Below are positions 1 to 62,068 of a stretch of 62,068 nucleotides of DNA, piece by piece. A program made the translations under genes and the position numbers. Each line of letters begins with the position of its first letter. Position 1 is the first letter of the stretch. The notes beneath the pieces were generated by a model that worked only from the letters and a program-made list of their open reading frames with translations, made no database searches and was not told where the DNA came from. The DNA comes from Roseimicrobium gellanilyticum (GTDB lineage: Bacteria > Verrucomicrobiota > Verrucomicrobiia > Verrucomicrobiales > Verrucomicrobiaceae): positions 1 through 62,068 of the forward strand of contig NZ_QNRR01000022.1 in NCBI RefSeq assembly GCF_003315205.1, written 5' to 3'.

Positions 1-1376
1 AGAACATGCTGGCCAGCGTGACCCTGCCGGACAGCAGCGTGCACAGCTACGCTTACGACTACCGCGTGCGTCGCATCACCCGCACCGAAGGCAGCGCCAA
101 TCCCGTGGCCATGACCTTCAGCGGCGGCCTCAGCGTGGCTGAGTTTGAAGTGACCGACCCGCAACTCGGTACTCTCAATACTCAACCCGCCGTCGAATAC
201 CAGCGCGGTCCCGACATGGGCGGCGGGGTGGGCGGCCTGCTCTACTCCCTGCGCAGCGGCACGGCGAAGTTCAACCTGAGCAACGGCCGCGGCGACGTGG
301 TGGCCCAGAGCGACAGCACCGGCGACCTCACCTGGACGGCCAGCTACGAAGCCTACGGCAAGCGCCCCATGGAAACCGGCACCAACGCCGACCGTCAGCG
401 CGCCAACACCAAGGAAGAAGACCCCACCGGTTTGCTCAACGAAGGGTACCGCTATCGGGACCTGGAGACTGATGTGTGGCTGAGCAAAGACCCCGCAGGC
501 TTTGTGGATGGACCAAACTTGTATGCGTATGTCAGGCAGAATCCGTGGACGAGTTGGGATCCTGATGGATTAGCTACCCGCAGTGAGCTGGCCAAACAAA
601 AGGAACACTTCATTGCCAAGCTGTCCGATACCGACGGAATGGATGGGAACGAATATAGATTGCACGTGCAGAACGTCATGTCCGAGGTCGAAAGAGTCTC
701 GGCTCGAATTCAGGCAATCGACAGTGCGTCGAGGAATGTCAATCAGGCCATCGCTTTCACAAACTTCGTAAGAGAAAATCTTTATGGTCTAAATCGCCTG
801 CCATATCGAATCAATCCAGATGATATTGACGACAGTAATCCATTTCATTCTTGGATCTTTGAGCAGGGAAACAACTTTGGCAAATTTAAGTCTGACGGCG
901 CCGCGGCCGTCCTGGGAGGGGCCTTAAGTGGAATATCCAAGACCTCGAAGCTAGTCAGGCGCACCGCTACAAGGGGAATTGGGGCCGCGCACATGTTTGA
1001 CGAGGCATTTGCCGCAAACAGATACTATGTTGCGTCTCCAAAGCATACAGGAGCGGCTAGGACGGCAGGAGGAGCCAAAATCAACCCTGCTCCAGCGGAC
1101 GGTCAGGGGGCGTTGGATTTTTCATTTCCTGTGTCAGAAAACACCACGCGACGAATCGGAGTTGACACCGCCCACAATCAACTCGTGGTATTTGACCGTA
1201 CTCAGAATGTAACAAGAGGTGGGCGCACGGTTGGCGGAGAATATCATGGACATGTGAGAACTTGGGACGAGCTTTCATCCCCAATGCAAAAAGCATTGTC
1301 GGACTATGGAGTTTCAGTAAGTAAGAAAGGTGAAATTAAATTAGACCCAAAAACATGGGGGTTCTCGGATGACTAA
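1..1376 (+). CDS. Rhs-family protein, 3' part, with C-terminal toxin domain
   Basis: The gene enters from the left edge; the frame is open from base 3 and about 457 residues are visible. The first ~190 residues are the end of an Rhs/YD-repeat shell, with the family core pattern GYRYRDLET...LSKDP.GF..G.NLYAYV and the terminal D-PDGLA at about base 570. After this the composition changes to lower GC and variable sequence, as expected for the exchangeable toxin tip released inside the shell. The last ~70 residues hold a compact alpha/beta-like domain with the motifs VFDRT and GEYHGHVRTW and a final KKGEIKL. The conserved-looking His/Arg cluster resembles polymorphic-toxin RNases of the barnase/EndoU/colicin type, but I cannot name the family. 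The stop overlaps the downstream gene by 8 nt. Rhs identity is certain; toxin activity is inferred from architecture. Confidence 0.88.
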   Translation, partial: NMLASVTLPDSSVHSYAYDYRVRRITRTEGSANPVAMTFSGGLSVAEFEVTDPQLGTLNTQPAVEYQRGPDMGGGVGGLLYSLRSGTAKFNLSNGRGDVVAQSDSTGDLTWTASYEAYGKRPMETGTNADRQRANTKEEDPTGLLNEGYRYRDLETDVWLSKDPAGFVDGPNLYAYVRQNPWTSWDPDGLATRSELAKQKEHFIAKLSDTDGMDGNEYRLHVQNVMSEVERVSARIQAIDSASRNVNQAIAFTNFVRENLYGLNRLPYRINPDDIDDSNPFHSWIFEQGNNFGKFKSDGAAAVLGGALSGISKTSKLVRRTATRGIGAAHMFDEAFAANRYYVASPKHTGAARTAGGAKINPAPADGQGALDFSFPVSENTTRRIGVDTAHNQLVVFDRTQNVTRGGRTVGGEYHGHVRTWDELSSPMQKALSDYGVSVSKKGEIKLDPKTWGFSDD

Positions 1377-1734
1377 TCGCTATATCGAATCTCGTAACGT
1401 TGCGCGTGAAGACCTAGAGTCAGCTGTCGCTTCCAATGATATAAAACTGCTCCGCGAGTATTTAGTTTCGGCGGCGCTAGTGGGTGAAGATTTGCCGTTT
1501 CTTGAGCAGGTTTGTCTGAACTTAAGCGCTCATCTGGATGAAGAGGTTCGCGGTAACGCAATCCTCGGCCTAGGTCATCTGGCAAGGCGAGCCAGATCAC
1601 TAGATTCGAAAGCAAGAACGATCATTGAAAACGGCCTTCAAGATTCGTCGTCATACGTTCGAGGGCATGCTTGGTCCGCTGCAGATGATGTGATTCACTT
1701 CTTAGGATGGCAAGTAGTTGGATATAAAAAATGA
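1369..1734 (+). CDS. Probable immunity protein, HEAT-repeat-like
   Basis: A 121-residue cytoplasmic protein with no signal peptide. Its ATG lies within the last codons of the Rhs gene (8-nt overlap), the standard position of the cognate immunity gene in Rhs toxin cassettes. Residues ~10-110 look like three paired helices with HEAT-like spacing: DLESAVASNDIKLLREYL, then LDEEVRGNAILGLGHLAR, then LQDSSSYVRGHAWSAADD. The alternating acidic/hydrophobic pattern and the 'D..VRG.A' signature recur in the second and third units. Small HEAT-like proteins are known as immunity partners. Base composition is lower in GC than the flanking chromosome, as for the toxin tip. Partnering with the toxin is inferred from position only. 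Confidence 0.75.
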   Translation: MTNRYIESRNVAREDLESAVASNDIKLLREYLVSAALVGEDLPFLEQVCLNLSAHLDEEVRGNAILGLGHLARRARSLDSKARTIIENGLQDSSSYVRGHAWSAADDVIHFLGWQVVGYKK

Positions 1735-2594
1735 ACGCGCAAGCCAACCAATGGCATTGGCCTTGCCAACCCATTTGGAAAAATAAAACACAGATGTCTT
1801 CTCGGCTATGAACGCTCGAAAAATTACGGGAGACCCTGGAGGGGCAGTGAGTCGGCGCTTGAAGTATCACACTTGTCGACTCACCGGATCTCCAGACCCC
1901 TGCAGCCGTCTACCAGAGCAAAGGTCGCCTGCGTCTGACTGAACACCGGGACTGTTGCGGCGCACACGTGTTTTTCCACGCCGTATCTAACCATCTGGGC
2001 ATAGTTAGTCTTCAAGCCATCCCGCGCCCGGGAGGTCACGTGAAGCCCGAGCAGGCGTTGCGTACTGCGCGCGGTGGAAACCCCGCTCGGCTTGCAACGC
2101 CCCAAGCTCCGCGCCCTGCTTCGCCCGCCGCGCAACCCTAGCGCCTCGCCAAGCTCGGCGGCTCCGCGCCCGCCCACCGGTAAACTCTCCACAACGCGTA
2201 GTAGTGCAAAACGGCTGCCCCCCACCGCCTGCGCCCGCCGCCGGGCCGCCAGCCGTTTTACACTACACCGACGTTGTGGAAAGTTACCTCCCTCCCTGCG
2301 TGTGGCGGCGTCGCTCGTGCCTCGCTGTGCCGCGGTGAGGCGCTCCAGCCGCGGGGCTCCTTCGCGCCGCCGACCCGAGGCACGCTGCGCGCCAGCCGGC
2401 CCCCCGCCAAGCTCCCCACCGCGCCCGTCTGTCACGCATCCTGCCAACCCCCACGGCGCAACGCTCCGCCCCCCCTGCGGCCCGGCTCGTCCCTCGCCCA
2501 GCCGCAGCCAACCTCTGGAGCATCGAAATACAAAGTGTCTGTCCCTTTGTTAAAAAACTGTTGCACCATCTTGCCCCATCGTCATCATCTACCC
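1735..2594. other. Gene-poor spacer between the Rhs cassette and the transposase
   Basis: 860 bases with no convincing gene. The first ~150 bases are of moderate GC and carry only short frames. Bases ~1881-2060, read on the minus strand, give about 60 residues of plausible protein composition ending GCRGLEIR, possibly the tail of a decayed gene. From ~2060 to 2520 the sequence is extremely GC-rich and low in information, and open frames in several phases there are composition artefacts. The inverted repeat at 2180-2287 lies inside. A short ACAAAG/CTTTGT dyad around GTGTCTGTCC (2530-2550) precedes the transposase. Confidence 0.6.
2180..2287. repeat. Large imperfect inverted repeat upstream of the RAYT
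   Basis: Left arm 2180-2216, right arm 2251-2287, 34-base spacer. The arms align over about 37 bases with a few mismatches and one-base shifts; shared blocks are CCACAACG and AAAACGGCT. The inner part of each arm begins with GTAGTG-type sequence, recalling the GTAG head of REP elements. It lies ~310 bases before a RAYT-type transposase, so it may be a REP-like target or the 5' boundary of the element. Confidence 0.7.
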
Positions 2595-3617
2595 ATGCGC
2601 TTGGCCCGTCTCAAGGCGCTGCCGGGGGCTACGGCAGCTCACTACCACTGCATCTCCCGCGTCGTGGACCGGCGCTTTGTCTTGGGTGAGGTCGAGAAAG
2701 AAATCTTCCTCAAGCTCATGCGCTTTTATGCGCACTTTTGCCAGGTCCGCGTCTCGGCGTACTGCTTGATGAGCAATCACTTCCATCTTCTGGTGGAAGT
2801 CCCGGCCCGGCCGCAGGTGATGCCCTCGGAAGCCTTGCTCATCGGGCATGTGCAGTCCTGCTACGGCAAGAACACCGCTGCCCTGCTCGCCGAAAACCTC
2901 CGACAACTGCGTCAGCAGGCTGGCGAGGCGGTGGCGCAAAAGCACCTCGAAAGCTGGTTCGCAAGATTGTGGGACATCAGCGCCTTCATGAAGACGCTCA
3001 AACAGCGCTTCACCCAGCAGTTCAACAAGCTCCACGGACGCAAAGGCACCCTCTGGGAGGACCGCTTCCGCAGTGTGCTGGTGGAGAGCGGCAGCGCCCT
3101 GGCCACCATGGCCGCCTACATCGACCTCAATCCCGTGCGCGCCGGATTGGTCAAGGACCCCTCCCGTTACCACTGGAGCAGCTACGGGGCCGCCATGGGC
3201 GGGAACAAGGCGGCACGCGCGGGTCTCAAGTCCATCATCGCCACCGTGGATCGCGGGCAGGAGCAGGGCCTGCGCGGCGATGCCTGGCTGTCCCGATACC
3301 GCGTCTGGCTCTTCGGCAAGGCTGAGGAAATCCAAGACCCGCGCACCGGGAAGGTGCTGCGCAAAGGCATGAGCCGGAAGGCCGTGGAAAAAGGCCTGAA
3401 GCGAGGTGGCAAACCAAGCCTGAACGAACTGCTGCACTGCCGTCTCAGCTACATGACCCGCGGAGGAGCTTTGGGCACCAAAGCCTTCATCGAATCACTC
3501 TTTGAGGCCCAACGCTGGCGATTTGCTCCCGAGCGCAAAAACGGCGCCCGCCTCCCTCGAGGCGGCGAGTCCGCCTGGCAGGGCCTTCGCGTCCTCCGTG
3601 CGCCCCGTCCTGCTTGA
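2595..3617 (+). CDS. REP-associated tyrosine transposase (RAYT, Y1/IS200-like)
   Basis: A 340-residue protein of the Y1-transposase superfamily, which nicks and rejoins single-stranded hairpin DNA. The N-terminus has the usual HYHCISRVVDRRFVLG opening, and the metal-binding HUH motif is His62-Phe-His64 in MSNHFHLLVE. The region KQRFTQQFNKLHGRKGTLWE and the following DRFRSVLVE are hallmarks of the large RAYT group, as is DLNPVRAGLV. The frame is open upstream, but the start at 2595 is preferred because similarity begins there and the upstream part is GC-rich junk. The residue where relatives usually carry the nucleophilic Tyr appears to be Phe139 (next aromatic Phe143), so activity is open to question. 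It is single-copy here, flanked by an inverted repeat, with no second terminal repeat seen. Confidence 0.9.
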   Translation: MRLARLKALPGATAAHYHCISRVVDRRFVLGEVEKEIFLKLMRFYAHFCQVRVSAYCLMSNHFHLLVEVPARPQVMPSEALLIGHVQSCYGKNTAALLAENLRQLRQQAGEAVAQKHLESWFARLWDISAFMKTLKQRFTQQFNKLHGRKGTLWEDRFRSVLVESGSALATMAAYIDLNPVRAGLVKDPSRYHWSSYGAAMGGNKAARAGLKSIIATVDRGQEQGLRGDAWLSRYRVWLFGKAEEIQDPRTGKVLRKGMSRKAVEKGLKRGGKPSLNELLHCRLSYMTRGGALGTKAFIESLFEAQRWRFAPERKNGARLPRGGESAWQGLRVLRAPRPA

Positions 3618-3641
3618 TGGATGCCATCACGAATCTTTTTT
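3615..3641 (+). terminator. Weak hairpin plus T6 after the transposase
   Basis: TGATGG-ATG-CCATCA stem (3615-3629) starting at the stop codon, followed after six bases by six T. The stem is short and the T-run is displaced, so this is a modest rho-independent candidate. The following ~210 bases to 3854 carry no gene that I recognise. Confidence 0.4.
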
Positions 3642-3854
3642 CGGTTGTCTTGTACATCCTCATGGGTGTATAGTCACTCAAGAGCAGCTCCCCAATCGAT
3701 AGTTCGTTTGGCCGATCTTTAAGTTTTCCAGGCCCACATCACCCTCAAGCACCCACAGCGGTACATCGTGTGCCTAGCACGCATCGAGGCGTAGCCCTCC
3801 CCCTGAGCTTTCCTTCAACTCCTCGTGCATCACGGATTCTTCAACCTGCGTTCG

Positions 3855-3883
3855 TTGACAGGGTCCTCCCGGGTCCCTAGACT
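3855..3883 (+). promoter_or_regulatory. Sigma70-like promoter, leaderless geometry
   Basis: TTGACA (3855-3860), 17-bp spacer, TAGACT (3878-3883). Only 7 bases separate the -10 box from the ATG at 3891, so the predicted transcription start falls on or next to the start codon. The same TAGACT box at the same distance precedes the gspG-like gene at 7865. Confidence 0.75.
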
Positions 3884-3890
3884 CGCGGGC

Positions 3891-4568
3891 ATGTCGTGTC
3901 GTTTTAACCCCATCGCTTCGTGCATTTTACTGCTGGCTGTGTTGCTGTGTGCTTCCGCGGCGCAGGGGCAGGTGCTGGTGTACAAGTTCGACACGAGCGA
4001 TGCGAAGGGCATCAATTTCCACACGTTCGAGGGCGGGTATGTGGTGGCGCCGTTGCTGGGTGGGGATGCGACGTTCCTGCTGACGACGAAGGAGGACGGG
4101 CGCCAGTACCTGGAGTCGTCCGGAGGTGGGCGGCTCTTCACCGCGGTGAGCGGGAGCGGGGACAAGAAGGCAGTGATTTCCGCGAGCACCGGGTTGGGCG
4201 CTGCGGAAGGGGCGCTGGTAGCGCTGGGGGACATCAATCACACGGTGAAAATCAGCAGCCCGGCCTCGACCATCACGGCGCGGGTCGCGAAGGCCCTGCA
4301 CGGCACACTGGTCAGCGCGGATGATGAGAGCGATGCTGAGACAGAGGCCCGGGATGGGAGCATCGGCAATGGCGGGACCGCAGATGTGAAGATCACGCTC
4401 GATGAGAAGGAGACAAATCGGGTAAATGACGATGGCCTGACACTGGCGCAAACGGTGGAGCATCTGAAACTGGAGCTGGAGCGCGAAGGTTATCGTCCGG
4501 TCAGCGGCGATGATGGCGACGACGATGATGATGACGAGGAAGAGGAGGAAGTGGAGAGCACCGAGTAG
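3891..4568 (+). CDS. Secreted protein of unknown function with acidic tail
   Basis: 225 residues from the ATG at 3891, which gives a clean signal peptide (Ile/Leu-rich core, cleavage near ASAAQG). The frame extends upstream to 3825, but that start would place ~22 hydrophilic residues before the signal sequence and would lie upstream of the promoter. The mature part is rich in Gly, Ser, Thr and Val, suggesting beta structure (GGYVVAPLLGGDATFLLTT; GRLFTAVSGSGDKKAVIS). The C-terminus is strikingly acidic: GDDGDDDDDDEEEEE near residues 205-220. I do not recognise a family. It sits 48 bases before the secretion ATPase gene with its own promoter, so it could be a substrate or accessory of that system; this is position only. 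Confidence 0.75.
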   Translation: MSCRFNPIASCILLLAVLLCASAAQGQVLVYKFDTSDAKGINFHTFEGGYVVAPLLGGDATFLLTTKEDGRQYLESSGGGRLFTAVSGSGDKKAVISASTGLGAAEGALVALGDINHTVKISSPASTITARVAKALHGTLVSADDESDAETEARDGSIGNGGTADVKITLDEKETNRVNDDGLTLAQTVEHLKLELEREGYRPVSGDDGDDDDDDEEEEEVESTE

Positions 4569-4580
4569 AGTTGCGGCGAG

Positions 4581-4609
4581 TTCGTCGATGCGTAGACCTG
4601 TGCTATTGT
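4581..4609 (+). promoter_or_regulatory. Candidate promoter of the secretion operon
   Basis: TTCGTC (4581-4586), 17-bp spacer, TATTGT (4604-4609), then 7 bases to the ATG at 4617. The geometry matches the promoters at 3855 and 7829. The -35 box is weak, so this is moderate evidence. No Shine-Dalgarno sequence is visible before 4617, consistent with a leaderless start. Confidence 0.5.
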
Positions 4610-4616
4610 CGCGCCA

Positions 4617-6395
4617 ATGAATGCCCTGCTCGCTGCTGCCACCCTTGCCGGGAGTCAGGACCTTGATTTGGTGAAAGCCGCAGCCCGTGAGGCGTCCGTG
4701 AGCGGTCAGCCCGTGGTGGACGCCGTCTTGGAGAAGGCTTCCCTGGGCGAGTTGGAATTTCTGAGGGCGCTCGCGCATGAGTTGCACTGGCCGTGGCAGA
4801 CGGAGTTGCAGCCGGACATGGACGAAGCGGCCGAGCTGAAGAAGGAGTGCCCACCGCGCCTCGCCCTGCGGCATCGCCTTCTCCCGCTGGCGTTTGTTTC
4901 CCCTCCCGTCACCGAGGCCGCAAACGGCGCACCTGGCGAGGGCGAGGTGAAGGAAGCGGAGCAGAAGGAAAAGACCAGCAAGCGCTCGTTGGTGATTGCG
5001 TGCTATGACCCCTTCGACCTCATGGCGCGCCAGGCCGTGGCTCGCACGGTGAATGTGCCGGTGCGCTGGACGCTGGCGCCGCGCGATGAGCTGCTGCGCG
5101 CGCTGCAGAGCTTCTACGGCGTGGGCGCGGATACGTTCGAGGACTTGATGAAGTCCCGCGACCAGGACTTGGATGATGCCCACCTGCGCGACGAGGCGAA
5201 CATCATCGACGAGAGCGACGCCGAGGCTTCCGTGCTGAAGTTTGTGAACCAGATCATCCGCGAGGCGCTGGCCCAGCGCGCGACGGACATCCACGTGGAG
5301 CCCCTGCACGACAACCTGCGCATCCGCTACCGCATTGATGGTGTGCTGCATGAGACGCCCGTGCCGGAAAACATCAAGGCCCTGCAGGCCTCCGTGCTGG
5401 CGCGCATCAAGGTGATGGCGAAGCTGGACATCGCGGAGAAACGCCTGCCGCAGGACGGCCGTATCAATCTCAAGCTCGAAGGGCAGAACATCGACGTGCG
5501 CGTGGCCTGCATCCCGAGCGTGGAAGGGGAGAGCATCAGCCTGCGCTTGCTGGGCCAGGAAAAGTTCACGCTGGAGAAGCTGGGCCTCACCGCGGATTAT
5601 CGCGAGAAGGTGGAGAGCCTGCTGGCCAAGCCGAACGGCATCGTGCTCGTCACCGGTCCCACGGGAAGCGGCAAGAGCACCACGCTGTATACCTTCCTCT
5701 CGCGGTTGAACAGCGTGCAGCGCCGCATCGTGACCATCGAGGACCCGGTGGAAAACAAGCTGCCGGGCGTCGTGCAGATCGCGGTGAAGCCGGAGATCAA
5801 TCTTACCTTCGCCAGCGGCCTGCGCAGCATCCTGCGTGGCGACCCGAACGTGGTGATGGTGGGGGAAATTCGCGACCTGGAGACGGCGGAAATTGCCGTG
5901 CGCGCCTCGCTCACGGGTCACCTGGTCTTCTCCACGTTGCACACAAATGATGCGGTGGGTGGCATCACCCGTCTGGTGGAAATGGGCGTGGAGCCCTTCC
6001 TCGTGGCGTCCTCCGTGCGTGCATTCCTCGCCCAGCGCCTGGTACGTTCCCTCTGTCCGCACTGCCGGAAGCCGGCGCACTACAGTGATGAGCAGCTGAA
6101 GTCCTGCGGCTTCCATGAGGGGCTGGGCAAGACGCTCTTCACTGCGAGTGCCACCGGTTGCCAGTCCTGCCGTGGTACCGGGCACTACGGACGCATGGCC
6201 ATCTATGAAATCGCGATGGTCACCGCTGCATTGCAGGATCTCATCAGCAGGAAGGCGAGCGCAAATGAGCTCACCCGCCAGGCGCGGCGGGATGGCTTCA
6301 TCTCCATGCGCGAGTATGGCTGGCGCAAGGTGCTGGACGGCTCCACCACGGTGGAGGAGGTCATGCGCGTGACGAGTGAGGATTTCATGGATTGA
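4617..6395 (+). CDS. gspE: Type II secretion/type IV pilus assembly ATPase (GspE/PilB)
   Basis: A 592-residue cytoplasmic hexameric ATPase that drives pseudopilus assembly. The N-terminal ~130 residues match the GspE N-domain that docks to the inner-membrane platform. The catalytic core shows Walker A GPTGSGKST (347-355), Asp-box and His-box stretches (TIEDPVE; STLHTND) and the Walker-B region RGDPNVVMVGEIRD. The tetracysteine zinc site is present: C480-P-H-C483 and C515-Q-S-C518. Length is slightly above the usual 500-570. Paired directly with a GspF-like protein and pseudopilins. Whether the machine is a T2SS or a related pilus cannot be settled without the secretin. Confidence 0.95.
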   Translation: MNALLAAATLAGSQDLDLVKAAAREASVSGQPVVDAVLEKASLGELEFLRALAHELHWPWQTELQPDMDEAAELKKECPPRLALRHRLLPLAFVSPPVTEAANGAPGEGEVKEAEQKEKTSKRSLVIACYDPFDLMARQAVARTVNVPVRWTLAPRDELLRALQSFYGVGADTFEDLMKSRDQDLDDAHLRDEANIIDESDAEASVLKFVNQIIREALAQRATDIHVEPLHDNLRIRYRIDGVLHETPVPENIKALQASVLARIKVMAKLDIAEKRLPQDGRINLKLEGQNIDVRVACIPSVEGESISLRLLGQEKFTLEKLGLTADYREKVESLLAKPNGIVLVTGPTGSGKSTTLYTFLSRLNSVQRRIVTIEDPVENKLPGVVQIAVKPEINLTFASGLRSILRGDPNVVMVGEIRDLETAEIAVRASLTGHLVFSTLHTNDAVGGITRLVEMGVEPFLVASSVRAFLAQRLVRSLCPHCRKPAHYSDEQLKSCGFHEGLGKTLFTASATGCQSCRGTGHYGRMAIYEIAMVTAALQDLISRKASANELTRQARRDGFISMREYGWRKVLDGSTTVEEVMRVTSEDFMD

Positions 6396-6446
6396 CCTTT
6401 CTGTTCCCACGCCTGAGTTGTAGAAGTTGGTCCATATCGCATCCGC

Positions 6447-7775
6447 ATGCCTGCCTTCCGTTACGAAGCCATGAGCACCTCCGGTCAGCGCAGCGCTGGC
6501 ACGCTGGAGGCGGCGGATCGTGGCGAGGCCGTGAGGAAGCTGGCGCGCCGGGGCTTGCAGCCTTTTTCCCTGAGCGCGGAAGGTGGTAAACCCGTCGCAG
6601 CCTCCGGGGCGGCGAAGGAGAAGAATAGCAAGGGTGCGGGCGAGACTTCCGCGAAGACCAAAGCGGCGGTTTCCGCATCGAAGGCGCCGGTCTCCGGGAA
6701 GGCCAGCGCCGCCAAATCCGTGATCACCGGCCCTCTCAAGCTGAGCCGCTCGCAGGTGATCCAATTCACCGAAGAACTGTGCGATCTCCTCACGGCGGGC
6801 CTGCAACTGGAGCAGGCTCTGCATGCCATGGAGAACCGCAGCGTGCCTGTGCTGCGCCAGCTCGCTACCTCAGTACGTGAGCGCGTGCGGGACGGGCTGC
6901 CCCTGTCCGCGGCGCTGCATCAGGTGAGCCCGTCCTTTGATGAGTTGTACTGCAATCTCGTCTCCGCCGGGGAGGCGGGCGGTGCGCTGGGTTCCATTCT
7001 CAACCGCCAGGCGCGTCACCTGAACCAGCTTGAGCAACTCCGGGCCAAGGTGACCGGAGCGTTGATCTATCCGGCCTTCATCATCATCTCGGGCATTGCC
7101 TTGTCCGTGACCATGGTGACCTTCCTCCTGCCGAAGATGGCAGCGCTGGTGGAGAGCACAGGGAAGGAACTGCCCACGATGGCGCAGTGGCTCATGGCGA
7201 TGAGTGGCTTCATCAAGTCGTGGTGGTGGCTCCTCATTGCGGCGGTGATCCTTGTGGTCATCTCCGTGCATGTTCTGTTTCAGGACAAGGGCCGAATGGC
7301 CTGGTGGCACCGCAAGATGCTGGACCTGCCCATGTACGGGCCGGTGTTGCGCACGCGGTTTGAGGTGCAGTTCCTGGAGACACTGGGCAACCTGCTGAAG
7401 AATGGCCTCCCCTTGCACCGCGCATTGGAGCTGGTGCGAAAGGCAACCGTCAACCTCTACCTGCGGGAGCAGCTGGAGGCGGTGGAGACGGCCGTGCATG
7501 ACGGGGGCTCACTCAGCCGGGCCCTGGAGCGGGCGGGTGTGCTGCGGCCTCTGGTCATCGACATGGTGCGCGTGGGCGAGCAGACGGGGGAAATGGCGGA
7601 CGCGCTGGAGAAGGCGGCAGAACGCTTTGACCGTCAGCTCACGAAGACGATTGAGCATGCCACCGCGTTGCTGCAGCCCGTGCTCATGCTGGTCATGGCC
7701 GTACTGGTGGGCGGCATGGTGTGGATGATGATCAATATTGTGTTCTCCACCCTCCAGCAAATCCAGAGCCGCTAG
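6447..7775 (+). CDS. gspF: Type II secretion inner-membrane platform protein (GspF/PilC)
   Basis: A 442-residue polytopic protein that couples the ATPase to pseudopilin assembly. It begins with the family opening MPAFRYEAMSTSGQ..AGTLEA. A low-complexity Ala/Lys/Ser linker (~50-95) leads to two T2SSF domains (~105-230 and ~305-435). Membrane helices are visible near 205-230, 255-275 and 405-430. The motif LPLHRALEL in the second domain is typical. It follows gspE after 51 bases. The Ala/Lys linker is longer than in most relatives but has no obvious defect. Confidence 0.94.
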   Translation: MPAFRYEAMSTSGQRSAGTLEAADRGEAVRKLARRGLQPFSLSAEGGKPVAASGAAKEKNSKGAGETSAKTKAAVSASKAPVSGKASAAKSVITGPLKLSRSQVIQFTEELCDLLTAGLQLEQALHAMENRSVPVLRQLATSVRERVRDGLPLSAALHQVSPSFDELYCNLVSAGEAGGALGSILNRQARHLNQLEQLRAKVTGALIYPAFIIISGIALSVTMVTFLLPKMAALVESTGKELPTMAQWLMAMSGFIKSWWWLLIAAVILVVISVHVLFQDKGRMAWWHRKMLDLPMYGPVLRTRFEVQFLETLGNLLKNGLPLHRALELVRKATVNLYLREQLEAVETAVHDGGSLSRALERAGVLRPLVIDMVRVGEQTGEMADALEKAAERFDRQLTKTIEHATALLQPVLMLVMAVLVGGMVWMMINIVFSTLQQIQSR

Positions 7776-7828
7776 ACCGGGATGGATTCAAAGGGCATTT
7801 TATGTCCTTACCGTCACTTGCTTCCTCC

Positions 7829-7857
7829 TTGCTCCCATCACGGAAACTCCCTAGACT
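7829..7857 (+). promoter_or_regulatory. Internal promoter ahead of the pseudopilin genes
   Basis: TTGCTC (7829-7834), 17-bp spacer, TAGACT (7852-7857), 7 bases, ATG 7865. CCCTAGACTC is also present in the promoter before 3891. It would allow the major pseudopilin to be expressed above the level of gspE and gspF. Confidence 0.65.
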
Positions 7858-7864
7858 CACTGCC

Positions 7865-8305
7865 ATGAAAATTTCTCCAAATGCCCCGCAAGCACGGATG
7901 CGCAGTGCCGGCTTTACCCTCATGGAGATGATGCTGGTGCTCCTGATCATCGCACTGATCATGGGTGGCGTGGCTGTGACGTTCCAAAGTTTCGCCAACA
8001 GCGCAGAGGTCACGACGACCAAGACGAAAATTCAGAACATGGAAGCCAGCCTCATGGCTTACCGGACGAACAACGGCTGGTATCCGACCCAGCAGCAGGG
8101 ATTGGATGCCCTGGCCACCCAACCGACCGTGGAGCCCCTGCCGCGCATGTGGAAGCCTCTGGTGAAGTCTGATTCGCTCTACGATGCGTGGAGAAGAAAG
8201 CTGGCTTACCGCAATCCGGGCAAGCACAACTCTTCGGGTGTCGATGTGTATTCCCTTGGTGAGGATGGCGTTGACGGAACCAAGGACGACCTTGGGAACT
8301 GGTAA
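7865..8305 (+). CDS. gspG: Major pseudopilin GspG
   Basis: 146 residues. The start at 7865 leaves a 16-residue basic leader ending ...RSAG before the prepilin peptidase site (Gly16/Phe17), with Glu at +5 of the mature protein (FTLME) and a long hydrophobic helix. The C-terminal half has the GspG signature: WYPTQQQGLDAL, then PLVKSDSLYDAW, then YSLGEDGVDGTKDDLGNW with the acidic calcium-site region. The frame is open further upstream to 7721, but that would bury the leader and overlap gspF. It is the main subunit of the pseudopilus. Confidence 0.93.
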   Translation: MKISPNAPQARMRSAGFTLMEMMLVLLIIALIMGGVAVTFQSFANSAEVTTTKTKIQNMEASLMAYRTNNGWYPTQQQGLDALATQPTVEPLPRMWKPLVKSDSLYDAWRRKLAYRNPGKHNSSGVDVYSLGEDGVDGTKDDLGNW

Positions 8306-8320
8306 CCTGCCACCGGTATC

Positions 8321-8845
8321 ATGCACTTCCTCCGCCTGAGGCCTGAACCGCCGCCTGGCGCGGTTTCGCGGGCGGGTGGCTTCACCTTGCTGGAGCTGGT
8401 GGTCGTGCTGGTCATCATCTCGTTCGTGGTCGGCCTCGGAGTGATGAGTTTTGATGGTGTGGTGCAGGAGGGGGAACTGCGCAAGCCGGTGCTGGAGTTC
8501 AAGGACCTCACTGCGGAAGCTGTCCGACGGGCGACCCTGTACGAGCGTCCCCAGGTTTTGATCTTCGACAGTGCAGGCATGGTGATGCCTCTGCGCATGC
8601 GCCGTGAATCTGCTGGTGCGGTCATGCGCGTGAAGCGCTTCACGCTGCCACCCGGCATGTCGCTCATGTTACGCAGGTTTGGTTCGGACAAGTTTGCTCC
8701 CGCGGAGGGGCAGCGGCTCATCGTTTCCCCCAGCGGTTTGTGTGAGCCGCTCACTGCGCGTTTTCAGCGCGGGCAATCGTGGTTTGAGGTGACCCTCGAC
8801 CCGCTCACCGGTGCGGCGAAAGAGGAGCGCATGGTTGTGCAATGA
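8321..8845 (+). CDS. gspH: Minor pseudopilin, GspH-like
   Basis: 174 residues with a class III prepilin leader (cleavage RAGG/FTLLE, Gly20/Phe21) and a hydrophobic helix. The remainder fits a GspH-type globular domain: GVMSFDGVVQEGELRKPVLEF followed by alternating strands (split here only by its length). It starts 15 bases after gspG. GspH-type pseudopilins form part of the pseudopilus tip or shaft. Assignment to H rather than another minor subunit rests on order and size. Confidence 0.82.
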   Translation: MHFLRLRPEPPPGAVSRAGGFTLLELVVVLVIISFVVGLGVMSFDGVVQEGELRKPVLEFKDLTAEAVRRATLYERPQVLIFDSAGMVMPLRMRRESAGAVMRVKRFTLPPGMSLMLRRFGSDKFAPAEGQRLIVSPSGLCEPLTARFQRGQSWFEVTLDPLTGAAKEERMVVQ

Positions 8846-8855
8846 AGCTGCTGCC

Positions 8856-9317
8856 ATGATGAACACGCGCGGCGCATCTCACCCCAGGCATGATCTCAGG
8901 GCTGGTTTCACCCTGCTGGAGGCGATGCTTGCCGTGTTCATCTTTGGCATGGCAGCCGTGGCGTTGATGGAGGCCATCAATTCCAGCGGACGCATCTCGC
9001 TGGATGCGCGTGCCAGGGGAAACATCCAGATGCGCCTGGATAACATGCTGCTGGAAGCCACCCGCGATCCCATGTGGTCGGTGGATACGCGAGCGCAGGC
9101 TGGCACGGAGCGGACCGTGCGTGAACACGGCTTCACCTACATCATCAAGCGAGAGCCAATCGAGCTGAAGAATCAGGATGGCCAGCTCCTGCAGGGACTC
9201 TATCTGGTCCAGGTGAAAGCGCTCTGGATGGAGGGAGGCCGTGAGCAGAGTGCGATCGCGGAGACGTGGGCTTATCCGCTCATGTTCCGTCCGCCCAACC
9301 TGATGCAGGCACCATGA
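8856..9317 (+). CDS. gspI: Minor pseudopilin, GspI-like
   Basis: 153 residues from the ATG at 8856 (a second ATG follows at 8859). The leader ends RAG/FTLLEAM (Gly17/Phe18), with Glu at +5 and a GspI-like AVFIFGMAAVALMEAI helix. The mid-section DARARGNIQMRLDN and the later LVQVKALWMEGG suit the GspI fold. The frame is open upstream to 8811, inside gspH, but that would give an atypical leader. The stop overlaps the next start in an ATGA. GspI nucleates the GspI-J-K tip complex. Confidence 0.85.
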   Translation: MMNTRGASHPRHDLRAGFTLLEAMLAVFIFGMAAVALMEAINSSGRISLDARARGNIQMRLDNMLLEATRDPMWSVDTRAQAGTERTVREHGFTYIIKREPIELKNQDGQLLQGLYLVQVKALWMEGGREQSAIAETWAYPLMFRPPNLMQAP

Positions 9318-10114
9318 ACGCGACTGCATCCAACGCTGGTCCCATGAGGCGGAGGCTTGCTTCCCGTCGCAGCGGGAATGGTTTTACCTTGCTGGAGATG
9401 ATCATGGTGCTGCTCATCACGTCCATGCTGATCAGTGCCGTGTTCGGCATTGTGAATGCGGTGACGATTCTCACTCACGATCTCACCACTTCCCAGCAGC
9501 GGGAATCGCGCACGCATGCCTTTGTTGAGCTGTGTGCCCGCAGTCTCCGCAGCCTGCCAGCGGATGCCATGCTGCGACTGCGGACGCGACAGGATGGGGG
9601 ACTGTATACTACGCAGTTGGCCCTGGCAGATGCCCCCTCGCCGCTCTCTGCATCAGCAGGACCATTTACCGTGCTGGAGACGGAGGTCACTTCGGAAGGC
9701 TATCTCCGTCTCGTGGTGCGGTCGATTCCAGAGGACCAGGTGCTCGCGTGGGAGATGGGGGAGAGCACGGTGGGCACGCGCCTCGTACTGCTGGAGAATG
9801 TGCGCATGCTGGAGTGGCTGGTCTTCAACCCCACCACGCTTCAGTGGCAGACCGTGTGGAATGAGCGCATGCCCCTCACTGCGATGCGCGAGCTGGCCAA
9901 GAATGCAAACCCCGGCCGTCCCCAGGGGCCTCAGGCTCCCGGTGCGGATGCGCCTGCGCCGCCACCCAGTATTCCCCAAGACGTCCAGGAAGCTGTGAAT
10001 GCTCTGGGACGTCCGCAGCGTCCCGGTCTCATGGAATTGCGCTTCGCGATTGGAAATGAGGCTCCGCAGCGGTGGGTCTTCTGGGTGCCCGCGCGAGTCG
10101 CTGGTGGGCGATGA
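9314..10114 (+). CDS. gspJ: Minor pseudopilin, GspJ-like
   Basis: 266 residues, start at 9314 with a 4-nt ATGA overlap to gspI, implying translational coupling. The prepilin site is Gly23/Phe24 (GNG/FTLLE) after an Arg-rich leader. The globular part contains RTHAFVELCARSLRSLPAD and VRMLEWLVFNPTTLQWQ, in keeping with GspJ. Pro/Ala-rich stretch near 205-225 (PGADAPAPPPSIPQD). It is the last recognisable member of the operon; no GspK, L, M, C or D follows, so those subunits must be elsewhere or absent. Confidence 0.85.
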   Translation: MNATASNAGPMRRRLASRRSGNGFTLLEMIMVLLITSMLISAVFGIVNAVTILTHDLTTSQQRESRTHAFVELCARSLRSLPADAMLRLRTRQDGGLYTTQLALADAPSPLSASAGPFTVLETEVTSEGYLRLVVRSIPEDQVLAWEMGESTVGTRLVLLENVRMLEWLVFNPTTLQWQTVWNERMPLTAMRELAKNANPGRPQGPQAPGADAPAPPPSIPQDVQEAVNALGRPQRPGLMELRFAIGNEAPQRWVFWVPARVAGGR

Positions 10115-10329
10115 CATGGCGAAACAGGTTTCCCGTAAATCTAGTCTCTATTATTTTCGCAATCGATAAACAGAATGCATAAGCAATAATGCTTAGGACT
10201 CTGCTAAGGCATGGCCGGGAAATGTAGAGAATTTATTCAAATACTCCATCCGCGAAAGCAAGATTGGTCATTTCTGCTGGTTAGTGCATACTTCAGCGCA
10301 ATCTGTCCAAGCATCTTGACCTCAACACT
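10115..10329. promoter_or_regulatory. AT-richer control region upstream of the sensor kinase
   Basis: 215 bases with no gene, clearly lower in GC than its surroundings. It contains two nested dyads around 10178-10212: AAGCA-ATAA-TGCTT and, overlapping, ATGCTTAG...CTAAGGCAT, which could switch between alternative hairpins. AT-rich blocks (TATTATTTTC; GAATTTATTCAAATA) could hold -10 elements, but no single promoter stands out. I recognise no riboswitch. Confidence 0.45.
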
Positions 10330-12279
10330 ATGCGAGGAGTTTCCAGCATCCTCCGCGTTTCTTCCCTGGGATGTGGAGTAAAGAAAAGGAAATGGCACCG
10401 AACCGCTGTTTCTCTCGCAGGCTGCGGCCTGTTGCTGGCCACCGCTATGCCCGCGTCCGGGGCCTCTCCCGCTGCAGCTCATGGGGGAGGTGTGCCCCGT
10501 GAGTCCACCCTGCTGGGCATGCCTCGAAACATGGCCCTGGCCTCTCTGGTCATCGTTCTTACCCAGACGGGATTGATCGTGGGTTTGCTGGTGGCGAATC
10601 GCCGGCGCAAGAGGCTGGCACGCGAGCAGGGCGAGCGACTGCGCTTCGAGCAAATCCTCACGGAGATCTCAGGGGATCTCGTCGAGGCGTCCGTGGAAAC
10701 GCTGGACAACGCCATCTGCCACGCGCTGGAGAAGGTGCGCGTGATGATGGAATTCCAATCCTGCATGTTGTTCGAGCATGTGCGTGACACCCAGGTGGTC
10801 CGCATCCTGTATCACACGGACGCTGCCGTGCGCGAGGCCATTGCCCGTAGGGAGGCAGAGATACCAATGCCCTGGCTATGCGCGCAGTTCCAGTACCGCA
10901 AAGCGATTCCCCTGGCCCATGCCTTGCAGGATCTGCCCGCCGACGCCCGGGAGGAGCAGGACTACGTGCGGGTGAAGAACATCAAGTCCGCGCTCATCAT
11001 CCCCCTGCACTCCACGGATGGGACCACGCATGGGGTATCATTCTGTACTGGGGTCGCATACCGCGAGTGGAGTGATACGGTCATCTCCCAGCTCCATGCG
11101 CTAGGGGACGTACTCTCGTCGTCGGTCTCCCGCCATCGCGCGGAGATGGAGCTTCGCCTTTCAGAAGAGCGATTCTCCAAGGCGTTCCACGCCAGTCCCA
11201 GTGCCATGGTGATCTTCCGGGCCAGGGATGAGACCATCCTCGACGTGAACGAAAGCTGGGAACGTCAGTTTGGCTATACCTATGCGGAGGCGGCTGGACA
11301 CCTGCCAGAGGAGCTGGGCATCTATCGCAGTGAAAAGGAGCGCCTTCGTCTTGGCTCGCTCGTGGATACCGTCGGCTCACTCAGGAACCACGAGATCACG
11401 CTCCGCACACGCACAGAGAGGGAGGTCGTCGCCATTCTCTCATTGGAGACCATCTCCATCCATGATGAGGCATGCTACATCGCGATCTTCCATGACGTCA
11501 CCGATCAACGGAGGGTGGAGGAGATGCGGCAGTCCATGGTGCATGTGTCACGTCTGGCGCTGGTGGGCGAACTCACGGCCTCCATCGCGCACGAAATCAA
11601 TCAGCCACTTGGTGCAATCCTGAGCAATGCTGAGGCCGCGGAAATGCTCATGGAGACGGAGAATCCGCCCCTGGATGACATCCGGCAAATCCTGGCGGAC
11701 ATTCGCAAAGATGATCTCAGGGCAAGCCAGGTCATCCGCCATATCCGCACGCTGGTGCGACGTGCGCCCCTGCGGCTCCTGCCCGTGCAGGTGAATGAAG
11801 TGGTGCTGGATGTGCTGAAGCTTTTGTCGACAGACGCGCAGCGACGCGGCATCATACTGCATGGTGATCTGGCTGCGGACGAGCCCGAAATATCGGCGGA
11901 CCGGGTGCATCTTCAGCAGGTGCTCATCAATCTGATTGTGAATGCCATGGATGCCATGAAGAGCAACGGCACCACCATCCCTATCGTCGACGTACGCACG
12001 TGGCGCGAGGGGCCGCATGGGGTCTCCGTCTCCGTGCGTGACCACGGGCACGGCATACCCGAAGACCGGCTGCCCCAGATATTTGAGTCCTTCTTCACAA
12101 CCAAAGTGGAGGGAATGGGGTTAGGACTGGCCATGGCGCGTTCGATTATCGAAGCCCATCGCGGAAGCATAGCGGCGCGGAACCTCGCCGAAGGTGGGGC
12201 AATGTTCACTTTCACGTTGCCCAGCGGGAATGGAAATGGAGCCGGAACACGAAACGCCACCATCGGGAGGTCCTCATGA
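10330..12279 (+). CDS. Membrane sensor histidine kinase (GAF-PAS-HisKA-HATPase), FixL-like
   Basis: 649 residues. An N-terminal hydrophobic signal/anchor (~25-45) and a second helix (~65-85, ALASLVIVLTQTGLIVGLLV) tether it to the inner membrane. A GAF-like domain (~105-270) is followed by a PAS domain (~280-395; FHASPSAMVIF, NESWERQFGYTYAEA). The HisKA box has His421 in IAHEINQPLGAIL, the FixL/DctB-type H-box. The ATPase has N-box NLIVNAMDAM, G1 DHGHGIP, F FESFFTTK and G2 GMGLGLAM. The PAS domain lacks an obvious heme pattern, so the signal is unknown. It overlaps the regulator gene by 4 nt, indicating a cognate pair. Confidence 0.93.
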   Translation: MRGVSSILRVSSLGCGVKKRKWHRTAVSLAGCGLLLATAMPASGASPAAAHGGGVPRESTLLGMPRNMALASLVIVLTQTGLIVGLLVANRRRKRLAREQGERLRFEQILTEISGDLVEASVETLDNAICHALEKVRVMMEFQSCMLFEHVRDTQVVRILYHTDAAVREAIARREAEIPMPWLCAQFQYRKAIPLAHALQDLPADAREEQDYVRVKNIKSALIIPLHSTDGTTHGVSFCTGVAYREWSDTVISQLHALGDVLSSSVSRHRAEMELRLSEERFSKAFHASPSAMVIFRARDETILDVNESWERQFGYTYAEAAGHLPEELGIYRSEKERLRLGSLVDTVGSLRNHEITLRTRTEREVVAILSLETISIHDEACYIAIFHDVTDQRRVEEMRQSMVHVSRLALVGELTASIAHEINQPLGAILSNAEAAEMLMETENPPLDDIRQILADIRKDDLRASQVIRHIRTLVRRAPLRLLPVQVNEVVLDVLKLLSTDAQRRGIILHGDLAADEPEISADRVHLQQVLINLIVNAMDAMKSNGTTIPIVDVRTWREGPHGVSVSVRDHGHGIPEDRLPQIFESFFTTKVEGMGLGLAMARSIIEAHRGSIAARNLAEGGAMFTFTLPSGNGNGAGTRNATIGRSS

Positions 12280-12932
12280 CGACTTGCACTGTGGATACCC
12301 TGGATGAAGAAGAAGTCTCCACGGTGCATGTGGTAGATGATGATGAATCCCTGCGCATGGCGATGACGCGGCTGTTGCGCGCGGCGGGTTATCATGTGCA
12401 GTCGTATGCTTCCGCGGGTGAGTACTTGCTGCGCCGGAAGCCAGGCATGAATGGCTGCCTGCTGCTCGATGTGCGCATGCCGGGACCCAGTGGCCTGGAA
12501 TTGCAGGCCGCATTACAAAATGATCGTGATGCCCTGCCCATCATCTTCCTGACGGCTCATGGAGACATCCCCATGAGCGTGCAGGCCATGAAACAGGGCG
12601 CGGTGGACTTCCTGACCAAGCCGGTGGAGAGCAAGGCTTTGCTGCATGCCATCAAGGGAGCGCTTGCAAAGCAGACCAGTGAAACTCACTCGCGGCGCTC
12701 CATGGATGAATATCGCAACCGTCTTCGCAGCCTCACGGAGCGGGAGCATCAGGTCTTTGTCGGCGTGGTGTCTGGCAAGCTGAACAAGCAGATCGCAGCC
12801 GATCTGGGCACGGTAGAGCGCACCGTGAAGGCTCATCGCTCGCAAGTCATGACGAAGATGCAGGCCACGTCCCTGGCGGATCTGGTGCACATGGCGGATA
12901 CTTTGCGGGCTGCGGGCTATGTTACAGAGTAG
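12276..12932 (+). CDS. FixJ/NarL-type response regulator
   Basis: 218 residues: receiver domain (~15-130) with acidic pocket DDD21-23, phospho-acceptor Asp65 in LLDVRMPGPSG, Thr in FLTAHGD and Lys in DFLTKPV; then a LuxR-type helix-turn-helix (~148-205) with LTEREHQVF and VERTVKAHRSQV. This is the DNA-binding partner of the upstream kinase (ATGA overlap). Receiver motifs PGPSG and GAVDFLTKP are characteristic of the FixJ group. The most likely direct targets are the promoter after it (12950-13019) and possibly the downstream envelope block; that is inference from position. Confidence 0.94.
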   Translation: MTTCTVDTLDEEEVSTVHVVDDDESLRMAMTRLLRAAGYHVQSYASAGEYLLRRKPGMNGCLLLDVRMPGPSGLELQAALQNDRDALPIIFLTAHGDIPMSVQAMKQGAVDFLTKPVESKALLHAIKGALAKQTSETHSRRSMDEYRNRLRSLTEREHQVFVGVVSGKLNKQIAADLGTVERTVKAHRSQVMTKMQATSLADLVHMADTLRAAGYVTE

Positions 12933-12949
12933 CCGTTTGGTTTAGGGGA

Positions 12950-13019
12950 CCCTGTACCAAGGTACAGGGCGGCCTAGAACCAAGGTACAATACCTAAACG
13001 GTGCGCGGGTGGCTATATC
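12950..13019 (+). promoter_or_regulatory. Two activator-type dyads and a -10 box before the receiver-only regulator
   Basis: The 12-bp dyad GTACCAAGGTAC (12954-12965), extended to a 9-bp-arm palindrome CCCTGTACC-AA-GGTACAGGG (12950-12969), recurs as GAACCAAGGTAC (12977-12988). Centre-to-centre spacing is 23 bp. A TATATC -10 box lies at 13014-13019 with a poor -35. With the start near 13026 the dyads centre at about -66 and -43, classic activator positions. The first palindrome could instead terminate the upstream operon, but no T-run follows. Confidence 0.6.
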
Positions 13020-13040
13020 TGGGTCCCTCACCCCCAGCGC

Positions 13041-13433
13041 ATGATGGCCACCGCACACCGCATCGTCATTGTGGAAGATGACCCAGGTATGAGCCAGGCG
13101 GTCGAACGTTTGCTTGGCGCGGCGGGGTATCCAGCGATCTCTTTTGCCAATGCAGAGTCCTTCCTTGAGGCATCTCCGACAGAGCAATTCTGCTGCTATG
13201 TATTTGATATCCGATTGACCGGCATGTCCGGGCTCGACCTCGCGGAGAGGCTCCATCAATCCGGCGACCTCACTCCATTCATCCTCATGACAGCGCATGA
13301 TGATGAGGCGCGGCAATCGCACCCTGCCATGGCACGTGCGTCCGCGCTTTTTACGAAACCCTTTTCCGGCAGGGAGTTTGTCGCGGCCATCAGAGGCGCA
13401 GCCCTGCCCGAAGCCACGGGTAGATCGCCATAG
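13041..13433 (+). CDS. Single-domain response regulator (receiver only)
   Basis: 130 residues forming one receiver domain with no output domain: acidic pair Asp13-Asp14, phospho-acceptor Asp56 in VFDIRLTGMSG, Thr in LMTAHDD and Lys in LFTKPFS. Two adjacent ATGs occur at 13041 and 13044. It resembles the receiver of the FixJ-like protein just upstream and may be a truncated duplicate. Such proteins act as phosphate sinks or as competitors for the kinase, giving feedback. Its own promoter carries the paired dyads described above. Confidence 0.88.
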   Translation: MMATAHRIVIVEDDPGMSQAVERLLGAAGYPAISFANAESFLEASPTEQFCCYVFDIRLTGMSGLDLAERLHQSGDLTPFILMTAHDDEARQSHPAMARASALFTKPFSGREFVAAIRGAALPEATGRSP

Positions 13434-13498
13434 GGAACCTCAGCAGATCCGGCAGCCGGCACCTTTTCCATCATCTCACTCAACACCAAACGCATCGC

Positions 13499-14302
13499 AT
13501 GAAAACACGAGTTCCTGGAATCATCCACACTATTGCCATAGCCGCTGTCATGGGAGCGACGGGCCTCTTTGCGGGTACACCTGCGCCATCCAGCAAGTCC
13601 GTTGTCGTTCCTTCTGAGCCGCCGGAAAATCCCTGGTACTTCACGATGGCTGCCTACGGATGGCTCGCTGCCGTGAACGGTGACACGGGTATTGGACCCA
13701 TCACGGTCAGTGCTGACACGAGCCTCAATGACCTCATTGATGAATTCGACGGTTCCTTCATGACCTACCTAGAGGCAGGTTACAACCGATGGAGCGTGGG
13801 CATCGATGTCGTCTGGGGAAAGCTGAAGGATGACGCCTCTGTCGAGCGCGGGCCCTTCTTTGGCAAGGTGGGCTTCGAGCAGGAGCAGTGGCTCATCACT
13901 GCCCGCATCCAGTATGCGCTGGTGAAGAATGACACCACACGCCTTGATGTCTTCGCCGGTGGTCGCTGGATGTATCTGGAGGTGGATATCGATGTCGATA
14001 CCAACCTCGGGCCGGGCCGTCACTTCGGCATCGAGGAAGACTGGATCGATCCCATTGTGGGCGCGCGCATCATCCATGACTTCAGCGACAAGTGCTTCAT
14101 GCAGGCCATGGGCGACATCGGCGGCTTCGGAGCGGAGTCGGAGCTCACCTGGCAGGCGCTGCTGGGCGTTGGCTATCGCTTCACTCCCAATCTCTCCACC
14201 GTCATCGGCTATCGCGCGCTGGGCGTCGACTATGACAAGGACCAGTTCATCCTCGATACCATCTCCCACGGTCCCTTTGTCGGACTTTCTTACACCTTCT
14301 GA
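13499..14302 (+). CDS. Outer-membrane beta-barrel protein
   Basis: 267 residues with an N-terminal signal peptide (cleavage near GLFAGT). The mature part alternates hydrophobic and polar residues in strand-length units rich in Gly, Trp and Tyr (WYFTMAAYGWLAAV; WSVGIDVVWGKL; LDVFAGGRWMYLEVDI) and ends in an aromatic residue (GLSYTF), the BAM recognition signature. Loops are rich in Asp. Size suggests 8-12 strands. No specific substrate can be named. It is the first gene of the envelope block, 65 bases after the receiver-only regulator. Confidence 0.8.
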   Translation: MKTRVPGIIHTIAIAAVMGATGLFAGTPAPSSKSVVVPSEPPENPWYFTMAAYGWLAAVNGDTGIGPITVSADTSLNDLIDEFDGSFMTYLEAGYNRWSVGIDVVWGKLKDDASVERGPFFGKVGFEQEQWLITARIQYALVKNDTTRLDVFAGGRWMYLEVDIDVDTNLGPGRHFGIEEDWIDPIVGARIIHDFSDKCFMQAMGDIGGFGAESELTWQALLGVGYRFTPNLSTVIGYRALGVDYDKDQFILDTISHGPFVGLSYTF

Positions 14303-14350
14303 ATTTACCATCCCCGGTGCTGCGACACCGGTCACGAACCGTCCCCCCAG

Positions 14351-14391
14351 GGCCGGAATGGAGGCAGGACAAGGGTCCCTCCATTCCGGCC
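14351..14391 (+). terminator. Strong 14-bp stem-loop between two envelope genes
   Basis: Perfect 14-bp stem GGCCGGAATGGAGG (14351-14364) / complement (14378-14391) with a 13-base loop. No T-run follows, so it is either a rho-assisted terminator or an mRNA-stabilising or processing element that protects the upstream barrel transcript. Confidence 0.5.
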
Positions 14392-14444
14392 ACACCAAGC
14401 ATCCACGTGTGATCACGCGGACATCCTCACTGCCCCTTCATCTC

Positions 14445-15296
14445 ATGAACACAAAACCTTCCAGGCTGGCCGCGTGCCTCTGCGCGGTGGCATATCTCTC
14501 TCTCAACCTTCACGGACAAGAAACAAAAGAACCTGCGAGTGCTCCGAAATCTCAGCTCAAGGTTGAGGGCCAGGCCGTGGGCAAACCGGACCCCAAGGCC
14601 CTGGGCATCATCAATCGTGCGGCAGACTATCTTGCCAAGGCCAAGCAGTATCAGGCTACTGTCGAGGTGAGTCACGATGTGGTGTATGGAAAGAAATCGA
14701 AGCTGCAGTACACCAAACAGCTCGAGATCAAGCTGCGCCGTCCAGACCGGTTGCAGATCGAAGTTTCCACCACCGTACCCAGGCGCTCCTTCTGGTATGA
14801 CGGCAAGAACGTCACCCTCTTTGACCACAAGGAGAACTACTACGCGACTGCTCCTGCGGCGGACAAGATCGACGCGATGGTGGATCAGGTGGAAAAAGCT
14901 CTGGGTATCGCCTTCCCACTAGATGACCTCGTGCTCTCCAAGCCACTGAGCGAGCCCGCGTCGAGCGCGAAGAACAGCGCTTATCTCGGCAAGGAGAAAA
15001 TTCTTGGAAAGGTCTGCCATCACGTGGCTTTCGAACACAGGGCCATCGACTGGCAGGCATGGGTGGAGGACGGGCCGAAACCTCTCCTACGCAAGGTGGT
15101 GATCACCCTCAAGTTTGAAGAGGGCTCGCCGCAGATCACCGCCTTCATCTCGAACTGGGACATGGGCACGAAGCTGCCGGATTACGTCTTCGAGTTCGAG
15201 GCGCCCAAGGGTGCCGAGGCCATCAAGTTCATGGCGTCCACAGACACGCCCGGAGAGCAGAAGGCCCCCGCCACTGAAGTGAAGTCCGGCAACTAA
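14445..15296 (+). CDS. Secreted DUF2092-family protein
   Basis: 283 residues from the ATG at 14445, which gives a signal peptide (AACLCAVAYLSLNLHGQ). The open frame runs upstream into the barrel gene but only as a shadow. The body matches the DUF2092 pattern of a LolA-like beta sheet: KAKQYQATVEVSHDVVYG, then KLRRPDRLQIEV, then FWYDGKNVTLFDHKENYYA. These proteins resemble periplasmic lipoprotein-carrier folds, though the function is unproven. Neighbours are all secreted. The C-terminus is hydrophilic. Family call is from recognised sequence pattern. Confidence 0.8.
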   Translation: MNTKPSRLAACLCAVAYLSLNLHGQETKEPASAPKSQLKVEGQAVGKPDPKALGIINRAADYLAKAKQYQATVEVSHDVVYGKKSKLQYTKQLEIKLRRPDRLQIEVSTTVPRRSFWYDGKNVTLFDHKENYYATAPAADKIDAMVDQVEKALGIAFPLDDLVLSKPLSEPASSAKNSAYLGKEKILGKVCHHVAFEHRAIDWQAWVEDGPKPLLRKVVITLKFEEGSPQITAFISNWDMGTKLPDYVFEFEAPKGAEAIKFMASTDTPGEQKAPATEVKSGN

Positions 15297-15313
15297 TTTC
15301 ACCCCCACAACCT

Positions 15314-16039
15314 ATGAAGACCAATCAACGAATCGCGAGAGGCACCGGTGTGACCATCATGGCGGCTCTACTCACCACATGGCTGCCACAGCAATCACTG
15401 CAGGCAGACTGGCATCGTAGCGGCAGCATTCACCGCTCCGCGCACATCGATGCCCACGGATGGGGCGGTGGGGGACATGTGGATGTGAACCGCAGCTTCC
15501 ATCGCGATGTGGATGTGCATGGACATGGTGGCAGCTGGGACGTGCACCGCGACATCCATCGGGATGTGGATATCGACGTCCATAATCACGATCACTTCTG
15601 GGGTGGTGTGGCCGTGGGTGCCGCGACCACACTCGCGGTCGGCGCCATGGTGCATGCCCTGCCTCCCACACACACGACTGTGGTGGTGGCGAATCAGCCC
15701 TACTACTACGACGCCGGGGTGTACTACCGGCCCGCACCGAGCGGGGGGTATGTGACGGTCGCTGCTCCCATGGGCGCGGTGATTGCCACGCTGCCGCCAG
15801 GTGCCGTGTCAGTGGTGCTGGGGAACCAGAGCTTCTTCTACAACAGCGGCGTGTACTACCAGCAGCAGGGCACGGCCTTCATCGTGGCTCCCGTGCCCAT
15901 TGGTGTCGTTGTGCCCTCACTCCCTCCCGGAGCACAAGCCACGGTCATCAATGGCCAGACCTACTTCAACTTCCAGGGAACCACCTACCAGCCGGTCTTC
16001 ATGAATGGGGCCACCTCCTACATCACGGTGAAGATCTGA
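15314..16039 (+). CDS. Secreted His-rich protein with three tandem repeats (DUF6515-like)
   Basis: 241 residues with a signal peptide (cleavage after LQA). Residues ~30-95 are dense in His, Asp and Gly in HxDxHG / HRDVD units, suggesting metal binding. A hydrophobic Gly/Ala segment (~95-115) follows. The C-terminal ~120 residues are three repeats of about 43 residues, each with a NQ/NG-x-x-[FY][FY] strand, a GVYY or GTTY step and an LPPGA ending (ANQPYYYDAGVYYR; GNQSFFYNSGVYYQ; NGQTYFNFQGTTYQ). The pattern recalls DUF6515. Function unknown. It follows the DUF2092 gene by 17 bases, so they are co-transcribed. Confidence 0.78.
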   Translation: MKTNQRIARGTGVTIMAALLTTWLPQQSLQADWHRSGSIHRSAHIDAHGWGGGGHVDVNRSFHRDVDVHGHGGSWDVHRDIHRDVDIDVHNHDHFWGGVAVGAATTLAVGAMVHALPPTHTTVVVANQPYYYDAGVYYRPAPSGGYVTVAAPMGAVIATLPPGAVSVVLGNQSFFYNSGVYYQQQGTAFIVAPVPIGVVVPSLPPGAQATVINGQTYFNFQGTTYQPVFMNGATSYITVKI

Positions 16040-16071
16040 CGTCGGTGTAAACAAAGCCATCACACCACACC

Positions 16072-17430
16072 ATGAAACGGACCCTCACCTTCGCCGCCTC
16101 GTGTCTGCTCATGGCATGGCACGGGGCCGGCCATGTCGTGGCTCAGGCTCCGGCCCCGGCTCCCACTCCGACGCCTGCCGCGCCCCAGCCTTACCAGGCG
16201 ACCGACCCCACTGGGCAGGCAGCGGCAGCAACGGCCCCAGTGCCTGTAGGGAAGTTCGAAACTCCGCCGGTGCTGGTGGCCCCTGCCATTCTGCAACCGC
16301 AGTATCACCGGGGTGCCTACCACACGGTGCGTCCTCAGGTAAGCACGTATGCGGGACGCAACAGCTACACCATCGATTCGCAGTTCGGAGTCTTCTATGC
16401 GGAGGGGAATGCGGAGCTCATGGCGCGAGTCGCGGAGATCAACGCCATCGCAAAGCTGCAGTCTGTATCCAAGTCGGATGAATATGCGAAAGCCCTCGAG
16501 CGCGCCGCGAAGAGCCCGGTGACCTTTGCCAAGAACCTCGCTACGGACCCGGTGAACACCATCGAAGGCGTGCCGAAGGGCATCTTCAAGTTCCTCCATC
16601 GCACCGGCGCTGCCGTGAAGGAGAAGGTGGAGGGGCGTGAGACCAGTCCCTATGAGGACAACACCATGGAGAGTGCCATCGGCTTCTCCAAGTCCAAGCG
16701 CGATCTCGCCGCGCGTCTCGGTGTGGATCCCTACTCGTCGAATCCCGTCTTCCAGAAGGCCATCAATGGCGTCGCCTGGGCAGCCTACGCAGGCAACATG
16801 ACCCTTGCCGCAGTGCTCGCTCCCGTGGATGGCGGCGCGGGCACCGTGGTCACCACCGTGCAGGTGAGTGATGTAGCCACGAATGCGCTACGCGACATGA
16901 GCCCCAATGACCTGCGGCAGATGCACAAGAAAACGCTGCTGGGCATGGGTGTCTCAGAGCCGGTCATCGATGGCTTCCTGCGCAGCCGCGCCTTCTCCCC
17001 CACGCACCAGCTGTCATTGGTCACTGCGCTCAGTCAGTTGAAGGGCACGGCGGGACCGGAGTGGTTCCTGCAAACGGCCACACGTGCTTCGGATGATGAA
17101 GCGGATGCCTTCTTCTACACACGCAGCGCGCAGCTGATGGCGCTGCAGCACAAGACCACACCCATCGCCACCATCTACACGCTGAATGACCTGCCCGTCT
17201 GTTTTGCGCGGGATGGCACCCTCATCGTGCCCCTGGAGTGGGACTACGCCTGCTGGACCCAGGGAGCATCGGACTTCCTGCAGCGCGTGCGCCTGGCCAA
17301 CTACCGCGGTGCCAAGGTGACCGGTCATCGCGTGGTCATCACCGGCGTGGCCTCGCCGAAACTGAAGGAGGAGCTCGCCAAGCAGCAGGTGGTCCTCATT
17401 GAAAAAGCCCTCCCGGGTCCGCTGCTCTAG
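16072..17430 (+). CDS. Unrecognised secreted protein, copy A of a paralogous pair
   Basis: 452 residues: signal peptide (to ~VVAQ), a Pro/Ala-rich linker (APAPAPTPTPAAP), then a large globular part that I cannot assign. It shares with the protein at 27574 a set of blocks in the same order: YTIDS (99), EGVPKGIFKFLHR.G, SKRDLAARLGVDPYSSN (D219), SRAFSPTHQ, DAFFYTRSAQLMAL, LPVCFARDG, PLEWDYACWT and ITGVASP (423). The long shared C-terminal half suggests a folded enzyme-like or scaffold domain. Both copies lie next to sulfatase and transporter genes in the same block. Confidence 0.8.
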   Translation: MKRTLTFAASCLLMAWHGAGHVVAQAPAPAPTPTPAAPQPYQATDPTGQAAAATAPVPVGKFETPPVLVAPAILQPQYHRGAYHTVRPQVSTYAGRNSYTIDSQFGVFYAEGNAELMARVAEINAIAKLQSVSKSDEYAKALERAAKSPVTFAKNLATDPVNTIEGVPKGIFKFLHRTGAAVKEKVEGRETSPYEDNTMESAIGFSKSKRDLAARLGVDPYSSNPVFQKAINGVAWAAYAGNMTLAAVLAPVDGGAGTVVTTVQVSDVATNALRDMSPNDLRQMHKKTLLGMGVSEPVIDGFLRSRAFSPTHQLSLVTALSQLKGTAGPEWFLQTATRASDDEADAFFYTRSAQLMALQHKTTPIATIYTLNDLPVCFARDGTLIVPLEWDYACWTQGASDFLQRVRLANYRGAKVTGHRVVITGVASPKLKEELAKQQVVLIEKALPGPLL

Positions 17431-17493
17431 CCCGCGCATCAACCGCACCTGCTAGCCAAACATTTCGCCATCAACACCTCTCCCACCCACTCC

Positions 17494-18306
17494 ATGAAAT
17501 CAGCCACCACCACGCTCTTTGCCTCGTTGCTTGCCTTCACAGCAGGCAGCCTCCCCATGAGCTCCCGCGCGCAGGATCACGATGCTGCCGAGCTGGCGAA
17601 GCAGCTCTCCAATCCCGTGGCGGCTCTCATCAGTGTGCCGTTTCAAAACAACTTCGAGTGGGGTGGGGGACCAGAGGGGGATGGCTTCCGCTACCTGCTG
17701 AATTTCCAGCCCGTGGTCCCCATCACCTTGAATGAGGAGTGGAACATGATTTCGCGCACCATCGTGCCCTTCATTTCCCAGGAGGACATGATTGGCCGCA
17801 GCAGCCAGACAGGCTTGGGAGACATCACGCAGAGCCTCTTCTTCTCCCCGAAGAATCCGGGACCCGGCGGCTGGATCATCGGCGTTGGTCCCGCCTTCCT
17901 CATTCCCACGGCCACAGATGACCTGCTGGGCACCGAGAAATTTGGTCTTGGACCCACGGCCGTGCTGCTGAAGCAGGCACACGGTTGGACCTTTGGCGCA
18001 TTGCTCAATCACATCTGGTCTGTCGCAGGGGATGGCGATCGCGATGACGTCAGCTCCACCTTCGTCCAGCCCTTCCTCTCCTACACTACGAAGAAGCAGA
18101 CCACCTTCACTCTCAATTCTGAGTCCACGTATGACTGGGAGCACGAGCAGTGGACTGTGCCTGTCAATCTAAGCGTGGCGCAGTTGGTCAAGATTGGCGG
18201 CCATCCGTACCAGTTCCAGCTCGGCGCCAAGTACTACGCCGATGGTCCCGAGGGCACGCCCGACTGGGGCGTGCGCTTCTCGGTCATCTTCCTGTTCCCG
18301 AAGTGA
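17494..18306 (+). CDS. Outer-membrane barrel, transporter-like, copy 1
   Basis: 270 residues with a signal peptide (cleavage near SSRAQ). The mature start AELAKQLSNPVAALISVPFQ is typical of a family often labelled 'transporter' or, misleadingly, 'neuromedin U'. Gly- and aromatic-rich strands follow (WNMISRTIVPFISQ; GLGDITQSLFFSPK; GLGPTAVLLKQ; GALLNHIWSVAG), and the chain ends in a strand (VRFSVIFLFPK). A clear paralogue is encoded at 21304. Localisation to the outer membrane is well supported by pattern; the cargo is unknown. It lies directly upstream of a sulfatase. Confidence 0.82.
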   Translation: MKSATTTLFASLLAFTAGSLPMSSRAQDHDAAELAKQLSNPVAALISVPFQNNFEWGGGPEGDGFRYLLNFQPVVPITLNEEWNMISRTIVPFISQEDMIGRSSQTGLGDITQSLFFSPKNPGPGGWIIGVGPAFLIPTATDDLLGTEKFGLGPTAVLLKQAHGWTFGALLNHIWSVAGDGDRDDVSSTFVQPFLSYTTKKQTTFTLNSESTYDWEHEQWTVPVNLSVAQLVKIGGHPYQFQLGAKYYADGPEGTPDWGVRFSVIFLFPK

Positions 18307-18391
18307 TCTCCCATGGTCCCACAATGACATCGCAGCAACACCTTTGCCTATCTCTCATCAGTCAGTACACCCACCCAACTCCAAAACTACA

Positions 18392-19954
18392 ATGAGACGA
18401 ACATCACTGATAGCCAACTTGCTGTTGGCCGCCTCACTGGCGATTTGCGCATCAGCATCCGCGCAGACCGGAGGCAAGAAACCCAACATCCTCGTGATCT
18501 GGGGTGATGACATCGGCACCTGGAACACCAGCTTCTGGAGCCGGGGGATGATGGGCTATCAAACGCCCAACATCGACCGCATCGCCAGGGAAGGCGTAGC
18601 CTTCACCGACTACTACGGTCAGCAGTCCTGCACGGCCGGACGAGCTGCTTTCATCGGTGGCAATGTGCCTGTGCGAACCGGCATGACCAAGGTCGGGATG
18701 CCCGGCGCGAAGGAAGGCTGGCAGAAGACCGATGTGACGATGGCCACGGTGCTGAAGTCACAGGGCTATGCCACCGGCCAGTTCGGAAAGAATCACCAAG
18801 GCGACCGTGACGAACATTTGCCAACGCAGCACGGCTTTGATGAGTTCATGGGAAACCTCTATCACCTCAACGCCGAGGAGGAGCCGGAGCACGAGGACTA
18901 TCCCGGCGACATGGTGATGGCGGACGGGAAGACCTTTAAGCAAAAGTTCGGTCCCCGCGGTGTGCTGAAATGCACTGCCGACGGAAAGATCGAAGACACC
19001 GGCCCGCTGACGCGCAAACGCATGGAAACCGTGGACGAGGAAACGCTCGCCGCGACCAAGGATTTCATCCAGCGGCAGGTGAAGGCGGATAAGCCCTTCT
19101 TCTGCTGGTTCAACACGACGCGCATGCACTTCCGTACGCATGTGAAGAAGGAGCACCGCCACAAAGGGAATGACGAGTACACCGACGGCATGATCGAGCA
19201 TGACAACATGGTCGGCGATGTCCTGAAGTTCCTTGATGACAACAAGCTCACGGAGAACACCATCGTGATGTACTCCACGGACAATGCGCCGCACTACAAC
19301 GCGTGGCCCGATGGTGGCACCGTGCCCTTCCGCAGTGAGAAGAATTCCAACTGGGAAGGCGCTTATCGCGTGCCTTGCTACGTGCGCTGGCCCGGACACA
19401 TCCCTGCGGGCACGGTGCTCAATGGAATCGTCTCGCACGAAGACTGGCTGCCGACGTTTGCGGCCATTGCTGGTGCGCCGGACATCAAGGAAAAGCTCGC
19501 CGCCGGTGTGGAGCTGAATGGGCGTAAATACAAGAACTACATCGATGGCCACAACCAGCTCGACTACATCACTGGCAAAGTGAAGGACTCGCCTCGCCGT
19601 GAGTTCATGTATGTGAACGACGACGGCCAGATCGTCGCCATCCGCTACGACGCATGGAAGGCGGTGTTCCTCGAGAATCGTGGTCACGCCTTTGAAGTCT
19701 GGCGCGAGCCCTTCATCGAATTGCGTGTACCGTTGCTCTTCAATCTGAAGCGCGATCCATTCGAGAAGGCCCAGCACAACGCGAACGTCTACAACGACTG
19801 GTTCCTGGATCGCGTCTACCTCCTGGTGCCGATGCAGGTGTATGCGAGCAAGTTCTTGCAGACCATGGTGGACTACCCGCCAAGCCAGACACCTGGCTCA
19901 TTCAACCTCGAGAAAGTTCAGAAGCAAATCGAGGCCTCCATGGGCGGCAAGTAA
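18392..19954 (+). CDS. Secreted arylsulfatase, copy 1
   Basis: 520 residues. Start 18392 gives a signal peptide ending SASA. Alkaline-phosphatase superfamily sulfatase: metal-binding Asp-Asp in NILVIWGDDIG, the formylglycine signature Cys80-Thr-Ala-Gly-Arg in YGQQSCTAGR, GKNHQGDRDEHLPTQHGFDE, and the late DNAPH/ED..PT motifs. It would hydrolyse sulfate esters in the periplasm or outside after Cys80 is converted to formylglycine. The frame is open upstream to 18194 but that lies in the preceding gene. Similar to the sulfatases at 31087 and 33323, with one extra insert DYPGDMVMADGK. No maturase gene is in the window. Confidence 0.93.
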   Translation: MRRTSLIANLLLAASLAICASASAQTGGKKPNILVIWGDDIGTWNTSFWSRGMMGYQTPNIDRIAREGVAFTDYYGQQSCTAGRAAFIGGNVPVRTGMTKVGMPGAKEGWQKTDVTMATVLKSQGYATGQFGKNHQGDRDEHLPTQHGFDEFMGNLYHLNAEEEPEHEDYPGDMVMADGKTFKQKFGPRGVLKCTADGKIEDTGPLTRKRMETVDEETLAATKDFIQRQVKADKPFFCWFNTTRMHFRTHVKKEHRHKGNDEYTDGMIEHDNMVGDVLKFLDDNKLTENTIVMYSTDNAPHYNAWPDGGTVPFRSEKNSNWEGAYRVPCYVRWPGHIPAGTVLNGIVSHEDWLPTFAAIAGAPDIKEKLAAGVELNGRKYKNYIDGHNQLDYITGKVKDSPRREFMYVNDDGQIVAIRYDAWKAVFLENRGHAFEVWREPFIELRVPLLFNLKRDPFEKAQHNANVYNDWFLDRVYLLVPMQVYASKFLQTMVDYPPSQTPGSFNLEKVQKQIEASMGGK

Positions 19955-19967
19955 TCAAACCCTCATC

Positions 19968-19995
19968 GCGGGACGCCTCACCGGAGGCGTCCCGC
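19968..19995 (+). terminator. 12-bp perfect stem-loop after sulfatase 1
   Basis: Arms 19968-19979 and 19984-19995 (GCGGGACGCCTC and its complement) with the 4-base loop ACCG. Very stable, starting 13 bases after the stop. No T-run, so a rho-type or transcript-end stabilising role is likely. Confidence 0.6.
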
Positions 19996-20032
19996 ACCGC
20001 TTCCCTCGCTCTGATACATCCCGTGCTTCATC

Positions 20033-21307
20033 ATGTTTGAAGGCGTCACCATCCTTACCACCTTTGCCATCGCCATGACCATGGTCGTGCTGATGCCGAA
20101 GCTCATGGAGAGGCTGCGCCTGCCGGCGATTCTTGGCTTCATCATCGCCGGGTTTCTGCTGGGTCCGGCGGCCATGGGCCTCATCAAGGAGGATGGCCCG
20201 GTCATCTACCTGCTCGCGGAGTTGGGGAAACTGCTCTTCATGTTCTTCGTGGGCTTCGAGATCGATCTCGATGACTTCAAGAAGACACGCACACGGTCGA
20301 TCACGTTCGGCGTGCTGACCTTCATCCTGCCCTTTGCCGCCGGGGTGTTGGTGGGCAGGCTCACAGGGTTTGGTTGGAATGCATCCCTGCTCATCGGCTC
20401 GATCATCGCGTCGCACACGCTGCTCGCCTTTCCCATCCTGCAGAAGCTGGGTCTCACGCAGCATCCCACGGTGCTCATGGTCGTGGGCGGCACCATCTTC
20501 ACGGACATCGCCTCCATGCTCGTGCTGGCGGTGACGGTGAGCGTGCACCTCACCGGCTTCTCCTGGAGCTTTCTCGGGAAGGAGATGCTGGAGCTCGCCA
20601 TCTTTGTGCCGCTCATCCTGTTTGGCGCGGGCAATCTCGCGCGCAAGGCCATCATCCGCTACGGGCAGAAGCCCGAGCTGCGCGTGACCATCATGCTGGT
20701 GGTGATTGTGGTGTGCGCGGAGGGCGCGCGCATCATCAACCTTGAGGGCATCGTGGGCGCCTTCCTCGCAGGTATTGCCGTGAAGCGCGCGGTGCGTGGG
20801 AAGTTCGCCGTGGAGCAGTTGGAAGTCACCTCGCAGGCACTCTTCATCCCCGCCTTCTTCCTCACCACCGGCTTCCTCGTGGATCCCGTAGTGCTGAAGC
20901 AGTCCATCACGGAGAGCCCCGGCATGACCTTCGGCATGCTGGCGGGTGTGCTTGCCGGGAAGACAGTCGCGGCCTTGCTCACCGGCCTCATCTTCCGGCA
21001 GTCACGCCCAGAGATGGGAACGGTCGCGAGCCTCTCCTTCCCCCAGATGGCAGCCACGCTGGCTTCTGCCGTGGTGGGTTATCAATGCATCAACAGCCAG
21101 GGCGTACGCCTGCTGGATGCCACCTTTGTAAATGCCTCGGTGCTCATCGTCATCGTCACCTGCGTGCTCGGCCCTATCCTTACGGAGCGCTATGCGAAGC
21201 AGATGCGGCAGGATGCGACGGCTGAGGCGAAAACTTCATCGGCGTCAGAATCAGAGGTCGCCGTTGCGCCGGACGTAGCGACTGAAAGGAGGTCGCTGTG
21301 CTCATGA
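20033..21307 (+). CDS. Cation/proton antiporter (CPA2, KefB-like)
   Basis: 424 residues, about 12 hydrophobic helices and no soluble regulatory (TrkA-N) domain. Characteristic stretches: LRLPAILGFIIAGFLLGP, LLFMFFVGFEIDL, LLIGSIIASHTLLAFPIL, VVGGTIFTDIASMLVLAV and EGIVGAFLAGIAVKRAV. These match monovalent cation:H+ antiporters of the inner membrane that exchange K+ or Na+ for protons. The C-terminal ~25 residues are polar. The stop overlaps the next ATG (ATGA at 21304). Together with HdeD in the same block it points to pH or ion homeostasis; the ion is not known. Confidence 0.9.
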   Translation: MFEGVTILTTFAIAMTMVVLMPKLMERLRLPAILGFIIAGFLLGPAAMGLIKEDGPVIYLLAELGKLLFMFFVGFEIDLDDFKKTRTRSITFGVLTFILPFAAGVLVGRLTGFGWNASLLIGSIIASHTLLAFPILQKLGLTQHPTVLMVVGGTIFTDIASMLVLAVTVSVHLTGFSWSFLGKEMLELAIFVPLILFGAGNLARKAIIRYGQKPELRVTIMLVVIVVCAEGARIINLEGIVGAFLAGIAVKRAVRGKFAVEQLEVTSQALFIPAFFLTTGFLVDPVVLKQSITESPGMTFGMLAGVLAGKTVAALLTGLIFRQSRPEMGTVASLSFPQMAATLASAVVGYQCINSQGVRLLDATFVNASVLIVIVTCVLGPILTERYAKQMRQDATAEAKTSSASESEVAVAPDVATERRSLCS

Positions 21308-22113
21308 AACGCGCACACACTCTGCTGATTCCTGCACTGCTTGGGCTGGCCATGGGCTTGTGCGTGCCTACTTCGCGCGCTGCGGATCCTGAAGCTTCCA
21401 AGCATGATCTCGCCAAGGAACTGAAGAATCCCGTGAGCAGCCTCACGCTGCTGCCCCTCCAGTTCAATGTGGAGGTCGGCGCCGGGGAGGGGCATCCCGT
21501 GGGCACCACGCTGAACATCGAGCCGGTGGTGCCCTTCAAACTCAATGAAGACTGGCGCGTCATCACCCGAGTGGTGGCACCCGTGGTGTATCAGGAATCA
21601 TCCATTCCAGGATTCGACGATGCCTTTGGCCTCAGTGACATCGAGCTGAGCCTCTTCCTAGCCCCGGTGAAGAAGGACGGAGACAGCCTGGTGTGGGGCG
21701 TGGGCCCCATCTTCGAGTTCCCCACCACCACGGACCCGCTGCTGGGGCCGGAGAAGTGGGGCTTCGGCCCCACCGTGGTATTGGTGAAGCAGACGGGCTG
21801 CTGGACCTTTGGCCTGCTGCTCAATCACCTCTGGTCCGTCGGGGGCGCGGGTCCACAGGATGTAAGTGCCTCCTTCATCGACGCGTGGATGAGCTACACC
21901 TGGCGCAGCGGCTTCGCGGTGAATCTGGAGAGCGAGACCACTTATGACTGGGAAGACTCGCAAGCGACCATTCCCATCCGTGCCGGCGTGAGCCAGCTCG
22001 TCACCCTCGGCAGCCAGCCCATCCAGTTCAATCTCGATGGCCTCTACTTCTTCGAGCACGCCCCGGAAGGTCCCGAGTGGGGTGTGAGCTTCACGGTCAC
22101 TTTTGTTTTCTAG
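21304..22113 (+). CDS. Outer-membrane barrel, transporter-like, copy 2
   Basis: 269 residues from the ATG that overlaps the antiporter stop; a GTG two codons earlier is an alternative. Signal peptide ends near SRAAD. It is a paralogue of the protein at 17494, sharing LAKELKNPVSSLTLLPLQF, PVVPFKLNEDWRVITRVVAP, the GLSDIELSLFLAP strand, GPTVVLVKQ..CWTFGLLLNHLWSV and a terminal strand WGVSFTVTFVF ending in Phe. Translational coupling to the antiporter is unusual for an outer-membrane protein and suggests a joint physiological role. Confidence 0.83.
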   Translation: MKRAHTLLIPALLGLAMGLCVPTSRAADPEASKHDLAKELKNPVSSLTLLPLQFNVEVGAGEGHPVGTTLNIEPVVPFKLNEDWRVITRVVAPVVYQESSIPGFDDAFGLSDIELSLFLAPVKKDGDSLVWGVGPIFEFPTTTDPLLGPEKWGFGPTVVLVKQTGCWTFGLLLNHLWSVGGAGPQDVSASFIDAWMSYTWRSGFAVNLESETTYDWEDSQATIPIRAGVSQLVTLGSQPIQFNLDGLYFFEHAPEGPEWGVSFTVTFVF

Positions 22114-22136
22114 GATCTGAATTCCACACATCACGC

Positions 22137-23561
22137 ATGTTTATGAAACACATCACACATCGGCTGCACACGCTCATCCTCGCAGCCACGACGACAGCTC
22201 TGGGCACCGCAGCCTTCGCTGAGGAATTCTCTCCTGAAGAACTCCAGAAGCGCGCCATCCATCGTCGTGCCGTCGAGGCCGTCATCTGGGGCATGCCTGC
22301 CGTGAACTACGAGCGCATGCTACAGGCGACCATCGACAACGGCGGGAAGCTGAACCAGGTCGTCTACTGGTCGCGACCGGTGAATTCGAAGAACCAGACG
22401 CTCACGCCGAATCCGGATACGATCTACCTGAATCCCTTCTATGACACCTCGAAGGGCCCGGTGGTGGTGGAGATTCCGCCAGCTGATGAAAACAATGTGA
22501 TTGTGGGCAGCTTCGATGTCTCGTGGCAGAACGCGCTCGCAGACGTGGGCCCTGCTGGCGAGGACAAGGGGAAGGGCGCGAAGTATCTGCTCCTGCCGCC
22601 GGGATACAAGGAGAGCCCTCCCGAAGGGTACATCGTGCTGCAGTCTGAGACCTATCGCGGCTTCGTGATCCTGCGATCGAACTTCAAGAGCCGCAGCGAC
22701 GCGGACATCAAGTCCGCCGTGGAACACGGAAAGAAGGTGAAGGTCTACCCACTGGGGGGCGATCCAAACTCGACGGTCTTCGTGGATGCCAATGACAAGC
22801 CGTTCGACGCGACGATTCCGTACGACGCGACGTTCTTCGAGTACCTCGACCGCTTCGTGCAGGCAGAGCCCTGGCTCACACGCGACAAGGCGATGATCAA
22901 TCCTCTCAAGACGATCGGCATCGAAAAGGGCAAGCCTTTCAAGCCAGACGCGAAGACGAAAGAGATTCTCGAGAGTGCGGTGCGGGAAGCCCACAGCGTG
23001 ATAGCGCTGCAATATGAGAATGGTTTTGGCACGCCGTTCTTCGAAGGGACACACTGGGGCCTCCCCATCCCGGAGGATACCCGGGATGGATTGGGCAACA
23101 AGTTCGCCGACCCAAACCACTACGGCGTCGATGGCAGGGCGGTCATGTACCACATGGCCTACTTCAGCCCCAAGGTCTTGGGTGCGGGCCAGTTTTATCT
23201 CATGAATCCCTTCGACCAAGCAGGCAAATCGCTGGAAGGGAGCAAGACCTATCGCCTCACCGTTCCGCCGAATGCGCCCATCGAGCAATACTGGTCCGTG
23301 ACCGCCTATGACCGCGAGACACACGCTCTCATAGTAGGCATGTCCCGCCCCAGCCTCGCGTCGAACGACAAAGCCGTGCAGAAGAATGCGGATGGATCCA
23401 CGGACGTCTACTTTGGTCCGAAGGCTCCCGCCGGAAAGGAATCCAACTGGGTGCCGACGGATCCGAAGCGGCAATTTGAACTGCTGTTCCGCCTCTACGG
23501 CCCGAAGAAGGAACTCTTCGAGAAGACCTGGAAGCTTCCCGATGTGGAGAAGGTCGAATGA
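22137..23561 (+). CDS. Secreted DUF1254/DUF1214 protein, copy 1
   Basis: 474 residues from the ATG at 22137 (another at 22143); signal peptide ends TAAFA. The N-terminal DUF1254 part shows AVEAVIWGMPAVNYERMLQ, TPNPDTIYLNPFYDTSKGP and VVEIPPADENNVIVGSFD; the C-terminal DUF1214 part shows MAYFSPKVLGAGQFYL, YRLTVPPNAPIEQYWSVTAYD and NADGSTDVYFGPKAP, ending with an LYGPKKELFEKTWKLPDVE close. This two-domain family is periplasmic and of unknown biochemical role. It is the first of three in tandem. The upstream open frame to 22077 is not used. Confidence 0.9.
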   Translation: MFMKHITHRLHTLILAATTTALGTAAFAEEFSPEELQKRAIHRRAVEAVIWGMPAVNYERMLQATIDNGGKLNQVVYWSRPVNSKNQTLTPNPDTIYLNPFYDTSKGPVVVEIPPADENNVIVGSFDVSWQNALADVGPAGEDKGKGAKYLLLPPGYKESPPEGYIVLQSETYRGFVILRSNFKSRSDADIKSAVEHGKKVKVYPLGGDPNSTVFVDANDKPFDATIPYDATFFEYLDRFVQAEPWLTRDKAMINPLKTIGIEKGKPFKPDAKTKEILESAVREAHSVIALQYENGFGTPFFEGTHWGLPIPEDTRDGLGNKFADPNHYGVDGRAVMYHMAYFSPKVLGAGQFYLMNPFDQAGKSLEGSKTYRLTVPPNAPIEQYWSVTAYDRETHALIVGMSRPSLASNDKAVQKNADGSTDVYFGPKAPAGKESNWVPTDPKRQFELLFRLYGPKKELFEKTWKLPDVEKVE

Positions 23562-23611
23562 GGCTTTGAACCACGCCATTTCCACACACCACAAATCAAC
23601 TCCCCATCCAC

Positions 23612-25030
23612 ATGTTTCTTTCCCGCGTCCATTCCACATCCGCCGCATTGTTAGTTGCGCTGCTGGCAGTTCATGCGCCCATCACCGCATACGCGAGAGG
23701 TCCCGCTACACTCGATGAAGTGCGCTCCATCGCGAAGGAAGCGTACATCTATGGCTTCCCTTTGGTGGACAACTATCGTGTCCAGCACTCCTACTTCATC
23801 GACAAGGGGGGCAAGGAATTCAAGGCGGACTGGAATACGCTGGTGAACAACGCGCGTGTCTACACACCTGAGGACAAGGCCATCCAGACGCCGAACTCGG
23901 ACACGCCGTATTCCTACGTGGGCGCGGACCTGCGAGCTGAGCCACTCGTCCTTACCGTGCCGGAGGTGGAGAAGGGGCGCTACTACTCGCTGCAGTTCAT
24001 CGACGAGTACACGTTCAACTTCGCTTACGTGGGCAGTCGTGCGACTGGCAATGAGGCTGGCAGCTTCCTGCTCACCGGACCGGGCTGGAAAGGTGAGAAG
24101 CCTGCGGGCATCAAGGAGGTGATTCCCTGTGAGACACAGTTCGCCTTCATCCTGTACCGCACCCAGCTCTTCAATCCCGGGGACATCGAGAATGTGAAGA
24201 AGATTCAGGCGGGCTACAAGGTGCAGACGCTTTCGCAATTCCTCGGCCAGCCTGCTCCAGCAGCCGCGCCCGTGGTGGACTTCATCAAGCCACTCACGCC
24301 GGACCAGCAGAAGACGTCGGTGGAGTTCTTCAATGTGCTGGACTTCATTCTGCGTTTCTGCCCTGAGCATCCCTCGGAACAGATGTTGCGCTCCGAGTTC
24401 GCCAGGATTGGCCTCGGTGGTGACGACCCTTTTGATGCGGCCTCACTGAAGCCTGAGGTGCAGAAGGCCTTCGCGGAAGGCATGGCCGATGCCTGGGCTG
24501 CCTTCAAGGAACACAAGGAGAAGGAGGTTGATACAGGCAAGTCATCCAGTGCGGACGCCTTCGGCACTCGTGCATTCCTGAATGGGAACTACATGAGTCG
24601 CATGTCCGGTGCCGTGCTCGGCATCTACGGAAACTCCAAAGATGAGGCCTACTACCCGGTCTACTTCGTCGATGCTGAAAAGAACAAGCCGGATGGCAGC
24701 CATGCTTACACCATACGCTTCGCTCCGGGTCAGCTTCCCCCCGTGAATGCCTTTTGGTCGCTCACCCTGTATGAGCTGCCCGCCAGCCTGCTCCATGCGA
24801 ATGCGTTGAACCGTTATCTCATCAATTCACCCATGCTGCCCGACCTGAAGAAGGACGCGGACGGCGGCATCACCCTCTACATCCAGAACGCCTCCCCCGG
24901 CGCGGAGAAAGAGGCCAACTGGCTTCCTGCCCCCAAGGGCCCCTTCTTCATGGCCATGCGACTCTACTGGCCCAAGCCCGAAGCATTGAAGGGCGAATGG
25001 AAGGCCCCGGCACTGGAGAAAAAAGACTGA
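23612..25030 (+). CDS. Secreted DUF1254/DUF1214 protein, copy 2
   Basis: 472 residues with signal peptide (ALLVALLAVHAPITAYA). DUF1254 part: AKEAYIYGFPLVDNYRVQ, TPNSDTPYSYVGADLRAEP and RYYSLQFIDEYTFNFAYVG. Middle section with PLTPDQQKTSVEFFNVLDF; DUF1214 part: YTIRFAPGQLPPVNAFWSL, LYELPASLLHANALNRY and NWLPAPKGPFFMAMRLYWP. It differs enough from copy 1 to be an old duplication. It starts 50 bases after copy 1 and belongs to the same transcript. Confidence 0.9.
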   Translation: MFLSRVHSTSAALLVALLAVHAPITAYARGPATLDEVRSIAKEAYIYGFPLVDNYRVQHSYFIDKGGKEFKADWNTLVNNARVYTPEDKAIQTPNSDTPYSYVGADLRAEPLVLTVPEVEKGRYYSLQFIDEYTFNFAYVGSRATGNEAGSFLLTGPGWKGEKPAGIKEVIPCETQFAFILYRTQLFNPGDIENVKKIQAGYKVQTLSQFLGQPAPAAAPVVDFIKPLTPDQQKTSVEFFNVLDFILRFCPEHPSEQMLRSEFARIGLGGDDPFDAASLKPEVQKAFAEGMADAWAAFKEHKEKEVDTGKSSSADAFGTRAFLNGNYMSRMSGAVLGIYGNSKDEAYYPVYFVDAEKNKPDGSHAYTIRFAPGQLPPVNAFWSLTLYELPASLLHANALNRYLINSPMLPDLKKDADGGITLYIQNASPGAEKEANWLPAPKGPFFMAMRLYWPKPEALKGEWKAPALEKKD

Positions 25031-25060
25031 AGCCAAAAATACACTGACACACTTCTATAC

Positions 25061-26089
25061 ATGCAACTCTCACAAGCATTTCTAACGCTCGGAACATCTC
25101 TGACCCTCGCCACTTTGGCTCACGCCGCAGAACCCGTCCCCGTGACCGTGGACAATTTCATCCGTGCGGAGTCCGATCTTTACTTCACCAACCTCCTGAA
25201 AGACAGCGGCGGAGTCCTTGGCAAATTCAACCACCGTCGCGAGCCAGCATCCATCGAGAAACAGACGGTCATCCGGCTGAACCGTGACACGCTTTATTCC
25301 TCCGCGCTCGTCGACTTGGATGCTGGCCCTGTGACTGTGACGTTGCCGGACGCGGGGAAACGTTTCCGGTCACTCATGCTGATCAATCAGGACCACTACG
25401 TGCCGGACGTCAGCTATGAGTCCGGGACCTACAGGGTGGACAAGGACAAGGCTGGCACGCGCTACGCCGTGATAGGCATTCGCACACTGGTGGATCCTGC
25501 CGACCCGAAAGACATCGCCGAAGTGCACGCGTTGCAGGATGCTTTGAAAATCGAGCAGCCTGGTGGCCCGGGAAAATTTGAGGTGCCGCAGTGGGATCCG
25601 GTGAGTCAGAAGAAGGTACGGGATGCGCTGCTGGTACTCGGATCCACCATGCCGGACTTCAAGAAGGCCTTCGGCACGAAGGAGACCGTGGACCCCATCC
25701 GCCATTTGCTGGGCAGCGCCATGGGCTGGGGTGGCAATCCCGACAAGGATGCGGTGTATCTCAATATCACGCCGAAGCTGAATGATGGTGAAACGGTGTA
25801 CAAACTCGTGGTGAAGGACGTGCCGGTCGAGTCCTTCTGGTCGGTGAGCGTGTACAATGCTGAGGGCTACTACCAGAAGAACGAACAGAACGCCTACACC
25901 ATCAACAGCATCACGGGGAAGAAGGGCGCGGATGGTTCCATCACCATCCAGTTCGGTGGGTACGACGGCAAGACGCCCAACTGCATTCCCATCACCAAGG
26001 GCTGGAACTACACCGTGCGTCTCTACCGCCCCAAGAAGGAAATCCTCGACGGCACCTGGACTTTTCCCGAGCCGCAGCCGGTGAAGTGA
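25061..26089 (+). CDS. Secreted DUF1254/DUF1214 protein, short copy 3
   Basis: 342 residues with signal peptide ending AHAA. Shorter than the two preceding relatives. DUF1254-like part: VDNFIRAESDLYFTNLLK, VIRLNRDTLYSSALVDLD and PVTVTLPDAGKRFRSLML. DUF1214 part: YKLVVKDVPVESFWSVSVY, ADGSITIQFGG and NCIPITKGWNYTVRLYRP. This compact form with NRDTLYSS is a recognised sub-type. Third in a row; spacing to copy 2 is 30 bases. Confidence 0.88.
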   Translation: MQLSQAFLTLGTSLTLATLAHAAEPVPVTVDNFIRAESDLYFTNLLKDSGGVLGKFNHRREPASIEKQTVIRLNRDTLYSSALVDLDAGPVTVTLPDAGKRFRSLMLINQDHYVPDVSYESGTYRVDKDKAGTRYAVIGIRTLVDPADPKDIAEVHALQDALKIEQPGGPGKFEVPQWDPVSQKKVRDALLVLGSTMPDFKKAFGTKETVDPIRHLLGSAMGWGGNPDKDAVYLNITPKLNDGETVYKLVVKDVPVESFWSVSVYNAEGYYQKNEQNAYTINSITGKKGADGSITIQFGGYDGKTPNCIPITKGWNYTVRLYRPKKEILDGTWTFPEPQPVK

Positions 26090-26115
26090 AACCATAACTG
26101 CAATCCATCACAACC

Positions 26116-26511
26116 ATGAAGCTGCCGAGCAGAAACCTAGTCCTCCTCGCAAGCATGCTCTGCGCCTGTGGTTTGGTGACCACAGGCGTCGCAGAGGAGA
26201 AGGCCGCCGCGCCTCCCAAGGACATCGCTTGCAGCAAGCTGGAGTACAAGGATCTGCACGGCAGCTATGTGTACACCTTTGCGAAGGACGGCTCCTACAC
26301 CTTTGCTGCCGTGCACCAGAGCGGCAAGTCGGAGGGCGAACAGAAGGGCACCTACAAGTACGCCGTGACGCCGCCTGACAAAGCGAAGCTCAATCTCGAC
26401 AAGGACACGGTGATCACCCTGACCTTCGAAGCACCGCTGAAGGGCAAGCTCACCGTCGATGACGATGTGCGTCCCCATGCCTTCACCATCACACCGGGGA
26501 AGAATCCCTGA
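26116..26511 (+). CDS. Small secreted protein, unrecognised
   Basis: 131 residues: signal peptide to about VTTGVA, then ~105 residues predicted mostly beta from alternation (HGSYVYTFAKDGSYTFAAVH; GTYKYAVTPPDKAKLNL; DTVITLTFEAPLKGKLTV). Two Cys lie in or near the signal region and one near the mature start (IACSKLEY). It looks like a small lipocalin-like or META-like barrel, but I assign no family. It sits between the DUF1254 genes and the phosphatase with short gaps, so it is one of the operon products. Confidence 0.72.
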   Translation: MKLPSRNLVLLASMLCACGLVTTGVAEEKAAAPPKDIACSKLEYKDLHGSYVYTFAKDGSYTFAAVHQSGKSEGEQKGTYKYAVTPPDKAKLNLDKDTVITLTFEAPLKGKLTVDDDVRPHAFTITPGKNP

Positions 26512-26560
26512 CTTCAAGCTGCACACACGCTCGCGCCAAACCTCAGCCCATGTTTCCATC

Positions 26561-27544
26561 ATGAAGAATCCCATCCACTTGATGCCACTCATCCTGGTGG
26601 CGTGGTCCATGCAGGCAGGAGCTGCGGACCCGCTTCCCTCCTGGAACGACACTTCGCCGAAGAAGGCCATCATCGCCTTCGTGGAAAAGGTGACGAAGGA
26701 AGGCTCTGCCGACTTCGTGCCAGTGCCGGAACGCATCGCGGTGTTCGACAATGACGGCACGCTCTGGACGGAGCTGCCGGAGTATTTCCAGGGCATTTTC
26801 GTCAATGATCGGATCAAGGCCATGGCTCCGCAGCATCCCGAATGGAAAACGGAGGAGCCCTACGCCTCCATCCTGAAGGGTGATGTGAAGAAGGCACTGG
26901 CCGGTGGAGAGAAAGCTCTTCTGGACCTGGTCATGGCCACCCATGCAGGGATGACCACGGACGAGTTCGACAAACAGGTCACCGACTGGCTCGCGACGGC
27001 GAAGCATCCCAAAACAGGAAGACCCTTTACCGAGATGGTCTTCCAGCCGATGCTGGAGCTGCTCGACTATCTGCGCGCGAATGGCTTCAAGACCTTCATC
27101 GTTTCCGGGGGTGGCATTGAGTTCATGCGTCCCTGGACGGAGAAGGTGTACGGCATCCCCCCGGAGCAGGTGGTGGGCTCCACCGGTGGCCTGAAGTACG
27201 AACTGCGTGACGGAAAGCCCGTGATTGTGAAGACACCGTCGCTTGTGCTCAACGATGACAAGGAGGGCAAGCCCGTGGGCATCCAGCGCCACATCGGCCG
27301 CCGACCGATCTTCGCTGCGGGGAACTCCGATGGGGACTTCCAGATGCTGGAGTGGACCACCACCGGCAGCGGAGCGCGCTTCGGCCTCATCGTGCATCAC
27401 ACGGATGCAGAGCGCGAGTGCGCCTACGACCGCAAGTCCCCCTTCGGCAAACTCGACAAAGGTCTCGATGAAGCACCCAAACGCGGCTGGACCCTGGTGA
27501 ACATGAAGGACGACTGGGCCGCCATCTATCCGGAAAAGAAATAG
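26561..27544 (+). CDS. Periplasmic HAD-superfamily phosphatase
   Basis: 327 residues from the ATG at 26561 with a signal peptide (cleavage near AGAAD). HAD motifs: I, Asp63-Asn-Asp65-Gly-Thr in VFDNDGTLW; II, FIVSGGG; III/IV, AGNSDGDFQML with a conserved Lys upstream. The cap insert (~75-170) contains GMTTDEFDKQVTDWL. This secreted group resembles phosphoserine-phosphatase-like hydrolases. The substrate is unknown; adjacency to sulfatases suggests coordinated removal of phosphate and sulfate groups, which is inference. Confidence 0.88.
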   Translation: MKNPIHLMPLILVAWSMQAGAADPLPSWNDTSPKKAIIAFVEKVTKEGSADFVPVPERIAVFDNDGTLWTELPEYFQGIFVNDRIKAMAPQHPEWKTEEPYASILKGDVKKALAGGEKALLDLVMATHAGMTTDEFDKQVTDWLATAKHPKTGRPFTEMVFQPMLELLDYLRANGFKTFIVSGGGIEFMRPWTEKVYGIPPEQVVGSTGGLKYELRDGKPVIVKTPSLVLNDDKEGKPVGIQRHIGRRPIFAAGNSDGDFQMLEWTTTGSGARFGLIVHHTDAERECAYDRKSPFGKLDKGLDEAPKRGWTLVNMKDDWAAIYPEKK

Positions 27545-27573
27545 CACCAACTTTACTTCTCCAAACTCTTCTC

Positions 27574-28962
27574 ATGAAGCTGCACCCCTTTCTAACCGCG
27601 AGCATAGCCGCGTTGGCGGCATGCCATACATCGGTAACTCACGCTCAAGGTCCACTGCCGCCACCGGTCAGTCCTGCGTCAGCGCCATCCGTGGCTCCCG
27701 CTGCACAGCCCGCAGTGCCCACACCCGCGCCCACTACCGTGACGGGACGCGCTGCCAGTGCCGCCGCTGGTGGGTATGAGAATACGGTCACCCTCTCGGC
27801 GAGTCAGTTGCTACAGCCCGTCTTCATGGCGGGGCAGCTCTTCCGCGTACGCGAGCTGGTGGGCAATGACTGGGGCATTTGCAACTACACGATCGACTCT
27901 CCCTTGTATGGCACCTTCTTGGCACACGGGAACAACCAGCTTCTGGATCGCATCACGGAACTCAGTGCCCTACAGCGCATGGATGTCGTGACGAGGACCA
28001 AGGACTATGCAGATGCGGTGGAGGATGCCGCCGATGAGGAAGAGGACATCGCGGACGATGCGCCCGATCGCCAGGTGGATTCCATCGAGGATGCGCCCAG
28101 CAGCGGGATCGGGAAATTCTTCCACCGCATTGGAAAGGATGTGAAGAAGGGCTTCAAGGAAGGCGAGGCCAACATCTACAGCAGCAAGACGCAGAAGACC
28201 GGCGCCCGGGTGGCGGCGGCCAAGCGGGATCTTTGTCGCAAGCTGGGTCTCAACCCCTACTCCTCCAATGCCATCCTCCAAGCGCGGCTCGATGGCATGA
28301 GCCGGGTGATGGGCTTTGCCAAAGTGAGCTTCCAGTTGGGTGCGGAGTCTGCGGATCCTGTGGTGGCCGCCGTGAATGCCAATCGCGGGACCATCCCTCC
28401 TGCCATGGCGGATCTGGTCTATGGAAAAGGTCCGGCGGAGATTCGCGCGGACAATCAAGCGATGCTGCAACAGTTGGGCGTGGGTCCGGTGGATGCCGCA
28501 GGCTTCTGTGCTTCACCGGCCTTTTCACCCTGGTATCAAACGCAGTTTGTCGTCGCTCTTCGAGCGCTGATGGGCGTGTCGGGACTGGATGTCCTGGTGC
28601 GTGACGCGGCCACGGTATCGACAGTGGAGACGGATGCCATCTTCTACGCGGAGACGGCGCAATTGATGGCACAACTGAAAGCGCAGCAGTGGCCGATTGC
28701 CCGAATCGACCTGCACAACAACCTGCCCTACTGCGTGTTGCAGGATGGCTCCGTACTCCTGGCACTGCACTGGGACTACGCCAGCTGGACGGACATGTCT
28801 GACAAGGCCGCACAGTGGCTGCAGACACTGCAGGTGAATGGGAAAAAGCCCACCACGATCACGATCGCCATCACCGGTGTGGCTTCCCCGCGTTGCCGTC
28901 AGGAGCTGGAGAAGCGGGGCTTCCGTCTGCTCGATCGCCAGAACAAGGGTCCGATGAACTGA
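27574..28962 (+). CDS. Unrecognised secreted protein, copy B of a paralogous pair
   Basis: 462 residues with signal peptide (to about SVTHAQ) and a Pro/Ala-rich linker. Same block order as copy A at 16072: YTIDS (105), GIGKFFHRIGKDVK, AKRDLCRKLGLNPYSSN (P228), SPAFSPWYQTQFVVAL, DAIFYAETAQLMAQL, LPYCVLQDG, LHWDYASWTDMSDKAA and ITGVASP (433). A highly acidic insert with alternating Ala, Asp and Glu near 145-165 (AADEEEDIADDAPD) is unique to this copy. I recognise no family or catalytic motif. Confidence 0.8.
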   Translation: MKLHPFLTASIAALAACHTSVTHAQGPLPPPVSPASAPSVAPAAQPAVPTPAPTTVTGRAASAAAGGYENTVTLSASQLLQPVFMAGQLFRVRELVGNDWGICNYTIDSPLYGTFLAHGNNQLLDRITELSALQRMDVVTRTKDYADAVEDAADEEEDIADDAPDRQVDSIEDAPSSGIGKFFHRIGKDVKKGFKEGEANIYSSKTQKTGARVAAAKRDLCRKLGLNPYSSNAILQARLDGMSRVMGFAKVSFQLGAESADPVVAAVNANRGTIPPAMADLVYGKGPAEIRADNQAMLQQLGVGPVDAAGFCASPAFSPWYQTQFVVALRALMGVSGLDVLVRDAATVSTVETDAIFYAETAQLMAQLKAQQWPIARIDLHNNLPYCVLQDGSVLLALHWDYASWTDMSDKAAQWLQTLQVNGKKPTTITIAITGVASPRCRQELEKRGFRLLDRQNKGPMN

Positions 28963-29070
28963 AGCTCCCTTCTCTGCAGCACCCACATTGACATCTTCAA
29001 CAAACCCCGAACTGAATCCCCCAAGTGAACTGATTCAAACCGCAAACCCATACCGCAGGAGGACACCGCC

Positions 29071-29943
29071 ATGGACTGGGAAAAAGGTGAAGAAAGCTCG
29101 AATCTGGAAGACCGTCGCCGCGTGAGGCCCAAGGCAGCCGTGGGGGGAGGCTTGGGGCTGCTGGCGATCCTGGCCATCGGTTATTTCCTTGGGGTGGATC
29201 CGAATCAGCTCGGCCAGCTCATGGAGGGAGTGCAGGTGGGGCAGGGTGGAGGGAGTACAGAGGTGCAGGGGCCAGTCACGCCCGAGGAGGAGCGCAGCCG
29301 GAGATTCGCGGCGACCATCCTGGGCTTCACAGAGAAGGTTTGGGAGCAGCAGTTCCAGACCATTGGTCAGCAGTACAAGGCACCGCGCATGGTGCTCTTC
29401 ACGGAGCGTGTACAAACAGGATGTGGATTGGCGCCTGCAGCAGTGGGCCCCTTCTACTGCCCTGCGGATCAGACGGTGTATCTGGATCCTTCATTCTTTG
29501 ATGAGCTGCAGCAGAAGCTCGGTGGTTCTGCTGCAGACTTCTCTCAGGCATATGTGATCGCCCATGAGGTGGGGCACCATGTGCAAAACTTGCTTGGCTA
29601 CAGTGATCTGGTGGACCAGAAGCGGCAAACGATGCCGGAGGCGGAGTTCAACCGCTGGTCCGTGCGGCTGGAACTGCAGGCGGACTACCTCGCTGGTGTG
29701 TGGACGCATTACGGGCAGCAGCAATTCAACTTCATCGAACAGGGAGATGTGGAATCCGCCATTCAATCCGCCAACGCCATCGGGGACGATCGGCTGCAGA
29801 AACGCGCGGGCGGATTCAGCTCTCCTGAGAAGTACACGCATGGCACCTCAGCACAGCGTGTGAAGTGGTTCCTCCAGGGATTCAAGACCGGGGACATGCG
29901 CATGCTCAAGCGGATGTTCGAGATGCCCTATGAGGACCTGTAG
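29071..29943 (+). CDS. Membrane-anchored neutral zinc metallopeptidase (YpfJ family)
   Basis: 290 residues. A Shine-Dalgarno AGGAGG lies 8 bases before the ATG, unusually clear for this region. Short cytoplasmic N-terminus, one membrane helix (~32-50, GGLGLLAILAIGYFLG), then the YpfJ domain with CGLAPAAVGPFYCPADQTVYLD and the zinc motif His165-Glu-Val-Gly-His169 in AHEVGHHVQNLLG; the late LELQADYLAGVW supplies the third ligand region. Length fits the family (~290). Probably an envelope quality-control protease; substrate unknown. Confidence 0.93.
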   Translation: MDWEKGEESSNLEDRRRVRPKAAVGGGLGLLAILAIGYFLGVDPNQLGQLMEGVQVGQGGGSTEVQGPVTPEEERSRRFAATILGFTEKVWEQQFQTIGQQYKAPRMVLFTERVQTGCGLAPAAVGPFYCPADQTVYLDPSFFDELQQKLGGSAADFSQAYVIAHEVGHHVQNLLGYSDLVDQKRQTMPEAEFNRWSVRLELQADYLAGVWTHYGQQQFNFIEQGDVESAIQSANAIGDDRLQKRAGGFSSPEKYTHGTSAQRVKWFLQGFKTGDMRMLKRMFEMPYEDL

Positions 29944-30004
29944 CTGCGATGCCCCCGCGCATGAAGGAAACCCAAACGAAAATCGAGCCACAACATTGAA
30001 CACC

Positions 30005-30433
30005 ATGAAAACGATCCACTTTGCACCCATCATCGCATGCCTTCTGAGCATGTGCTGTCTGACGGGCCTGACCGGCTGCGCCAGCATGGATTCATCCAAC
30101 CAGACGTCACTGCTCTCGGCCGCCGGCTTCCGCGTGAAGACTCCGCAGACTCCGAAGCAACTGGAGGTGTACGCCGCAGCGCCTTCGTACAAGGTGCATC
30201 GAGCCACCGTGGATGGGAGGACCTTCTACGCGTACAAGGATGAGAAGAACGGCGTGGCCTACGTGGGTGGCGAGGCGGAGTACCAGAAGTACCAGCAACT
30301 CGCGACCCAGAAGAAGATTGCGCAGGACTACTACATGGCCGCGCAGATGAACCAGACCATGGCCATGAACTGGTACGGCGCCTGGGGCTACGGCGGCTAC
30401 CGCTACGGACGTCCCGGCATGTTCTGGTACTGA
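30005..30433 (+). CDS. Small lipoprotein, unrecognised
   Basis: 142 residues from the ATG at 30005. Type II signal with lipobox Leu-Thr-Gly-Cys25, followed by ASMDSS (Ala at +2, which favours outer-membrane sorting). Middle part with YAAAPSYKVHRATVDGRTFY and a YAYKDEKNGVAYVGG segment; the C-terminus is Tyr/Gly-rich (GAWGYGGYRYGRPGMFWY). No family recognised. The frame extends upstream to 29930, overlapping the peptidase, but without a signal sequence there. Confidence 0.75.
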   Translation: MKTIHFAPIIACLLSMCCLTGLTGCASMDSSNQTSLLSAAGFRVKTPQTPKQLEVYAAAPSYKVHRATVDGRTFYAYKDEKNGVAYVGGEAEYQKYQQLATQKKIAQDYYMAAQMNQTMAMNWYGAWGYGGYRYGRPGMFWY

Positions 30434-30481
30434 ACGCACCGCACGTCATCTGCTCATCATTCCATCTCACATCCTGATGTC

Positions 30482-31048
30482 ATGAAAGCGACACTGCTGC
30501 ATCAGCTCGCGCAGAGCTGGGGTTGGATCCTCCTCCGGGGTATCCTGGCGATCCTGTTCGGGTTTATGGCCTTCGCGTGGCCGCTCATCACGCTGCAGGT
30601 GCTGGTGATCCTGTACGGCGCTTATGTGTTCATTGATGGCGTCTCCGCTGTCATCGCTGCCATCGCCGGAGGCACCGTGGTGCCGCGGTGGTGGCTGGCG
30701 ATGATCGGGGCATTTGGCATCATCGCCGGACTCGCGGTCTTCTTCTGGCCCGGCATCACCGCACTGGTGCTGCTCATCTTCATTGGTGTCACGTCTATTG
30801 TGCGCGGCATTTTTGAGATCATCGGGGCCATCGCCCTCCGGAAGGAGATCTCCAATGAGTGGATGCTCGCGCTGAGTGGCGTCGCGTCCGTGGGATTCGG
30901 AGTGATCATGGTGCTGTTCCCCGGTAGCGGGGCCATCGCCATGGTCTGGGTCATTGCAGTCTACGCAGTTGCCTTTGGGCTGCTGCTTACTGGTCTCGCT
31001 CTCCGTCTTCGCAAACACGCTCACGGCGGCCGCCCGCAGCCCGCATGA
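30482..31048 (+). CDS. HdeD-family acid-resistance membrane protein (DUF308)
   Basis: 188 residues with six hydrophobic helices arranged as paired repeats: WILLRGILAILFGFMAFAWP, LVILYGAYVFIDGVSAVIAAI, WWLAMIGAFGIIAGLAVFFWP, LVLLIFIGVTSIVRGIFEI, then a further pair with LALSGVASVGFGVIMVLFPG. The WxxLLRGI...A..WP repeat is diagnostic. HdeD-like proteins are tied to acid and envelope stress in enteric bacteria. Located between a lipoprotein and sulfatase 2. Confidence 0.9.
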   Translation: MKATLLHQLAQSWGWILLRGILAILFGFMAFAWPLITLQVLVILYGAYVFIDGVSAVIAAIAGGTVVPRWWLAMIGAFGIIAGLAVFFWPGITALVLLIFIGVTSIVRGIFEIIGAIALRKEISNEWMLALSGVASVGFGVIMVLFPGSGAIAMVWVIAVYAVAFGLLLTGLALRLRKHAHGGRPQPA

Positions 31049-31086
31049 CCAATTTCAGTCAAGAAAGCCAAGTAGAACAAAACGCT

Positions 31087-32670
31087 ATGAAACGATACTT
31101 GAAACTGATTCCAGCATTCTTGCTGGCGATGGGACTAGTCGCGCCAGGAATCACTTCTGGGCAGACTGGTGGAAAGAAGAAACCGAACATCCTGGTCATC
31201 TTCGGGGATGACATCGGCATCCCGCAGATCAGCGCCTATACACAGGGGTTGATGGGATACCGGACTCCGAACATCGACCGCATTGCGAAAGAGGGCGCGC
31301 TCTTCACCGACTCGTACGGCCAACAGAGCTGCACGGCGGGACGAGCATCGTTCATCCTGGGGCAGGAACCCTTCCGCACTGGCCTTCTGACCATCGGCAT
31401 GCCGGGGGATCCACACGGCATCCCACCGTGGACGCCGACCATCGCGGACCTGCTGAAAGAGCAAGGTTATGCGACCGGTCAGTACGGGAAGAACCATCTC
31501 GGAGACCGCGATGAACACCTTCCCACGAAGCATGGGTTTGATGAGTTCTTCGGCAATCTCTACCACTTGAATGCCGAGGAAGAACCTGAAGGTTACTTCT
31601 ATCCGAAGGATCCCGAGTTCAAAAAGAAGTTCGGCCCGCGTGGCGTCATCAAAGTCGGTGCGGATGGCAAGCAGGAGGACACCGGTCCCCTGAATACCGC
31701 CCGCATGCCCACGGTGGACGAGGAGTTCCTCGGAGGCGCGAAGGACTTCATCCAGCGCCAGGTGAAGGCAGAGAAGCCTTTCTTCTGCTGGTTCAACTCT
31801 ACGCGTATGCACATCTTCACGCACCTGAAGAAGGAATCGCTCGGGAAGACTGGTAAAGGCATCCATGCGGACGGTATGGTGGAGCATGATGGGCACGTGG
31901 GACAACTCCTCGACCTCCTCGACGATCTGAAGATCACGGAAAACACCATCGTGGTCTACACGACAGACAACGGCGCGGAACTCGCCCTCTGGCCCGACGG
32001 CGCCATGACCATGTTCCACGGGGAAAAGGGCACCACCTGGGAGGGTGGCATGCGCATTCCCATGATGGTTCGCTGGCCGGGCGTGGTGAAGCCGGGGACG
32101 GTGTACAATGACATCATCTCCCTCATCGACTGGGCGCCCACGCTGCTCGCAGCCGCTGGCGTGCCGGATGTGAAGGAGAAGCTGGCCAAGGGCTACAAGG
32201 CCAATGGCAAGGACTTCAAGGTGCACCTCGATGGCTACAACTTCATGCCCTACTTCGAGGGCAAGGAGCCGAAAGGTCCGCGTGATTCCATCATGTACTT
32301 CGATCAGGGCGGCAATCTCAATGCGCTGCGCTGGAACGATTGGAAGCTGAGCTTCGCTGTGGCCCATGGCAACATCGCCACCGGCGTGCGTGAGACACCC
32401 GCCTGGTCGCTCATCGCCAACCTGCGTATGGATCCGTACGAGCGTGGTCTTGAGGAGGGCGGGGGAGCGGTGGAATTCCTCGGACGCAACATGTGGTTGA
32501 TCGTGCCCGTGCAGGCAAAGATCAAAGAGTTCTTCTCGGACTTCGAGCAGTTCCCCTTCCAGACTGGTTCAACGCTGAACCCTGCGGGCATCAACTACGG
32601 ACTGCTGAGGCAACAGGATGCCATGAAGCGGCTGAAAGACCTCGAAGGCATGAGCAGGCCTGCAAATTGA
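31087..32670 (+). CDS. Secreted arylsulfatase, copy 2
   Basis: 527 residues from the ATG at 31087, which begins the signal peptide MKRYLKLIPAFLLAMG. An ATG at 31045 overlaps the hdeD stop but would add 14 polar residues. Sulfatase motifs: NILVIFGDDIG, formylglycine signature Cys82-Thr-Ala-Gly-Arg, GKNHLGDRDEHLPTKHGFDE and TTDNGAE. The first 20 bases of coding sequence are identical to copy 3 at 33323, pointing to a recent duplication. Periplasmic or exported sulfate-ester hydrolase; substrate unknown. Confidence 0.93.
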   Translation: MKRYLKLIPAFLLAMGLVAPGITSGQTGGKKKPNILVIFGDDIGIPQISAYTQGLMGYRTPNIDRIAKEGALFTDSYGQQSCTAGRASFILGQEPFRTGLLTIGMPGDPHGIPPWTPTIADLLKEQGYATGQYGKNHLGDRDEHLPTKHGFDEFFGNLYHLNAEEEPEGYFYPKDPEFKKKFGPRGVIKVGADGKQEDTGPLNTARMPTVDEEFLGGAKDFIQRQVKAEKPFFCWFNSTRMHIFTHLKKESLGKTGKGIHADGMVEHDGHVGQLLDLLDDLKITENTIVVYTTDNGAELALWPDGAMTMFHGEKGTTWEGGMRIPMMVRWPGVVKPGTVYNDIISLIDWAPTLLAAAGVPDVKEKLAKGYKANGKDFKVHLDGYNFMPYFEGKEPKGPRDSIMYFDQGGNLNALRWNDWKLSFAVAHGNIATGVRETPAWSLIANLRMDPYERGLEEGGGAVEFLGRNMWLIVPVQAKIKEFFSDFEQFPFQTGSTLNPAGINYGLLRQQDAMKRLKDLEGMSRPAN

Positions 32671-32675
32671 AACAA

Positions 32676-32693
32676 CGCACACGCAAGTGTGCG
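32676..32693 (+). terminator. Short stem-loop with GCAA loop
   Basis: CGCACAC-GCAA-GTGTGCG, 7-bp perfect stem closed by a GNRA-type tetraloop, 5 bases after the sulfatase 2 stop. No T-run. A likely 3'-end stabiliser or part of a rho-dependent end. Confidence 0.4.
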
Positions 32694-32744
32694 AACCGCG
32701 CCACCGATGGCCCGGACATTGGCGGCGCTATGAAGTTAGTCGCG

Positions 32745-32775
32745 GGGAGAGGAGAACGCAAAACTCTCCTCTCCC
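32745..32775 (+). promoter_or_regulatory. 11-bp stem-loop upstream of the STAS-like gene
   Basis: GGGAGAGGAGA (32745-32755) pairs perfectly with 32765-32775; loop ACGCAAAAC. The 5' arm is purine-rich and Shine-Dalgarno-like. It lies 29 bases before the ATG at 32805 and argues that 32730-32804 is non-coding leader rather than N-terminal coding sequence. Confidence 0.5.
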
Positions 32776-32804
32776 TGCTGAAATGGAATCTATCCGCTGC
32801 TCAC

Positions 32805-33242
32805 ATGCTCTCTGAGGAACTTGAACAACGTTTCCCGTACGCGCGCTACCACTCGGACCATCGCCTGGTGACGTGGTTTCCGGAGGGTGCGTTGACGGAT
32901 GAACGCGCGGATCAGATTGTACATTTTCTGGAGCTGGCGGAAATGGAAGAGGGTCAATCATTCGACCGCTACACGGACATGACCGGCCACACGCGGATCC
33001 AGATCAGCCTCGATCACGTGGTTCGCATCGCCCGGCGGCGGCTGCGATACCCAGGCCCGCCGGTGAAGTCGGCATTCTACGCGACACGCACCATCAGTCT
33101 GAGCGTCGCGCGCATGTATGCGGAGTTGATGGAAGGCTCGCGCATCCAGGTGCGCACCTTTCGCGAACGGGCCGCCGCGGCAGACTGGCTCAGTGTTCCG
33201 GTAGCCATTCTGAACGCCCCCATCGACCTAGTCCCGGTGTGA
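32805..33242 (+). CDS. STAS/SpoIIAA-like small cytoplasmic protein
   Basis: 145 residues from the ATG at 32805. An upstream in-frame ATG (32730) would add 25 residues translated through the stem-loop. No signal peptide, unlike every neighbour. Alternating alpha/beta pattern: MLSEELEQRFPYARYHSDHR, LVTWFPEGALTDERADQIV, FDRYTDMTGHTRIQISLDH, then RTISLSVARMYAELMEGS and RTFRERAAAADWL. This is a conserved protein type in Verrucomicrobia and Planctomycetes that I recall as SpoIIAA/STAS-like. It lies between two near-duplicate sulfatases. Possibly a regulatory anti-anti-sigma-like component; untested. Confidence 0.72.
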   Translation: MLSEELEQRFPYARYHSDHRLVTWFPEGALTDERADQIVHFLELAEMEEGQSFDRYTDMTGHTRIQISLDHVVRIARRRLRYPGPPVKSAFYATRTISLSVARMYAELMEGSRIQVRTFRERAAAADWLSVPVAILNAPIDLVPV

Positions 33243-33322
33243 AGACCCGCATGCCTCGATGGCCTTCCGCCAACAATTCATCCCGTCAATTTGTGAGTCA
33301 ACACCCGTGCACCATACATCCT

Positions 33323-34879
33323 ATGAAACGATACTTGAAACTAGCGCCGGTATTCTTACTGGCTGTGGGACTGCTTGCACCGAGCTTCGCCTCAGGGCAG
33401 GGCGGTGATAAGGGCAAACCGAACATCCTGGTTATCTTCGGTGATGACATCGGGCAATCGAACATCAGTGCGTACAGTCGTGGACTGATGGGATTCACCA
33501 CGCCGAACATTGACCGCATCGGCAATGAGGGCGGTGTGTTTGTGAACTACTACGGTCAGCAGAGCTGCACCGCAGGCCGTGCCGCTTTCATCCTTGGCCA
33601 GTGCCCTTTCCGTACCGGTCTCACGAAGGTGGGTCTCCCCGGCGCAGCGGTGGGCTTGCAGAAGGAAGATCCGACTATCGCGGAGTTCCTGAAGCCACTC
33701 GGGTACATGACGGGACAATTCGGAAAGAACCATTTGGGCGACCGGGATGAGTTCCTTCCAACGAATCATGGTTTCGACGAGTTCTTTGGCAATCTCTACC
33801 ACCTCAACGCTGAGGAGGAACCGGAGAACCCCGACTATCCAAAGGACCCGGAATTCAAGAAGAAGTTCGGACCACGCGGCGTGCTCAAGTGCACGGCCGA
33901 TGGAAAGATTGAAGACACCGGCCCGCTCACCAAGAAGCGCATGGAAACCGTGGATGAGGAGTTCCTCGCTGGCGCGAAGGACTTCATCGACCGCAGTCAC
34001 AAGGCAGGGAAACCCTTCTTCTGCTGGTACAACTCGACGCGGATGCACATCTTCACCCACCTCAAACCCGCGTCCGTGGGCAAGACGAATGCGGGACTTC
34101 AAGGGGATGGCATGGTTGAGCACGACGGGATGGTTGGCGAATTGCTCAAGCAGCTTGATGAGCTCAAGATCGCGGACAATACCATCGTGGTCTACACCAC
34201 CGACAATGGTGCGATGAAGAGTATGTGGCCCGATGGCGGTGCGTCACCGTTCCGTTCCGAAAAGGATACAAACTGGGAAGGTGCCTTCCGTGTGCCCGCG
34301 CTCATCCGCTGGCCGGGTAAGATCAAGCCGGGGACGAACTTCACCGGCCTCTTCAGTGCGGAAGACTGGCTGACAACCCTGGTGGCTGCGGCAGGGGGCG
34401 ATCCGAATCTGCGTGAAAGTGCCACCAAGGGAGTCACCGCTGGGAACAAGACCTTCAAGGTGCATCTCGATGGCTACAACCAGCTCGATTACCTGACCGG
34501 GAAGTCTGAGAAGAGTGCCCGCCCGGAGTTCTTTTACTTCAGCGATGACGGTGATCTGATGGCGTACCGTGATGAACGGTTCAAGTACGCCTACCAATTG
34601 CAGCGTGCCGTCGGCGTGCAGGTATGGATTGATCCTCTCACGACTCTGCGCACTCCGCAGATCATCGACCTCCATACGGATCCGTACGAATACGCCATCG
34701 ACGGCTCGGCCTACTACGACAACTTCATGGTGACCCACGCATTCCTGCTATTACCGTCGGCATCAAAAGTCGCGGCGTATCTGCAGACCTACAAGGACTT
34801 CCCGCCGCGTCAGCGTCCGGCCTCCTTCTCGGTCGACCAGATTCTTGAGAAGCTGGAGGCGGGGAACAAGGGCAAGTGA
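33323..34879 (+). CDS. Secreted arylsulfatase, copy 3
   Basis: 518 residues from the ATG at 33323 (signal MKRYLKLAPVFLLAVG, cleavage near FASGQ). Motifs: NILVIFGDDIG, Cys82-Thr-Ala-Gly-Arg in YGQQSCTAGR, GKNHLGDRDEFLPTNHGFDE and TTDNGAM. Internal parts (ADGKIEDTGPLTKKRMETVDEE region, only partly quoted) are closer to copy 1 than to copy 2, while the signal peptide is closest to copy 2, giving a mosaic appearance. An upstream frame from 33239 is discounted. Confidence 0.93.
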   Translation: MKRYLKLAPVFLLAVGLLAPSFASGQGGDKGKPNILVIFGDDIGQSNISAYSRGLMGFTTPNIDRIGNEGGVFVNYYGQQSCTAGRAAFILGQCPFRTGLTKVGLPGAAVGLQKEDPTIAEFLKPLGYMTGQFGKNHLGDRDEFLPTNHGFDEFFGNLYHLNAEEEPENPDYPKDPEFKKKFGPRGVLKCTADGKIEDTGPLTKKRMETVDEEFLAGAKDFIDRSHKAGKPFFCWYNSTRMHIFTHLKPASVGKTNAGLQGDGMVEHDGMVGELLKQLDELKIADNTIVVYTTDNGAMKSMWPDGGASPFRSEKDTNWEGAFRVPALIRWPGKIKPGTNFTGLFSAEDWLTTLVAAAGGDPNLRESATKGVTAGNKTFKVHLDGYNQLDYLTGKSEKSARPEFFYFSDDGDLMAYRDERFKYAYQLQRAVGVQVWIDPLTTLRTPQIIDLHTDPYEYAIDGSAYYDNFMVTHAFLLLPSASKVAAYLQTYKDFPPRQRPASFSVDQILEKLEAGNKGK

Positions 34880-34910
34880 TGGTGTGAGTTTTGCGGGGGT
34901 TCCATCTCAT

Positions 34911-34940
34911 CGTCCTCGACGGTATTTGCTGTCGAGGACG
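34911..34940 (+). terminator. 10-bp stem-loop ending the envelope block
   Basis: CGTCCTCGAC (34911-34920) / GTCGAGGACG (34931-34940), 10-base loop GGTATTTGCT; one further T-A pair extends it. No T-run. Marks the border between sulfatase 3 and the Bat operon. Confidence 0.5.
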
Positions 34941-34976
34941 AGAGGAGTGAGGAGACAAGAAGCAATTAACAAGGCC

Positions 34977-35945
34977 ATGAGTACACGCGACCAAATTCTC
35001 GAGCTCAAGAAGCGCATCGGCGCATCGGTCATTGGACAGGAGGAGGTGATTGATCAATTGCTCATCGCCCTGCTGGCCAATGGCCATCTCCTCATGGAGG
35101 GGTTGCCGGGCCTTGCGAAGACACGAACGATCAAGACCCTTGCCAAGAATCTGGAGAGTGAGTTCTCGCGTATCCAGTTCACGCCGGACCTGCTGCCGAG
35201 TGACATCACGGGTACCGAGATCTACACAGGCGAGGCTGGAGGCGGGAAGTTCGTATTCCAGAATGGTCCCATCTTTGGCAACCTCATCCTCGCAGACGAG
35301 ATCAACCGCGCTCCTGCGAAGGCCCAGGCTGCTTTGTTGGAAGCCATGGAGGAGCGACAAGTCACCGTAGCAGGCACCACCCACAAGCTGCCTGATCTGT
35401 TCCTTGTGCTCGCGACCCAGAATCCCATTGAGCAGGAGGGTACCTATCCGCTGCCCGAGGCGCAGATGGACCGTTTCCTTCTGCACGTGTTCGTGGGTTA
35501 CTCCAATGATGAGGATGAGCGGAAGATTCTGCGGCTGGTGCGCGGTGAAGATGCAGGCACGAAGGAGGCCGATGCCGCCAAAGTGGCGGCTCAGAGTGTC
35601 TTTGATGCACGCAAGGAAGTGCTGGCCGTCCAGGTGTCTGACACCGTGGAGAAGTACATGGTGGCCATCATCGCCGCCACACGCCGGCCGGGAGACTTCA
35701 AGCAATCGAAGCTGAGTTCCTGGATCAAGGTCGGCGCGAGTCCGCGTGGCACGCTGGCCCTGGACCGTGGAGCACGGGCGAACGCATGGTTGAACGGCCG
35801 CGACTCTACGACGCCGGACGATGTGAAGGCCGTGGTGCATGGGTGCCTGCGGCATCGCATCATCCTTTCCTATGAAGCCGAAGCGGAGGGCATCACGAAG
35901 GATGCAGTGCTGGATGAGGTGATCAAACAAGTGGCGGTGCCGTGA
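34977..35945 (+). CDS. MoxR-family AAA+ ATPase
   Basis: 322 residues from the ATG at 34977; an upstream frame to 34845 is low quality. Core motifs: VIGQEEVIDQLLIALLANGH, Walker A Gly42-LPGLAKT, TPDLLPSDITGTEIY, Walker B NLILADEINRAPAKAQAALLEAM, sensor ATQNPIEQEGTYPLPEAQMDRF and a C-terminal lid. MoxR ATPases act as chaperone-like partners of vWA proteins encoded alongside, as here. First gene of the Bat-type operon. Confidence 0.95.
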   Translation: MSTRDQILELKKRIGASVIGQEEVIDQLLIALLANGHLLMEGLPGLAKTRTIKTLAKNLESEFSRIQFTPDLLPSDITGTEIYTGEAGGGKFVFQNGPIFGNLILADEINRAPAKAQAALLEAMEERQVTVAGTTHKLPDLFLVLATQNPIEQEGTYPLPEAQMDRFLLHVFVGYSNDEDERKILRLVRGEDAGTKEADAAKVAAQSVFDARKEVLAVQVSDTVEKYMVAIIAATRRPGDFKQSKLSSWIKVGASPRGTLALDRGARANAWLNGRDSTTPDDVKAVVHGCLRHRIILSYEAEAEGITKDAVLDEVIKQVAVP

Positions 35946-36877
35946 GTGCGACTTCAGACATCAAGCAACCGGGCGTGTACGCGGACCTCGATGAACTGGT
36001 CCGTCTGCAGTTCCGTGCGCGTGGATTCAGCTTCCTGCCGAGGCAGCCGATTCAATCGCTACTCGCAGGCCGCCACGCCTCTCGCCTGCGCGGACGTGGG
36101 TTGAATTTTGAAGAAATTCGCCGCTACCAGATGGGCGACGACATCAGGCAGATTGACTGGAAGGTCACGGCACGCACACGGAAGACACACAGTCGGGTGT
36201 ATACGGAGGAGCGAGAGCGAACCACCTTGCTCGTGGTGGATCAGCGGCTGAGCATGTTCTTTGGCAGCGTGAAGAACATGAAATCCGTCACTGCGGCAGA
36301 AGCAGCGGCGCTTGCGGCGTGGCGTGTCATTTCGCAGAAGGACCGGGTGGGCGCGCTGGTTTTCAATGATGCGCACATCGAGGAGGTCCGTCCACAGCGC
36401 AGTCGCGCCACGGTGATGCGCATTCTCAATGCGGTGCTGGAGCAGAATCATGCGCTCTCCATCACGAGTGAACAGCAGCCGAATGCGGGCATGTTCAACG
36501 AAGCACTGCGTCGCTGCGAGCGCCTGGCCAAGCATGATGCGCTTGTGTGCATCATCAGCGATGCCGCGGGGAGTGATGAGGAGTCGCAACGCATCCTCAC
36601 TCGCATTGCCCAGCACAATGATGTGCTGTTCGTCTTTGTGCACGATCCCTTGGAAGTGGCACTACCCGATGCAGGTCCGCTCATCTTTGGAGACGCAAGT
36701 GGCCAGATGGAAGTGAACACCAGCAGCAAGGCCCTGCGCGAGCGCTATCGGGACACCTTCGCGGAGCACCGTGCCCAAGGCCGCAAGTTCCTGCTGAACC
36801 GCGAGACTCCCGTGATTCCCCTGAGTACCACCGAAGGCGTGGCTGAGCAGATCCAGCGGCAGCTGGGAAACCGGTGA
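35942..36877 (+). CDS. DUF58 protein (vWA-like)
   Basis: 311 residues with a GTG start in a GTGA overlap with the MoxR stop. Has the DUF58 signature: LAGRHASRLRGRGLNFEEIR, YQMGDDIRQIDWKVTARTRK and RERTTLLVVDQRLSMFFGS (the last corresponds to a vWA strand with D..LSM). The GALVFND and LVCIISDAAG stretches are later strands. Typical size ~300. It is the invariable neighbour of MoxR; thought to link the ATPase with membrane vWA proteins. Confidence 0.93.
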   Translation: MSATSDIKQPGVYADLDELVRLQFRARGFSFLPRQPIQSLLAGRHASRLRGRGLNFEEIRRYQMGDDIRQIDWKVTARTRKTHSRVYTEERERTTLLVVDQRLSMFFGSVKNMKSVTAAEAAALAAWRVISQKDRVGALVFNDAHIEEVRPQRSRATVMRILNAVLEQNHALSITSEQQPNAGMFNEALRRCERLAKHDALVCIISDAAGSDEESQRILTRIAQHNDVLFVFVHDPLEVALPDAGPLIFGDASGQMEVNTSSKALRERYRDTFAEHRAQGRKFLLNRETPVIPLSTTEGVAEQIQRQLGNR

Positions 36878-36901
36878 TGCCATGAATGCCTGACGAACCC
36901 C

Positions 36902-37420
36902 ATGCAATCCGATCCCACCAGCCTGGACCGCCTGCACGACATCGTGCCGCCACCCGCCGTGCCGTGGTGGCCGCCCGCGCCTGCGTGGTATTGGGTGCTG
37001 GGATTGTTGGGCATTGCTGTGGTAGTCTTTCTGCTTCGTGTCTTCATGCACTGGCAGCGGAATCGCTATCGACGTGAGGCGTTGGCTGAGTTTGCGAAGC
37101 ACGAGGTGAAGCTGCATGATGCTTCCCAGCGCGGTGGTGCGCTCATCGCCTTGGCGGAATTGTTGAAGCAAACCGCCGTCACAGCTTTCCCACGCGAGGA
37201 TGTGGCTTCGCTTACAGGAACGTCATGGGACAGTTTCCTGGATCGTACGGTTTCAAAGAAGGCTTTTGTCGAAGGGAACGGTTCCCTGCTGGAGACGGCG
37301 GCGTATGACCCGCGCAGCATCTCCAAGGTGGATGAAACCAAGGCACGTGAACTCGCTCGCCAGGTGCGCGACTGGCTGGCGCATCATCAGGTGGATATCT
37401 ATCAAGGAGGTGCGGCATGA
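36902..37420 (+). CDS. DUF4381 single-pass membrane protein
   Basis: 172 residues. Begins LDRLHDIVPPPAVPWWPPAP, the proline-rich opening typical of DUF4381, followed by one membrane helix (~25-48, WYWVLGLLGIAVVVFLLRVF) and a basic then helical cytoplasmic domain (YRREALAEFAKHEV; LAELLKQTAVTAFPREDVA; TGTSWDSFLDRTV). Its stop overlaps the next ATG. Constant in MoxR-Bat operons of Gram-negatives; exact role unknown. Confidence 0.88.
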   Translation: MQSDPTSLDRLHDIVPPPAVPWWPPAPAWYWVLGLLGIAVVVFLLRVFMHWQRNRYRREALAEFAKHEVKLHDASQRGGALIALAELLKQTAVTAFPREDVASLTGTSWDSFLDRTVSKKAFVEGNGSLLETAAYDPRSISKVDETKARELARQVRDWLAHHQVDIYQGGAA

Positions 37421-38478
37421 CCATCGGACTTGCCTATCCTTGGATGTTGCTTCTGCTGCTCCTGCCACTGCTGGTGGCCTGGCTGTTTCCGCCGCATCGT
37501 GAGGAGCGTCAGGGATTGGTGGTGCCGTTTCTCTCGCGGCTGTCCGAGCACACTGGTCAGAAACCCAAGAAAGGTGCGTTGGTGTTGCGCGGTGGATGGA
37601 TTCGCAAGCTCTCGCTCGTGCTGGGATGGGCCTGCATTGTGGTGGCCCTGGCACGCCCGCAGATCACCGAGCCTCCCGTCACGAGGGATGTGCCTGTGCG
37701 CGACATGCTGCTCGCGGTGGACCTCTCCGGATCCATGGAGACGAAGGATTTCAAGAACGCGAAGGGCGAAACGGTGGACCGTCTGACAGCAGTGAAGGAG
37801 GTGCTCGATGACTTCCTCTTGCGCCGTAAGGGAGACCGCGTGGGTCTCATCTTGTTCGGGAACGCACCATTTGTGCAGGTTCCCTTTACGGAAGACCTGA
37901 ATGTGTGCCGCCAGCTTCTTGACGAAGCACAGACGAAGATGGCTGGACCGCAGACCGCTTTCGGCGATGCCCTCGGGCTGGCCATCAATGTCTTTGACCG
38001 CAGTACGGTGAAGGAGCGCGTGCTCATCGCGCTCACCGATGGCAATGATACCGCCAGCCAGGTGCCACCTGCGAAGGCTGCCAGCATCGCGAAGGATAAG
38101 GGCATCGTCATTCACACGGTGGCCGTGGGCGATCCGCGCGCCGCAGGTGAAGACGCGCTGGATGAGGAGACGCTGAAGAACGTGGCCAGCACCACGGGTG
38201 GGCTCTTTTCCCACGCCACCGACCGCAAGCAGTTGGCCGAGATCTATCGCAAGCTGGATAAGTTGGAGACGCGCAAGGCGCAAACCATCAGTCATCGCCC
38301 GAGGCGTGATGTGTATTGGTGGCCGCTGGCGGTGGCGTTGGTCCTGTCACTGGTGCAGCAGGTACTGCAGCTGGTGGTGCATCAGGCGCGGGCGAGAGCG
38401 CGGGCACGGCGGGAGGCAGCGTTGATGGGTGGTGCCACGATGAACCCCAAAGACCAACCCGAGGAGGTGGCGGCATGA
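37417..38478 (+). CDS. batA: vWA membrane protein, BatA-like
   Basis: 353 residues. N-terminal helices (~6-22 and ~65-82), then a periplasmic vWA domain with an intact MIDAS Asp102-Leu-Ser104-Gly-Ser106 (VDLSGSME), Thr in GPQTAFGDALGLA and Asp in LIALTDGND, then a C-terminal helix (~305-325, WWPLAVALVLSLVQQVLQLV). These are the features of BatA in the Bacteroides aerotolerance system. Start overlaps the previous stop by 4 nt. Confidence 0.93.
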   Translation: MTIGLAYPWMLLLLLLPLLVAWLFPPHREERQGLVVPFLSRLSEHTGQKPKKGALVLRGGWIRKLSLVLGWACIVVALARPQITEPPVTRDVPVRDMLLAVDLSGSMETKDFKNAKGETVDRLTAVKEVLDDFLLRRKGDRVGLILFGNAPFVQVPFTEDLNVCRQLLDEAQTKMAGPQTAFGDALGLAINVFDRSTVKERVLIALTDGNDTASQVPPAKAASIAKDKGIVIHTVAVGDPRAAGEDALDEETLKNVASTTGGLFSHATDRKQLAEIYRKLDKLETRKAQTISHRPRRDVYWWPLAVALVLSLVQQVLQLVVHQARARARARREAALMGGATMNPKDQPEEVAA

Positions 38479-39404
38479 TCGGCGAGTTTCATTTCATTCG
38501 GCCACTGTGGTTGCTGGCCCTTGTGCCTGCTTGCTTCTTGTGGTGGATGCTGCGCCGTCATGTGGATGCTGCGCAGACGTGGCGGGGCATTGTTGCCCCA
38601 CACCTGCTGCTGCACCTTCTAAGCGGTCGCGAACATCGGGCGAAATTTCATCCGCTGGATCTCGTCGCGCTTGGCTGGCTGGTGGGCTCGGTCGCGGTCG
38701 CCGGTCCCACGTGGAAGCGTGAACCCACTCCGTTCGCAGAGGACACGGCTGCTTTGGCGATTGTGATCAAAGTTACTCCTTCCATGATGACGGAGGATGT
38801 GCAGCCCAGCAGGCTCGCCCGTGCGGCGGAGAAGGTACATGACCTCCTGAAGGAGCGTGCCGGCGCGAAGACGAGCCTCATTGCCTACGCAGGTACTGCG
38901 CATGTGGTCATGCCACTGACGTCGGATGCAGGCATCATCGATACCTTTGCGCAGGCCCTGGACCCGAAGATCATGCCTGAGGATGGCGACGCCGCTGCCG
39001 AAGCGATGAAGCTGGCGGAGCAATCGCTGAAGGATGCGGGCTCCGGTTCCATCTTGTGGATCACGGACAGCATCTCTCCTGAGCAGGCGACACCGCTTGC
39101 CACCTGGCACCGATCCTCACCTCTGCCAGTGCGTCTCCTGCCTGCGCTCTATCCCGGCGCGGAACTGGATGCGGTGCGGAGTGCCTCCGGCGCCGTGGGG
39201 GCTGACGTGGTGCTCCTCTCACCCGATGACGCGGATGTGCATACGCTGGCACGTTCCGCGAAGTTTGCCGCCGTCCTCTCCGGCGGTGATCCCAGCAGCC
39301 GCTGGCAGGAGGCAGGCTACTGGCTCACACCGGTGTTAGCGCTGCTCATGCTGCCCTTCTTCCGTCGTGGGTGGATGGTGCCCACCGCATCTGCTTCCCG
39401 CTAG
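38475..39404 (+). CDS. batB: vWA membrane protein, BatB-like, with degenerate MIDAS
   Basis: 309 residues from the ATG at 38475 (ATGA overlap). Same layout as BatA: hydrophobic N-terminus (FHFIRPLWLLALVPACFLWWML), vWA domain, C-terminal helix (YWLTPVLALLMLPFF). The metal site is unusual: where DxSxS is expected the sequence is Lys99-Val-Thr101-Pro-Ser103-Met, so the key Asp is lost. The SILWITDSIS strand retains an Asp. It may have lost metal-dependent binding and act as a structural partner of BatA. Confidence 0.88.
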   Translation: MIGEFHFIRPLWLLALVPACFLWWMLRRHVDAAQTWRGIVAPHLLLHLLSGREHRAKFHPLDLVALGWLVGSVAVAGPTWKREPTPFAEDTAALAIVIKVTPSMMTEDVQPSRLARAAEKVHDLLKERAGAKTSLIAYAGTAHVVMPLTSDAGIIDTFAQALDPKIMPEDGDAAAEAMKLAEQSLKDAGSGSILWITDSISPEQATPLATWHRSSPLPVRLLPALYPGAELDAVRSASGAVGADVVLLSPDDADVHTLARSAKFAAVLSGGDPSSRWQEAGYWLTPVLALLMLPFFRRGWMVPTASASR

Positions 39405-39417
39405 CGATCATTTGCCC

Positions 39418-40107
39418 ATGAGCACTTCTCGTCATCAGCACAAGTCAGGTCCGTGGATCCGCAGGTCCGTCTGGGCGGGACTGGGTATGTTCGTGATCAT
39501 CTTAATCATCGGCACGGTGCGCGACCCGCACTACTGGATGAAGGCCGACCGTCGTGGCGAGATCCTGATGTACGAGAAGAAGTTTGTCGAGGCTGCGAAG
39601 GCCTACGAGGATCCCTGGCACGTGGCGGCGGCGCAGTATCGTAGCGGCGACTTCGAGGCAGCCGCGAAGACCTTCGCACGTGTGCCGGGAGCCCCGGGTG
39701 CCTTCAACCAGGGCAACGCCTGGCTCATGCATGGCAAATATGATGCCGCGATCGCCAGCTACGATCGCGCTCTTGGCTTCAAGCCCAAATGGAAGGATGC
39801 GGAAGACAACAAGGCGCTCGCTATGGCCCGTAAGAAAAAGATGGAAGACTCCGGCAAGGATCGCGACAAGGAATCCACCGAGGCCTACAAGCCGGACGAG
39901 ATTGTCTTCGACAACAAGGGCGGGGACAAGCCGCCGGAGAAGCCTCATGACCTGAACGGCGACAAGATGTCCGACGAAGAGCTGCGCGCCTCCTGGCTGC
40001 GGCGTGTGCAGACCACGCCGGGAGATTTCCTGAGGGCGAAGTTCGCCTATCAAGCCTCGCAACAAGCGAAGGGAGCCTCTACACCGCCAAAGGAGGGCGC
40101 GAAATGA
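39418..40107 (+). CDS. TPR protein, BatC-like
   Basis: 229 residues from the ATG at 39418. One membrane helix (~17-35, VWAGLGMFVIILIIGTV), then TPR-like helical pairs: EKKFVEAAKAYEDPWHVAAAQYRSGDFEAA (quoted only by key residues: Y..GDFEAAAKTF), NAWLMHGKYDAAIASYDRAL and KPKWKDAEDNKALA. The C-terminal third is charged and proline-containing, ending QTTPGDFLRAKFAYQ. Matches the TPR partner fused or adjacent to BatB in other bacteria. Its stop overlaps the BatD start. Confidence 0.85.
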   Translation: MSTSRHQHKSGPWIRRSVWAGLGMFVIILIIGTVRDPHYWMKADRRGEILMYEKKFVEAAKAYEDPWHVAAAQYRSGDFEAAAKTFARVPGAPGAFNQGNAWLMHGKYDAAIASYDRALGFKPKWKDAEDNKALAMARKKKMEDSGKDRDKESTEAYKPDEIVFDNKGGDKPPEKPHDLNGDKMSDEELRASWLRRVQTTPGDFLRAKFAYQASQQAKGASTPPKEGAK

Positions 40108-41171
40108 TGGCGCACCACTCCTCACGCGTGATGGGTCTCGCCTTCGCGATGCTGCTGGCACTCGTGCCAGGCAGGGAGGTTCATGCGCAGGAAGCCAAGG
40201 TGCGTGCCAGCATGACTTCGCAAGATACCGTGTATGTGGGGCAGAAGGTGACCCTGGCTGTGGAACTGCTTGCGCCTGGGTTCTTCGCCAGTGCGCCCGC
40301 CTTCGAGCTCCCTGACCCGCAAGGGCTCATGCTCATGCCTCCTGTCGGCAGCCCGGTGATTGGCAGCGAAGAGATTGATGGCGTGAGCTACACGGTGCAG
40401 CGCCATGAAGTATCCGTGCTCGCGCAGCATCCGGGTGAGCTCGTCATCCCTCCACTGACCGTGCGCTTCCAGTACAAACGTGCACCATTGGACAAGGACG
40501 CCCTGACCGCAAAGGTGAAGACACCCGAGGTGAAGTTCACTGCCACCCAGCCGCCCGGCACTGAGAAGCTGGGCATGATCATCACCGCACGAAATCTGGA
40601 GGTGAAGGAGGAATGGCATCCAGACCCGGCGACCGCGAAGCCGAAAGCCGGAGATGCCTTCACGCGGACCATCACCTTCACCGCGCCTGAGGTGCCTGGC
40701 ATGATGTTCCCACCCTTTCAGGCGGCTGCCGTCGATGGCATTGGCATCTATACCAAGGAGCCCGTGGTGAATGATCACTCCGAGCGAGGGAGCCTCACAG
40801 GGCAGCGGACGGATGTCGTCACCTACGCACTGCAGCGCGCAGGCATCTTCACCATTCCTGCTGTGCGCTTCACGTGGTGGGACCTTGAATCCAAGTCTGC
40901 ACGCACGGTGGACTTCCCTGCGCGGACCCTGACCGTGGCTGCGAATCCTGCGATGCCCGATCCTCATCCCACGGGAGCAGTCGCACCGCAAAGCCACCCC
41001 ATCAGCCGCAAGACGGAAATCATCGCCGTGGCGCTGCTGCTGGCAATCATTGTCTTGAGCCTGCCGCAGGTGCGAAGAGGCGTCGGGAAGTTCATGGCGC
41101 TGTTCCGTCCCGTGCATCTGCAGCCACTCAATCCACGCCCTCGAACCGGGACTTCCGGAGAATCGCTATGA
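40104..41171 (+). CDS. batD: Oxygen-tolerance protein, BatD-like
   Basis: 355 residues; two consecutive ATGs at 40104. Signal peptide ends VHAQ. Beta-sandwich domains typical of BatD: VRASMTSQDTVYVGQKVTL, VSYTVQRHEVSVLAQHPGE and AGDAFTRTITFTAPEVPGM. One C-terminal helix (~305-325, EIIAVALLLAIIVLSLPQV) anchors it, leaving a short polar tail. Shorter than many BatD proteins (~450-600). Overlaps both neighbours by 4 nt. Confidence 0.87.
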   Translation: MMAHHSSRVMGLAFAMLLALVPGREVHAQEAKVRASMTSQDTVYVGQKVTLAVELLAPGFFASAPAFELPDPQGLMLMPPVGSPVIGSEEIDGVSYTVQRHEVSVLAQHPGELVIPPLTVRFQYKRAPLDKDALTAKVKTPEVKFTATQPPGTEKLGMIITARNLEVKEEWHPDPATAKPKAGDAFTRTITFTAPEVPGMMFPPFQAAAVDGIGIYTKEPVVNDHSERGSLTGQRTDVVTYALQRAGIFTIPAVRFTWWDLESKSARTVDFPARTLTVAANPAMPDPHPTGAVAPQSHPISRKTEIIAVALLLAIIVLSLPQVRRGVGKFMALFRPVHLQPLNPRPRTGTSGESL

Positions 41172-41623
41172 AACTACCGCTGACATGGCTGGCTTTGTTG
41201 CTGGCAACCATCGTGCTGCTGCCCGCGTGCAGCAGCGTCAGAACTTCGACTGAGAGTGACAGGGATCTGTTCCTTGAGGCCGACAAGAACAAGGACGGTC
41301 AACTCACGCTGGCAGAAGTGAATGCCATGGGGTTGCCGCGAGTCTTCAACCACTTTGACAAGAACCGTGATGGCACGGTGACCATGGAGGAAGCACGCGC
41401 TGTAGATCCTGACTTCGAGGAACATCACTTTTCCGAACGTGACCTCAATCGCGACGGCAAAGTCTCCTTTGAGGAATACATCCAGGTGGCGAAGAAGCGA
41501 GGAGGATTGAAGAAGCACTTCGCCGTGGTGGATGCCAATAGCGATGGTGCCATCAATCAGGCGGAGGCGAATGCCTACGTGGAGAAGCTGGAAGCCGAGA
41601 CCACGGCGAATGTCACCGAGTGA
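41168..41623 (+). CDS. EF-hand lipoprotein
   Basis: 151 residues. Lipobox Leu-Pro-Ala-Cys (Cys21) after a hydrophobic signal. Four EF-hand loops follow in regular spacing: DKNKDGQLTLAE, DKNRDGTVTMEE, DLNRDGKVSFEE and DANSDGAINQAE, all with Asp at 1, 3, 5 positions or close equivalents and Glu at 12. So it should bind up to four Ca2+ on the periplasmic side. The ATGA overlap with batD shows that it is a true member of the Bat operon here, which I do not know to be usual. Confidence 0.88.
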   Translation: MKLPLTWLALLLATIVLLPACSSVRTSTESDRDLFLEADKNKDGQLTLAEVNAMGLPRVFNHFDKNRDGTVTMEEARAVDPDFEEHHFSERDLNRDGKVSFEEYIQVAKKRGGLKKHFAVVDANSDGAINQAEANAYVEKLEAETTANVTE

Positions 41624-41644
41624 TCCCCTTTCATTTTTACTGCC

Positions 41645-41929
41645 ATGAAGACAAGCACATGGATCCGGCTCCTGGGAGCCCTGTTGATTCTCATCGAATG
41701 CGTGAGTTGTGTGGCGCCGCACCCGAGTCCGGTGGTGCGGGGTCGTCGTCGCGGTGGCGTGGCTGGCGCCGCCATCGGGGGTGCAGTGAATGGATGGGAA
41801 GGCGCCGCTGCGGGCGCGCTCATTGGCGGCACCGTGGGTGGCATGACTGGCAGGGCACGGAGGTCCTACTACACAGGCACGCCCTATTATGCGCCAGCAC
41901 GGAGTCCGTATGGCATGGGGTACTACTGA
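41645..41929 (+). CDS. Small glycine-zipper envelope protein
   Basis: 94 residues: hydrophobic signal (LLGALLILIECVSC) with a possible but imperfect lipobox at Cys22, a basic patch RGRRRGG, then a glycine-zipper stretch (GVAGAAIGGAVNG...GALIGGTVGGMTG) and a Tyr-rich tail. Similar proteins insert into or rigidify the outer membrane. Follows the EF-hand gene by 21 bases and closes the operon before a convergent gene. Confidence 0.72.
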   Translation: MKTSTWIRLLGALLILIECVSCVAPHPSPVVRGRRRGGVAGAAIGGAVNGWEGAAAGALIGGTVGGMTGRARRSYYTGTPYYAPARSPYGMGYY

Positions 41930-41964
41930 TGTACGGCGCGTCATCAGGAGCCGCCCACCCACGT

Positions 41965-43302
41965 TCACTTCATCATCTGCTCCACCCAAGGCCTCAGCTC
42001 TTCCGCGAGGATGGCGTAGCCTTGGGCTGTGAGGTGCACATTGTCCGGTGCGTAAGCTCCCGGGACCAGTGTTCCGTTGCGAGTCAGGAATCGCGGAAAG
42101 AGATCGAGGAAGCGAACTTCTGCACCATTTCCAATCCCGGCAGCCTCAGTATTCACTTGGGCAATGCGGACCCGGTCGAGTCCCATGGGGTCGGCTCCCG
42201 AGGGTGGTAAGCCGAGGATGAGCACCTTGGACTGCGGAAGCTTCGCCCGAAGCTTGTCCACAATCGTGCGGATGCCCGTGACAATGTCCGTCGAGGTGTT
42301 CTTCCCATCCCACAGGTTGTTCATGCCGATCATGAGCACCACCACCTTGGGCGAGATACCTTCCAGTTCACCGTTTTCGATGCGCCAGAGCACATTGCCC
42401 GTTTTGTCGCCGCCGAGGCCGAAGTTCGCCGCCTTGAAGGGAGCGAAGTGCTTTTCCCACGGGTCCTCACCTGTGGTGCTCCAGCCCTGGGTGATGGAGT
42501 CGCCGAGGAAGAGGACATCAATGCCGCCCTGCCTGGCACGTCTCACAAAGGACTCGTGAAAGGCCTGCCATGCATGGGGCTGCTCCGGGTAGTAGCCAGG
42601 CACCGCTGTGGTGGGCACCTTCGTCACGTCACCGGGCTCCTTCGGAGATTTCGGCGCGGACACCACATTGAGGGCTGCGATTTCTTTGACGGAACTCTCC
42701 GGGGTGACGGTGATGGCTACATCATCCAGCCACGCACGGCTCTTTCCTTCCAGATACAGGGAGAGGGCCACACGGGTCGCTTGTGGGGGCACATCGATTT
42801 CGGCCTGGGCCTGCTGCCAGTCCTGAAACTTCTCCACATGAGCAATGGGAACGAGCTCGCTGAAGCCATGCTTGTCGTCGAAGAAATGGGCCGCAAAGGT
42901 CGCCTTCGCGTCCACACCGGTCCTCAACCAACCACTGACTTTGATCTTCAGCGGCCCGGGTGGGGTGATTGGGGCCTTCGCCTCGGAGGGTGTTGCGGAC
43001 GAGACGACCGCCGGGTTGGCCTCTTTCGGTGGTTCGCGCAGCAAAATCATCTGGTGGATGCAGCCCCGGCCATTGTCGGTCATCGCGCTGCGGTCCACCA
43101 CCATGCTGGCTTTCCCCCCGTGGTACCACAACGTGTCCTTCCTGACCTCACACTGGCCGAACTTGCCTATCCAGCCTGCAGGTACGGAATCGCCTTCCTC
43201 CATGTCCCCATTGCGCAGCAGGATTCCGGGCTCCTTGGCGAGGCTGGGGACTGCGAGCAAGCCCGCGATCAGGGTCGTGCTGAGCTGGAGCAGGACCTTC
43301 AT
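41965..43302 (-). CDS. Secreted SGNH/GDSL hydrolase with N-terminal beta module
   Basis: 445 residues. Signal peptide (ending VPSLAK), a ~190-residue beta-rich module resembling carbohydrate-binding sandwiches (GILLRNGDMEEGDSVPAGW; LKIKVSGWLRTG; RVALSLYLEGKSRAWLDDV), then a C-terminal SGNH domain. Catalytic residues: Ser269 in LFLGDSITQGW, the Gly block FGLGGDKTGNVLWR, Asn in IGMNNLWDG, and Asp420-x-x-His423 in PDNVHLT. Resembles PAF-acetylhydrolase-like esterases that deacetylate polysaccharides. It converges on the Bat operon with a 35-base gap. Confidence 0.92.
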   Translation of the reverse strand: MKVLLQLSTTLIAGLLAVPSLAKEPGILLRNGDMEEGDSVPAGWIGKFGQCEVRKDTLWYHGGKASMVVDRSAMTDNGRGCIHQMILLREPPKEANPAVVSSATPSEAKAPITPPGPLKIKVSGWLRTGVDAKATFAAHFFDDKHGFSELVPIAHVEKFQDWQQAQAEIDVPPQATRVALSLYLEGKSRAWLDDVAITVTPESSVKEIAALNVVSAPKSPKEPGDVTKVPTTAVPGYYPEQPHAWQAFHESFVRRARQGGIDVLFLGDSITQGWSTTGEDPWEKHFAPFKAANFGLGGDKTGNVLWRIENGELEGISPKVVVLMIGMNNLWDGKNTSTDIVTGIRTIVDKLRAKLPQSKVLILGLPPSGADPMGLDRVRIAQVNTEAAGIGNGAEVRFLDLFPRFLTRNGTLVPGAYAPDNVHLTAQGYAILAEELRPWVEQMMK

Positions 43303-43322
43303 AAGGGGTGGAGAAAAGGAAA

Positions 43323-43643
43323 TCAGTTGGCCGGAGCCGGAGTATCCGGGGCGCTAGGAATGGCCTTGGCCGACCGGTCCGGCAGCACCAGGAGGATGGC
43401 CAGGCCAATGAAGCTTAGGAAGCCCAGCAGGGACGTCCACTTGGGAAGTCGTTTCGCGGCCACCAAGTGCGTGCATCCCCAAGCGAAGATCACATACCCC
43501 ATGATTTCCGCAACGGCCCCGCCGTAGTACGGCAGGTCAGGCTTGCGGGTCACATCCTTCATGAAGTCCCCGAGGATCTGAAAGAAGATCCCAAAGGCCA
43601 GGCCTTGGGCAAATCCAGTCTTCTGTTCGGGGGTCATCGCCAT
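43323..43643 (-). CDS. Small membrane protein, unrecognised
   Basis: About 106 residues from the ATG at 43643 (another Met two codons later); the frame extends to 43700 but that part is polar junk. Three hydrophobic segments: GLAFGIFFQILGDFM, YYGGAVAEIMGYVIFAWG and LLGFLSFIGLAILLVLP, with a short Pro/Ala-rich tail. Ends 20 bases before the SGNH gene, so probably co-transcribed with it. No family recognised. Confidence 0.65.
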   Translation of the reverse strand: MAMTPEQKTGFAQGLAFGIFFQILGDFMKDVTRKPDLPYYGGAVAEIMGYVIFAWGCTHLVAAKRLPKWTSLLGFLSFIGLAILLVLPDRSAKAIPSAPDTPAPAN

Positions 43644-43868
43644 GCTGCGTCCACCCTGCCCACGACCAGCGCGAGTGCAAGGGGGAAACGTGGGAAGCAA
43701 GGATGGATGGAAGAGCGGAGGCGTGGGGAAGCCCGGAGGGCCTGCGAATACCCCTGCCGTGCATGGATACCCGCTGGGCTGACGGGTACACGAGGCGGGG
43801 ACAGGAATGTCCCAGATCCCGAGCCTCCATGAGCCCCCGGTACTTTCGCTGCTCCACCAGCGCTGGCC

Positions 43869-44783
43869 TCAGACATCACAAATACCCACGGCCTGCTTCA
43901 GCGAGGCGAGGGCGTCGGGACGTGCAGGGATGAACTCCTGCGCGACATGGCCTTTGTAACCGGTATCCACAATCGCCTTCATGATCGCGGGATAGTAGAG
44001 CTCCTGCGTCTCATCGATTTCATGACGTCCTGGCACGCCACCGGTGTGGTAGTGGGCGAAGTATTGATTGTCCCGCTTGATGGTGGCAATCACATCGCCC
44101 TCCATGATCTGCATGTGGTAGATGTCGTAGAGCAGCTTGAAGTTCGGCGAGCCGAGTTGCTTGCAGAGTTCCACGCCCCACGCGCTCTTGTCGCACATGT
44201 AGTCCTTGTGGTTCACCTTGCTGTTGAGCAGTTCCATCACCAGGGTGATGCCGTGTTTCTCCGCGATGGGGAGAACCTTCTTGAGACCTGCGACACAGTT
44301 CTTGATGCCGGTCTCCTCATCCATGCCATTGCGATTGCCGGAGAAGCAGATCACATGCTTCGCGCCGAAGTCCGCGCTGGCCTTCAGATGCGGTTCATAC
44401 GCTTTCACGAGCAGGTCGTGGTACGCGGGATTGTTGAAGCCATGGGGAATGCTGCCCACCTTTTCGCCGCCGGGGCCCTCGATGGTGGGGAAGCTGATCA
44501 TGGCGCTCGTGAGACCATGCTTCTTCAGCGTGTCGAAGTCCGGCGGGTCCACGAGATCGATCGAGGTAAGCCCCATCTCCTTGCCCGCGCGGCAGAGGTC
44601 ATCGAGCGCCACTTTGGGATAGCACCACTTGCACGCGGAGTGGTTGATGTGGCCCTTCAATCCGGAAGCGGCATCTGCAGCTTCGAGACGGTGGAAGAGA
44701 CCGGCGGCCATGGCTGCAGTGGCGCTTGCCGTAGCCGTGGCGGTCTGGAGGAAAGTACGGCGGGGAATGGGGGAGGTGCTCAT
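43869..44783 (-). CDS. Tat-exported sugar isomerase/epimerase-like (hydroxypyruvate isomerase-type)
   Basis: 304 residues from the ATG at 44783. The N-terminus has a twin-arginine signal (PIPRRTFLQTA followed by an Ala-rich core). The body is an AP-endonuclease-2-like TIM barrel: GKEMGLTSIDLVDPPDFDTL, HVICFSGNRNG, GITLVMELLNSKVNHKDY, LLYDIYHMQIMEGDV and HYHTGGVPGRHEID, with metal-ligand Glu/Asp/His positions intact. Such secreted relatives are abundant in PVC bacteria and act in sugar metabolism; the substrate is not known. Confidence 0.9.
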   Translation of the reverse strand: MSTSPIPRRTFLQTATATASATAAMAAGLFHRLEAADAASGLKGHINHSACKWCYPKVALDDLCRAGKEMGLTSIDLVDPPDFDTLKKHGLTSAMISFPTIEGPGGEKVGSIPHGFNNPAYHDLLVKAYEPHLKASADFGAKHVICFSGNRNGMDEETGIKNCVAGLKKVLPIAEKHGITLVMELLNSKVNHKDYMCDKSAWGVELCKQLGSPNFKLLYDIYHMQIMEGDVIATIKRDNQYFAHYHTGGVPGRHEIDETQELYYPAIMKAIVDTGYKGHVAQEFIPARPDALASLKQAVGICDV

Positions 44784-44838
44784 GGTAAAAATGGAAACTT
44801 GGCGCCATGATGGCGGAAGATGGACGGAATGGGCAAGG

Positions 44839-45073
44839 GAAAGTAGTCCGCCGAGCCTCGGCGGTGTGGGTGTGAGGGCGCTACGTCCATGCAGATAAAA
44901 ACCACCCACCACAAACTTCAGTCTCCGAAGTTCCTCTGCGTCTCCGTGTCTCTGTGTTGAATCCAATGCAGCCTGCCCGCGCTCTCCTAGGAGCAAGCCG
45001 CACATCGGCAGTTATCTTGCTAGGGAATGCGTATGCGGCACTCCCACCCGCCGAGGCTCGGCGGACTACTTTC
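44839..45073. repeat. REPIN-like pair of inverted REP palindromes
   Basis: Left arm 44839-44864 and right arm 45048-45073 are exact reverse complements over 26 bases. Each arm has a head GAAAGTAG then T and a self-complementary stem CCGCCGAG-C-CTCGGCGG. The GTAG tetranucleotide before a hairpin is the hallmark of REPs served by RAYT transposases. The 183-base interior holds CTCTGCGTCTCCGTGTCTCT (44942-44961), a phrase resembling widespread intergenic repeats. The right arm touches the stop of the L,D-transpeptidase gene. Confidence 0.82.
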
Positions 45074-45837
45074 TACTCCATCACCACATACCGCTTCTCG
45101 GTGGCATCCACTTTCACCTTGGGCAGCGTCTTCTTCTCTTCAAACTTCACCCACGCCTCGCGCAGGTCCTTCCAGAAGCCGAGCCACTCAGACTCGTCTG
45201 TCTCCGCCTGCAGCATGCGCTCCTCCGTCATGCGGAAGGGATACACATGCACGGGCACTTCCTTCTGGCCTGCGTGGATGGCAGACTCTACGATCAGGTA
45301 GATTTCCTCAATCACCGGATCCGTCATGGCAAAGCAGCCGAGGCTCACCTGATTCCCATGCACCATGAGGAAGGCGCCGGTGCGGCCATGGGCGCGGTCG
45401 AACTCATTCGGATAGCCGATGTTGAACGAGAGGTGGTACTTGCTCGCGGGATTCAAGAGGCCGGCGTTGGTGCTGTAAAATCCCTCGGGTGCCTGGAAAT
45501 CGCCTTCCTTCTGCTTCGGGCCGAGCTGCCCGGACATCGCGACCACGGGCCACTTCTTCCACATCTTGTATTCCGTGGCCCCCTTGGGTTTCATCCACAA
45601 CTCGAGCTCACGCTCCTCCTTCACGATACGGATGAAGGCGGGATTCCCCAGCGCCAGGCCGTCGGTGGCGAGCTGGGTCTTCAGTGTGGGAGACACCCGT
45701 TCGCGCACTTCCGTGATGCGGGGATTCTGCATGGTCTTGTAAACCGCAGCCACCACGCCACTGCAAGCGATGAGGACGAAGAATCCCAGCCAGAGGTATT
45801 GAAGCGAGCGCGGAATGGGTGAGACCGAAGGCGGCAT
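45073..45837 (-). CDS. L,D-transpeptidase (YkuD/YafK-like)
   Basis: 254 residues. N-terminal membrane anchor (~13-33, LQYLWLGFFVLIACSGVVAAVY), then the YkuD catalytic domain. Nucleophile Cys168 lies in HGNQVSLGCFAMTD, with the conserved His eight residues before it; upstream SFNIGYPNEFDRAHGRTG is the YafK-type substrate strand, and LELWMKPKGA is the first strand. Such enzymes make 3-3 crosslinks or attach proteins to peptidoglycan. Stop codon lies against a REP arm. Confidence 0.9.
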   Translation of the reverse strand: MPPSVSPIPRSLQYLWLGFFVLIACSGVVAAVYKTMQNPRITEVRERVSPTLKTQLATDGLALGNPAFIRIVKEERELELWMKPKGATEYKMWKKWPVVAMSGQLGPKQKEGDFQAPEGFYSTNAGLLNPASKYHLSFNIGYPNEFDRAHGRTGAFLMVHGNQVSLGCFAMTDPVIEEIYLIVESAIHAGQKEVPVHVYPFRMTEERMLQAETDESEWLGFWKDLREAWVKFEEKKTLPKVKVDATEKRYVVME

Positions 45838-45843
45838 GGAGGA

Positions 45844-45871
45844 AAAATATCAACCGCGTTCGCGGTGTCCA
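45844..45871 (-). promoter_or_regulatory. Promoter with palindromic operator in its spacer
   Basis: Read on the minus strand: TGGACA (45871-45866), 16-bp spacer, TATTTT (45849-45844), then 6 bases to the ATG. The spacer contains the palindrome ACCGCG-AA-CGCGGT (45853-45866), well placed for a repressor. No Shine-Dalgarno precedes the ATG, implying a leaderless mRNA. Confidence 0.5.
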
Positions 45872-46003
45872 TGGGGAGGTGGTTTACAAAAGGAACGGGG
45901 GGAGAGTGTTAGGAAGTCGCTGCGCCGGCTTCCAAAGTTGGTGGGCAGAGGGGCAGAGGAGGGCTTCCTATGCTTCAGCACTCCCAATTGCGTTACCTAT
46001 GAG

Positions 46004-46450
46004 TCATGCACACGCATCAACCACGGAAACGCGTAGTATGTGCGCCACTACGTGCATTCCAGACTTTTGGAGTTCAGCCAAGTCATCGGGGGGATCAGGG
46101 AAGTCCCCAAATTCGAAACCAGTTTCACCTTGGCTCGAGACTGCATGAATTCCATGACTGATAACCGCTATCGACATCTGCCGCGGCCGTCGGATGCAAT
46201 ACGTTTCGATAGCCTCGAACCTCAACGTAACATGCTTCCACTTATTTGTAGCAAGCTCGCGTGATTCTAAGACGAATTGAATCCATCCACCTGTATCGGC
46301 TGGATTCAGCTCAATACTTCTGATCACAGTGTCAGAAAAGTCCCCGTACTGTGAACTGAGAGTGTTCCACACTATTGGTGTGCCGTGAAGGTAGCAATTC
46401 ACTGTCGTAGAGGGGTGTGTGGCTGGACTCCGGGTGGGAGCCGTGCCCAA
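46004..46450 (-). CDS. Orphan hypothetical protein of lower GC
   Basis: 148 residues if the TTG at 46450 is used; a GTG at 46402 would give 132. A possible promoter (TTGTTC 46493-46488, 16 bp, TACTAG 46471-46466) lies just upstream, favouring the longer form. Sequence is protein-like, with IVWNTLSSQYGDFSDTVIRS, PADTGGWIQFVLESREL, WKHVTLRFEAIETY and GFEFGDFPDPPDDLAELQKS. No signal peptide and no recognised family; size and acidity recall small immunity-type proteins. AT content is higher than in its neighbours, suggesting transfer. Confidence 0.55.
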   Translation of the reverse strand: MGTAPTRSPATHPSTTVNCYLHGTPIVWNTLSSQYGDFSDTVIRSIELNPADTGGWIQFVLESRELATNKWKHVTLRFEAIETYCIRRPRQMSIAVISHGIHAVSSQGETGFEFGDFPDPPDDLAELQKSGMHVVAHILRVSVVDACA

Positions 46451-46498
46451 CCTGGTGGTTTGTCTCTAGTACAATGAGACGCTCTATGAACAAGGAAC

Positions 46499-46531
46499 AA
46501 AAAAACGGGAGCCCTCGCGGACTCCCGTTTT
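46499..46531 (-). terminator. Rho-independent terminator of the FAD enzyme gene
   Basis: On the minus strand: AAACGGGAG stem, loop TCCGCGAGGG, CTCCCGTTT closing, running into seven T (46505-46499). It lies 31 bases after the stop at 46562. The clearest intrinsic terminator in the window. Confidence 0.88.
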
Positions 46532-46561
46532 CCAAGTTGTGATATTCTCCGCGAGCTGGCC

Positions 46562-48943
46562 TTACTTCACCGGCAGCACCTGCACGCAGTCGAGGTGCAC
46601 ATTGCCCTTCGCGCCATCGACACGGAAGGTCACGGCAGCTTCAGCACCGGCTTCGAACTTGAACTTGCCCAGCGAGTGGAAGCCTTGCTTCAGCTCAGCG
46701 GGTTTGCTCTGGTCGACCGTGAAGTCCTTCTGGCCATCCGCACTGAGCACGCTCACCGGGACGGTGGTGCCGCGGTTCTTGTGCGGCTGCCAGGCGATGC
46801 GCACTTCATAGGTGCCGGTTTCCTTTACGCTGAAGGGGAAGCGAGCGCTCGAGCCTGCCGTACCCGTGTACTGGTAGCCCTTGTCCACATAGGGCTTGAG
46901 ACCTTCGCCCTTGCTCCAGCTGCCAGTGAGCTCAGCTTCTTCGTCATCGATGACCAGGCCTTCGAGCTTCTTGGACTCAATGTGCTCCTGCACAATCTCC
47001 GGCAGCTTCGCCGCGTTGGCGGGCATGTAGAGCTGGCCTTCGATGCTGTCGCGACGCATGGCGCCGGGCTTGGTCATGAGGTCCTTGAGGTTGTCGAGGT
47101 ACTGCTCATACACCCCACGCGGGGTGGTCTGGTGGCGCACGGTGAGGTAGGCGGCCTTGCCCACCACTTCACCCATCATGCCGCAGGTGCGCATCACGCG
47201 GATGGTGCCCAGTGCATTGTGGTCCACGGAGATGTTGCGGCCTGCCATGAAGAGGTTCTCAATGTTCTTCGAGTAGAAGGAGCGGTAGGGAATGGGGTAG
47301 CCATTCTTGCGATCCACGCCCTTGCCGAAGGCGGCGCGGGAGATGAAGGGATTGTCCTTGTACTTGGTCATGTACTGCTCCTTCGGGTAGTGCAGGTCGA
47401 TGTCCCACGTGGTGGGCACGCAACCATCCGGGAACTGCTTGCCGCTCACGATGTCGTTTTCATTCAGCACCACGTCACCAATGAGCAGGCGGGACTCGCG
47501 CGTGCCGCCGATGTAGGCCACCCACTGGAAGGCGTGGTTCGCATACTTGCCCGGGTCCTTCTTGCGGAGACCGGAGAAGGCGCCGAAAAGCGCGCGCAGG
47601 TTCCAGTCACGCACGAGTTCGAGCTCCTCGATGGGATGCTTGTCAAAGCCGCTCTCCCAGAACCACTCGCCGTGGAGGAAGTCAGACACATTGAAGTGGC
47701 TGAGATCGGGAGCGGGCTTGTTCGCGCCAATGACATTGTTCTTCAAAGGCTTGAAGACCTTGGGTGTCGGGAAGTCCTTGTCGGGCTCCAGATCGAGCGC
47801 CCAAGGGGTCTCGGGCCAATCCTGTGCCTTGTCCGTCTTGGACACCACCCACATGTTGCTCATGCCGAGGTGACCCTTTTCCAGCATGGTGTAGGTGGCA
47901 TTGGCCAGCGCACCCAGGTTGCCGTGACCCGTGCAGTCCACGAAGAACTTGCCGCGGATGTTCTTCTCCTCACCCGTCTTCACGTTCAGAGCGATGGCGC
48001 CGGAGATCTTCTTCTCCTTGCCCTTCGCCATCTCCACCTTCCACACATGGTTGTTCAGGTAGAGGTCGATGTTCTTTTCATCGCGCACGACCTGTTCCTT
48101 CAGCTTGTCGCCGTACTCTTCCACGAAGCCGGGGCTGTTGCTGGCGCGGTCGGTGAATTCTTCCACGATTTCGCCGAGGTGCGGATACAGGCCGCGGCGG
48201 GTGCCGCCCTGCGCCCAGACCTGCACTTCGCTGGAGCCGTTGCCACCCAGCACGGGGCGATTCTGGATGAGTGCGACGGAGAGACCCTGGCGGGCACCGC
48301 TGATGGCAGCGCCCATGCCAGCGTAGCCACCACCCACGACCACGAGATCGTATTCCTTCGTCACAGGCGCTTCATCGGGAAGGCCGAGGCTCTTGTGGCG
48401 GAAGGAGGCGAGTTCCTTCTTTTCCGCAGGCGGGGTGAACTTCAGGTCGTTCGTGAAGAGGATGGCATCCACGCGGCCGTTGAAGCCGGTCTGGTCATGA
48501 ATGGCCAGCTTCGTGTCACCGGCGGGGAGCTGCACTTCGCCACCATCTTCCCAGAGCCAGTCCTTACCCTGCGTGCCGAAGTCCTTGCTGAGTGCCTTGC
48601 CATTCACGGAGACCTGGAAGCGTCCGGGGGCTCCGGGGGCATCCCAGGGACCTACCCAATTCTTCGTGCGGACCCACACGCGGTACTTTCCAGCGGTGGC
48701 GTTCTTCACGGTGGTGGAGGCATCCTTCACCGGCTTGCCCAGGCCATGAGCCATGAGGTAGGGCGAGCCCATGATATCGATGAACTGCGTGTCGAGCACC
48801 CAGCCGCCTTGATCCTGGAAGGACTCAGCTTCCACGAACAGATTGGCCGGGGCCGCGTGTGCCAGCGGCGCCGCGGCACCGAACGCGCCGGCCGTGGCCG
48901 CCGCGAGGCAGAGGGTGAGGAGAGGGTGCTTCTTCATGATCAT
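46562..48943 (-). CDS. Secreted FAD-dependent oxidoreductase (FAD_oxidored family)
   Basis: 793 residues. Signal peptide ends PLAHA; a second Met at codon 3 is an alternative start. N-terminal ~190 residues form a carbohydrate-binding-like beta module (ANLFVEAESFQDQGGWVLD; GKYRVWVRTKNWVG). The FAD domain has GxGxxG at Gly204-Gly-Gly206-Tyr-Ala-Gly209 (DLVVVGGGYAGMGAA), GGNGSSEVQVWAQGG and the late FMAGRNISVDHNALGTIRVM. C-terminal ~130 residues form another beta module ending GNVHLDCVQVLPVK. This PVC-typical family is probably active on sugars. Own promoter and terminator. Confidence 0.92.
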   Translation of the reverse strand: MIMKKHPLLTLCLAAATAGAFGAAAPLAHAAPANLFVEAESFQDQGGWVLDTQFIDIMGSPYLMAHGLGKPVKDASTTVKNATAGKYRVWVRTKNWVGPWDAPGAPGRFQVSVNGKALSKDFGTQGKDWLWEDGGEVQLPAGDTKLAIHDQTGFNGRVDAILFTNDLKFTPPAEKKELASFRHKSLGLPDEAPVTKEYDLVVVGGGYAGMGAAISGARQGLSVALIQNRPVLGGNGSSEVQVWAQGGTRRGLYPHLGEIVEEFTDRASNSPGFVEEYGDKLKEQVVRDEKNIDLYLNNHVWKVEMAKGKEKKISGAIALNVKTGEEKNIRGKFFVDCTGHGNLGALANATYTMLEKGHLGMSNMWVVSKTDKAQDWPETPWALDLEPDKDFPTPKVFKPLKNNVIGANKPAPDLSHFNVSDFLHGEWFWESGFDKHPIEELELVRDWNLRALFGAFSGLRKKDPGKYANHAFQWVAYIGGTRESRLLIGDVVLNENDIVSGKQFPDGCVPTTWDIDLHYPKEQYMTKYKDNPFISRAAFGKGVDRKNGYPIPYRSFYSKNIENLFMAGRNISVDHNALGTIRVMRTCGMMGEVVGKAAYLTVRHQTTPRGVYEQYLDNLKDLMTKPGAMRRDSIEGQLYMPANAAKLPEIVQEHIESKKLEGLVIDDEEAELTGSWSKGEGLKPYVDKGYQYTGTAGSSARFPFSVKETGTYEVRIAWQPHKNRGTTVPVSVLSADGQKDFTVDQSKPAELKQGFHSLGKFKFEAGAEAAVTFRVDGAKGNVHLDCVQVLPVK

Positions 48944-48950
48944 CTAAACT

Positions 48951-48980
48951 ACTAGAGCGGAAAAACGCGATGGGTGTAAA
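48951..48980 (-). promoter_or_regulatory. Promoter of the FAD enzyme gene, leaderless geometry
   Basis: Minus strand: TTTACA (48980-48975), 18-bp spacer, TCTAGT (48956-48951), then 7 bases to the ATG at 48943. Same spacing as promoters at 3855, 4581 and 7829. No Shine-Dalgarno. Confidence 0.6.
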
Positions 48981-49178
48981 GGCTACAGTCCCGTCCCGGT
49001 CATCTTGGACAAGCAAATTTTAGGAACCGGAAACGCCCGGTGGGTAGAAGGCAACGAGGGCGGGAGTGGCGATTTAGCAGGCTACGATCGGGTCCCATTA
49101 TTTAGCGAGTGGGTGGTATTTTGGGGCTGGAAGGGCTCCCAGAAGGAAATGCGCAACGCAGGATCATTCCCACCTGCA

Positions 49179-49206
49179 TTGACACTCCTGCACCCTTCGC
49201 TAACCT
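49179..49206 (+). promoter_or_regulatory. Promoter upstream of the Na+/H+ antiporter
   Basis: TTGACA (49179-49184), 16-bp spacer, TAACCT (49201-49206). The antiporter ATG is ~109 bases downstream. The stretch 48981-49178 before it shows no gene. Confidence 0.55.
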
Positions 49207-49210
49207 CGGC

Positions 49211-49318
49211 ATGTCCAAACAAAAGGGTTCCGCGATGCCTTCAGCGTCACGGGAGTGTCACACATCGATGGTAGGGTCGCCATCGTCTCCAAACACACTC
49301 AGACGATCTCGCCGATGA
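49211..49318 (+). CDS. Possible 35-codon leader ORF coupled to the antiporter
   Basis: An ATG at 49211, four bases after the -10 box, opens a frame of 35 codons that ends with a TGA overlapping the antiporter ATG at 49315 (ATGA). The peptide is polar and Ser/Arg-rich, ending RRSRR, with no recognised family. It could be a regulatory leader peptide; equally it may be a chance frame, since the start lies very close to the predicted transcription start. Confidence 0.3.
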   Translation: MSKQKGSAMPSASRECHTSMVGSPSSPNTLRRSRR

Positions 49319-50589
49319 ACCCTGCCCCCATGGAAATCCTCGCCACCGTGCTTTTTGCGGTGGCCGTGTTGCATACCTTTTGCGTCCAACGCTTTGCCCA
49401 CTGGGCGCACCAGTATCCGAAGGGATCCATCCAGGAGAACCTGCTGCATTTCCTCGCCGAAACGGAGGTGGTGTTTGGTTTGTGGGCGGCGACCCTATTT
49501 GCGGGCATCGTGGCGCTGAAGCAGTCCGTGCATGACGCGGTGGTTTACATCGAAAGCCTGAACTACACCGAGCCGAAGTTCGTCCTGGTGGTCATGGTGG
49601 TGGCAGCCACGCGGCCCGTGGTGCGGCTTGCGGAGAGCATGATTTCCGCCGTGGCGCGGCTGCTGCCCTTCAAGGAAGCGATGGCCTTCTACGTGGCAGC
49701 ACTCACCGTGGGCTCCTTGCTCGGTTCCTTCATCACCGAGCCCGCAGCCATGACCCTGCTCGCGCTGGTGTTGAAGCGGCGCTATTTCGACCACGGCATC
49801 ACGCGGAAGTTCGCCTATGCCTCACTCGGCCTGTTGTTTGTGAATGTGTCCATCGGCGGCACGCTCACGCATTTCGCCGCCCCACCCGTGCTCATGGTCG
49901 CGGCGAAGTGGCAATGGGACACTGCCTACATGTTCACCCACTTCGGCTGGCGCGCCGCGCTGAGTTGCGTGGCCTCCACCGCGCTGGTGGCCTGGTATTT
50001 CCGGAAGGAATTGAATGCACTGGAGGTGCAGGCGCACAAGGCACAGCCCATTCCCGCGTGGCTCACCACCATGCACGTGCTCTTCCTCGCGGCAGTAGTG
50101 GGCTTCGCGCATCACCCGGATGTGTTCTTCGGCGTGTTCATGCTCTTCCTCGGACTCGTGACCGCCACGCGGGAATATCAAGACGGACTCAAGCTCCGCG
50201 AAGGTCTGCTGGTAGGGTTCTTCCTCGCGGGCCTCGTCACGCTCGGTTCGCTACAGGCCTATTGGCTGAAACCACTTATCGAAAGCCTCGATGGCGCCAC
50301 GCTCTTCTTCGGTGCCACGGGATTGACGGCCATCACGGACAATGCCGCGCTCACCTACTTGGGCTCGCTGGTGGAGGGAATCGATGATTCCTTAAAGTAT
50401 GCCCTTGTCGCGGGTGCTGTCACCGGCGGTGGACTCACAGTTATCGCCAATGCACCCAATCCCGCTGGTGTGGGCATTCTGCAAAAAGCGAAGGCGTTCG
50501 GTGATGAAGGCATCAGTCCGCTGGGTTTGTTCCTGGGTGCGTTACCGCCCACGGCGATTGCGATGGTGTTTTTCTGGTTTGTGGCGTGA
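49315..50589 (+). CDS. Putative Na+/H+ antiporter (Na_H_antiport_2 type)
   Basis: 424 residues from the ATG at 49315; a second Met at 49330 and an open frame to 49255 are alternatives. About 11 hydrophobic helices; family-specific stretches are FGLWAATLFAGIVALKQSV, YVAALTVGSLLGSFITEPAA, NVSIGGTLTHFAAPPVLMVA, GLTAITDNAALTYLGSLV and GGLTVIANAPNPAGVGIL. The paired T-x-x-x-x-P/N and ITDN/ANAPNP motifs match arsenite-permease-like fold transporters. Inner membrane; exchange of Na+ for H+ is family inference. Confidence 0.87.
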   Translation: MNPAPMEILATVLFAVAVLHTFCVQRFAHWAHQYPKGSIQENLLHFLAETEVVFGLWAATLFAGIVALKQSVHDAVVYIESLNYTEPKFVLVVMVVAATRPVVRLAESMISAVARLLPFKEAMAFYVAALTVGSLLGSFITEPAAMTLLALVLKRRYFDHGITRKFAYASLGLLFVNVSIGGTLTHFAAPPVLMVAAKWQWDTAYMFTHFGWRAALSCVASTALVAWYFRKELNALEVQAHKAQPIPAWLTTMHVLFLAAVVGFAHHPDVFFGVFMLFLGLVTATREYQDGLKLREGLLVGFFLAGLVTLGSLQAYWLKPLIESLDGATLFFGATGLTAITDNAALTYLGSLVEGIDDSLKYALVAGAVTGGGLTVIANAPNPAGVGILQKAKAFGDEGISPLGLFLGALPPTAIAMVFFWFVA

Positions 50590-50682
50590 TACACCGTCAT
50601 GGTGTGTGTGTGCACTTCAGAGGATGCGACGTCCCGCTTTACGCGTGAGCGTCAGTTAACGATCTGGAAACTGTGCCGAAGG

Positions 50683-50877
50683 CCTTGGACTGCGCGCAGC
50701 CCTGCTGCCGCTTTCCTGAGTCCACAGCCCTGCTGTGGCGATGGCGATACTTGCTCGTAACGTGATACGTGCTGGAGACTTGGCGACTTCGTCGCGGTGA
50801 AGTGTGCAGCAGGCTGCACTTTAGGAAAGCGGCAGCAGGCTGCGCGCAGTCCAAGGACGCTGCGCGTCACAGCGTCC
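50683..50877. repeat. Complex palindromic element (REP/MITE-like)
   Basis: Arms 50683-50717 and 50823-50856 match as reverse complements over 34 bases with one extra base. Each arm contains its own hairpin (GCAGC-CCT-GCTGC) and CTGCGCGCAG. The 105-base interior has more dyads: CACAG-CCC-TGCTGTG, GCGAC-TTC-GTCGC and AGTGTGCAGC/GCTGCACT. An adjacent 8-bp stem GGACGCTG...CAGCGTCC (50855-50877) abuts the right arm. The whole could fold like a cloverleaf. The 410-base gap 50590-50999 holds no gene. Confidence 0.78.
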
Positions 50878-50999
50878 GGATCATTCGTGGGTATCCCACC
50901 TCTCTATGATGTCGCCGCTCCTTGGGTGCTCTTCCGCGGCCTCCCATTTTACCCACCCTTTACAGACGACCCACACGGCAGGCTTACGCTGGGGTTGTC

Positions 51000-52205
51000 A
51001 TGAAACCCATACCCAAAATTTTCAACACTCTCATCTTGGGCGGCACGACTATGTTCGCTTTTGCCATGGTGAACTCTCGTGCAGAGGAGGTCGTGGTCGA
51101 CAAGCCCAAGAACCCGCTGACCACCAAGATTGAAATCGAAGTGGTCGTCGACCAGAAGGAGACGCCGGTACAGATCGCCCTCCTCCTGGATACCAGCAAC
51201 AGCATGGACGGCCTCATCGAGCAGGCGAAGACGCAGCTCTGGAAGATTGTGAACGAATTCAAGGACGCGAAGCAGGGAGACAAGATTCCCGTGGTGCACG
51301 TCGCGCTCTATGAATACGGGAACAACAACCTGAGCGCAGGCACGAACTTCGTGCGGCAGATCCTGCCTTTCACCCGCGACCTGGACAAGGTGTCCGACGA
51401 ACTCTTCAAGCTCACCACCAATGGTGGCAGCGAGTACTGCGGTGCGGTGATTCGCGAGGCCATCGACAATCTCGCTTGGGACAAATCTCCCAACGTGTAC
51501 AAGGCCATCTTCATCGCGGGCAACGAGCCCTTCACGCAGGGGCCCGTGAGCGCGGACAAGACCTGTGGCAGCGCGATCGCGAAGGGAATCGTGGTGAATA
51601 CCATCCACTGCGGCAGCGAGACGGATGGCGCCAATGGCGGCTGGAGAAGGGGCGCACACCTTGCGGAAGGCAAGTTCCTCACCATCGATCAGGACAAGGC
51701 CGTCGTTCATGTGAAGGCTCCGCAGGATGAAGAAATCACCAAGCTCAGCATTGAGCTGAACAACACCTACATCATCTACGGAGCCAGGGGCAAGGAAGGC
51801 AAGGACAACCAGGTGCGCCAGGATAATAATGCCAGCACGAAGGCCTCCGCCGGAGCCTCTGTGGAGCGTGCTGTTTCCAAAGCCTCAGCCAATTATTACA
51901 ACGGAGGCTGGGATCTGGTAGACGGCTGCAAGAAGGGCGACGTGAAGCTGGAATCCGTGAAGGAAGCGGATCTCCCGGAGGAGATGAAGAAAATGAAACC
52001 CGAAGAACGCGCCGCCTATATCGAACAGAAATGCGCAGAACGCGAGAAACTGCAGGTGCGCATCCGCGAGTTGAACAAGGAACGCCAGGGCTACGTGGCC
52101 ACCCAGCAGAAGGAAAAAGGCGAAGGCAAGACGCTGGATACCGCGATTGGCAACGCCGTGCGCGAGCAGGCTTCGACCCGTGCGGAGATCACGTTCAACA
52201 AGTAA
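51000..52205 (+). CDS. Secreted vWA-domain protein
   Basis: 401 residues from the ATG at 51000 (signal peptide IFNTLILGGTTMFAFAMVNSRA type; the upstream frame to 50922 is ignored). vWA domain with intact MIDAS Asp64-Thr-Ser66-Asn-Ser68-Met, the strand KIPVVHVALYEYGNNNL, Thr/Gly in LTTNGGSEYCGAVIREAI and VYKAIFIAGNEPFTQGP. The C-terminal ~130 residues are charged and coiled-coil-prone (MKKMKPEERAAYIEQKCAER; LQVRIRELNKERQGYVA). Likely a periplasmic adhesion or scaffold protein. Stands alone between two palindromic elements. Confidence 0.88.
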   Translation: MKPIPKIFNTLILGGTTMFAFAMVNSRAEEVVVDKPKNPLTTKIEIEVVVDQKETPVQIALLLDTSNSMDGLIEQAKTQLWKIVNEFKDAKQGDKIPVVHVALYEYGNNNLSAGTNFVRQILPFTRDLDKVSDELFKLTTNGGSEYCGAVIREAIDNLAWDKSPNVYKAIFIAGNEPFTQGPVSADKTCGSAIAKGIVVNTIHCGSETDGANGGWRRGAHLAEGKFLTIDQDKAVVHVKAPQDEEITKLSIELNNTYIIYGARGKEGKDNQVRQDNNASTKASAGASVERAVSKASANYYNGGWDLVDGCKKGDVKLESVKEADLPEEMKKMKPEERAAYIEQKCAEREKLQVRIRELNKERQGYVATQQKEKGEGKTLDTAIGNAVREQASTRAEITFNK

Positions 52206-52214
52206 GTGGTGTCT

Positions 52215-52420
52215 CCATGGTGGTCCGCCCACTCCGTGTGCGGTCAGTGGGTGAATTGCGAATAGCGGGTGGCACGTCCCAAGACGTCGCCACCCGCAGT
52301 CGTTTTGGGGAATGTTGAATGGAGGTGAAGGTGAGGTGGGCGGGTTGTATCGAGCGTTTGAGCAAGGCAGCCTCGGGAGACGCGCAACTGACCGCAAACG
52401 GAGTGGGCGGACCACCATGG
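52215..52420. repeat. 206-bp inverted-repeat element with internal hairpin
   Basis: Arms 52215-52248 and 52387-52420 are reverse complements over 34 bases with a single mismatch (CCATGGTGGTCCGCCCACTC opening). The interior has a strong hairpin at 52265-52297 (GCGGGTGGC-ACGTC-CCAA-GACGT-C-GCCACCCGC) followed by CGTTTT, which could terminate the vWA gene. It has the size and form of a MITE or REPIN; no coding capacity. Confidence 0.8.
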
Positions 52421-52430
52421 GGCACCACCA

Positions 52431-53462
52431 TCACGGCTTTGGCCTCAGGTGCTCGCGGATGCGCTTGGAGAACTCCGGATCCTGATCCGCCGCCTTTGCG
52501 TATTCGCTGATGAGTGACTGCTTGCGCAAGTCCTCAAATGGCACCGTGGTATCCAGCAGCCCTTTCGCATACGCAAAGCGATCCGCATAGCCATTGATGA
52601 GCAGACGCGGGTCGTAGCTCATTCCCTTGCCTTCGCGGTGGGCATGGCGATCGATGTTTACCGTGCAGTTGTTGCTGAAGAGCGCGTAGTACTCCGGCTT
52701 CTCCACGAGCTGGTTCATCTTCTCCACATAGGAAAGAAAGAGACGTCGCGCGCCCGCATTCCCAGCGTGGGTATGGTAGAGATACACACGCTCGTTGCGA
52801 TAGTTGCTGCGCACGCGGACAAGGTCCCGCTCCTCACCCACCACATAGATGAGCTCGAACTGCTTGAACAGTGAGGGGATGGCAGAGTACTTCTCGTTCT
52901 TCTCCAGCCGCGCTTCGATGGAAATGCTCAACGGCGGGGCGTTGTCAAAAAGGAAGCTCACGAACGTGTGGGCGATTGGCTTGTCTGTCCACGTGGAGAG
53001 AAAAAAGTCCACGCCCGTGAGATGCGCGAGATCCACCTCGCGTTCCTCATGGCGCACGGTGAAGTCCGTACGAGAGCGGTAGTCAAAGTTCCGCACGCCT
53101 GTGATCCTCACGCGATCACCCTCGATGATGGCGTGGGGCATCACGCTGACCTCCGGCCGCCAGTCGCGGTCATTTCGCGCGGGAATGAGGGACCACCAGA
53201 TCATCACGGCCACCACCACGGCTGCTTCTACCCAGAAGGCGCGGCGATCTCTCGCCAGCCACAGCGCCCAGATGCCGATGCCCGCAACCACCAGCGCCAG
53301 CACCGCGCGCAGCCATGGCCAGGGGAGATTGGAGTAATGAATTGCCAGGGCTGCCCACGTGATCAGGATGAAACGACAGAAAAATCCCGCGGTGCAGGCC
53401 AGCCACAAAAGCAGGCGCCGCCACCATGGGGCTGCGGGCGGATGTGCAGTAGCGGGATTCAC
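52431..53462 (-). CDS. Membrane protein with DUF4105 (Lnb-like) domain
   Basis: 343 residues with a GTG start at 53462. Three N-terminal helices (~15-100: LLWLACTAGFFCRFILITW; AVLALVVAGIGIWAL; FWVEAAVVVAVMIWWSLIP) then a periplasmic DUF4105 domain: HAIIEGDRVRITGVRNFDYR, AHLTGVDFFLSTWTDKPIAH, VYLYHTHAGNAGARRLFL and the family's SNNCT motif (Cys in YYALFSNNCTVNID). DUF4105 relates to the N-terminal part of Lnb, a lipoprotein intramolecular acyltransferase; whether this protein has that activity is unknown. Confidence 0.9.
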   Translation of the reverse strand: MNPATAHPPAAPWWRRLLLWLACTAGFFCRFILITWAALAIHYSNLPWPWLRAVLALVVAGIGIWALWLARDRRAFWVEAAVVVAVMIWWSLIPARNDRDWRPEVSVMPHAIIEGDRVRITGVRNFDYRSRTDFTVRHEEREVDLAHLTGVDFFLSTWTDKPIAHTFVSFLFDNAPPLSISIEARLEKNEKYSAIPSLFKQFELIYVVGEERDLVRVRSNYRNERVYLYHTHAGNAGARRLFLSYVEKMNQLVEKPEYYALFSNNCTVNIDRHAHREGKGMSYDPRLLINGYADRFAYAKGLLDTTVPFEDLRKQSLISEYAKAADQDPEFSKRIREHLRPKP

Positions 53463-53580
53463 CGCGCGGCAATACCGCAGGAACGCGGTTGGTGCCAGAG
53501 ATCAATCCACTCGAGCCGTCTGCGGTGAGGGAGAATCTCCGGTGCGCTGAAGCCACAGCGCGGAGCCGGAAACGAGAACC

Positions 53581-53919
53581 TCAGGAGTTGAAGGGATTGT
53601 CGTCTTTCGCTGGTGTCACTGCGGGACGTGCCGGCTCCTCCTTCTTCCCACGCTTGCGGAAGAAACGCCATGCGACCACCAGCAGCAGGGAACCTGTAAA
53701 GGCGGCAATAAGATCCTCAAAGGTGATCTTCAGTTCGCCCAAGCCGAGGTCGATGCGCAACACCCGGAAGAGCATTCCTCCAATGAGAGCGCCCAGCATC
53801 CCAAGACCAAAATTGGTCCAGTAGCCAAAACCCTGTTTGCTGAAGGTGGCCAGCCTCCCCGCCATCGTGCCTGCAATGGCTCCGACAATCAGCCAGACGA
53901 TGATTTTTCCCAGTATCAT
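53581..53919 (-). CDS. GlsB/YeaQ/YmgE-family stress protein
   Basis: 112 residues. Three Gly-rich hydrophobic helices of the transglycosylase-associated family: ILGKIIVWLIVGAIAGTMAG, GYWTNFGLGMLGALIGGMLF and EDLIAAFTGSLLLVVAWRFF. The tail (~90-112) is charged with KKEEPARPAVTPAKDDNPF, longer than in most relatives (~85 residues). Inner-membrane, general-stress associated in enteric bacteria. Monocistronic between two other minus-strand genes. Confidence 0.88.
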   Translation of the reverse strand: MILGKIIVWLIVGAIAGTMAGRLATFSKQGFGYWTNFGLGMLGALIGGMLFRVLRIDLGLGELKITFEDLIAAFTGSLLLVVAWRFFRKRGKKEEPARPAVTPAKDDNPFNS

Positions 53920-54044
53920 GGCTCGCTCACGTGATTAGCTTCCCTGAACATACAAAATCGCGGGCAGTTTGCACGGTAATAGTTTCAAAGGTGCATCTCA
54001 AACGGCGAGCGCTCATGAATCAGCCTCAGTCCCCCGATGCCCGA

Positions 54045-55433
54045 TCACGGTCTCAGCGCATTTTTGTACACCTTCCCATCCTTCATGATCACGAGGAAGT
54101 TCTTCTCGGGGTCTTCCACCAGCTTGATGTCAATGATGGGATCGCCGTCCACGAGGAGCAGGTCGGCCAGCGCGCCTTCCTCCACCACGCCGAGCTTGCC
54201 GGGGTAGGGATTGCGCAGGCCGCATGTGGCCAGCAGGGAGGCATTGTCGGAGGTGGCCATTTTGAGTATCTCCGCAGGCTGGTACCAGCGTGTGAGCTTG
54301 GTGAGTTGCGCACCTTGTCGTGGGGCAAGCTTGGCATCGAAGAGCGTATCCGTGCCGAATGCGGTCTGGATCTTGTGCTTCTTCGCCAGTTCGTAGGCCC
54401 TGTCCGTGCCGCGTGTCACCATGAGTTGCTTCAGATGGTTCGGGGATCCTTCCTTGAAGCGGGTGGCGTCTGGATCATCCAGGAACGGTTGCAGGGACCA
54501 CCAGATGCCTTTTGCTGCCATGAGTTTTGCCGTCTCTTCATCCACAAGCTGGCCGTGTTCGATGCATTTCACCCCGGCCTGGATGGCCAACTGGATGGCG
54601 TGTGGGGTATAGGCATGCACGGAGACGTAGGTGCCCCAGTTCTCTGCAGCCCGCACCGCCGCCTGCATCTCCTCCAGCGTGTACTGGGTGACATCGAGCG
54701 GGTCGTAGTTTGAGGAGACACCGCCGCCGGCCATCACCTTGATCTGCGTCGCACCACGCATCAGGTTTTCCCGGGTGCGCAGCAGCACTTCATCCACTCC
54801 GTCCGCGATGGCGGTCATGCCGGTGCTTTCGGGGTAGGTGAGTGGGGCACCACGTTCACGAGGCACCAATGGCGGCAGGCGGAAATCCCCATGGCCGGAG
54901 GTCTGCGAGATGGTGGCCCCGGAAGGGTAGATGCGCGGCCCGGGAATCACACCTTCATCAATGGCGCGTTTCAAGGCGAAGCTGGCCCCACCCATGTCAC
55001 GTACCGTGGTAAAGCCGCGCAAGAGCTGCTTCTCCGCTGCCTTGCCTGCCACCAGCGAGAGGTAGTTGATTTCGGACATCAGGGCCACCTGTAGCGGTAC
55101 GCTCTCCAGCATGAGGTGCACATGCGCATCGATGAGCCCGGGCATGAGCGTGCGTCCACCACCATCAATGAGGACTGTGTCACCCCGCCGATCAGTGGGG
55201 ATGGGTGAGGCCGAAATCTTTTCGATCTTGTTCCCACGCACCAGCACATGGGAGGGAGCAGAGAGTTCCCCGCTCTTCCCGTCAAAGATGCGCACGTTGG
55301 AGAAGAGGGTCACGGAGGCAGGGGCTTGCGCCGGAGGCGAGGGCGGTGCCTGTGCGGCTGCAGAGATCGCCATCAGCAGAGACAGGCGGGAGATGTGCCG
55401 TATGAAGGGGGCCATGGAGAAGGGGAGTTTCAT
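54045..55433 (-). CDS. Secreted amidohydrolase (imidazolonepropionase/prolidase-like)
   Basis: 462 residues from the ATG at 55433 (the frame runs to 55649 without support). Signal peptide ends ISAAAQ. Amidohydrolase TIM barrel: His104-Val-His106 in GLIDAHVHLMLE, carboxylated-Lys candidate in GATQIKVMAGGG, His in YVSVHAYTP, His in KCIEHGQLV and Asp in TAFGTDTLF. Ends EGALADLLLVDGDP...VIMKDGKVYKN, the family finish. Close relatives act on Xaa-Pro peptides or lactam-like amides; the substrate here is unknown. Confidence 0.92.
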   Translation of the reverse strand: MKLPFSMAPFIRHISRLSLLMAISAAAQAPPSPPAQAPASVTLFSNVRIFDGKSGELSAPSHVLVRGNKIEKISASPIPTDRRGDTVLIDGGGRTLMPGLIDAHVHLMLESVPLQVALMSEINYLSLVAGKAAEKQLLRGFTTVRDMGGASFALKRAIDEGVIPGPRIYPSGATISQTSGHGDFRLPPLVPRERGAPLTYPESTGMTAIADGVDEVLLRTRENLMRGATQIKVMAGGGVSSNYDPLDVTQYTLEEMQAAVRAAENWGTYVSVHAYTPHAIQLAIQAGVKCIEHGQLVDEETAKLMAAKGIWWSLQPFLDDPDATRFKEGSPNHLKQLMVTRGTDRAYELAKKHKIQTAFGTDTLFDAKLAPRQGAQLTKLTRWYQPAEILKMATSDNASLLATCGLRNPYPGKLGVVEEGALADLLLVDGDPIIDIKLVEDPEKNFLVIMKDGKVYKNALRP

Positions 55434-55734
55434 GCGGTTCGGGGAATTGGATTGGGCATCAGGTCTGAGCCACATCGCGGCCGAAGCCAGCCGCAACGTG
55501 TCATGCGGAAAATATTTTATCCATGATGATGTCGATGGCCGTGTCTCGGAAGTATGGCTGGAAGACCGGGTTTTTGTCCAGTTGCCAGTCGGAGGGGGGA
55601 GGTGGAATGAAGGTAGGTGCAGCTGCGGGCGAAACAATTTCCGAGCCATTGCGTGCCCGTGCGATTCCCCAGACGTACTTCACAACGATCACGCATCCTC
55701 TTGCATCCGCGCGTGACTCACGTCACCATTTCCC
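55434..55734. other. Divergent intergenic region
   Basis: 301 bases between the start of the minus-strand amidohydrolase and the start of the plus-strand M32 peptidase. It must hold both promoters, but no hexamer pair is convincing; AAAATATTTTATCCATGATG near 55509 is the most AT-rich block. Open frames here are shadows. Confidence 0.4.
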
Positions 55735-57234
55735 ATGCCCCTTACCGCATCCTCCTACGATCAGCTTTGCCAGGCCGCGCGTGACATCAATCTCCTCCAG
55801 AGCGCCTCGGCGGTGCTGGGCTGGGACCAGGAGACCTTCATGCCGGCGAAGGGCATCGAGCACCGTTCGCGCATCCTCGCGCATCTGAGCGGCGAGGCGC
55901 ACGAGCGGATGACCTCCAAGCGCTTCGGCAAGCTGCTGGAACAGGCCGAGGTGGAGACGAAGCGCGCGGCCGAGACCTCCGTTGCGAAGTCGAATGTCAC
56001 CCAGTGGCGCCGGGAATTCGACCGCGCCACGAAGCTCTCCAAGAAACTCGTGGAGGAGAACAGCAAGGCCATCTCGCTCGGCCAGGCCGCCTGGGCCAAG
56101 GCGCGCGGCGAGTCGAACTTCGCTGGATTCGCCCCGCACCTGGAGAAGCTCGTGGGCCTCTCCCAAGAAATCGCCGGGCGCTGGGGTGGCAAGAACGAGC
56201 CGTACGACGCGCTGCTGGACCAGCACGAGCGCGACAGCACCGCGGAGGAAATCGATAAGCTCTTCACCGCGCTCCGCCCGCATGTGGCGAAGATTGCGCA
56301 GGAAGCCGTGGCCAAGTCCAAGGCCGAAGCGCCCTCGGAAAAAGCCATGCTGGGGAACTGCCCCGTGGAGAAGCAGCAGACGCTGAACCGCGAGGTGGCC
56401 GAGTCGCTCGGATTCGACTTTGAAGCGGGCCGCATCGATACCACCGCGCACCCCTTCTGTTCCGGCTTCGGCCCCGGCGACGTGCGCCTGACCACGCGCT
56501 ATGACGAGCGTGATTTCCTCTCCTCCCTCTTCGGCGTCATGCATGAGGCGGGCCACGGCTTGTATGAGCAGGGCCTGCAGGAAAAGGAGTGGGGCTTGCC
56601 CTCTGGTGCTGCCGTCTCGCTGGGCATTCATGAATCCCAGTCGCGCCTGTGGGAGAATCACGTGGGCCGCTCGCGAGCCTTCTGGGAGAAGTGGTACCCT
56701 CGCGCCACGTCGCTCTTCCCACATTTGAGGAAGCTGAAGTTGGATCAATTCCTCCTTGGGGTGAATCGCGCCGAGTTCTCCTTCATCCGTGTCGAGGCAG
56801 ACGAAGCCACGTACGACCTGCACATCATGTTGCGCTTCTCTCTGGAGCGCCGCCTCTTCAGCGGCGCGCTGAAGGTATCCGAGCTCCCAGACGCGTGGAA
56901 TGCCGAGTTCGAGAAGTCGTTTGGCCGCACGCCGCCGGATGACCGCCGTGGCTGCCTGCAGGACATCCACTGGTCCATGGGTGGTTTTGGTTACTTCCCC
57001 ACCTATACCTTGGGCAACCTGAATGCCGCGCAGCTCTTCAGCGCCGCCATGAAGAAAGCCCCGATTCGCAAGGGCGCGGACAAGGGCGAATACGCCCCGC
57101 TGCTTGGGTGGCTGCGTGAAAACGTGCACGCTCCAGGCTCCACGCTCTCCCCTGCACAACTCATGGAGCACGCCACTGGAAGGAACACGAGCACCGCGCC
57201 TTATCTGAAGCATCTGAAGGCGAGGTTTCTATAA
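55735..57234 (+). CDS. M32-family metallocarboxypeptidase (Taq carboxypeptidase-like)
   Basis: 499 residues, cytoplasmic, no signal peptide; length is typical for M32 (~500). Zinc motif His270-Glu-Ala-Gly-His274 in GVMHEAGHGLYEQGL. Family motifs around it: TTAHPFCSGFGPGDVRLTTRY (HPF and DVR..TR), GIHESQSRLWENHVGRS, and late DDRRGCLQDIHWSMGGFGYF and YTLGNLNAAQLFSA. Opening LLQSASAVLGWDQETFMPA is the M32 start. Releases C-terminal residues from peptides. Stop lies inside a REP element. Confidence 0.95.
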   Translation: MPLTASSYDQLCQAARDINLLQSASAVLGWDQETFMPAKGIEHRSRILAHLSGEAHERMTSKRFGKLLEQAEVETKRAAETSVAKSNVTQWRREFDRATKLSKKLVEENSKAISLGQAAWAKARGESNFAGFAPHLEKLVGLSQEIAGRWGGKNEPYDALLDQHERDSTAEEIDKLFTALRPHVAKIAQEAVAKSKAEAPSEKAMLGNCPVEKQQTLNREVAESLGFDFEAGRIDTTAHPFCSGFGPGDVRLTTRYDERDFLSSLFGVMHEAGHGLYEQGLQEKEWGLPSGAAVSLGIHESQSRLWENHVGRSRAFWEKWYPRATSLFPHLRKLKLDQFLLGVNRAEFSFIRVEADEATYDLHIMLRFSLERRLFSGALKVSELPDAWNAEFEKSFGRTPPDDRRGCLQDIHWSMGGFGYFPTYTLGNLNAAQLFSAAMKKAPIRKGADKGEYAPLLGWLRENVHAPGSTLSPAQLMEHATGRNTSTAPYLKHLKARFL

Positions 57235-57306
57235 AGTAGCTTCGGCTTCAGCCGAACTCAGGAGACTTCTCCATCCATTCGGCTGAAGCGTGAAACTACT
57301 TTATAG
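57229..57306. repeat. REP palindrome with GTAG head
   Basis: Arms 57229-57256 and 57278-57306, imperfect reverse complements. Left arm reads CTATAAAGTAG then CTTCGGCTTCAGCCGAA, i.e. AAAGTAG head followed by a GGCTTCAGCC-type stem; the right arm repeats this in reverse. Overlaps the carboxypeptidase stop and may serve as its terminator. Same AAAGTAG head as the element at 44839. Bases 57307-57450 show no gene. Confidence 0.78.
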
Positions 57307-57450
57307 GGCTTGCCAGCGCTTCCCGGATCGAGGCGTGAGCAATCCATTTTCCTAGGATACCATTGAATGTCTCACCGGCATTCTCGTCAATGCAGGTCGT
57401 GACAACGGCACCGCTTTCCTCATGATAGTGTGAATATCCAGTCCACCGCC

Positions 57451-57999
57451 ATGAAGTCCCTCGTCCTATTCGCCTTTGGCCTCCTGGCATTCGCCCATGC
57501 CGCATCTGGTATTGATATCGCCATAGAACCCCTTCCGCCGGTAGGCAGTGAGATTTCCAAGTCCGAGGACGGTGTGGTCCAGGTGCATATGGACAAGCCC
57601 GGCACGGTGATTCTCGGACGCTGCCAAGTGGAGGCTCTGCCGGAAAATTACATCATCATCTTCACCGCGGAAGGTATGGCAACGGAACTGGGTGGAGGTT
57701 CCATTGCACTGGTGATCTATACTTTGGACCAAAAGGACATAGGGCACAGAGCCCATGGCGGATCCAACATGGGCCGACAGTCAGCCGAATGGTCCCACCT
57801 GAAGACGAGCTACCTTGCCAAAGCCACCAAGCAACATGATCAAATCATCCTGGGCATGCACTGCGAGGCGCCCTGCAAGATTCAACTCCGGAACTTCAAG
57901 GTCAATGTGATGACCCGCCAGGCGTACGAGGAAAAGATGGATGCCCGTTTCAAGAAGATGAAGGAATCCGAACAGCGCAAGGCGAAGAGCGACCAGTGA
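57451..57999 (+). CDS. Small secreted protein, unrecognised
   Basis: 182 residues from the ATG at 57451 (an upstream GTG at 57430 adds seven residues). Signal peptide VLFAFGLLAFAHAASG. Mature part: VQVHMDKPGTVILGRCQVE, NYIIIFTAEGMATELGGG, IALVIYTLDQKDIGHRAHGG, then ILGMHCEAPCKIQLRNFKVN. Three Cys, probably one disulphide (C-E-A-P-C). Highly charged helical tail. The beta-rich centre could be a jelly-roll, but I assign no family. Monocistronic. Confidence 0.7.
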   Translation: MKSLVLFAFGLLAFAHAASGIDIAIEPLPPVGSEISKSEDGVVQVHMDKPGTVILGRCQVEALPENYIIIFTAEGMATELGGGSIALVIYTLDQKDIGHRAHGGSNMGRQSAEWSHLKTSYLAKATKQHDQIILGMHCEAPCKIQLRNFKVNVMTRQAYEEKMDARFKKMKESEQRKAKSDQ

Positions 58000-58193
58000 T
58001 ACCTGGCCCACCGGTCACCTCCCTCTTCATGGACTAAATGCGCATCCCGCAATCCTGGGAAAGGTCGGCCTAATGCTGAGCGTAGCAGGCACGTTAAACA
58101 GACACCTGCCCAGATGCGGCGTTCTCACCCCGCCGTGCATCTTGCCAGCCAAGATCGCTCCGCGCTCCTATGTACTCTCTTCGCATCGGCTCC

Positions 58194-60557
58194 ATGCGAC
58201 GACTTTCGTCCTTTGCGCTGCCATTGCTGCTCTCATTCGCGGGCTTTGTCTGTGCGGCAGAACCTCCCGCCGAACACCGTGGGCCCGCCTGCGTGGGCAT
58301 CGATCCCTATTTCTTGAATGAAGTCTGGGTGAAGGTGGGGGCTCAATCCTGCTTGAAGTGCCACAAGGCCGGTGGAGACGCGGAGGATAGCAAGTTCATT
58401 TTGCAGGACCCGTCGCGGGATACCTCGGAGGAGAGGCATGCTTCCTCCCAGCACAACTGGGCCGCCTTTCGCGCCATGGCGCTCTCGCGCGAAGGTGATG
58501 GCGACGGGAAAGACAAGACCCAGGCCAAGGCCAAGCTCGACGAATCCCGCATCCTCCTGAAGGCCCTCGGAAAACTGGATCACGGCGGGGATGATGTGCT
58601 GAAATCCGGCACGCCGCGTTATCTGGTGCTGGAGCAGTTCGTGCGAACCGTGGAAGCCGCACACGAGGGTAAACCACTGCCGAAGCCCGCCATCACCGTC
58701 GCGAATGACCCGCCGTTCTTCGCAGGTATCGAGATGGTGGATAACCGTAAACTGCTGCGCCGCCTCACGCTCTCGCTGGCCGCGCGCCTGCCCGCGCCGC
58801 AGGAGGTGGCCGCGGTGGAGAAAGATGGGCTGGAGGCACTGGACCCCATCCTCGATGCAGTCATGAAGGAAGAGGCCTTCTATGACCGGCTCGCGGAAGC
58901 GTTCAATGACATCCTTCTCGTGCGCGGATATGACAATGGAGCGGAAAGCGCGCTCTCGTACGACCACTTCAGCACCACACGCCACTGGACGCAGAAGTTT
59001 GACCTCACGAAGCACGGCGATGAGAAGGCGCAGACGAAGGCTCGCTACAAGCTTGCGGATGACTATCGCGAGGCCCTGATACGTGAGCCGCTGGAGCTCG
59101 TGAAGTACATCGTGCGGAACGATCATCCCTTCACCGAGATCGTCACGGCGGACTACATCATGATGTCGCCGTACACCTCGCGTGGATACGGGATGTTTGA
59201 GGAGCTCAAGGACAAGTTCAAGAATGTCGAGGACCCGTATGAATACATCCCGGTGCGCCTTCACGCGCTGAAGAATCGCACGGGCCGCGACCACCAGTCG
59301 TCGGGGACGGGCTATTATCCTCATGCGGGCATGCTGAGCATCTTCCAATACCTGCGCCGCTATCCCACCACAGAGACGAACCGCAACCGTCTGCGTGCAC
59401 GCATGTATTATGAGCACTTCCTTGGCATCGATGTGCTGGAGCTCGCGGCCCGTGTCGCGGATGCCGCTGCCGTGACTGCGAAGTATGAGATCCCCACCAT
59501 GCAGGCCTCCGAATGCGTGGTGTGCCACAAGACCATCGATCCCGTGGCCGGTCTCTTCCAGGACTACTATAGCTTTGAAGGCGTCTTCGGTCCGCGCAAG
59601 GATGGCTGGTTCAAGGACATCTTTCCCGCTGGTTTCGAAGGTGAGGACATGCCTGCAGATCAGCGGTGGCGTGCCCTGCAGTGGCTCGGCGAGCACACGG
59701 TGAAGGATCCCCGTTTCGCCACCACCATGGTGGAGCATGTCTATCGCACCCTCACAGGCCGCAAGGTACTGCTGCTGCCCAAGGCGCTCGATGACCCCAC
59801 GTATGAGGCGAAGATGCGGGCCTATCGCGCACAACGCCGCGAGGTGGAGGAAATTGCTGGCGTCTTTGTGAAGGCGAACTTCAATCTCAAGACTGCGTTC
59901 AAGGCCTGGGCCGTGTCACCCTTCTACCGGGCCGATGGCCTCGCCACCAGTGCCGCGGATCCGAAACGTCAGGCGGAACTCGCGGACATCGGCCTCGCAC
60001 GCATGCTCACACCAGAGCAGGTGGAGCGGAAGATTGCCGCCATCTTTGGCAAGAGCTGGGGCAGGCTGATGGACAAGCAGTACTCCATCCTCTATGGCGG
60101 CATCGATTCGAAGGAAGTCACCGAGCGCGCCGTGGACCCCAGCGGAGCCATGGGCGCCATCCAGCGCACCCTGTCGAATGACATCGCCTGCAAAAATGTG
60201 GCCTCGGATTTCGCCAAGCCCGCAGAACAACGACGACTCTTCCCGAAGATCGAGCCGGATGTGCTGCCGGGTGAATCTACTGAGAAGGATCAGCAGATTC
60301 GCGAAGCCATCGTGCATCTGCATGCGGTGGTGCTGGGCCGCTATGACACCATCGACGGCGTGGAAGTGACACGCACGTTCAACTTGTTCTCGGGCATCAT
60401 CAGCGATGCCAGGGCTCGCAAGGGCCTGGAGCAGCTCGAGAACTATTCCTGCCGCGCTGAAGGCGAAGCGCGCTTCAAGGACCCCAACTACACCGTGCGT
60501 GCGTGGCGCGGCGTCGTGACCTACCTGCTGCGCCAGTCAGATTTCCTCTACGAGTAG
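58194..60557 (+). CDS. Secreted cytochrome-c-like protein of the PVC type
   Basis: 787 residues from the ATG at 58194, which gives a signal peptide (FALPLLLSFAGFVCAAE); an ATG at 58170 adds eight residues. Two heme-binding motifs: Cys53-Leu-Lys-Cys-His57 and Cys441-Val-Val-Cys-His445 (ASECVVCHKTIDPVAG). The region DNRKLLRRLTLSLAARLPAP resembles the DUF1549/DUF1592-type cytochrome modules common in Planctomycetes and Verrucomicrobia, and the late segment HVYRTLTGRKVLLLPK the DUF1585/1588-type. Pairs with a DUF1501 gene 25 bases downstream. Function of such pairs is unproven; polysaccharide-related oxidation has been proposed. Confidence 0.85.
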   Translation: MRRLSSFALPLLLSFAGFVCAAEPPAEHRGPACVGIDPYFLNEVWVKVGAQSCLKCHKAGGDAEDSKFILQDPSRDTSEERHASSQHNWAAFRAMALSREGDGDGKDKTQAKAKLDESRILLKALGKLDHGGDDVLKSGTPRYLVLEQFVRTVEAAHEGKPLPKPAITVANDPPFFAGIEMVDNRKLLRRLTLSLAARLPAPQEVAAVEKDGLEALDPILDAVMKEEAFYDRLAEAFNDILLVRGYDNGAESALSYDHFSTTRHWTQKFDLTKHGDEKAQTKARYKLADDYREALIREPLELVKYIVRNDHPFTEIVTADYIMMSPYTSRGYGMFEELKDKFKNVEDPYEYIPVRLHALKNRTGRDHQSSGTGYYPHAGMLSIFQYLRRYPTTETNRNRLRARMYYEHFLGIDVLELAARVADAAAVTAKYEIPTMQASECVVCHKTIDPVAGLFQDYYSFEGVFGPRKDGWFKDIFPAGFEGEDMPADQRWRALQWLGEHTVKDPRFATTMVEHVYRTLTGRKVLLLPKALDDPTYEAKMRAYRAQRREVEEIAGVFVKANFNLKTAFKAWAVSPFYRADGLATSAADPKRQAELADIGLARMLTPEQVERKIAAIFGKSWGRLMDKQYSILYGGIDSKEVTERAVDPSGAMGAIQRTLSNDIACKNVASDFAKPAEQRRLFPKIEPDVLPGESTEKDQQIREAIVHLHAVVLGRYDTIDGVEVTRTFNLFSGIISDARARKGLEQLENYSCRAEGEARFKDPNYTVRAWRGVVTYLLRQSDFLYE

Positions 60558-60582
60558 CACCCTCCCACTGCTTGCCGTTTCC

Positions 60583-61878
60583 ATGAGACGCGATTTCCTC
60601 AAACTCTGTGGCCTTGCCGGACTCGGCGTGGCCGCACCGATCACATTTCCCCGGGTGGTGCGCGCGGAGGAGAAGCAGCTCACTGCCTATGAAGGGCCGT
60701 ACTACGTGGTCTTCAATGCCTCGGGCGGATGGGACACCACCTACCTCATGGATCCGAAGGGTATCAATGAGATCAACCGGCTCTACAAGGAAGGAGACAT
60801 CCTCACGCACGGTGCGCACAAGTATGCTCCCACAGCGAAGCGGATGAAGGAGGGCTCGGGCATGAGCAACGAGGACTTCTACAAGGAGTTCGGCAGTGAA
60901 CTGCTCGTGCTCAATGGCCTCGACTACTCGGTGAACAACCACTCGCCCGGCGCGCGCTACATGGCCACGGGACATCTCGATAGCCTCGCGTATCCCACCT
61001 TCGCCGCATTGATTGCCGCCGCTCGTGGACCGCACTGTCCGCTCGCGTATCTCACGTTTGGCAACTACTCGAACACGGGGAACCTCGTGGCCATGTCACG
61101 CATCCCTTATCTCCCTTCGCTGCAGCGTGTGGCGAATGCGGATGGCATCGAGGGCAACGCGAAGAAGCCCTACCACGACGACTTCGTGATGGATCGTATC
61201 GAGCGCACGCTGAAGGAGCACACGGACGCGCGCATCTCGAAGGACCTGCTCCCTCGCGTGGAGCGCGCTGAAAGCATGCTCTACGCCGCGCAGCTCAACT
61301 CGAAGGCACTGGAGCGCGTGACCCCTTACATCCCTGCGAGCATTCCCAAGGAGCGCCTCTCTCAACAGGCGGAAATCGCGCTGGCTTCCTTCAAGGCAGG
61401 TGTGTGCGTCTCCGCAAACCTCACCATCGGCCAGTTCGACAGCCACGCGAACAATGATCCGGACCAGATGAAGCTCATCCCGGAATTCCTCGCCGGCATC
61501 GCCTATCTCATGCGCCGTGCGGAGGAGCTGAAGATTCGTGAGAAGCTCGTGGTGGTCATCCAGAGCGAGATGGGCCGCACCCCAACTTACAACAAAGGCA
61601 ATGGCAAGGACCACTGGTCCATCGGATCCATCATGTTCATGGGCCCAGGCATCAAAGGGAACCGCGTTCTCGGCGCCACGGATGAAAAGCAATTCGCCGT
61701 GCCGATGAATCCCGCCACGCTGGCTCTGGAGAAGGAAAAGGAGAAAGGCATCCGTGTGCGTCCCGAGCACATTCACATCGCTTTGCGTGAGTACGCAGGC
61801 ATCGCCACGCACGCCATGAGCAAGCAGTATCCACTCGTGGTCCCGGAGAAGGATCGCTTGAAGGGTCTGTGGGGGTAA
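60583..61878 (+). CDS. DUF1501-like exported protein
   Basis: 431 residues. Twin-Arg-like signal (MRRDFLKLCGLAGLGVAAPI), then alkaline-phosphatase-like fold segments: YYVVFNASGGWDTTYLMDP, LLVLNGLDYSVNNHSPGARYMATG, FDSHANNDPDQMKLIPEFLAG, LVVVIQSEMGRTPTYNKGNGKDHWS and FMGPGIKGNRVLGATDE. This is the DUF1501 layout. Invariably found next to cytochrome-type proteins as here, and probably acts with the upstream gene. Tat export suggests a folded, cofactor-bound protein. Confidence 0.88.
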   Translation: MRRDFLKLCGLAGLGVAAPITFPRVVRAEEKQLTAYEGPYYVVFNASGGWDTTYLMDPKGINEINRLYKEGDILTHGAHKYAPTAKRMKEGSGMSNEDFYKEFGSELLVLNGLDYSVNNHSPGARYMATGHLDSLAYPTFAALIAAARGPHCPLAYLTFGNYSNTGNLVAMSRIPYLPSLQRVANADGIEGNAKKPYHDDFVMDRIERTLKEHTDARISKDLLPRVERAESMLYAAQLNSKALERVTPYIPASIPKERLSQQAEIALASFKAGVCVSANLTIGQFDSHANNDPDQMKLIPEFLAGIAYLMRRAEELKIREKLVVVIQSEMGRTPTYNKGNGKDHWSIGSIMFMGPGIKGNRVLGATDEKQFAVPMNPATLALEKEKEKGIRVRPEHIHIALREYAGIATHAMSKQYPLVVPEKDRLKGLWG

Positions 61879-62068
61879 GCGCAAAGCGCATCAAAGAGCA
61901 GCTTCGGCTTCAGCCCAATGCCATGAAGGGAAGTTGGCGAGGAATGGCGTAAAGGATGTTGCGTTTGAGATGATTAAGTCTAGTTAGATAAATGGAGTCG
62001 CGGAAGTGGTTGTCTGTTTTTTTCTGAGTTGAGCGCGCAGCGTTTGCGCCGGGTGCGTGAGCGTTGTG
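61879..62068. repeat. Window end with a half-REP
   Basis: 61893-61915 (AAAGAGCAGCTTCGGCTTCA...) repeats the left arm of the REP at 57229 with two or three changes; the opposite arm is not found before the window ends. The rest is AT-richer, with a T7 run near 62020 and no gene. Confidence 0.55.

Follow-up and report, generated by a model that had tools for sequence, protein, structure and literature searches.

A predicted class II operator between a FixJ/StyR-type regulator gene and a receiver gene of Roseimicrobium gellanilyticum, and its relatives in other phyla

We analyzed a stretch of 62,068 nucleotides from Roseimicrobium gellanilyticum (the window), contig C22 in a genome of 7.93 Mb. 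At the locus of interest, the frame of a sensor histidine kinase overlaps by 4 bases that of a response regulator, and a gap of 108 bases separates the regulator gene from the gene of a receiver-only protein (REC), the first in a run of seven genes ending with an arylsulfatase (Table 1). Both of the dyads studied here lie in this gap, with the seven-gene run behind them. Checking of the sequence placed the core of dyad 1, GTACCAAGGTAC, at 12954-12965 and the core of dyad 2, GAACCAAGGTAC, at 12977-12988, two near-identical elements at a distance of 23 bp, exactly where a first-pass annotation of the sequence had reported them. The core of dyad 2, which contains ACCAAGGT, is an imperfect palindrome (GAACC/GGTAC) and reads ACC-AA-GGT followed by ACAAT, with AATA directly after the core. 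An outer inverted repeat, GTTTAGG...CCTAAAC (window 12940-12999), encloses both dyads and is probably due to chance, because its right arm is not kept in a genome of the same genus (G288).

The annotation had also proposed a good -10 and a poor -35, with the dyads at about -66 and -43. Results agreed with this description: counted from the inferred start, the dyads are centered at -66.5 and -43.5, the gap contains a -10-like TATATC that differs from TAnnnT in its final T, and a search of 12900-13100 returned 0 promoter-like sites and no consensus -35. Directly upstream of the kinase, an ORF run (6447-10114) resembles by eye type II secretion and pseudopilin genes (GspF-, GspG/H/I/J-like). Behind the seven-gene run, the + strand of 20033-34879 encodes a Na/H exchanger, a weakly Phenol_MetA_deg-like protein, three DUF1254/DUF1214 proteins, a HAD hydrolase, a zinc peptidase and two more sulfatases.

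Table 1. Features around the predicted operator (window coordinates).
Feature	Coordinates	Strand	Basis
Sensor histidine kinase (GAF-like, PAS, HisKA, HATPase)	10330..12279	+	Pfam HATPase_c 1e-24, HisKA 1e-8, PAS_8 3e-7; GAF just under cut-off
FixJ/NarL-type response regulator, presumed operator binder	12276..12932	+	Response_reg and GerE; nearest solved structure 1yio; helix TVKAHR
Extended dyad 1, CCCTGTACCAAGGTACAGGG, accessory upstream operator copy (predicted), center ~-66.5	12950..12969	.	19/20 kept in G288; like copy at L057
Dyad 2, predicted main operator, TAGAACCAAGGTACAATA, center ~-43.5	12975..12992	+	PWM score 23.7, its own gap being among the 23 used for building the PWM; core + AATA (12977-12992) 16/16 in G288
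-10 element TATATC, 30 nt past the central AA of dyad 2	13014..13019	+	Spacing as in other sites
Inferred transcription start	13026	+	From -10 position
REC (single-domain response regulator), first gene behind the predicted operator	13041..13433	+	Response_reg only
Outer-membrane beta-barrel protein	13499..14302	+	OMP_b-brl 5e-7
DUF2092 periplasmic protein	14439..15296	+	1e-66
DUF6515 protein	15314..16039	+	4e-33
Conserved protein without Pfam match	16072..17430	+	Relative within the window at 27775
Conserved protein without Pfam match	17494..18306	+	Thiobacillus relatives (L059, L060) behind operator copies
Arylsulfatase, end of probable REC operon	18389..19954	+	Sulfatase 1e-43; relatives behind operator in S. 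meliloti, S. fredii and G288

The regulator matched Response_reg (9e-27) and GerE (2e-18), which makes it a member of the NarL/FixJ family, as the annotation had said of the gene adjacent to the dyads. Against the FixJ equivalog model NF006900 it reached 214.4 bits, below the cut-off of 255, and it is thus not FixJ proper. Among solved structures the nearest was 1yio (2e-55), which we take to be StyR, and FixJ came next. REC has D13, D14, D56, T84 and K106. The equivalent of D56 is kept in 21 of 25 aligned receiver-like picks; the remaining 4 are picked ORFs that failed to align as receivers. Since this aspartate is kept, REC is probably phosphorylatable, and a role as phosphate sink would be possible besides a FixT-like inhibition.

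The G288 regulator is 88% identical to that of the window. The alignment of the two gaps revealed a footprint over both dyads (Table 1) and a 23-bp distance between them that is retained; the block 12933-12969 is kept at 35/37 positions and 13012-13022 at 9/11, with CTATATCT retained as -10. By contrast, the spacers drift (3/7 and 11/19), against 74/93 and 78/99 in the neighboring coding DNA.

We then looked at the gaps behind related regulators. Contigs were scanned with a four-sequence regulator alignment, and the best 80 of at least 547 confirmed loci were used; leaving out regulator matches that were partial or below 44% identity gave 23 places with a receiver-like match no more than 450 bp behind the regulator (the gap set) and 61 other places. 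A ZOOPS de novo search of the 23 gaps returned CTGGACCAAGGTACAATA with a log-likelihood of 169 (400 random starts), whereas 12 dinucleotide-shuffled sets stayed at or below 74 (120 starts per set). Dyad 2 is an instance of this element, whose general form is about TTGGACC-AA-GGTCCAATA. The 86 loci scanned next came to 1.56 Mb and contained the training gaps; an 18-column PWM at a threshold of 15.5 gave 67 matches there, in 57 distinct places, vs 6 in reversed sequence. The PWM scan found no second site at or above 15.5 in the window, and dyad 1 as an 18-mer scores just 10.4, because it is missing the AATA. Among the 57 places, only the window and L057:10710 have a copy 23 bp upstream, and in a tree, the regulator before the latter is among the two closest to that of the window; at L064 two copies are 15 bp apart.

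These sites are placed at a fixed distance from a putative -10. TAnnnT occurs exactly 30 nt past the central AA in 24 of the 57 sites and at 29 to 31 nt in 29, while other triples of offsets gave a mean of 1.06 and a maximum of 5; with the looser nAnnnT, 33 of the 57 sites matched at +30 and the next best offset had 6. The PWM does not include the -10, which makes this spacing a separate property of the sites. With such a spacing, the dyad would be centered at about -43.5 and the element would cover the -35 region with its right end.

The tree mentioned above holds 83 regulators (the 84 places and two regulators of this genome, with L061, L115 and L116 left out for a stop in the match), which were compared at the recognition helix, TVKAHR in the window. 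At the third helix position 50 regulators have lysine and 33 glutamate. A site scoring at least 15 lies within 300 nt downstream of 25 of the 50 lysine-helix regulators, and of 20 of the 25 that have a REC downstream, vs 0 of the 33 with glutamate. We dropped this difference as an independent proof of the link with the motif, since the tree holds one lysine/glutamate change, which is a single evolutionary event.

Held-out loci were taken from the organism's own family, in which a regulator-protein search of 59 genomes (16 matched at E <=1e-45) gave 23 regulator loci. A site scoring at least 12 was found within 300 nt downstream in 19 of the 23 and one scoring at least 15 in 15, while reversed sequence gave 0/23 at 12. 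With the window excluded, 16 of the 18 held-out sites have nAnnnT at +30 and no other offset has more than 3, the loose pattern and the score limit of 12 having been chosen after some of these sites had been seen. Outside this genus the figure is 12/13, and 9/9 at scores of at least 15; the strict TAnnnT falls at +30 in 4/18, with at most 1 at other offsets. Several of the held-out genomes are close relatives, so the counts stand for fewer independent events. When the 59 family genomes were searched with a 52-column profile (model R1), 15 had sites. The regulator occurs in 16 genomes, the element in 15 and both in 12 (Fisher 6e-7; 5e-6 without this genus). Of 21 new loci, two pairs of which overlap, 17 adjoin a gene for a regulator, a receiver, DUF1254, DUF2092, an OMP or a relative of the gene at 16072/27574, and 4 do not.

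We also searched for other copies in this genome and in G288. A profile search of the two genomes returned 9 places at E <=10. The window site was not significant there (E 0.285) despite being among the profile's 26 sequences; given so weak a genome-wide value, the case for the site rests on its context and conservation. In G288, the sites precede a sulfatase, the orthologous receiver gene, a DUF2092 gene (Pfam 1e-29) followed by a protein that is DUF6515-like by eye and has no Pfam match, and a DUF3302 gene followed by HlyD (both assigned by Pfam); the orthologue of a site on contig C12 was also recovered. The G288 sulfatase (C1:4827141) matches in two frames, and its gene may be broken. In our genome, an exact, non-coding ACCAAGGTACAATA at G000:C8:322234 (L022, L049, L177; PWM 26.0) precedes a remnant of an arylsulfatase (residues 458-516 only), the longer relative of which is the G288 sulfatase behind its like operator. 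An operator-like site at C1:1269670 (L168, L174), with TAnnnT at +29, precedes a gene remnant 76% identical over 50 residues to the DUF6515-like protein of G288. The site at C1:701331, among the top G000 matches, stands before an AAA/TPR/SpoIIE protein, which does not belong to the gene set.

We scanned 60 of the 62 ORFs downstream of sites (L108:10000-13164 and L093:8023-9021 were left out) and found 21 Response_reg, 5 Sulfatase, 3 DUF2092, 2 DUF3300, 2 HlyD, 2 Ysc84 and 2 Phenol_MetA_deg, with single matches to DUF1254, a mechanosensitive channel and others. This tally, which covers 25 of 45 families among the matches listed, is a lower bound, because the longest ORF was picked and some picks are out of frame (L057 twice, L077, L093).

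Similar modules occur in Sinorhizobium. On S. meliloti pSymA the order is mechanosensitive channel (on the opposite strand), kinase, regulator, receiver-only gene and arylsulfatase; in S. fredii it is kinase, regulator, receiver-only gene and arylsulfatase, then an OMP and DUF2092 on the other strand. The elements before the receiver and arylsulfatase genes, CTTCCCC(T/A)AAGGACAATAGG and CTTCCCCAAAGTACAATAGC, have CCCC in the left half and keep the right half; the sites before REC (n=2) have no TAnnnT at +30. On pSymA, a further site stands before a mechanosensitive-channel gene.

Three separate regulator genes of this genome (C22, C12 and C8) have such a site downstream. At C12:166331 (L050), a second FixJ-type regulator is followed by ACCTAGGTATAATA, a variant of ACCAAGGTACAATA with two differences, and by a second receiver-only gene; after the latter comes, by eye, a receiver fused to an NtrC-type-activator-like domain. 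The third system, at C8:108920-110080 (L172), consists of a kinase, a FixJ-type regulator, TAGCACCAAAGTTCTATA and a receiver protein, and its box is unchanged in G288, unlike the bases that follow it. The copy of ACCAAGGTACAATA on C8 and the C12 variant suggested a regulon and not a local repeat. With three paralogous regulator loci and related sites in one genome, dyad 2 might be a real activator operator that is bound by the C12 and/or C8 regulators, and in G288 a perfect ATTGTACCAAGGTACAAT indeed lies upstream of the sulfatase, about 7.5 kb from the C8-type regulator and not near a C22-type one. Yet the outer bases of the three boxes differ (GAACC..GGTAC for C22, AGACC..GGTAT for C12 and GCACC..AGTTC for C8), each being kept in G288, and the recognition helices differ as well (TVKAHR, TVKTHR and TVKIHR, respectively; TVKVHR in the C8-type regulator of G288). 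We therefore consider binding by a paralogue improbable, if still the best placed of the alternatives.

Another explanation is that the dyads act in RNA, in which case extended dyad 1 would be a hairpin that terminates the transcript of kinase and regulator, and dyad 2 would resemble it by chance or descent. The 8-bp arms of dyad 1 are kept in G288, where the sole change falls in the loop, and the predicted fold of 12925-13045 reaches -47.4 kcal/mol (z -1.75), but 8 of 200 shuffles fold equally well and no T run comes after dyad 1. Moreover, the cross-phylum element has a fixed distance to the -10 and no long arms, and it also stands before genes that do not adjoin a regulator. A role as RNA hairpin thus appears very unlikely.

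The annotation had advised a genome scan for G[TA]ACCAAGGTAC. As a regulon query this strict 12-mer was uninformative and we dropped it: it has 3 exact matches in the 7.93-Mb genome, for a uniform expectation of about 1.9, and the sole one besides the two dyads falls inside a glgC-like coding frame (C7:116487). At up to 1 mismatch there were 16+12 matches genome-wide vs 33+34 in the reversed control; with 28 against 67, there is no genome-wide enrichment of the literal motif. Nevertheless, two of the three exact copies in the whole genome stand just 23 bp apart, which is far from chance. That they are chance repeats without function, as the absence of enrichment might be read, is hardly credible in view of the G288 footprint and of a cross-phylum motif with fixed spacing.

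Two other queries were also rejected. Across 288 genomes of the phylum, ACCAAGGTACAATA gave the 2 matches of this genome and a single further one, which lies in an open frame; the query is too strict across genera. ACCNNGGTANAATA has 11 matches in this genome, of which 1 is coding (C14) and 7 belong to one repeat near contig ends. This repeat, ACCATGGTAAAATA, recurs within 66 bases of seven contig ends, at 53-66 in C4, C5, C9 and C26 and at the far ends of C6, C15 and C21; it is probably what broke the assembly, perhaps at rRNA operons.

A literature query with the string GACCAAGGTC led us to the motif of CrbR (ErdR). According to the excerpts of PMC5715377, CrbR, a LuxR-type regulator, activates acs of P. 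fluorescens by way of an inverted repeat that spans -52 to -36 relative to the mapped start; activity is abolished by four point mutations in this repeat. The CrbR system (ACTU) resembles the present one in its LuxR-type regulator and in an imperfect inverted repeat (predicted sites include TACTACCAAAGTCTAAT), the center of which is at about -44 in the acs promoter, against a predicted -43.5 for dyad 2. It differs in controlling acetate genes, in its SLC5-STAC hybrid kinase and in a motif described in Gammaproteobacteria, and the excerpts name no receiver-only target (PMC5715377, excerpts). Dyad 2 conforms to the inverted-repeat pattern of ACTU/CrbR-like operators, ACC/T-NN-A/GGT. Scored with the present PWM, six published ACTU sites gave 3.2 to 17.1 (p <=0.0054 against their own shuffles), two of the six lying above 15.5. 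A CrbS/R acetate system, with its SLC5-STAC kinase and acs/actP targets, does not fit the Pfam matches of the kinase (GAF-like, PAS, HisKA and HATPase) or the genes behind the site (REC, OMP, DUF2092, DUF6515 and sulfatase). ErdR, the CrbR homologue, shifts promoter fragments, with higher affinity after acetyl phosphate treatment (excerpts of PMC8402216), and RpuR of S. fredii, from a related SLC5/STAC-kinase system, has a direct repeat (excerpts of PMC9100948). The acs result thus offers, as far as those excerpts go, an existing experimental example of activation through an ACC-NN-GGT palindrome at about -44.

For StyR, the excerpts of PMC5874301 propose Lys175, Val176 and His179 as DNA contacts and give a StyR/TodT consensus, ATAAACN4GTTTAT, the flanks of which (AAAC/GTTT) differ from GGACC/GGTCC here. 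In our own helix alignment, the window regulator keeps the lysine (StyR Lys175) and has Ala for Val176 and Ser for His179. The full StyR box presumably shares ACC-NN-GGT at its center with the element.

In FixLJ-FixT, as the excerpts of PMC7078487 describe it, a FixJ-type regulator induces a single-domain receiver that acts as feedback inhibitor of the kinase, and S. meliloti FixT showed no detectable phosphorylation. The window has the same combination of kinase, FixJ-type regulator and single-domain receiver. It differs in that its regulator falls under the FixJ cut-off, that 0/33 glutamate-helix regulators have a site, and that its REC has two cysteines vs four in Caulobacter FixT.

Taken together, we assign a high probability to dyad 2 being, as predicted from sequence, the operator of the neighboring regulator in class II position. 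We also consider it very likely that the bound regulator would activate the run from REC to the arylsulfatase. The sequence itself shows that the element is conserved and fixed in its spacing, in what context it lies, and that copies precede related genes; from here we infer binding by the 12276 product, activation, the operon extent, cooperativity and feedback. The linked kinase would phosphorylate the regulator, which would bind the ACC-NN-GGT palindrome at about -43.5, beside RNA polymerase. Transcription would then start at a promoter that has a -10 but lacks a -35, and extend through REC (13041), the OMP, DUF2092 and DUF6515 genes to the arylsulfatase, dyad 1 probably serving for cooperative binding as a second copy 23 bp upstream. 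The REC product would probably limit the response by acting back on the kinase, either as competing phosphate acceptor or as FixT-like inhibitor.

The annotation had read the paired dyads as a FixJ/NarL-type operator. That holds up well for dyad 2, given the cross-phylum element, the rigid -10 spacing, the adjoining regulator gene and the likeness to the CrbR operator, whereas dyad 1 is better described as an extra upstream copy. The autoregulatory loop that it had predicted through the receiver survives in part: because the site lies behind the regulator gene and before REC, the regulator would not control its own gene, while feedback by REC is plausible from the FixT precedent.

More broadly, we put forward, as an evenly balanced proposal, that lysine-helix FixJ/StyR-type regulators of many phyla (Pseudomonadota, Verrucomicrobiota, Acidobacteriota, Thermodesulfobacteriota, Omnitrophota and others) may share one grammar: NTGNACC-NN-(A/G)GTNCAATA at -43.5, a 30-nt gap to the -10 and no -35. 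They would be wired to REC and to a traveling set of envelope genes (arylsulfatase, DUF2092, DUF1254, DUF3300, DUF3302-HlyD and DUF6515), with the outer bases insulating paralogues. Searches of titles and abstract beginnings (arylsulfatase/FixJ, the DUF set/two-component, the string GGACCAAGGTCC) returned no description of such a regulon. As far as these literature searches show, the kind of operator is known, and the cross-phylum regulon, its fixed grammar and the receiver-first wiring are new.

In conclusion, a repeat first noticed by eye yields an operator rule that can be tested and that is legible in genomes without annotation. It predicts membership in the regulon across phyla and would give a first handle on DUF2092, DUF1254, DUF3300 and DUF6515. 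S. meliloti pSymA, which carries the same kinase-regulator-REC-arylsulfatase module, makes this organism a tractable one for such tests. The wiring also suggests that FixJ/StyR-type systems may commonly use receiver feedback of the kind known from FixLJ-FixT.
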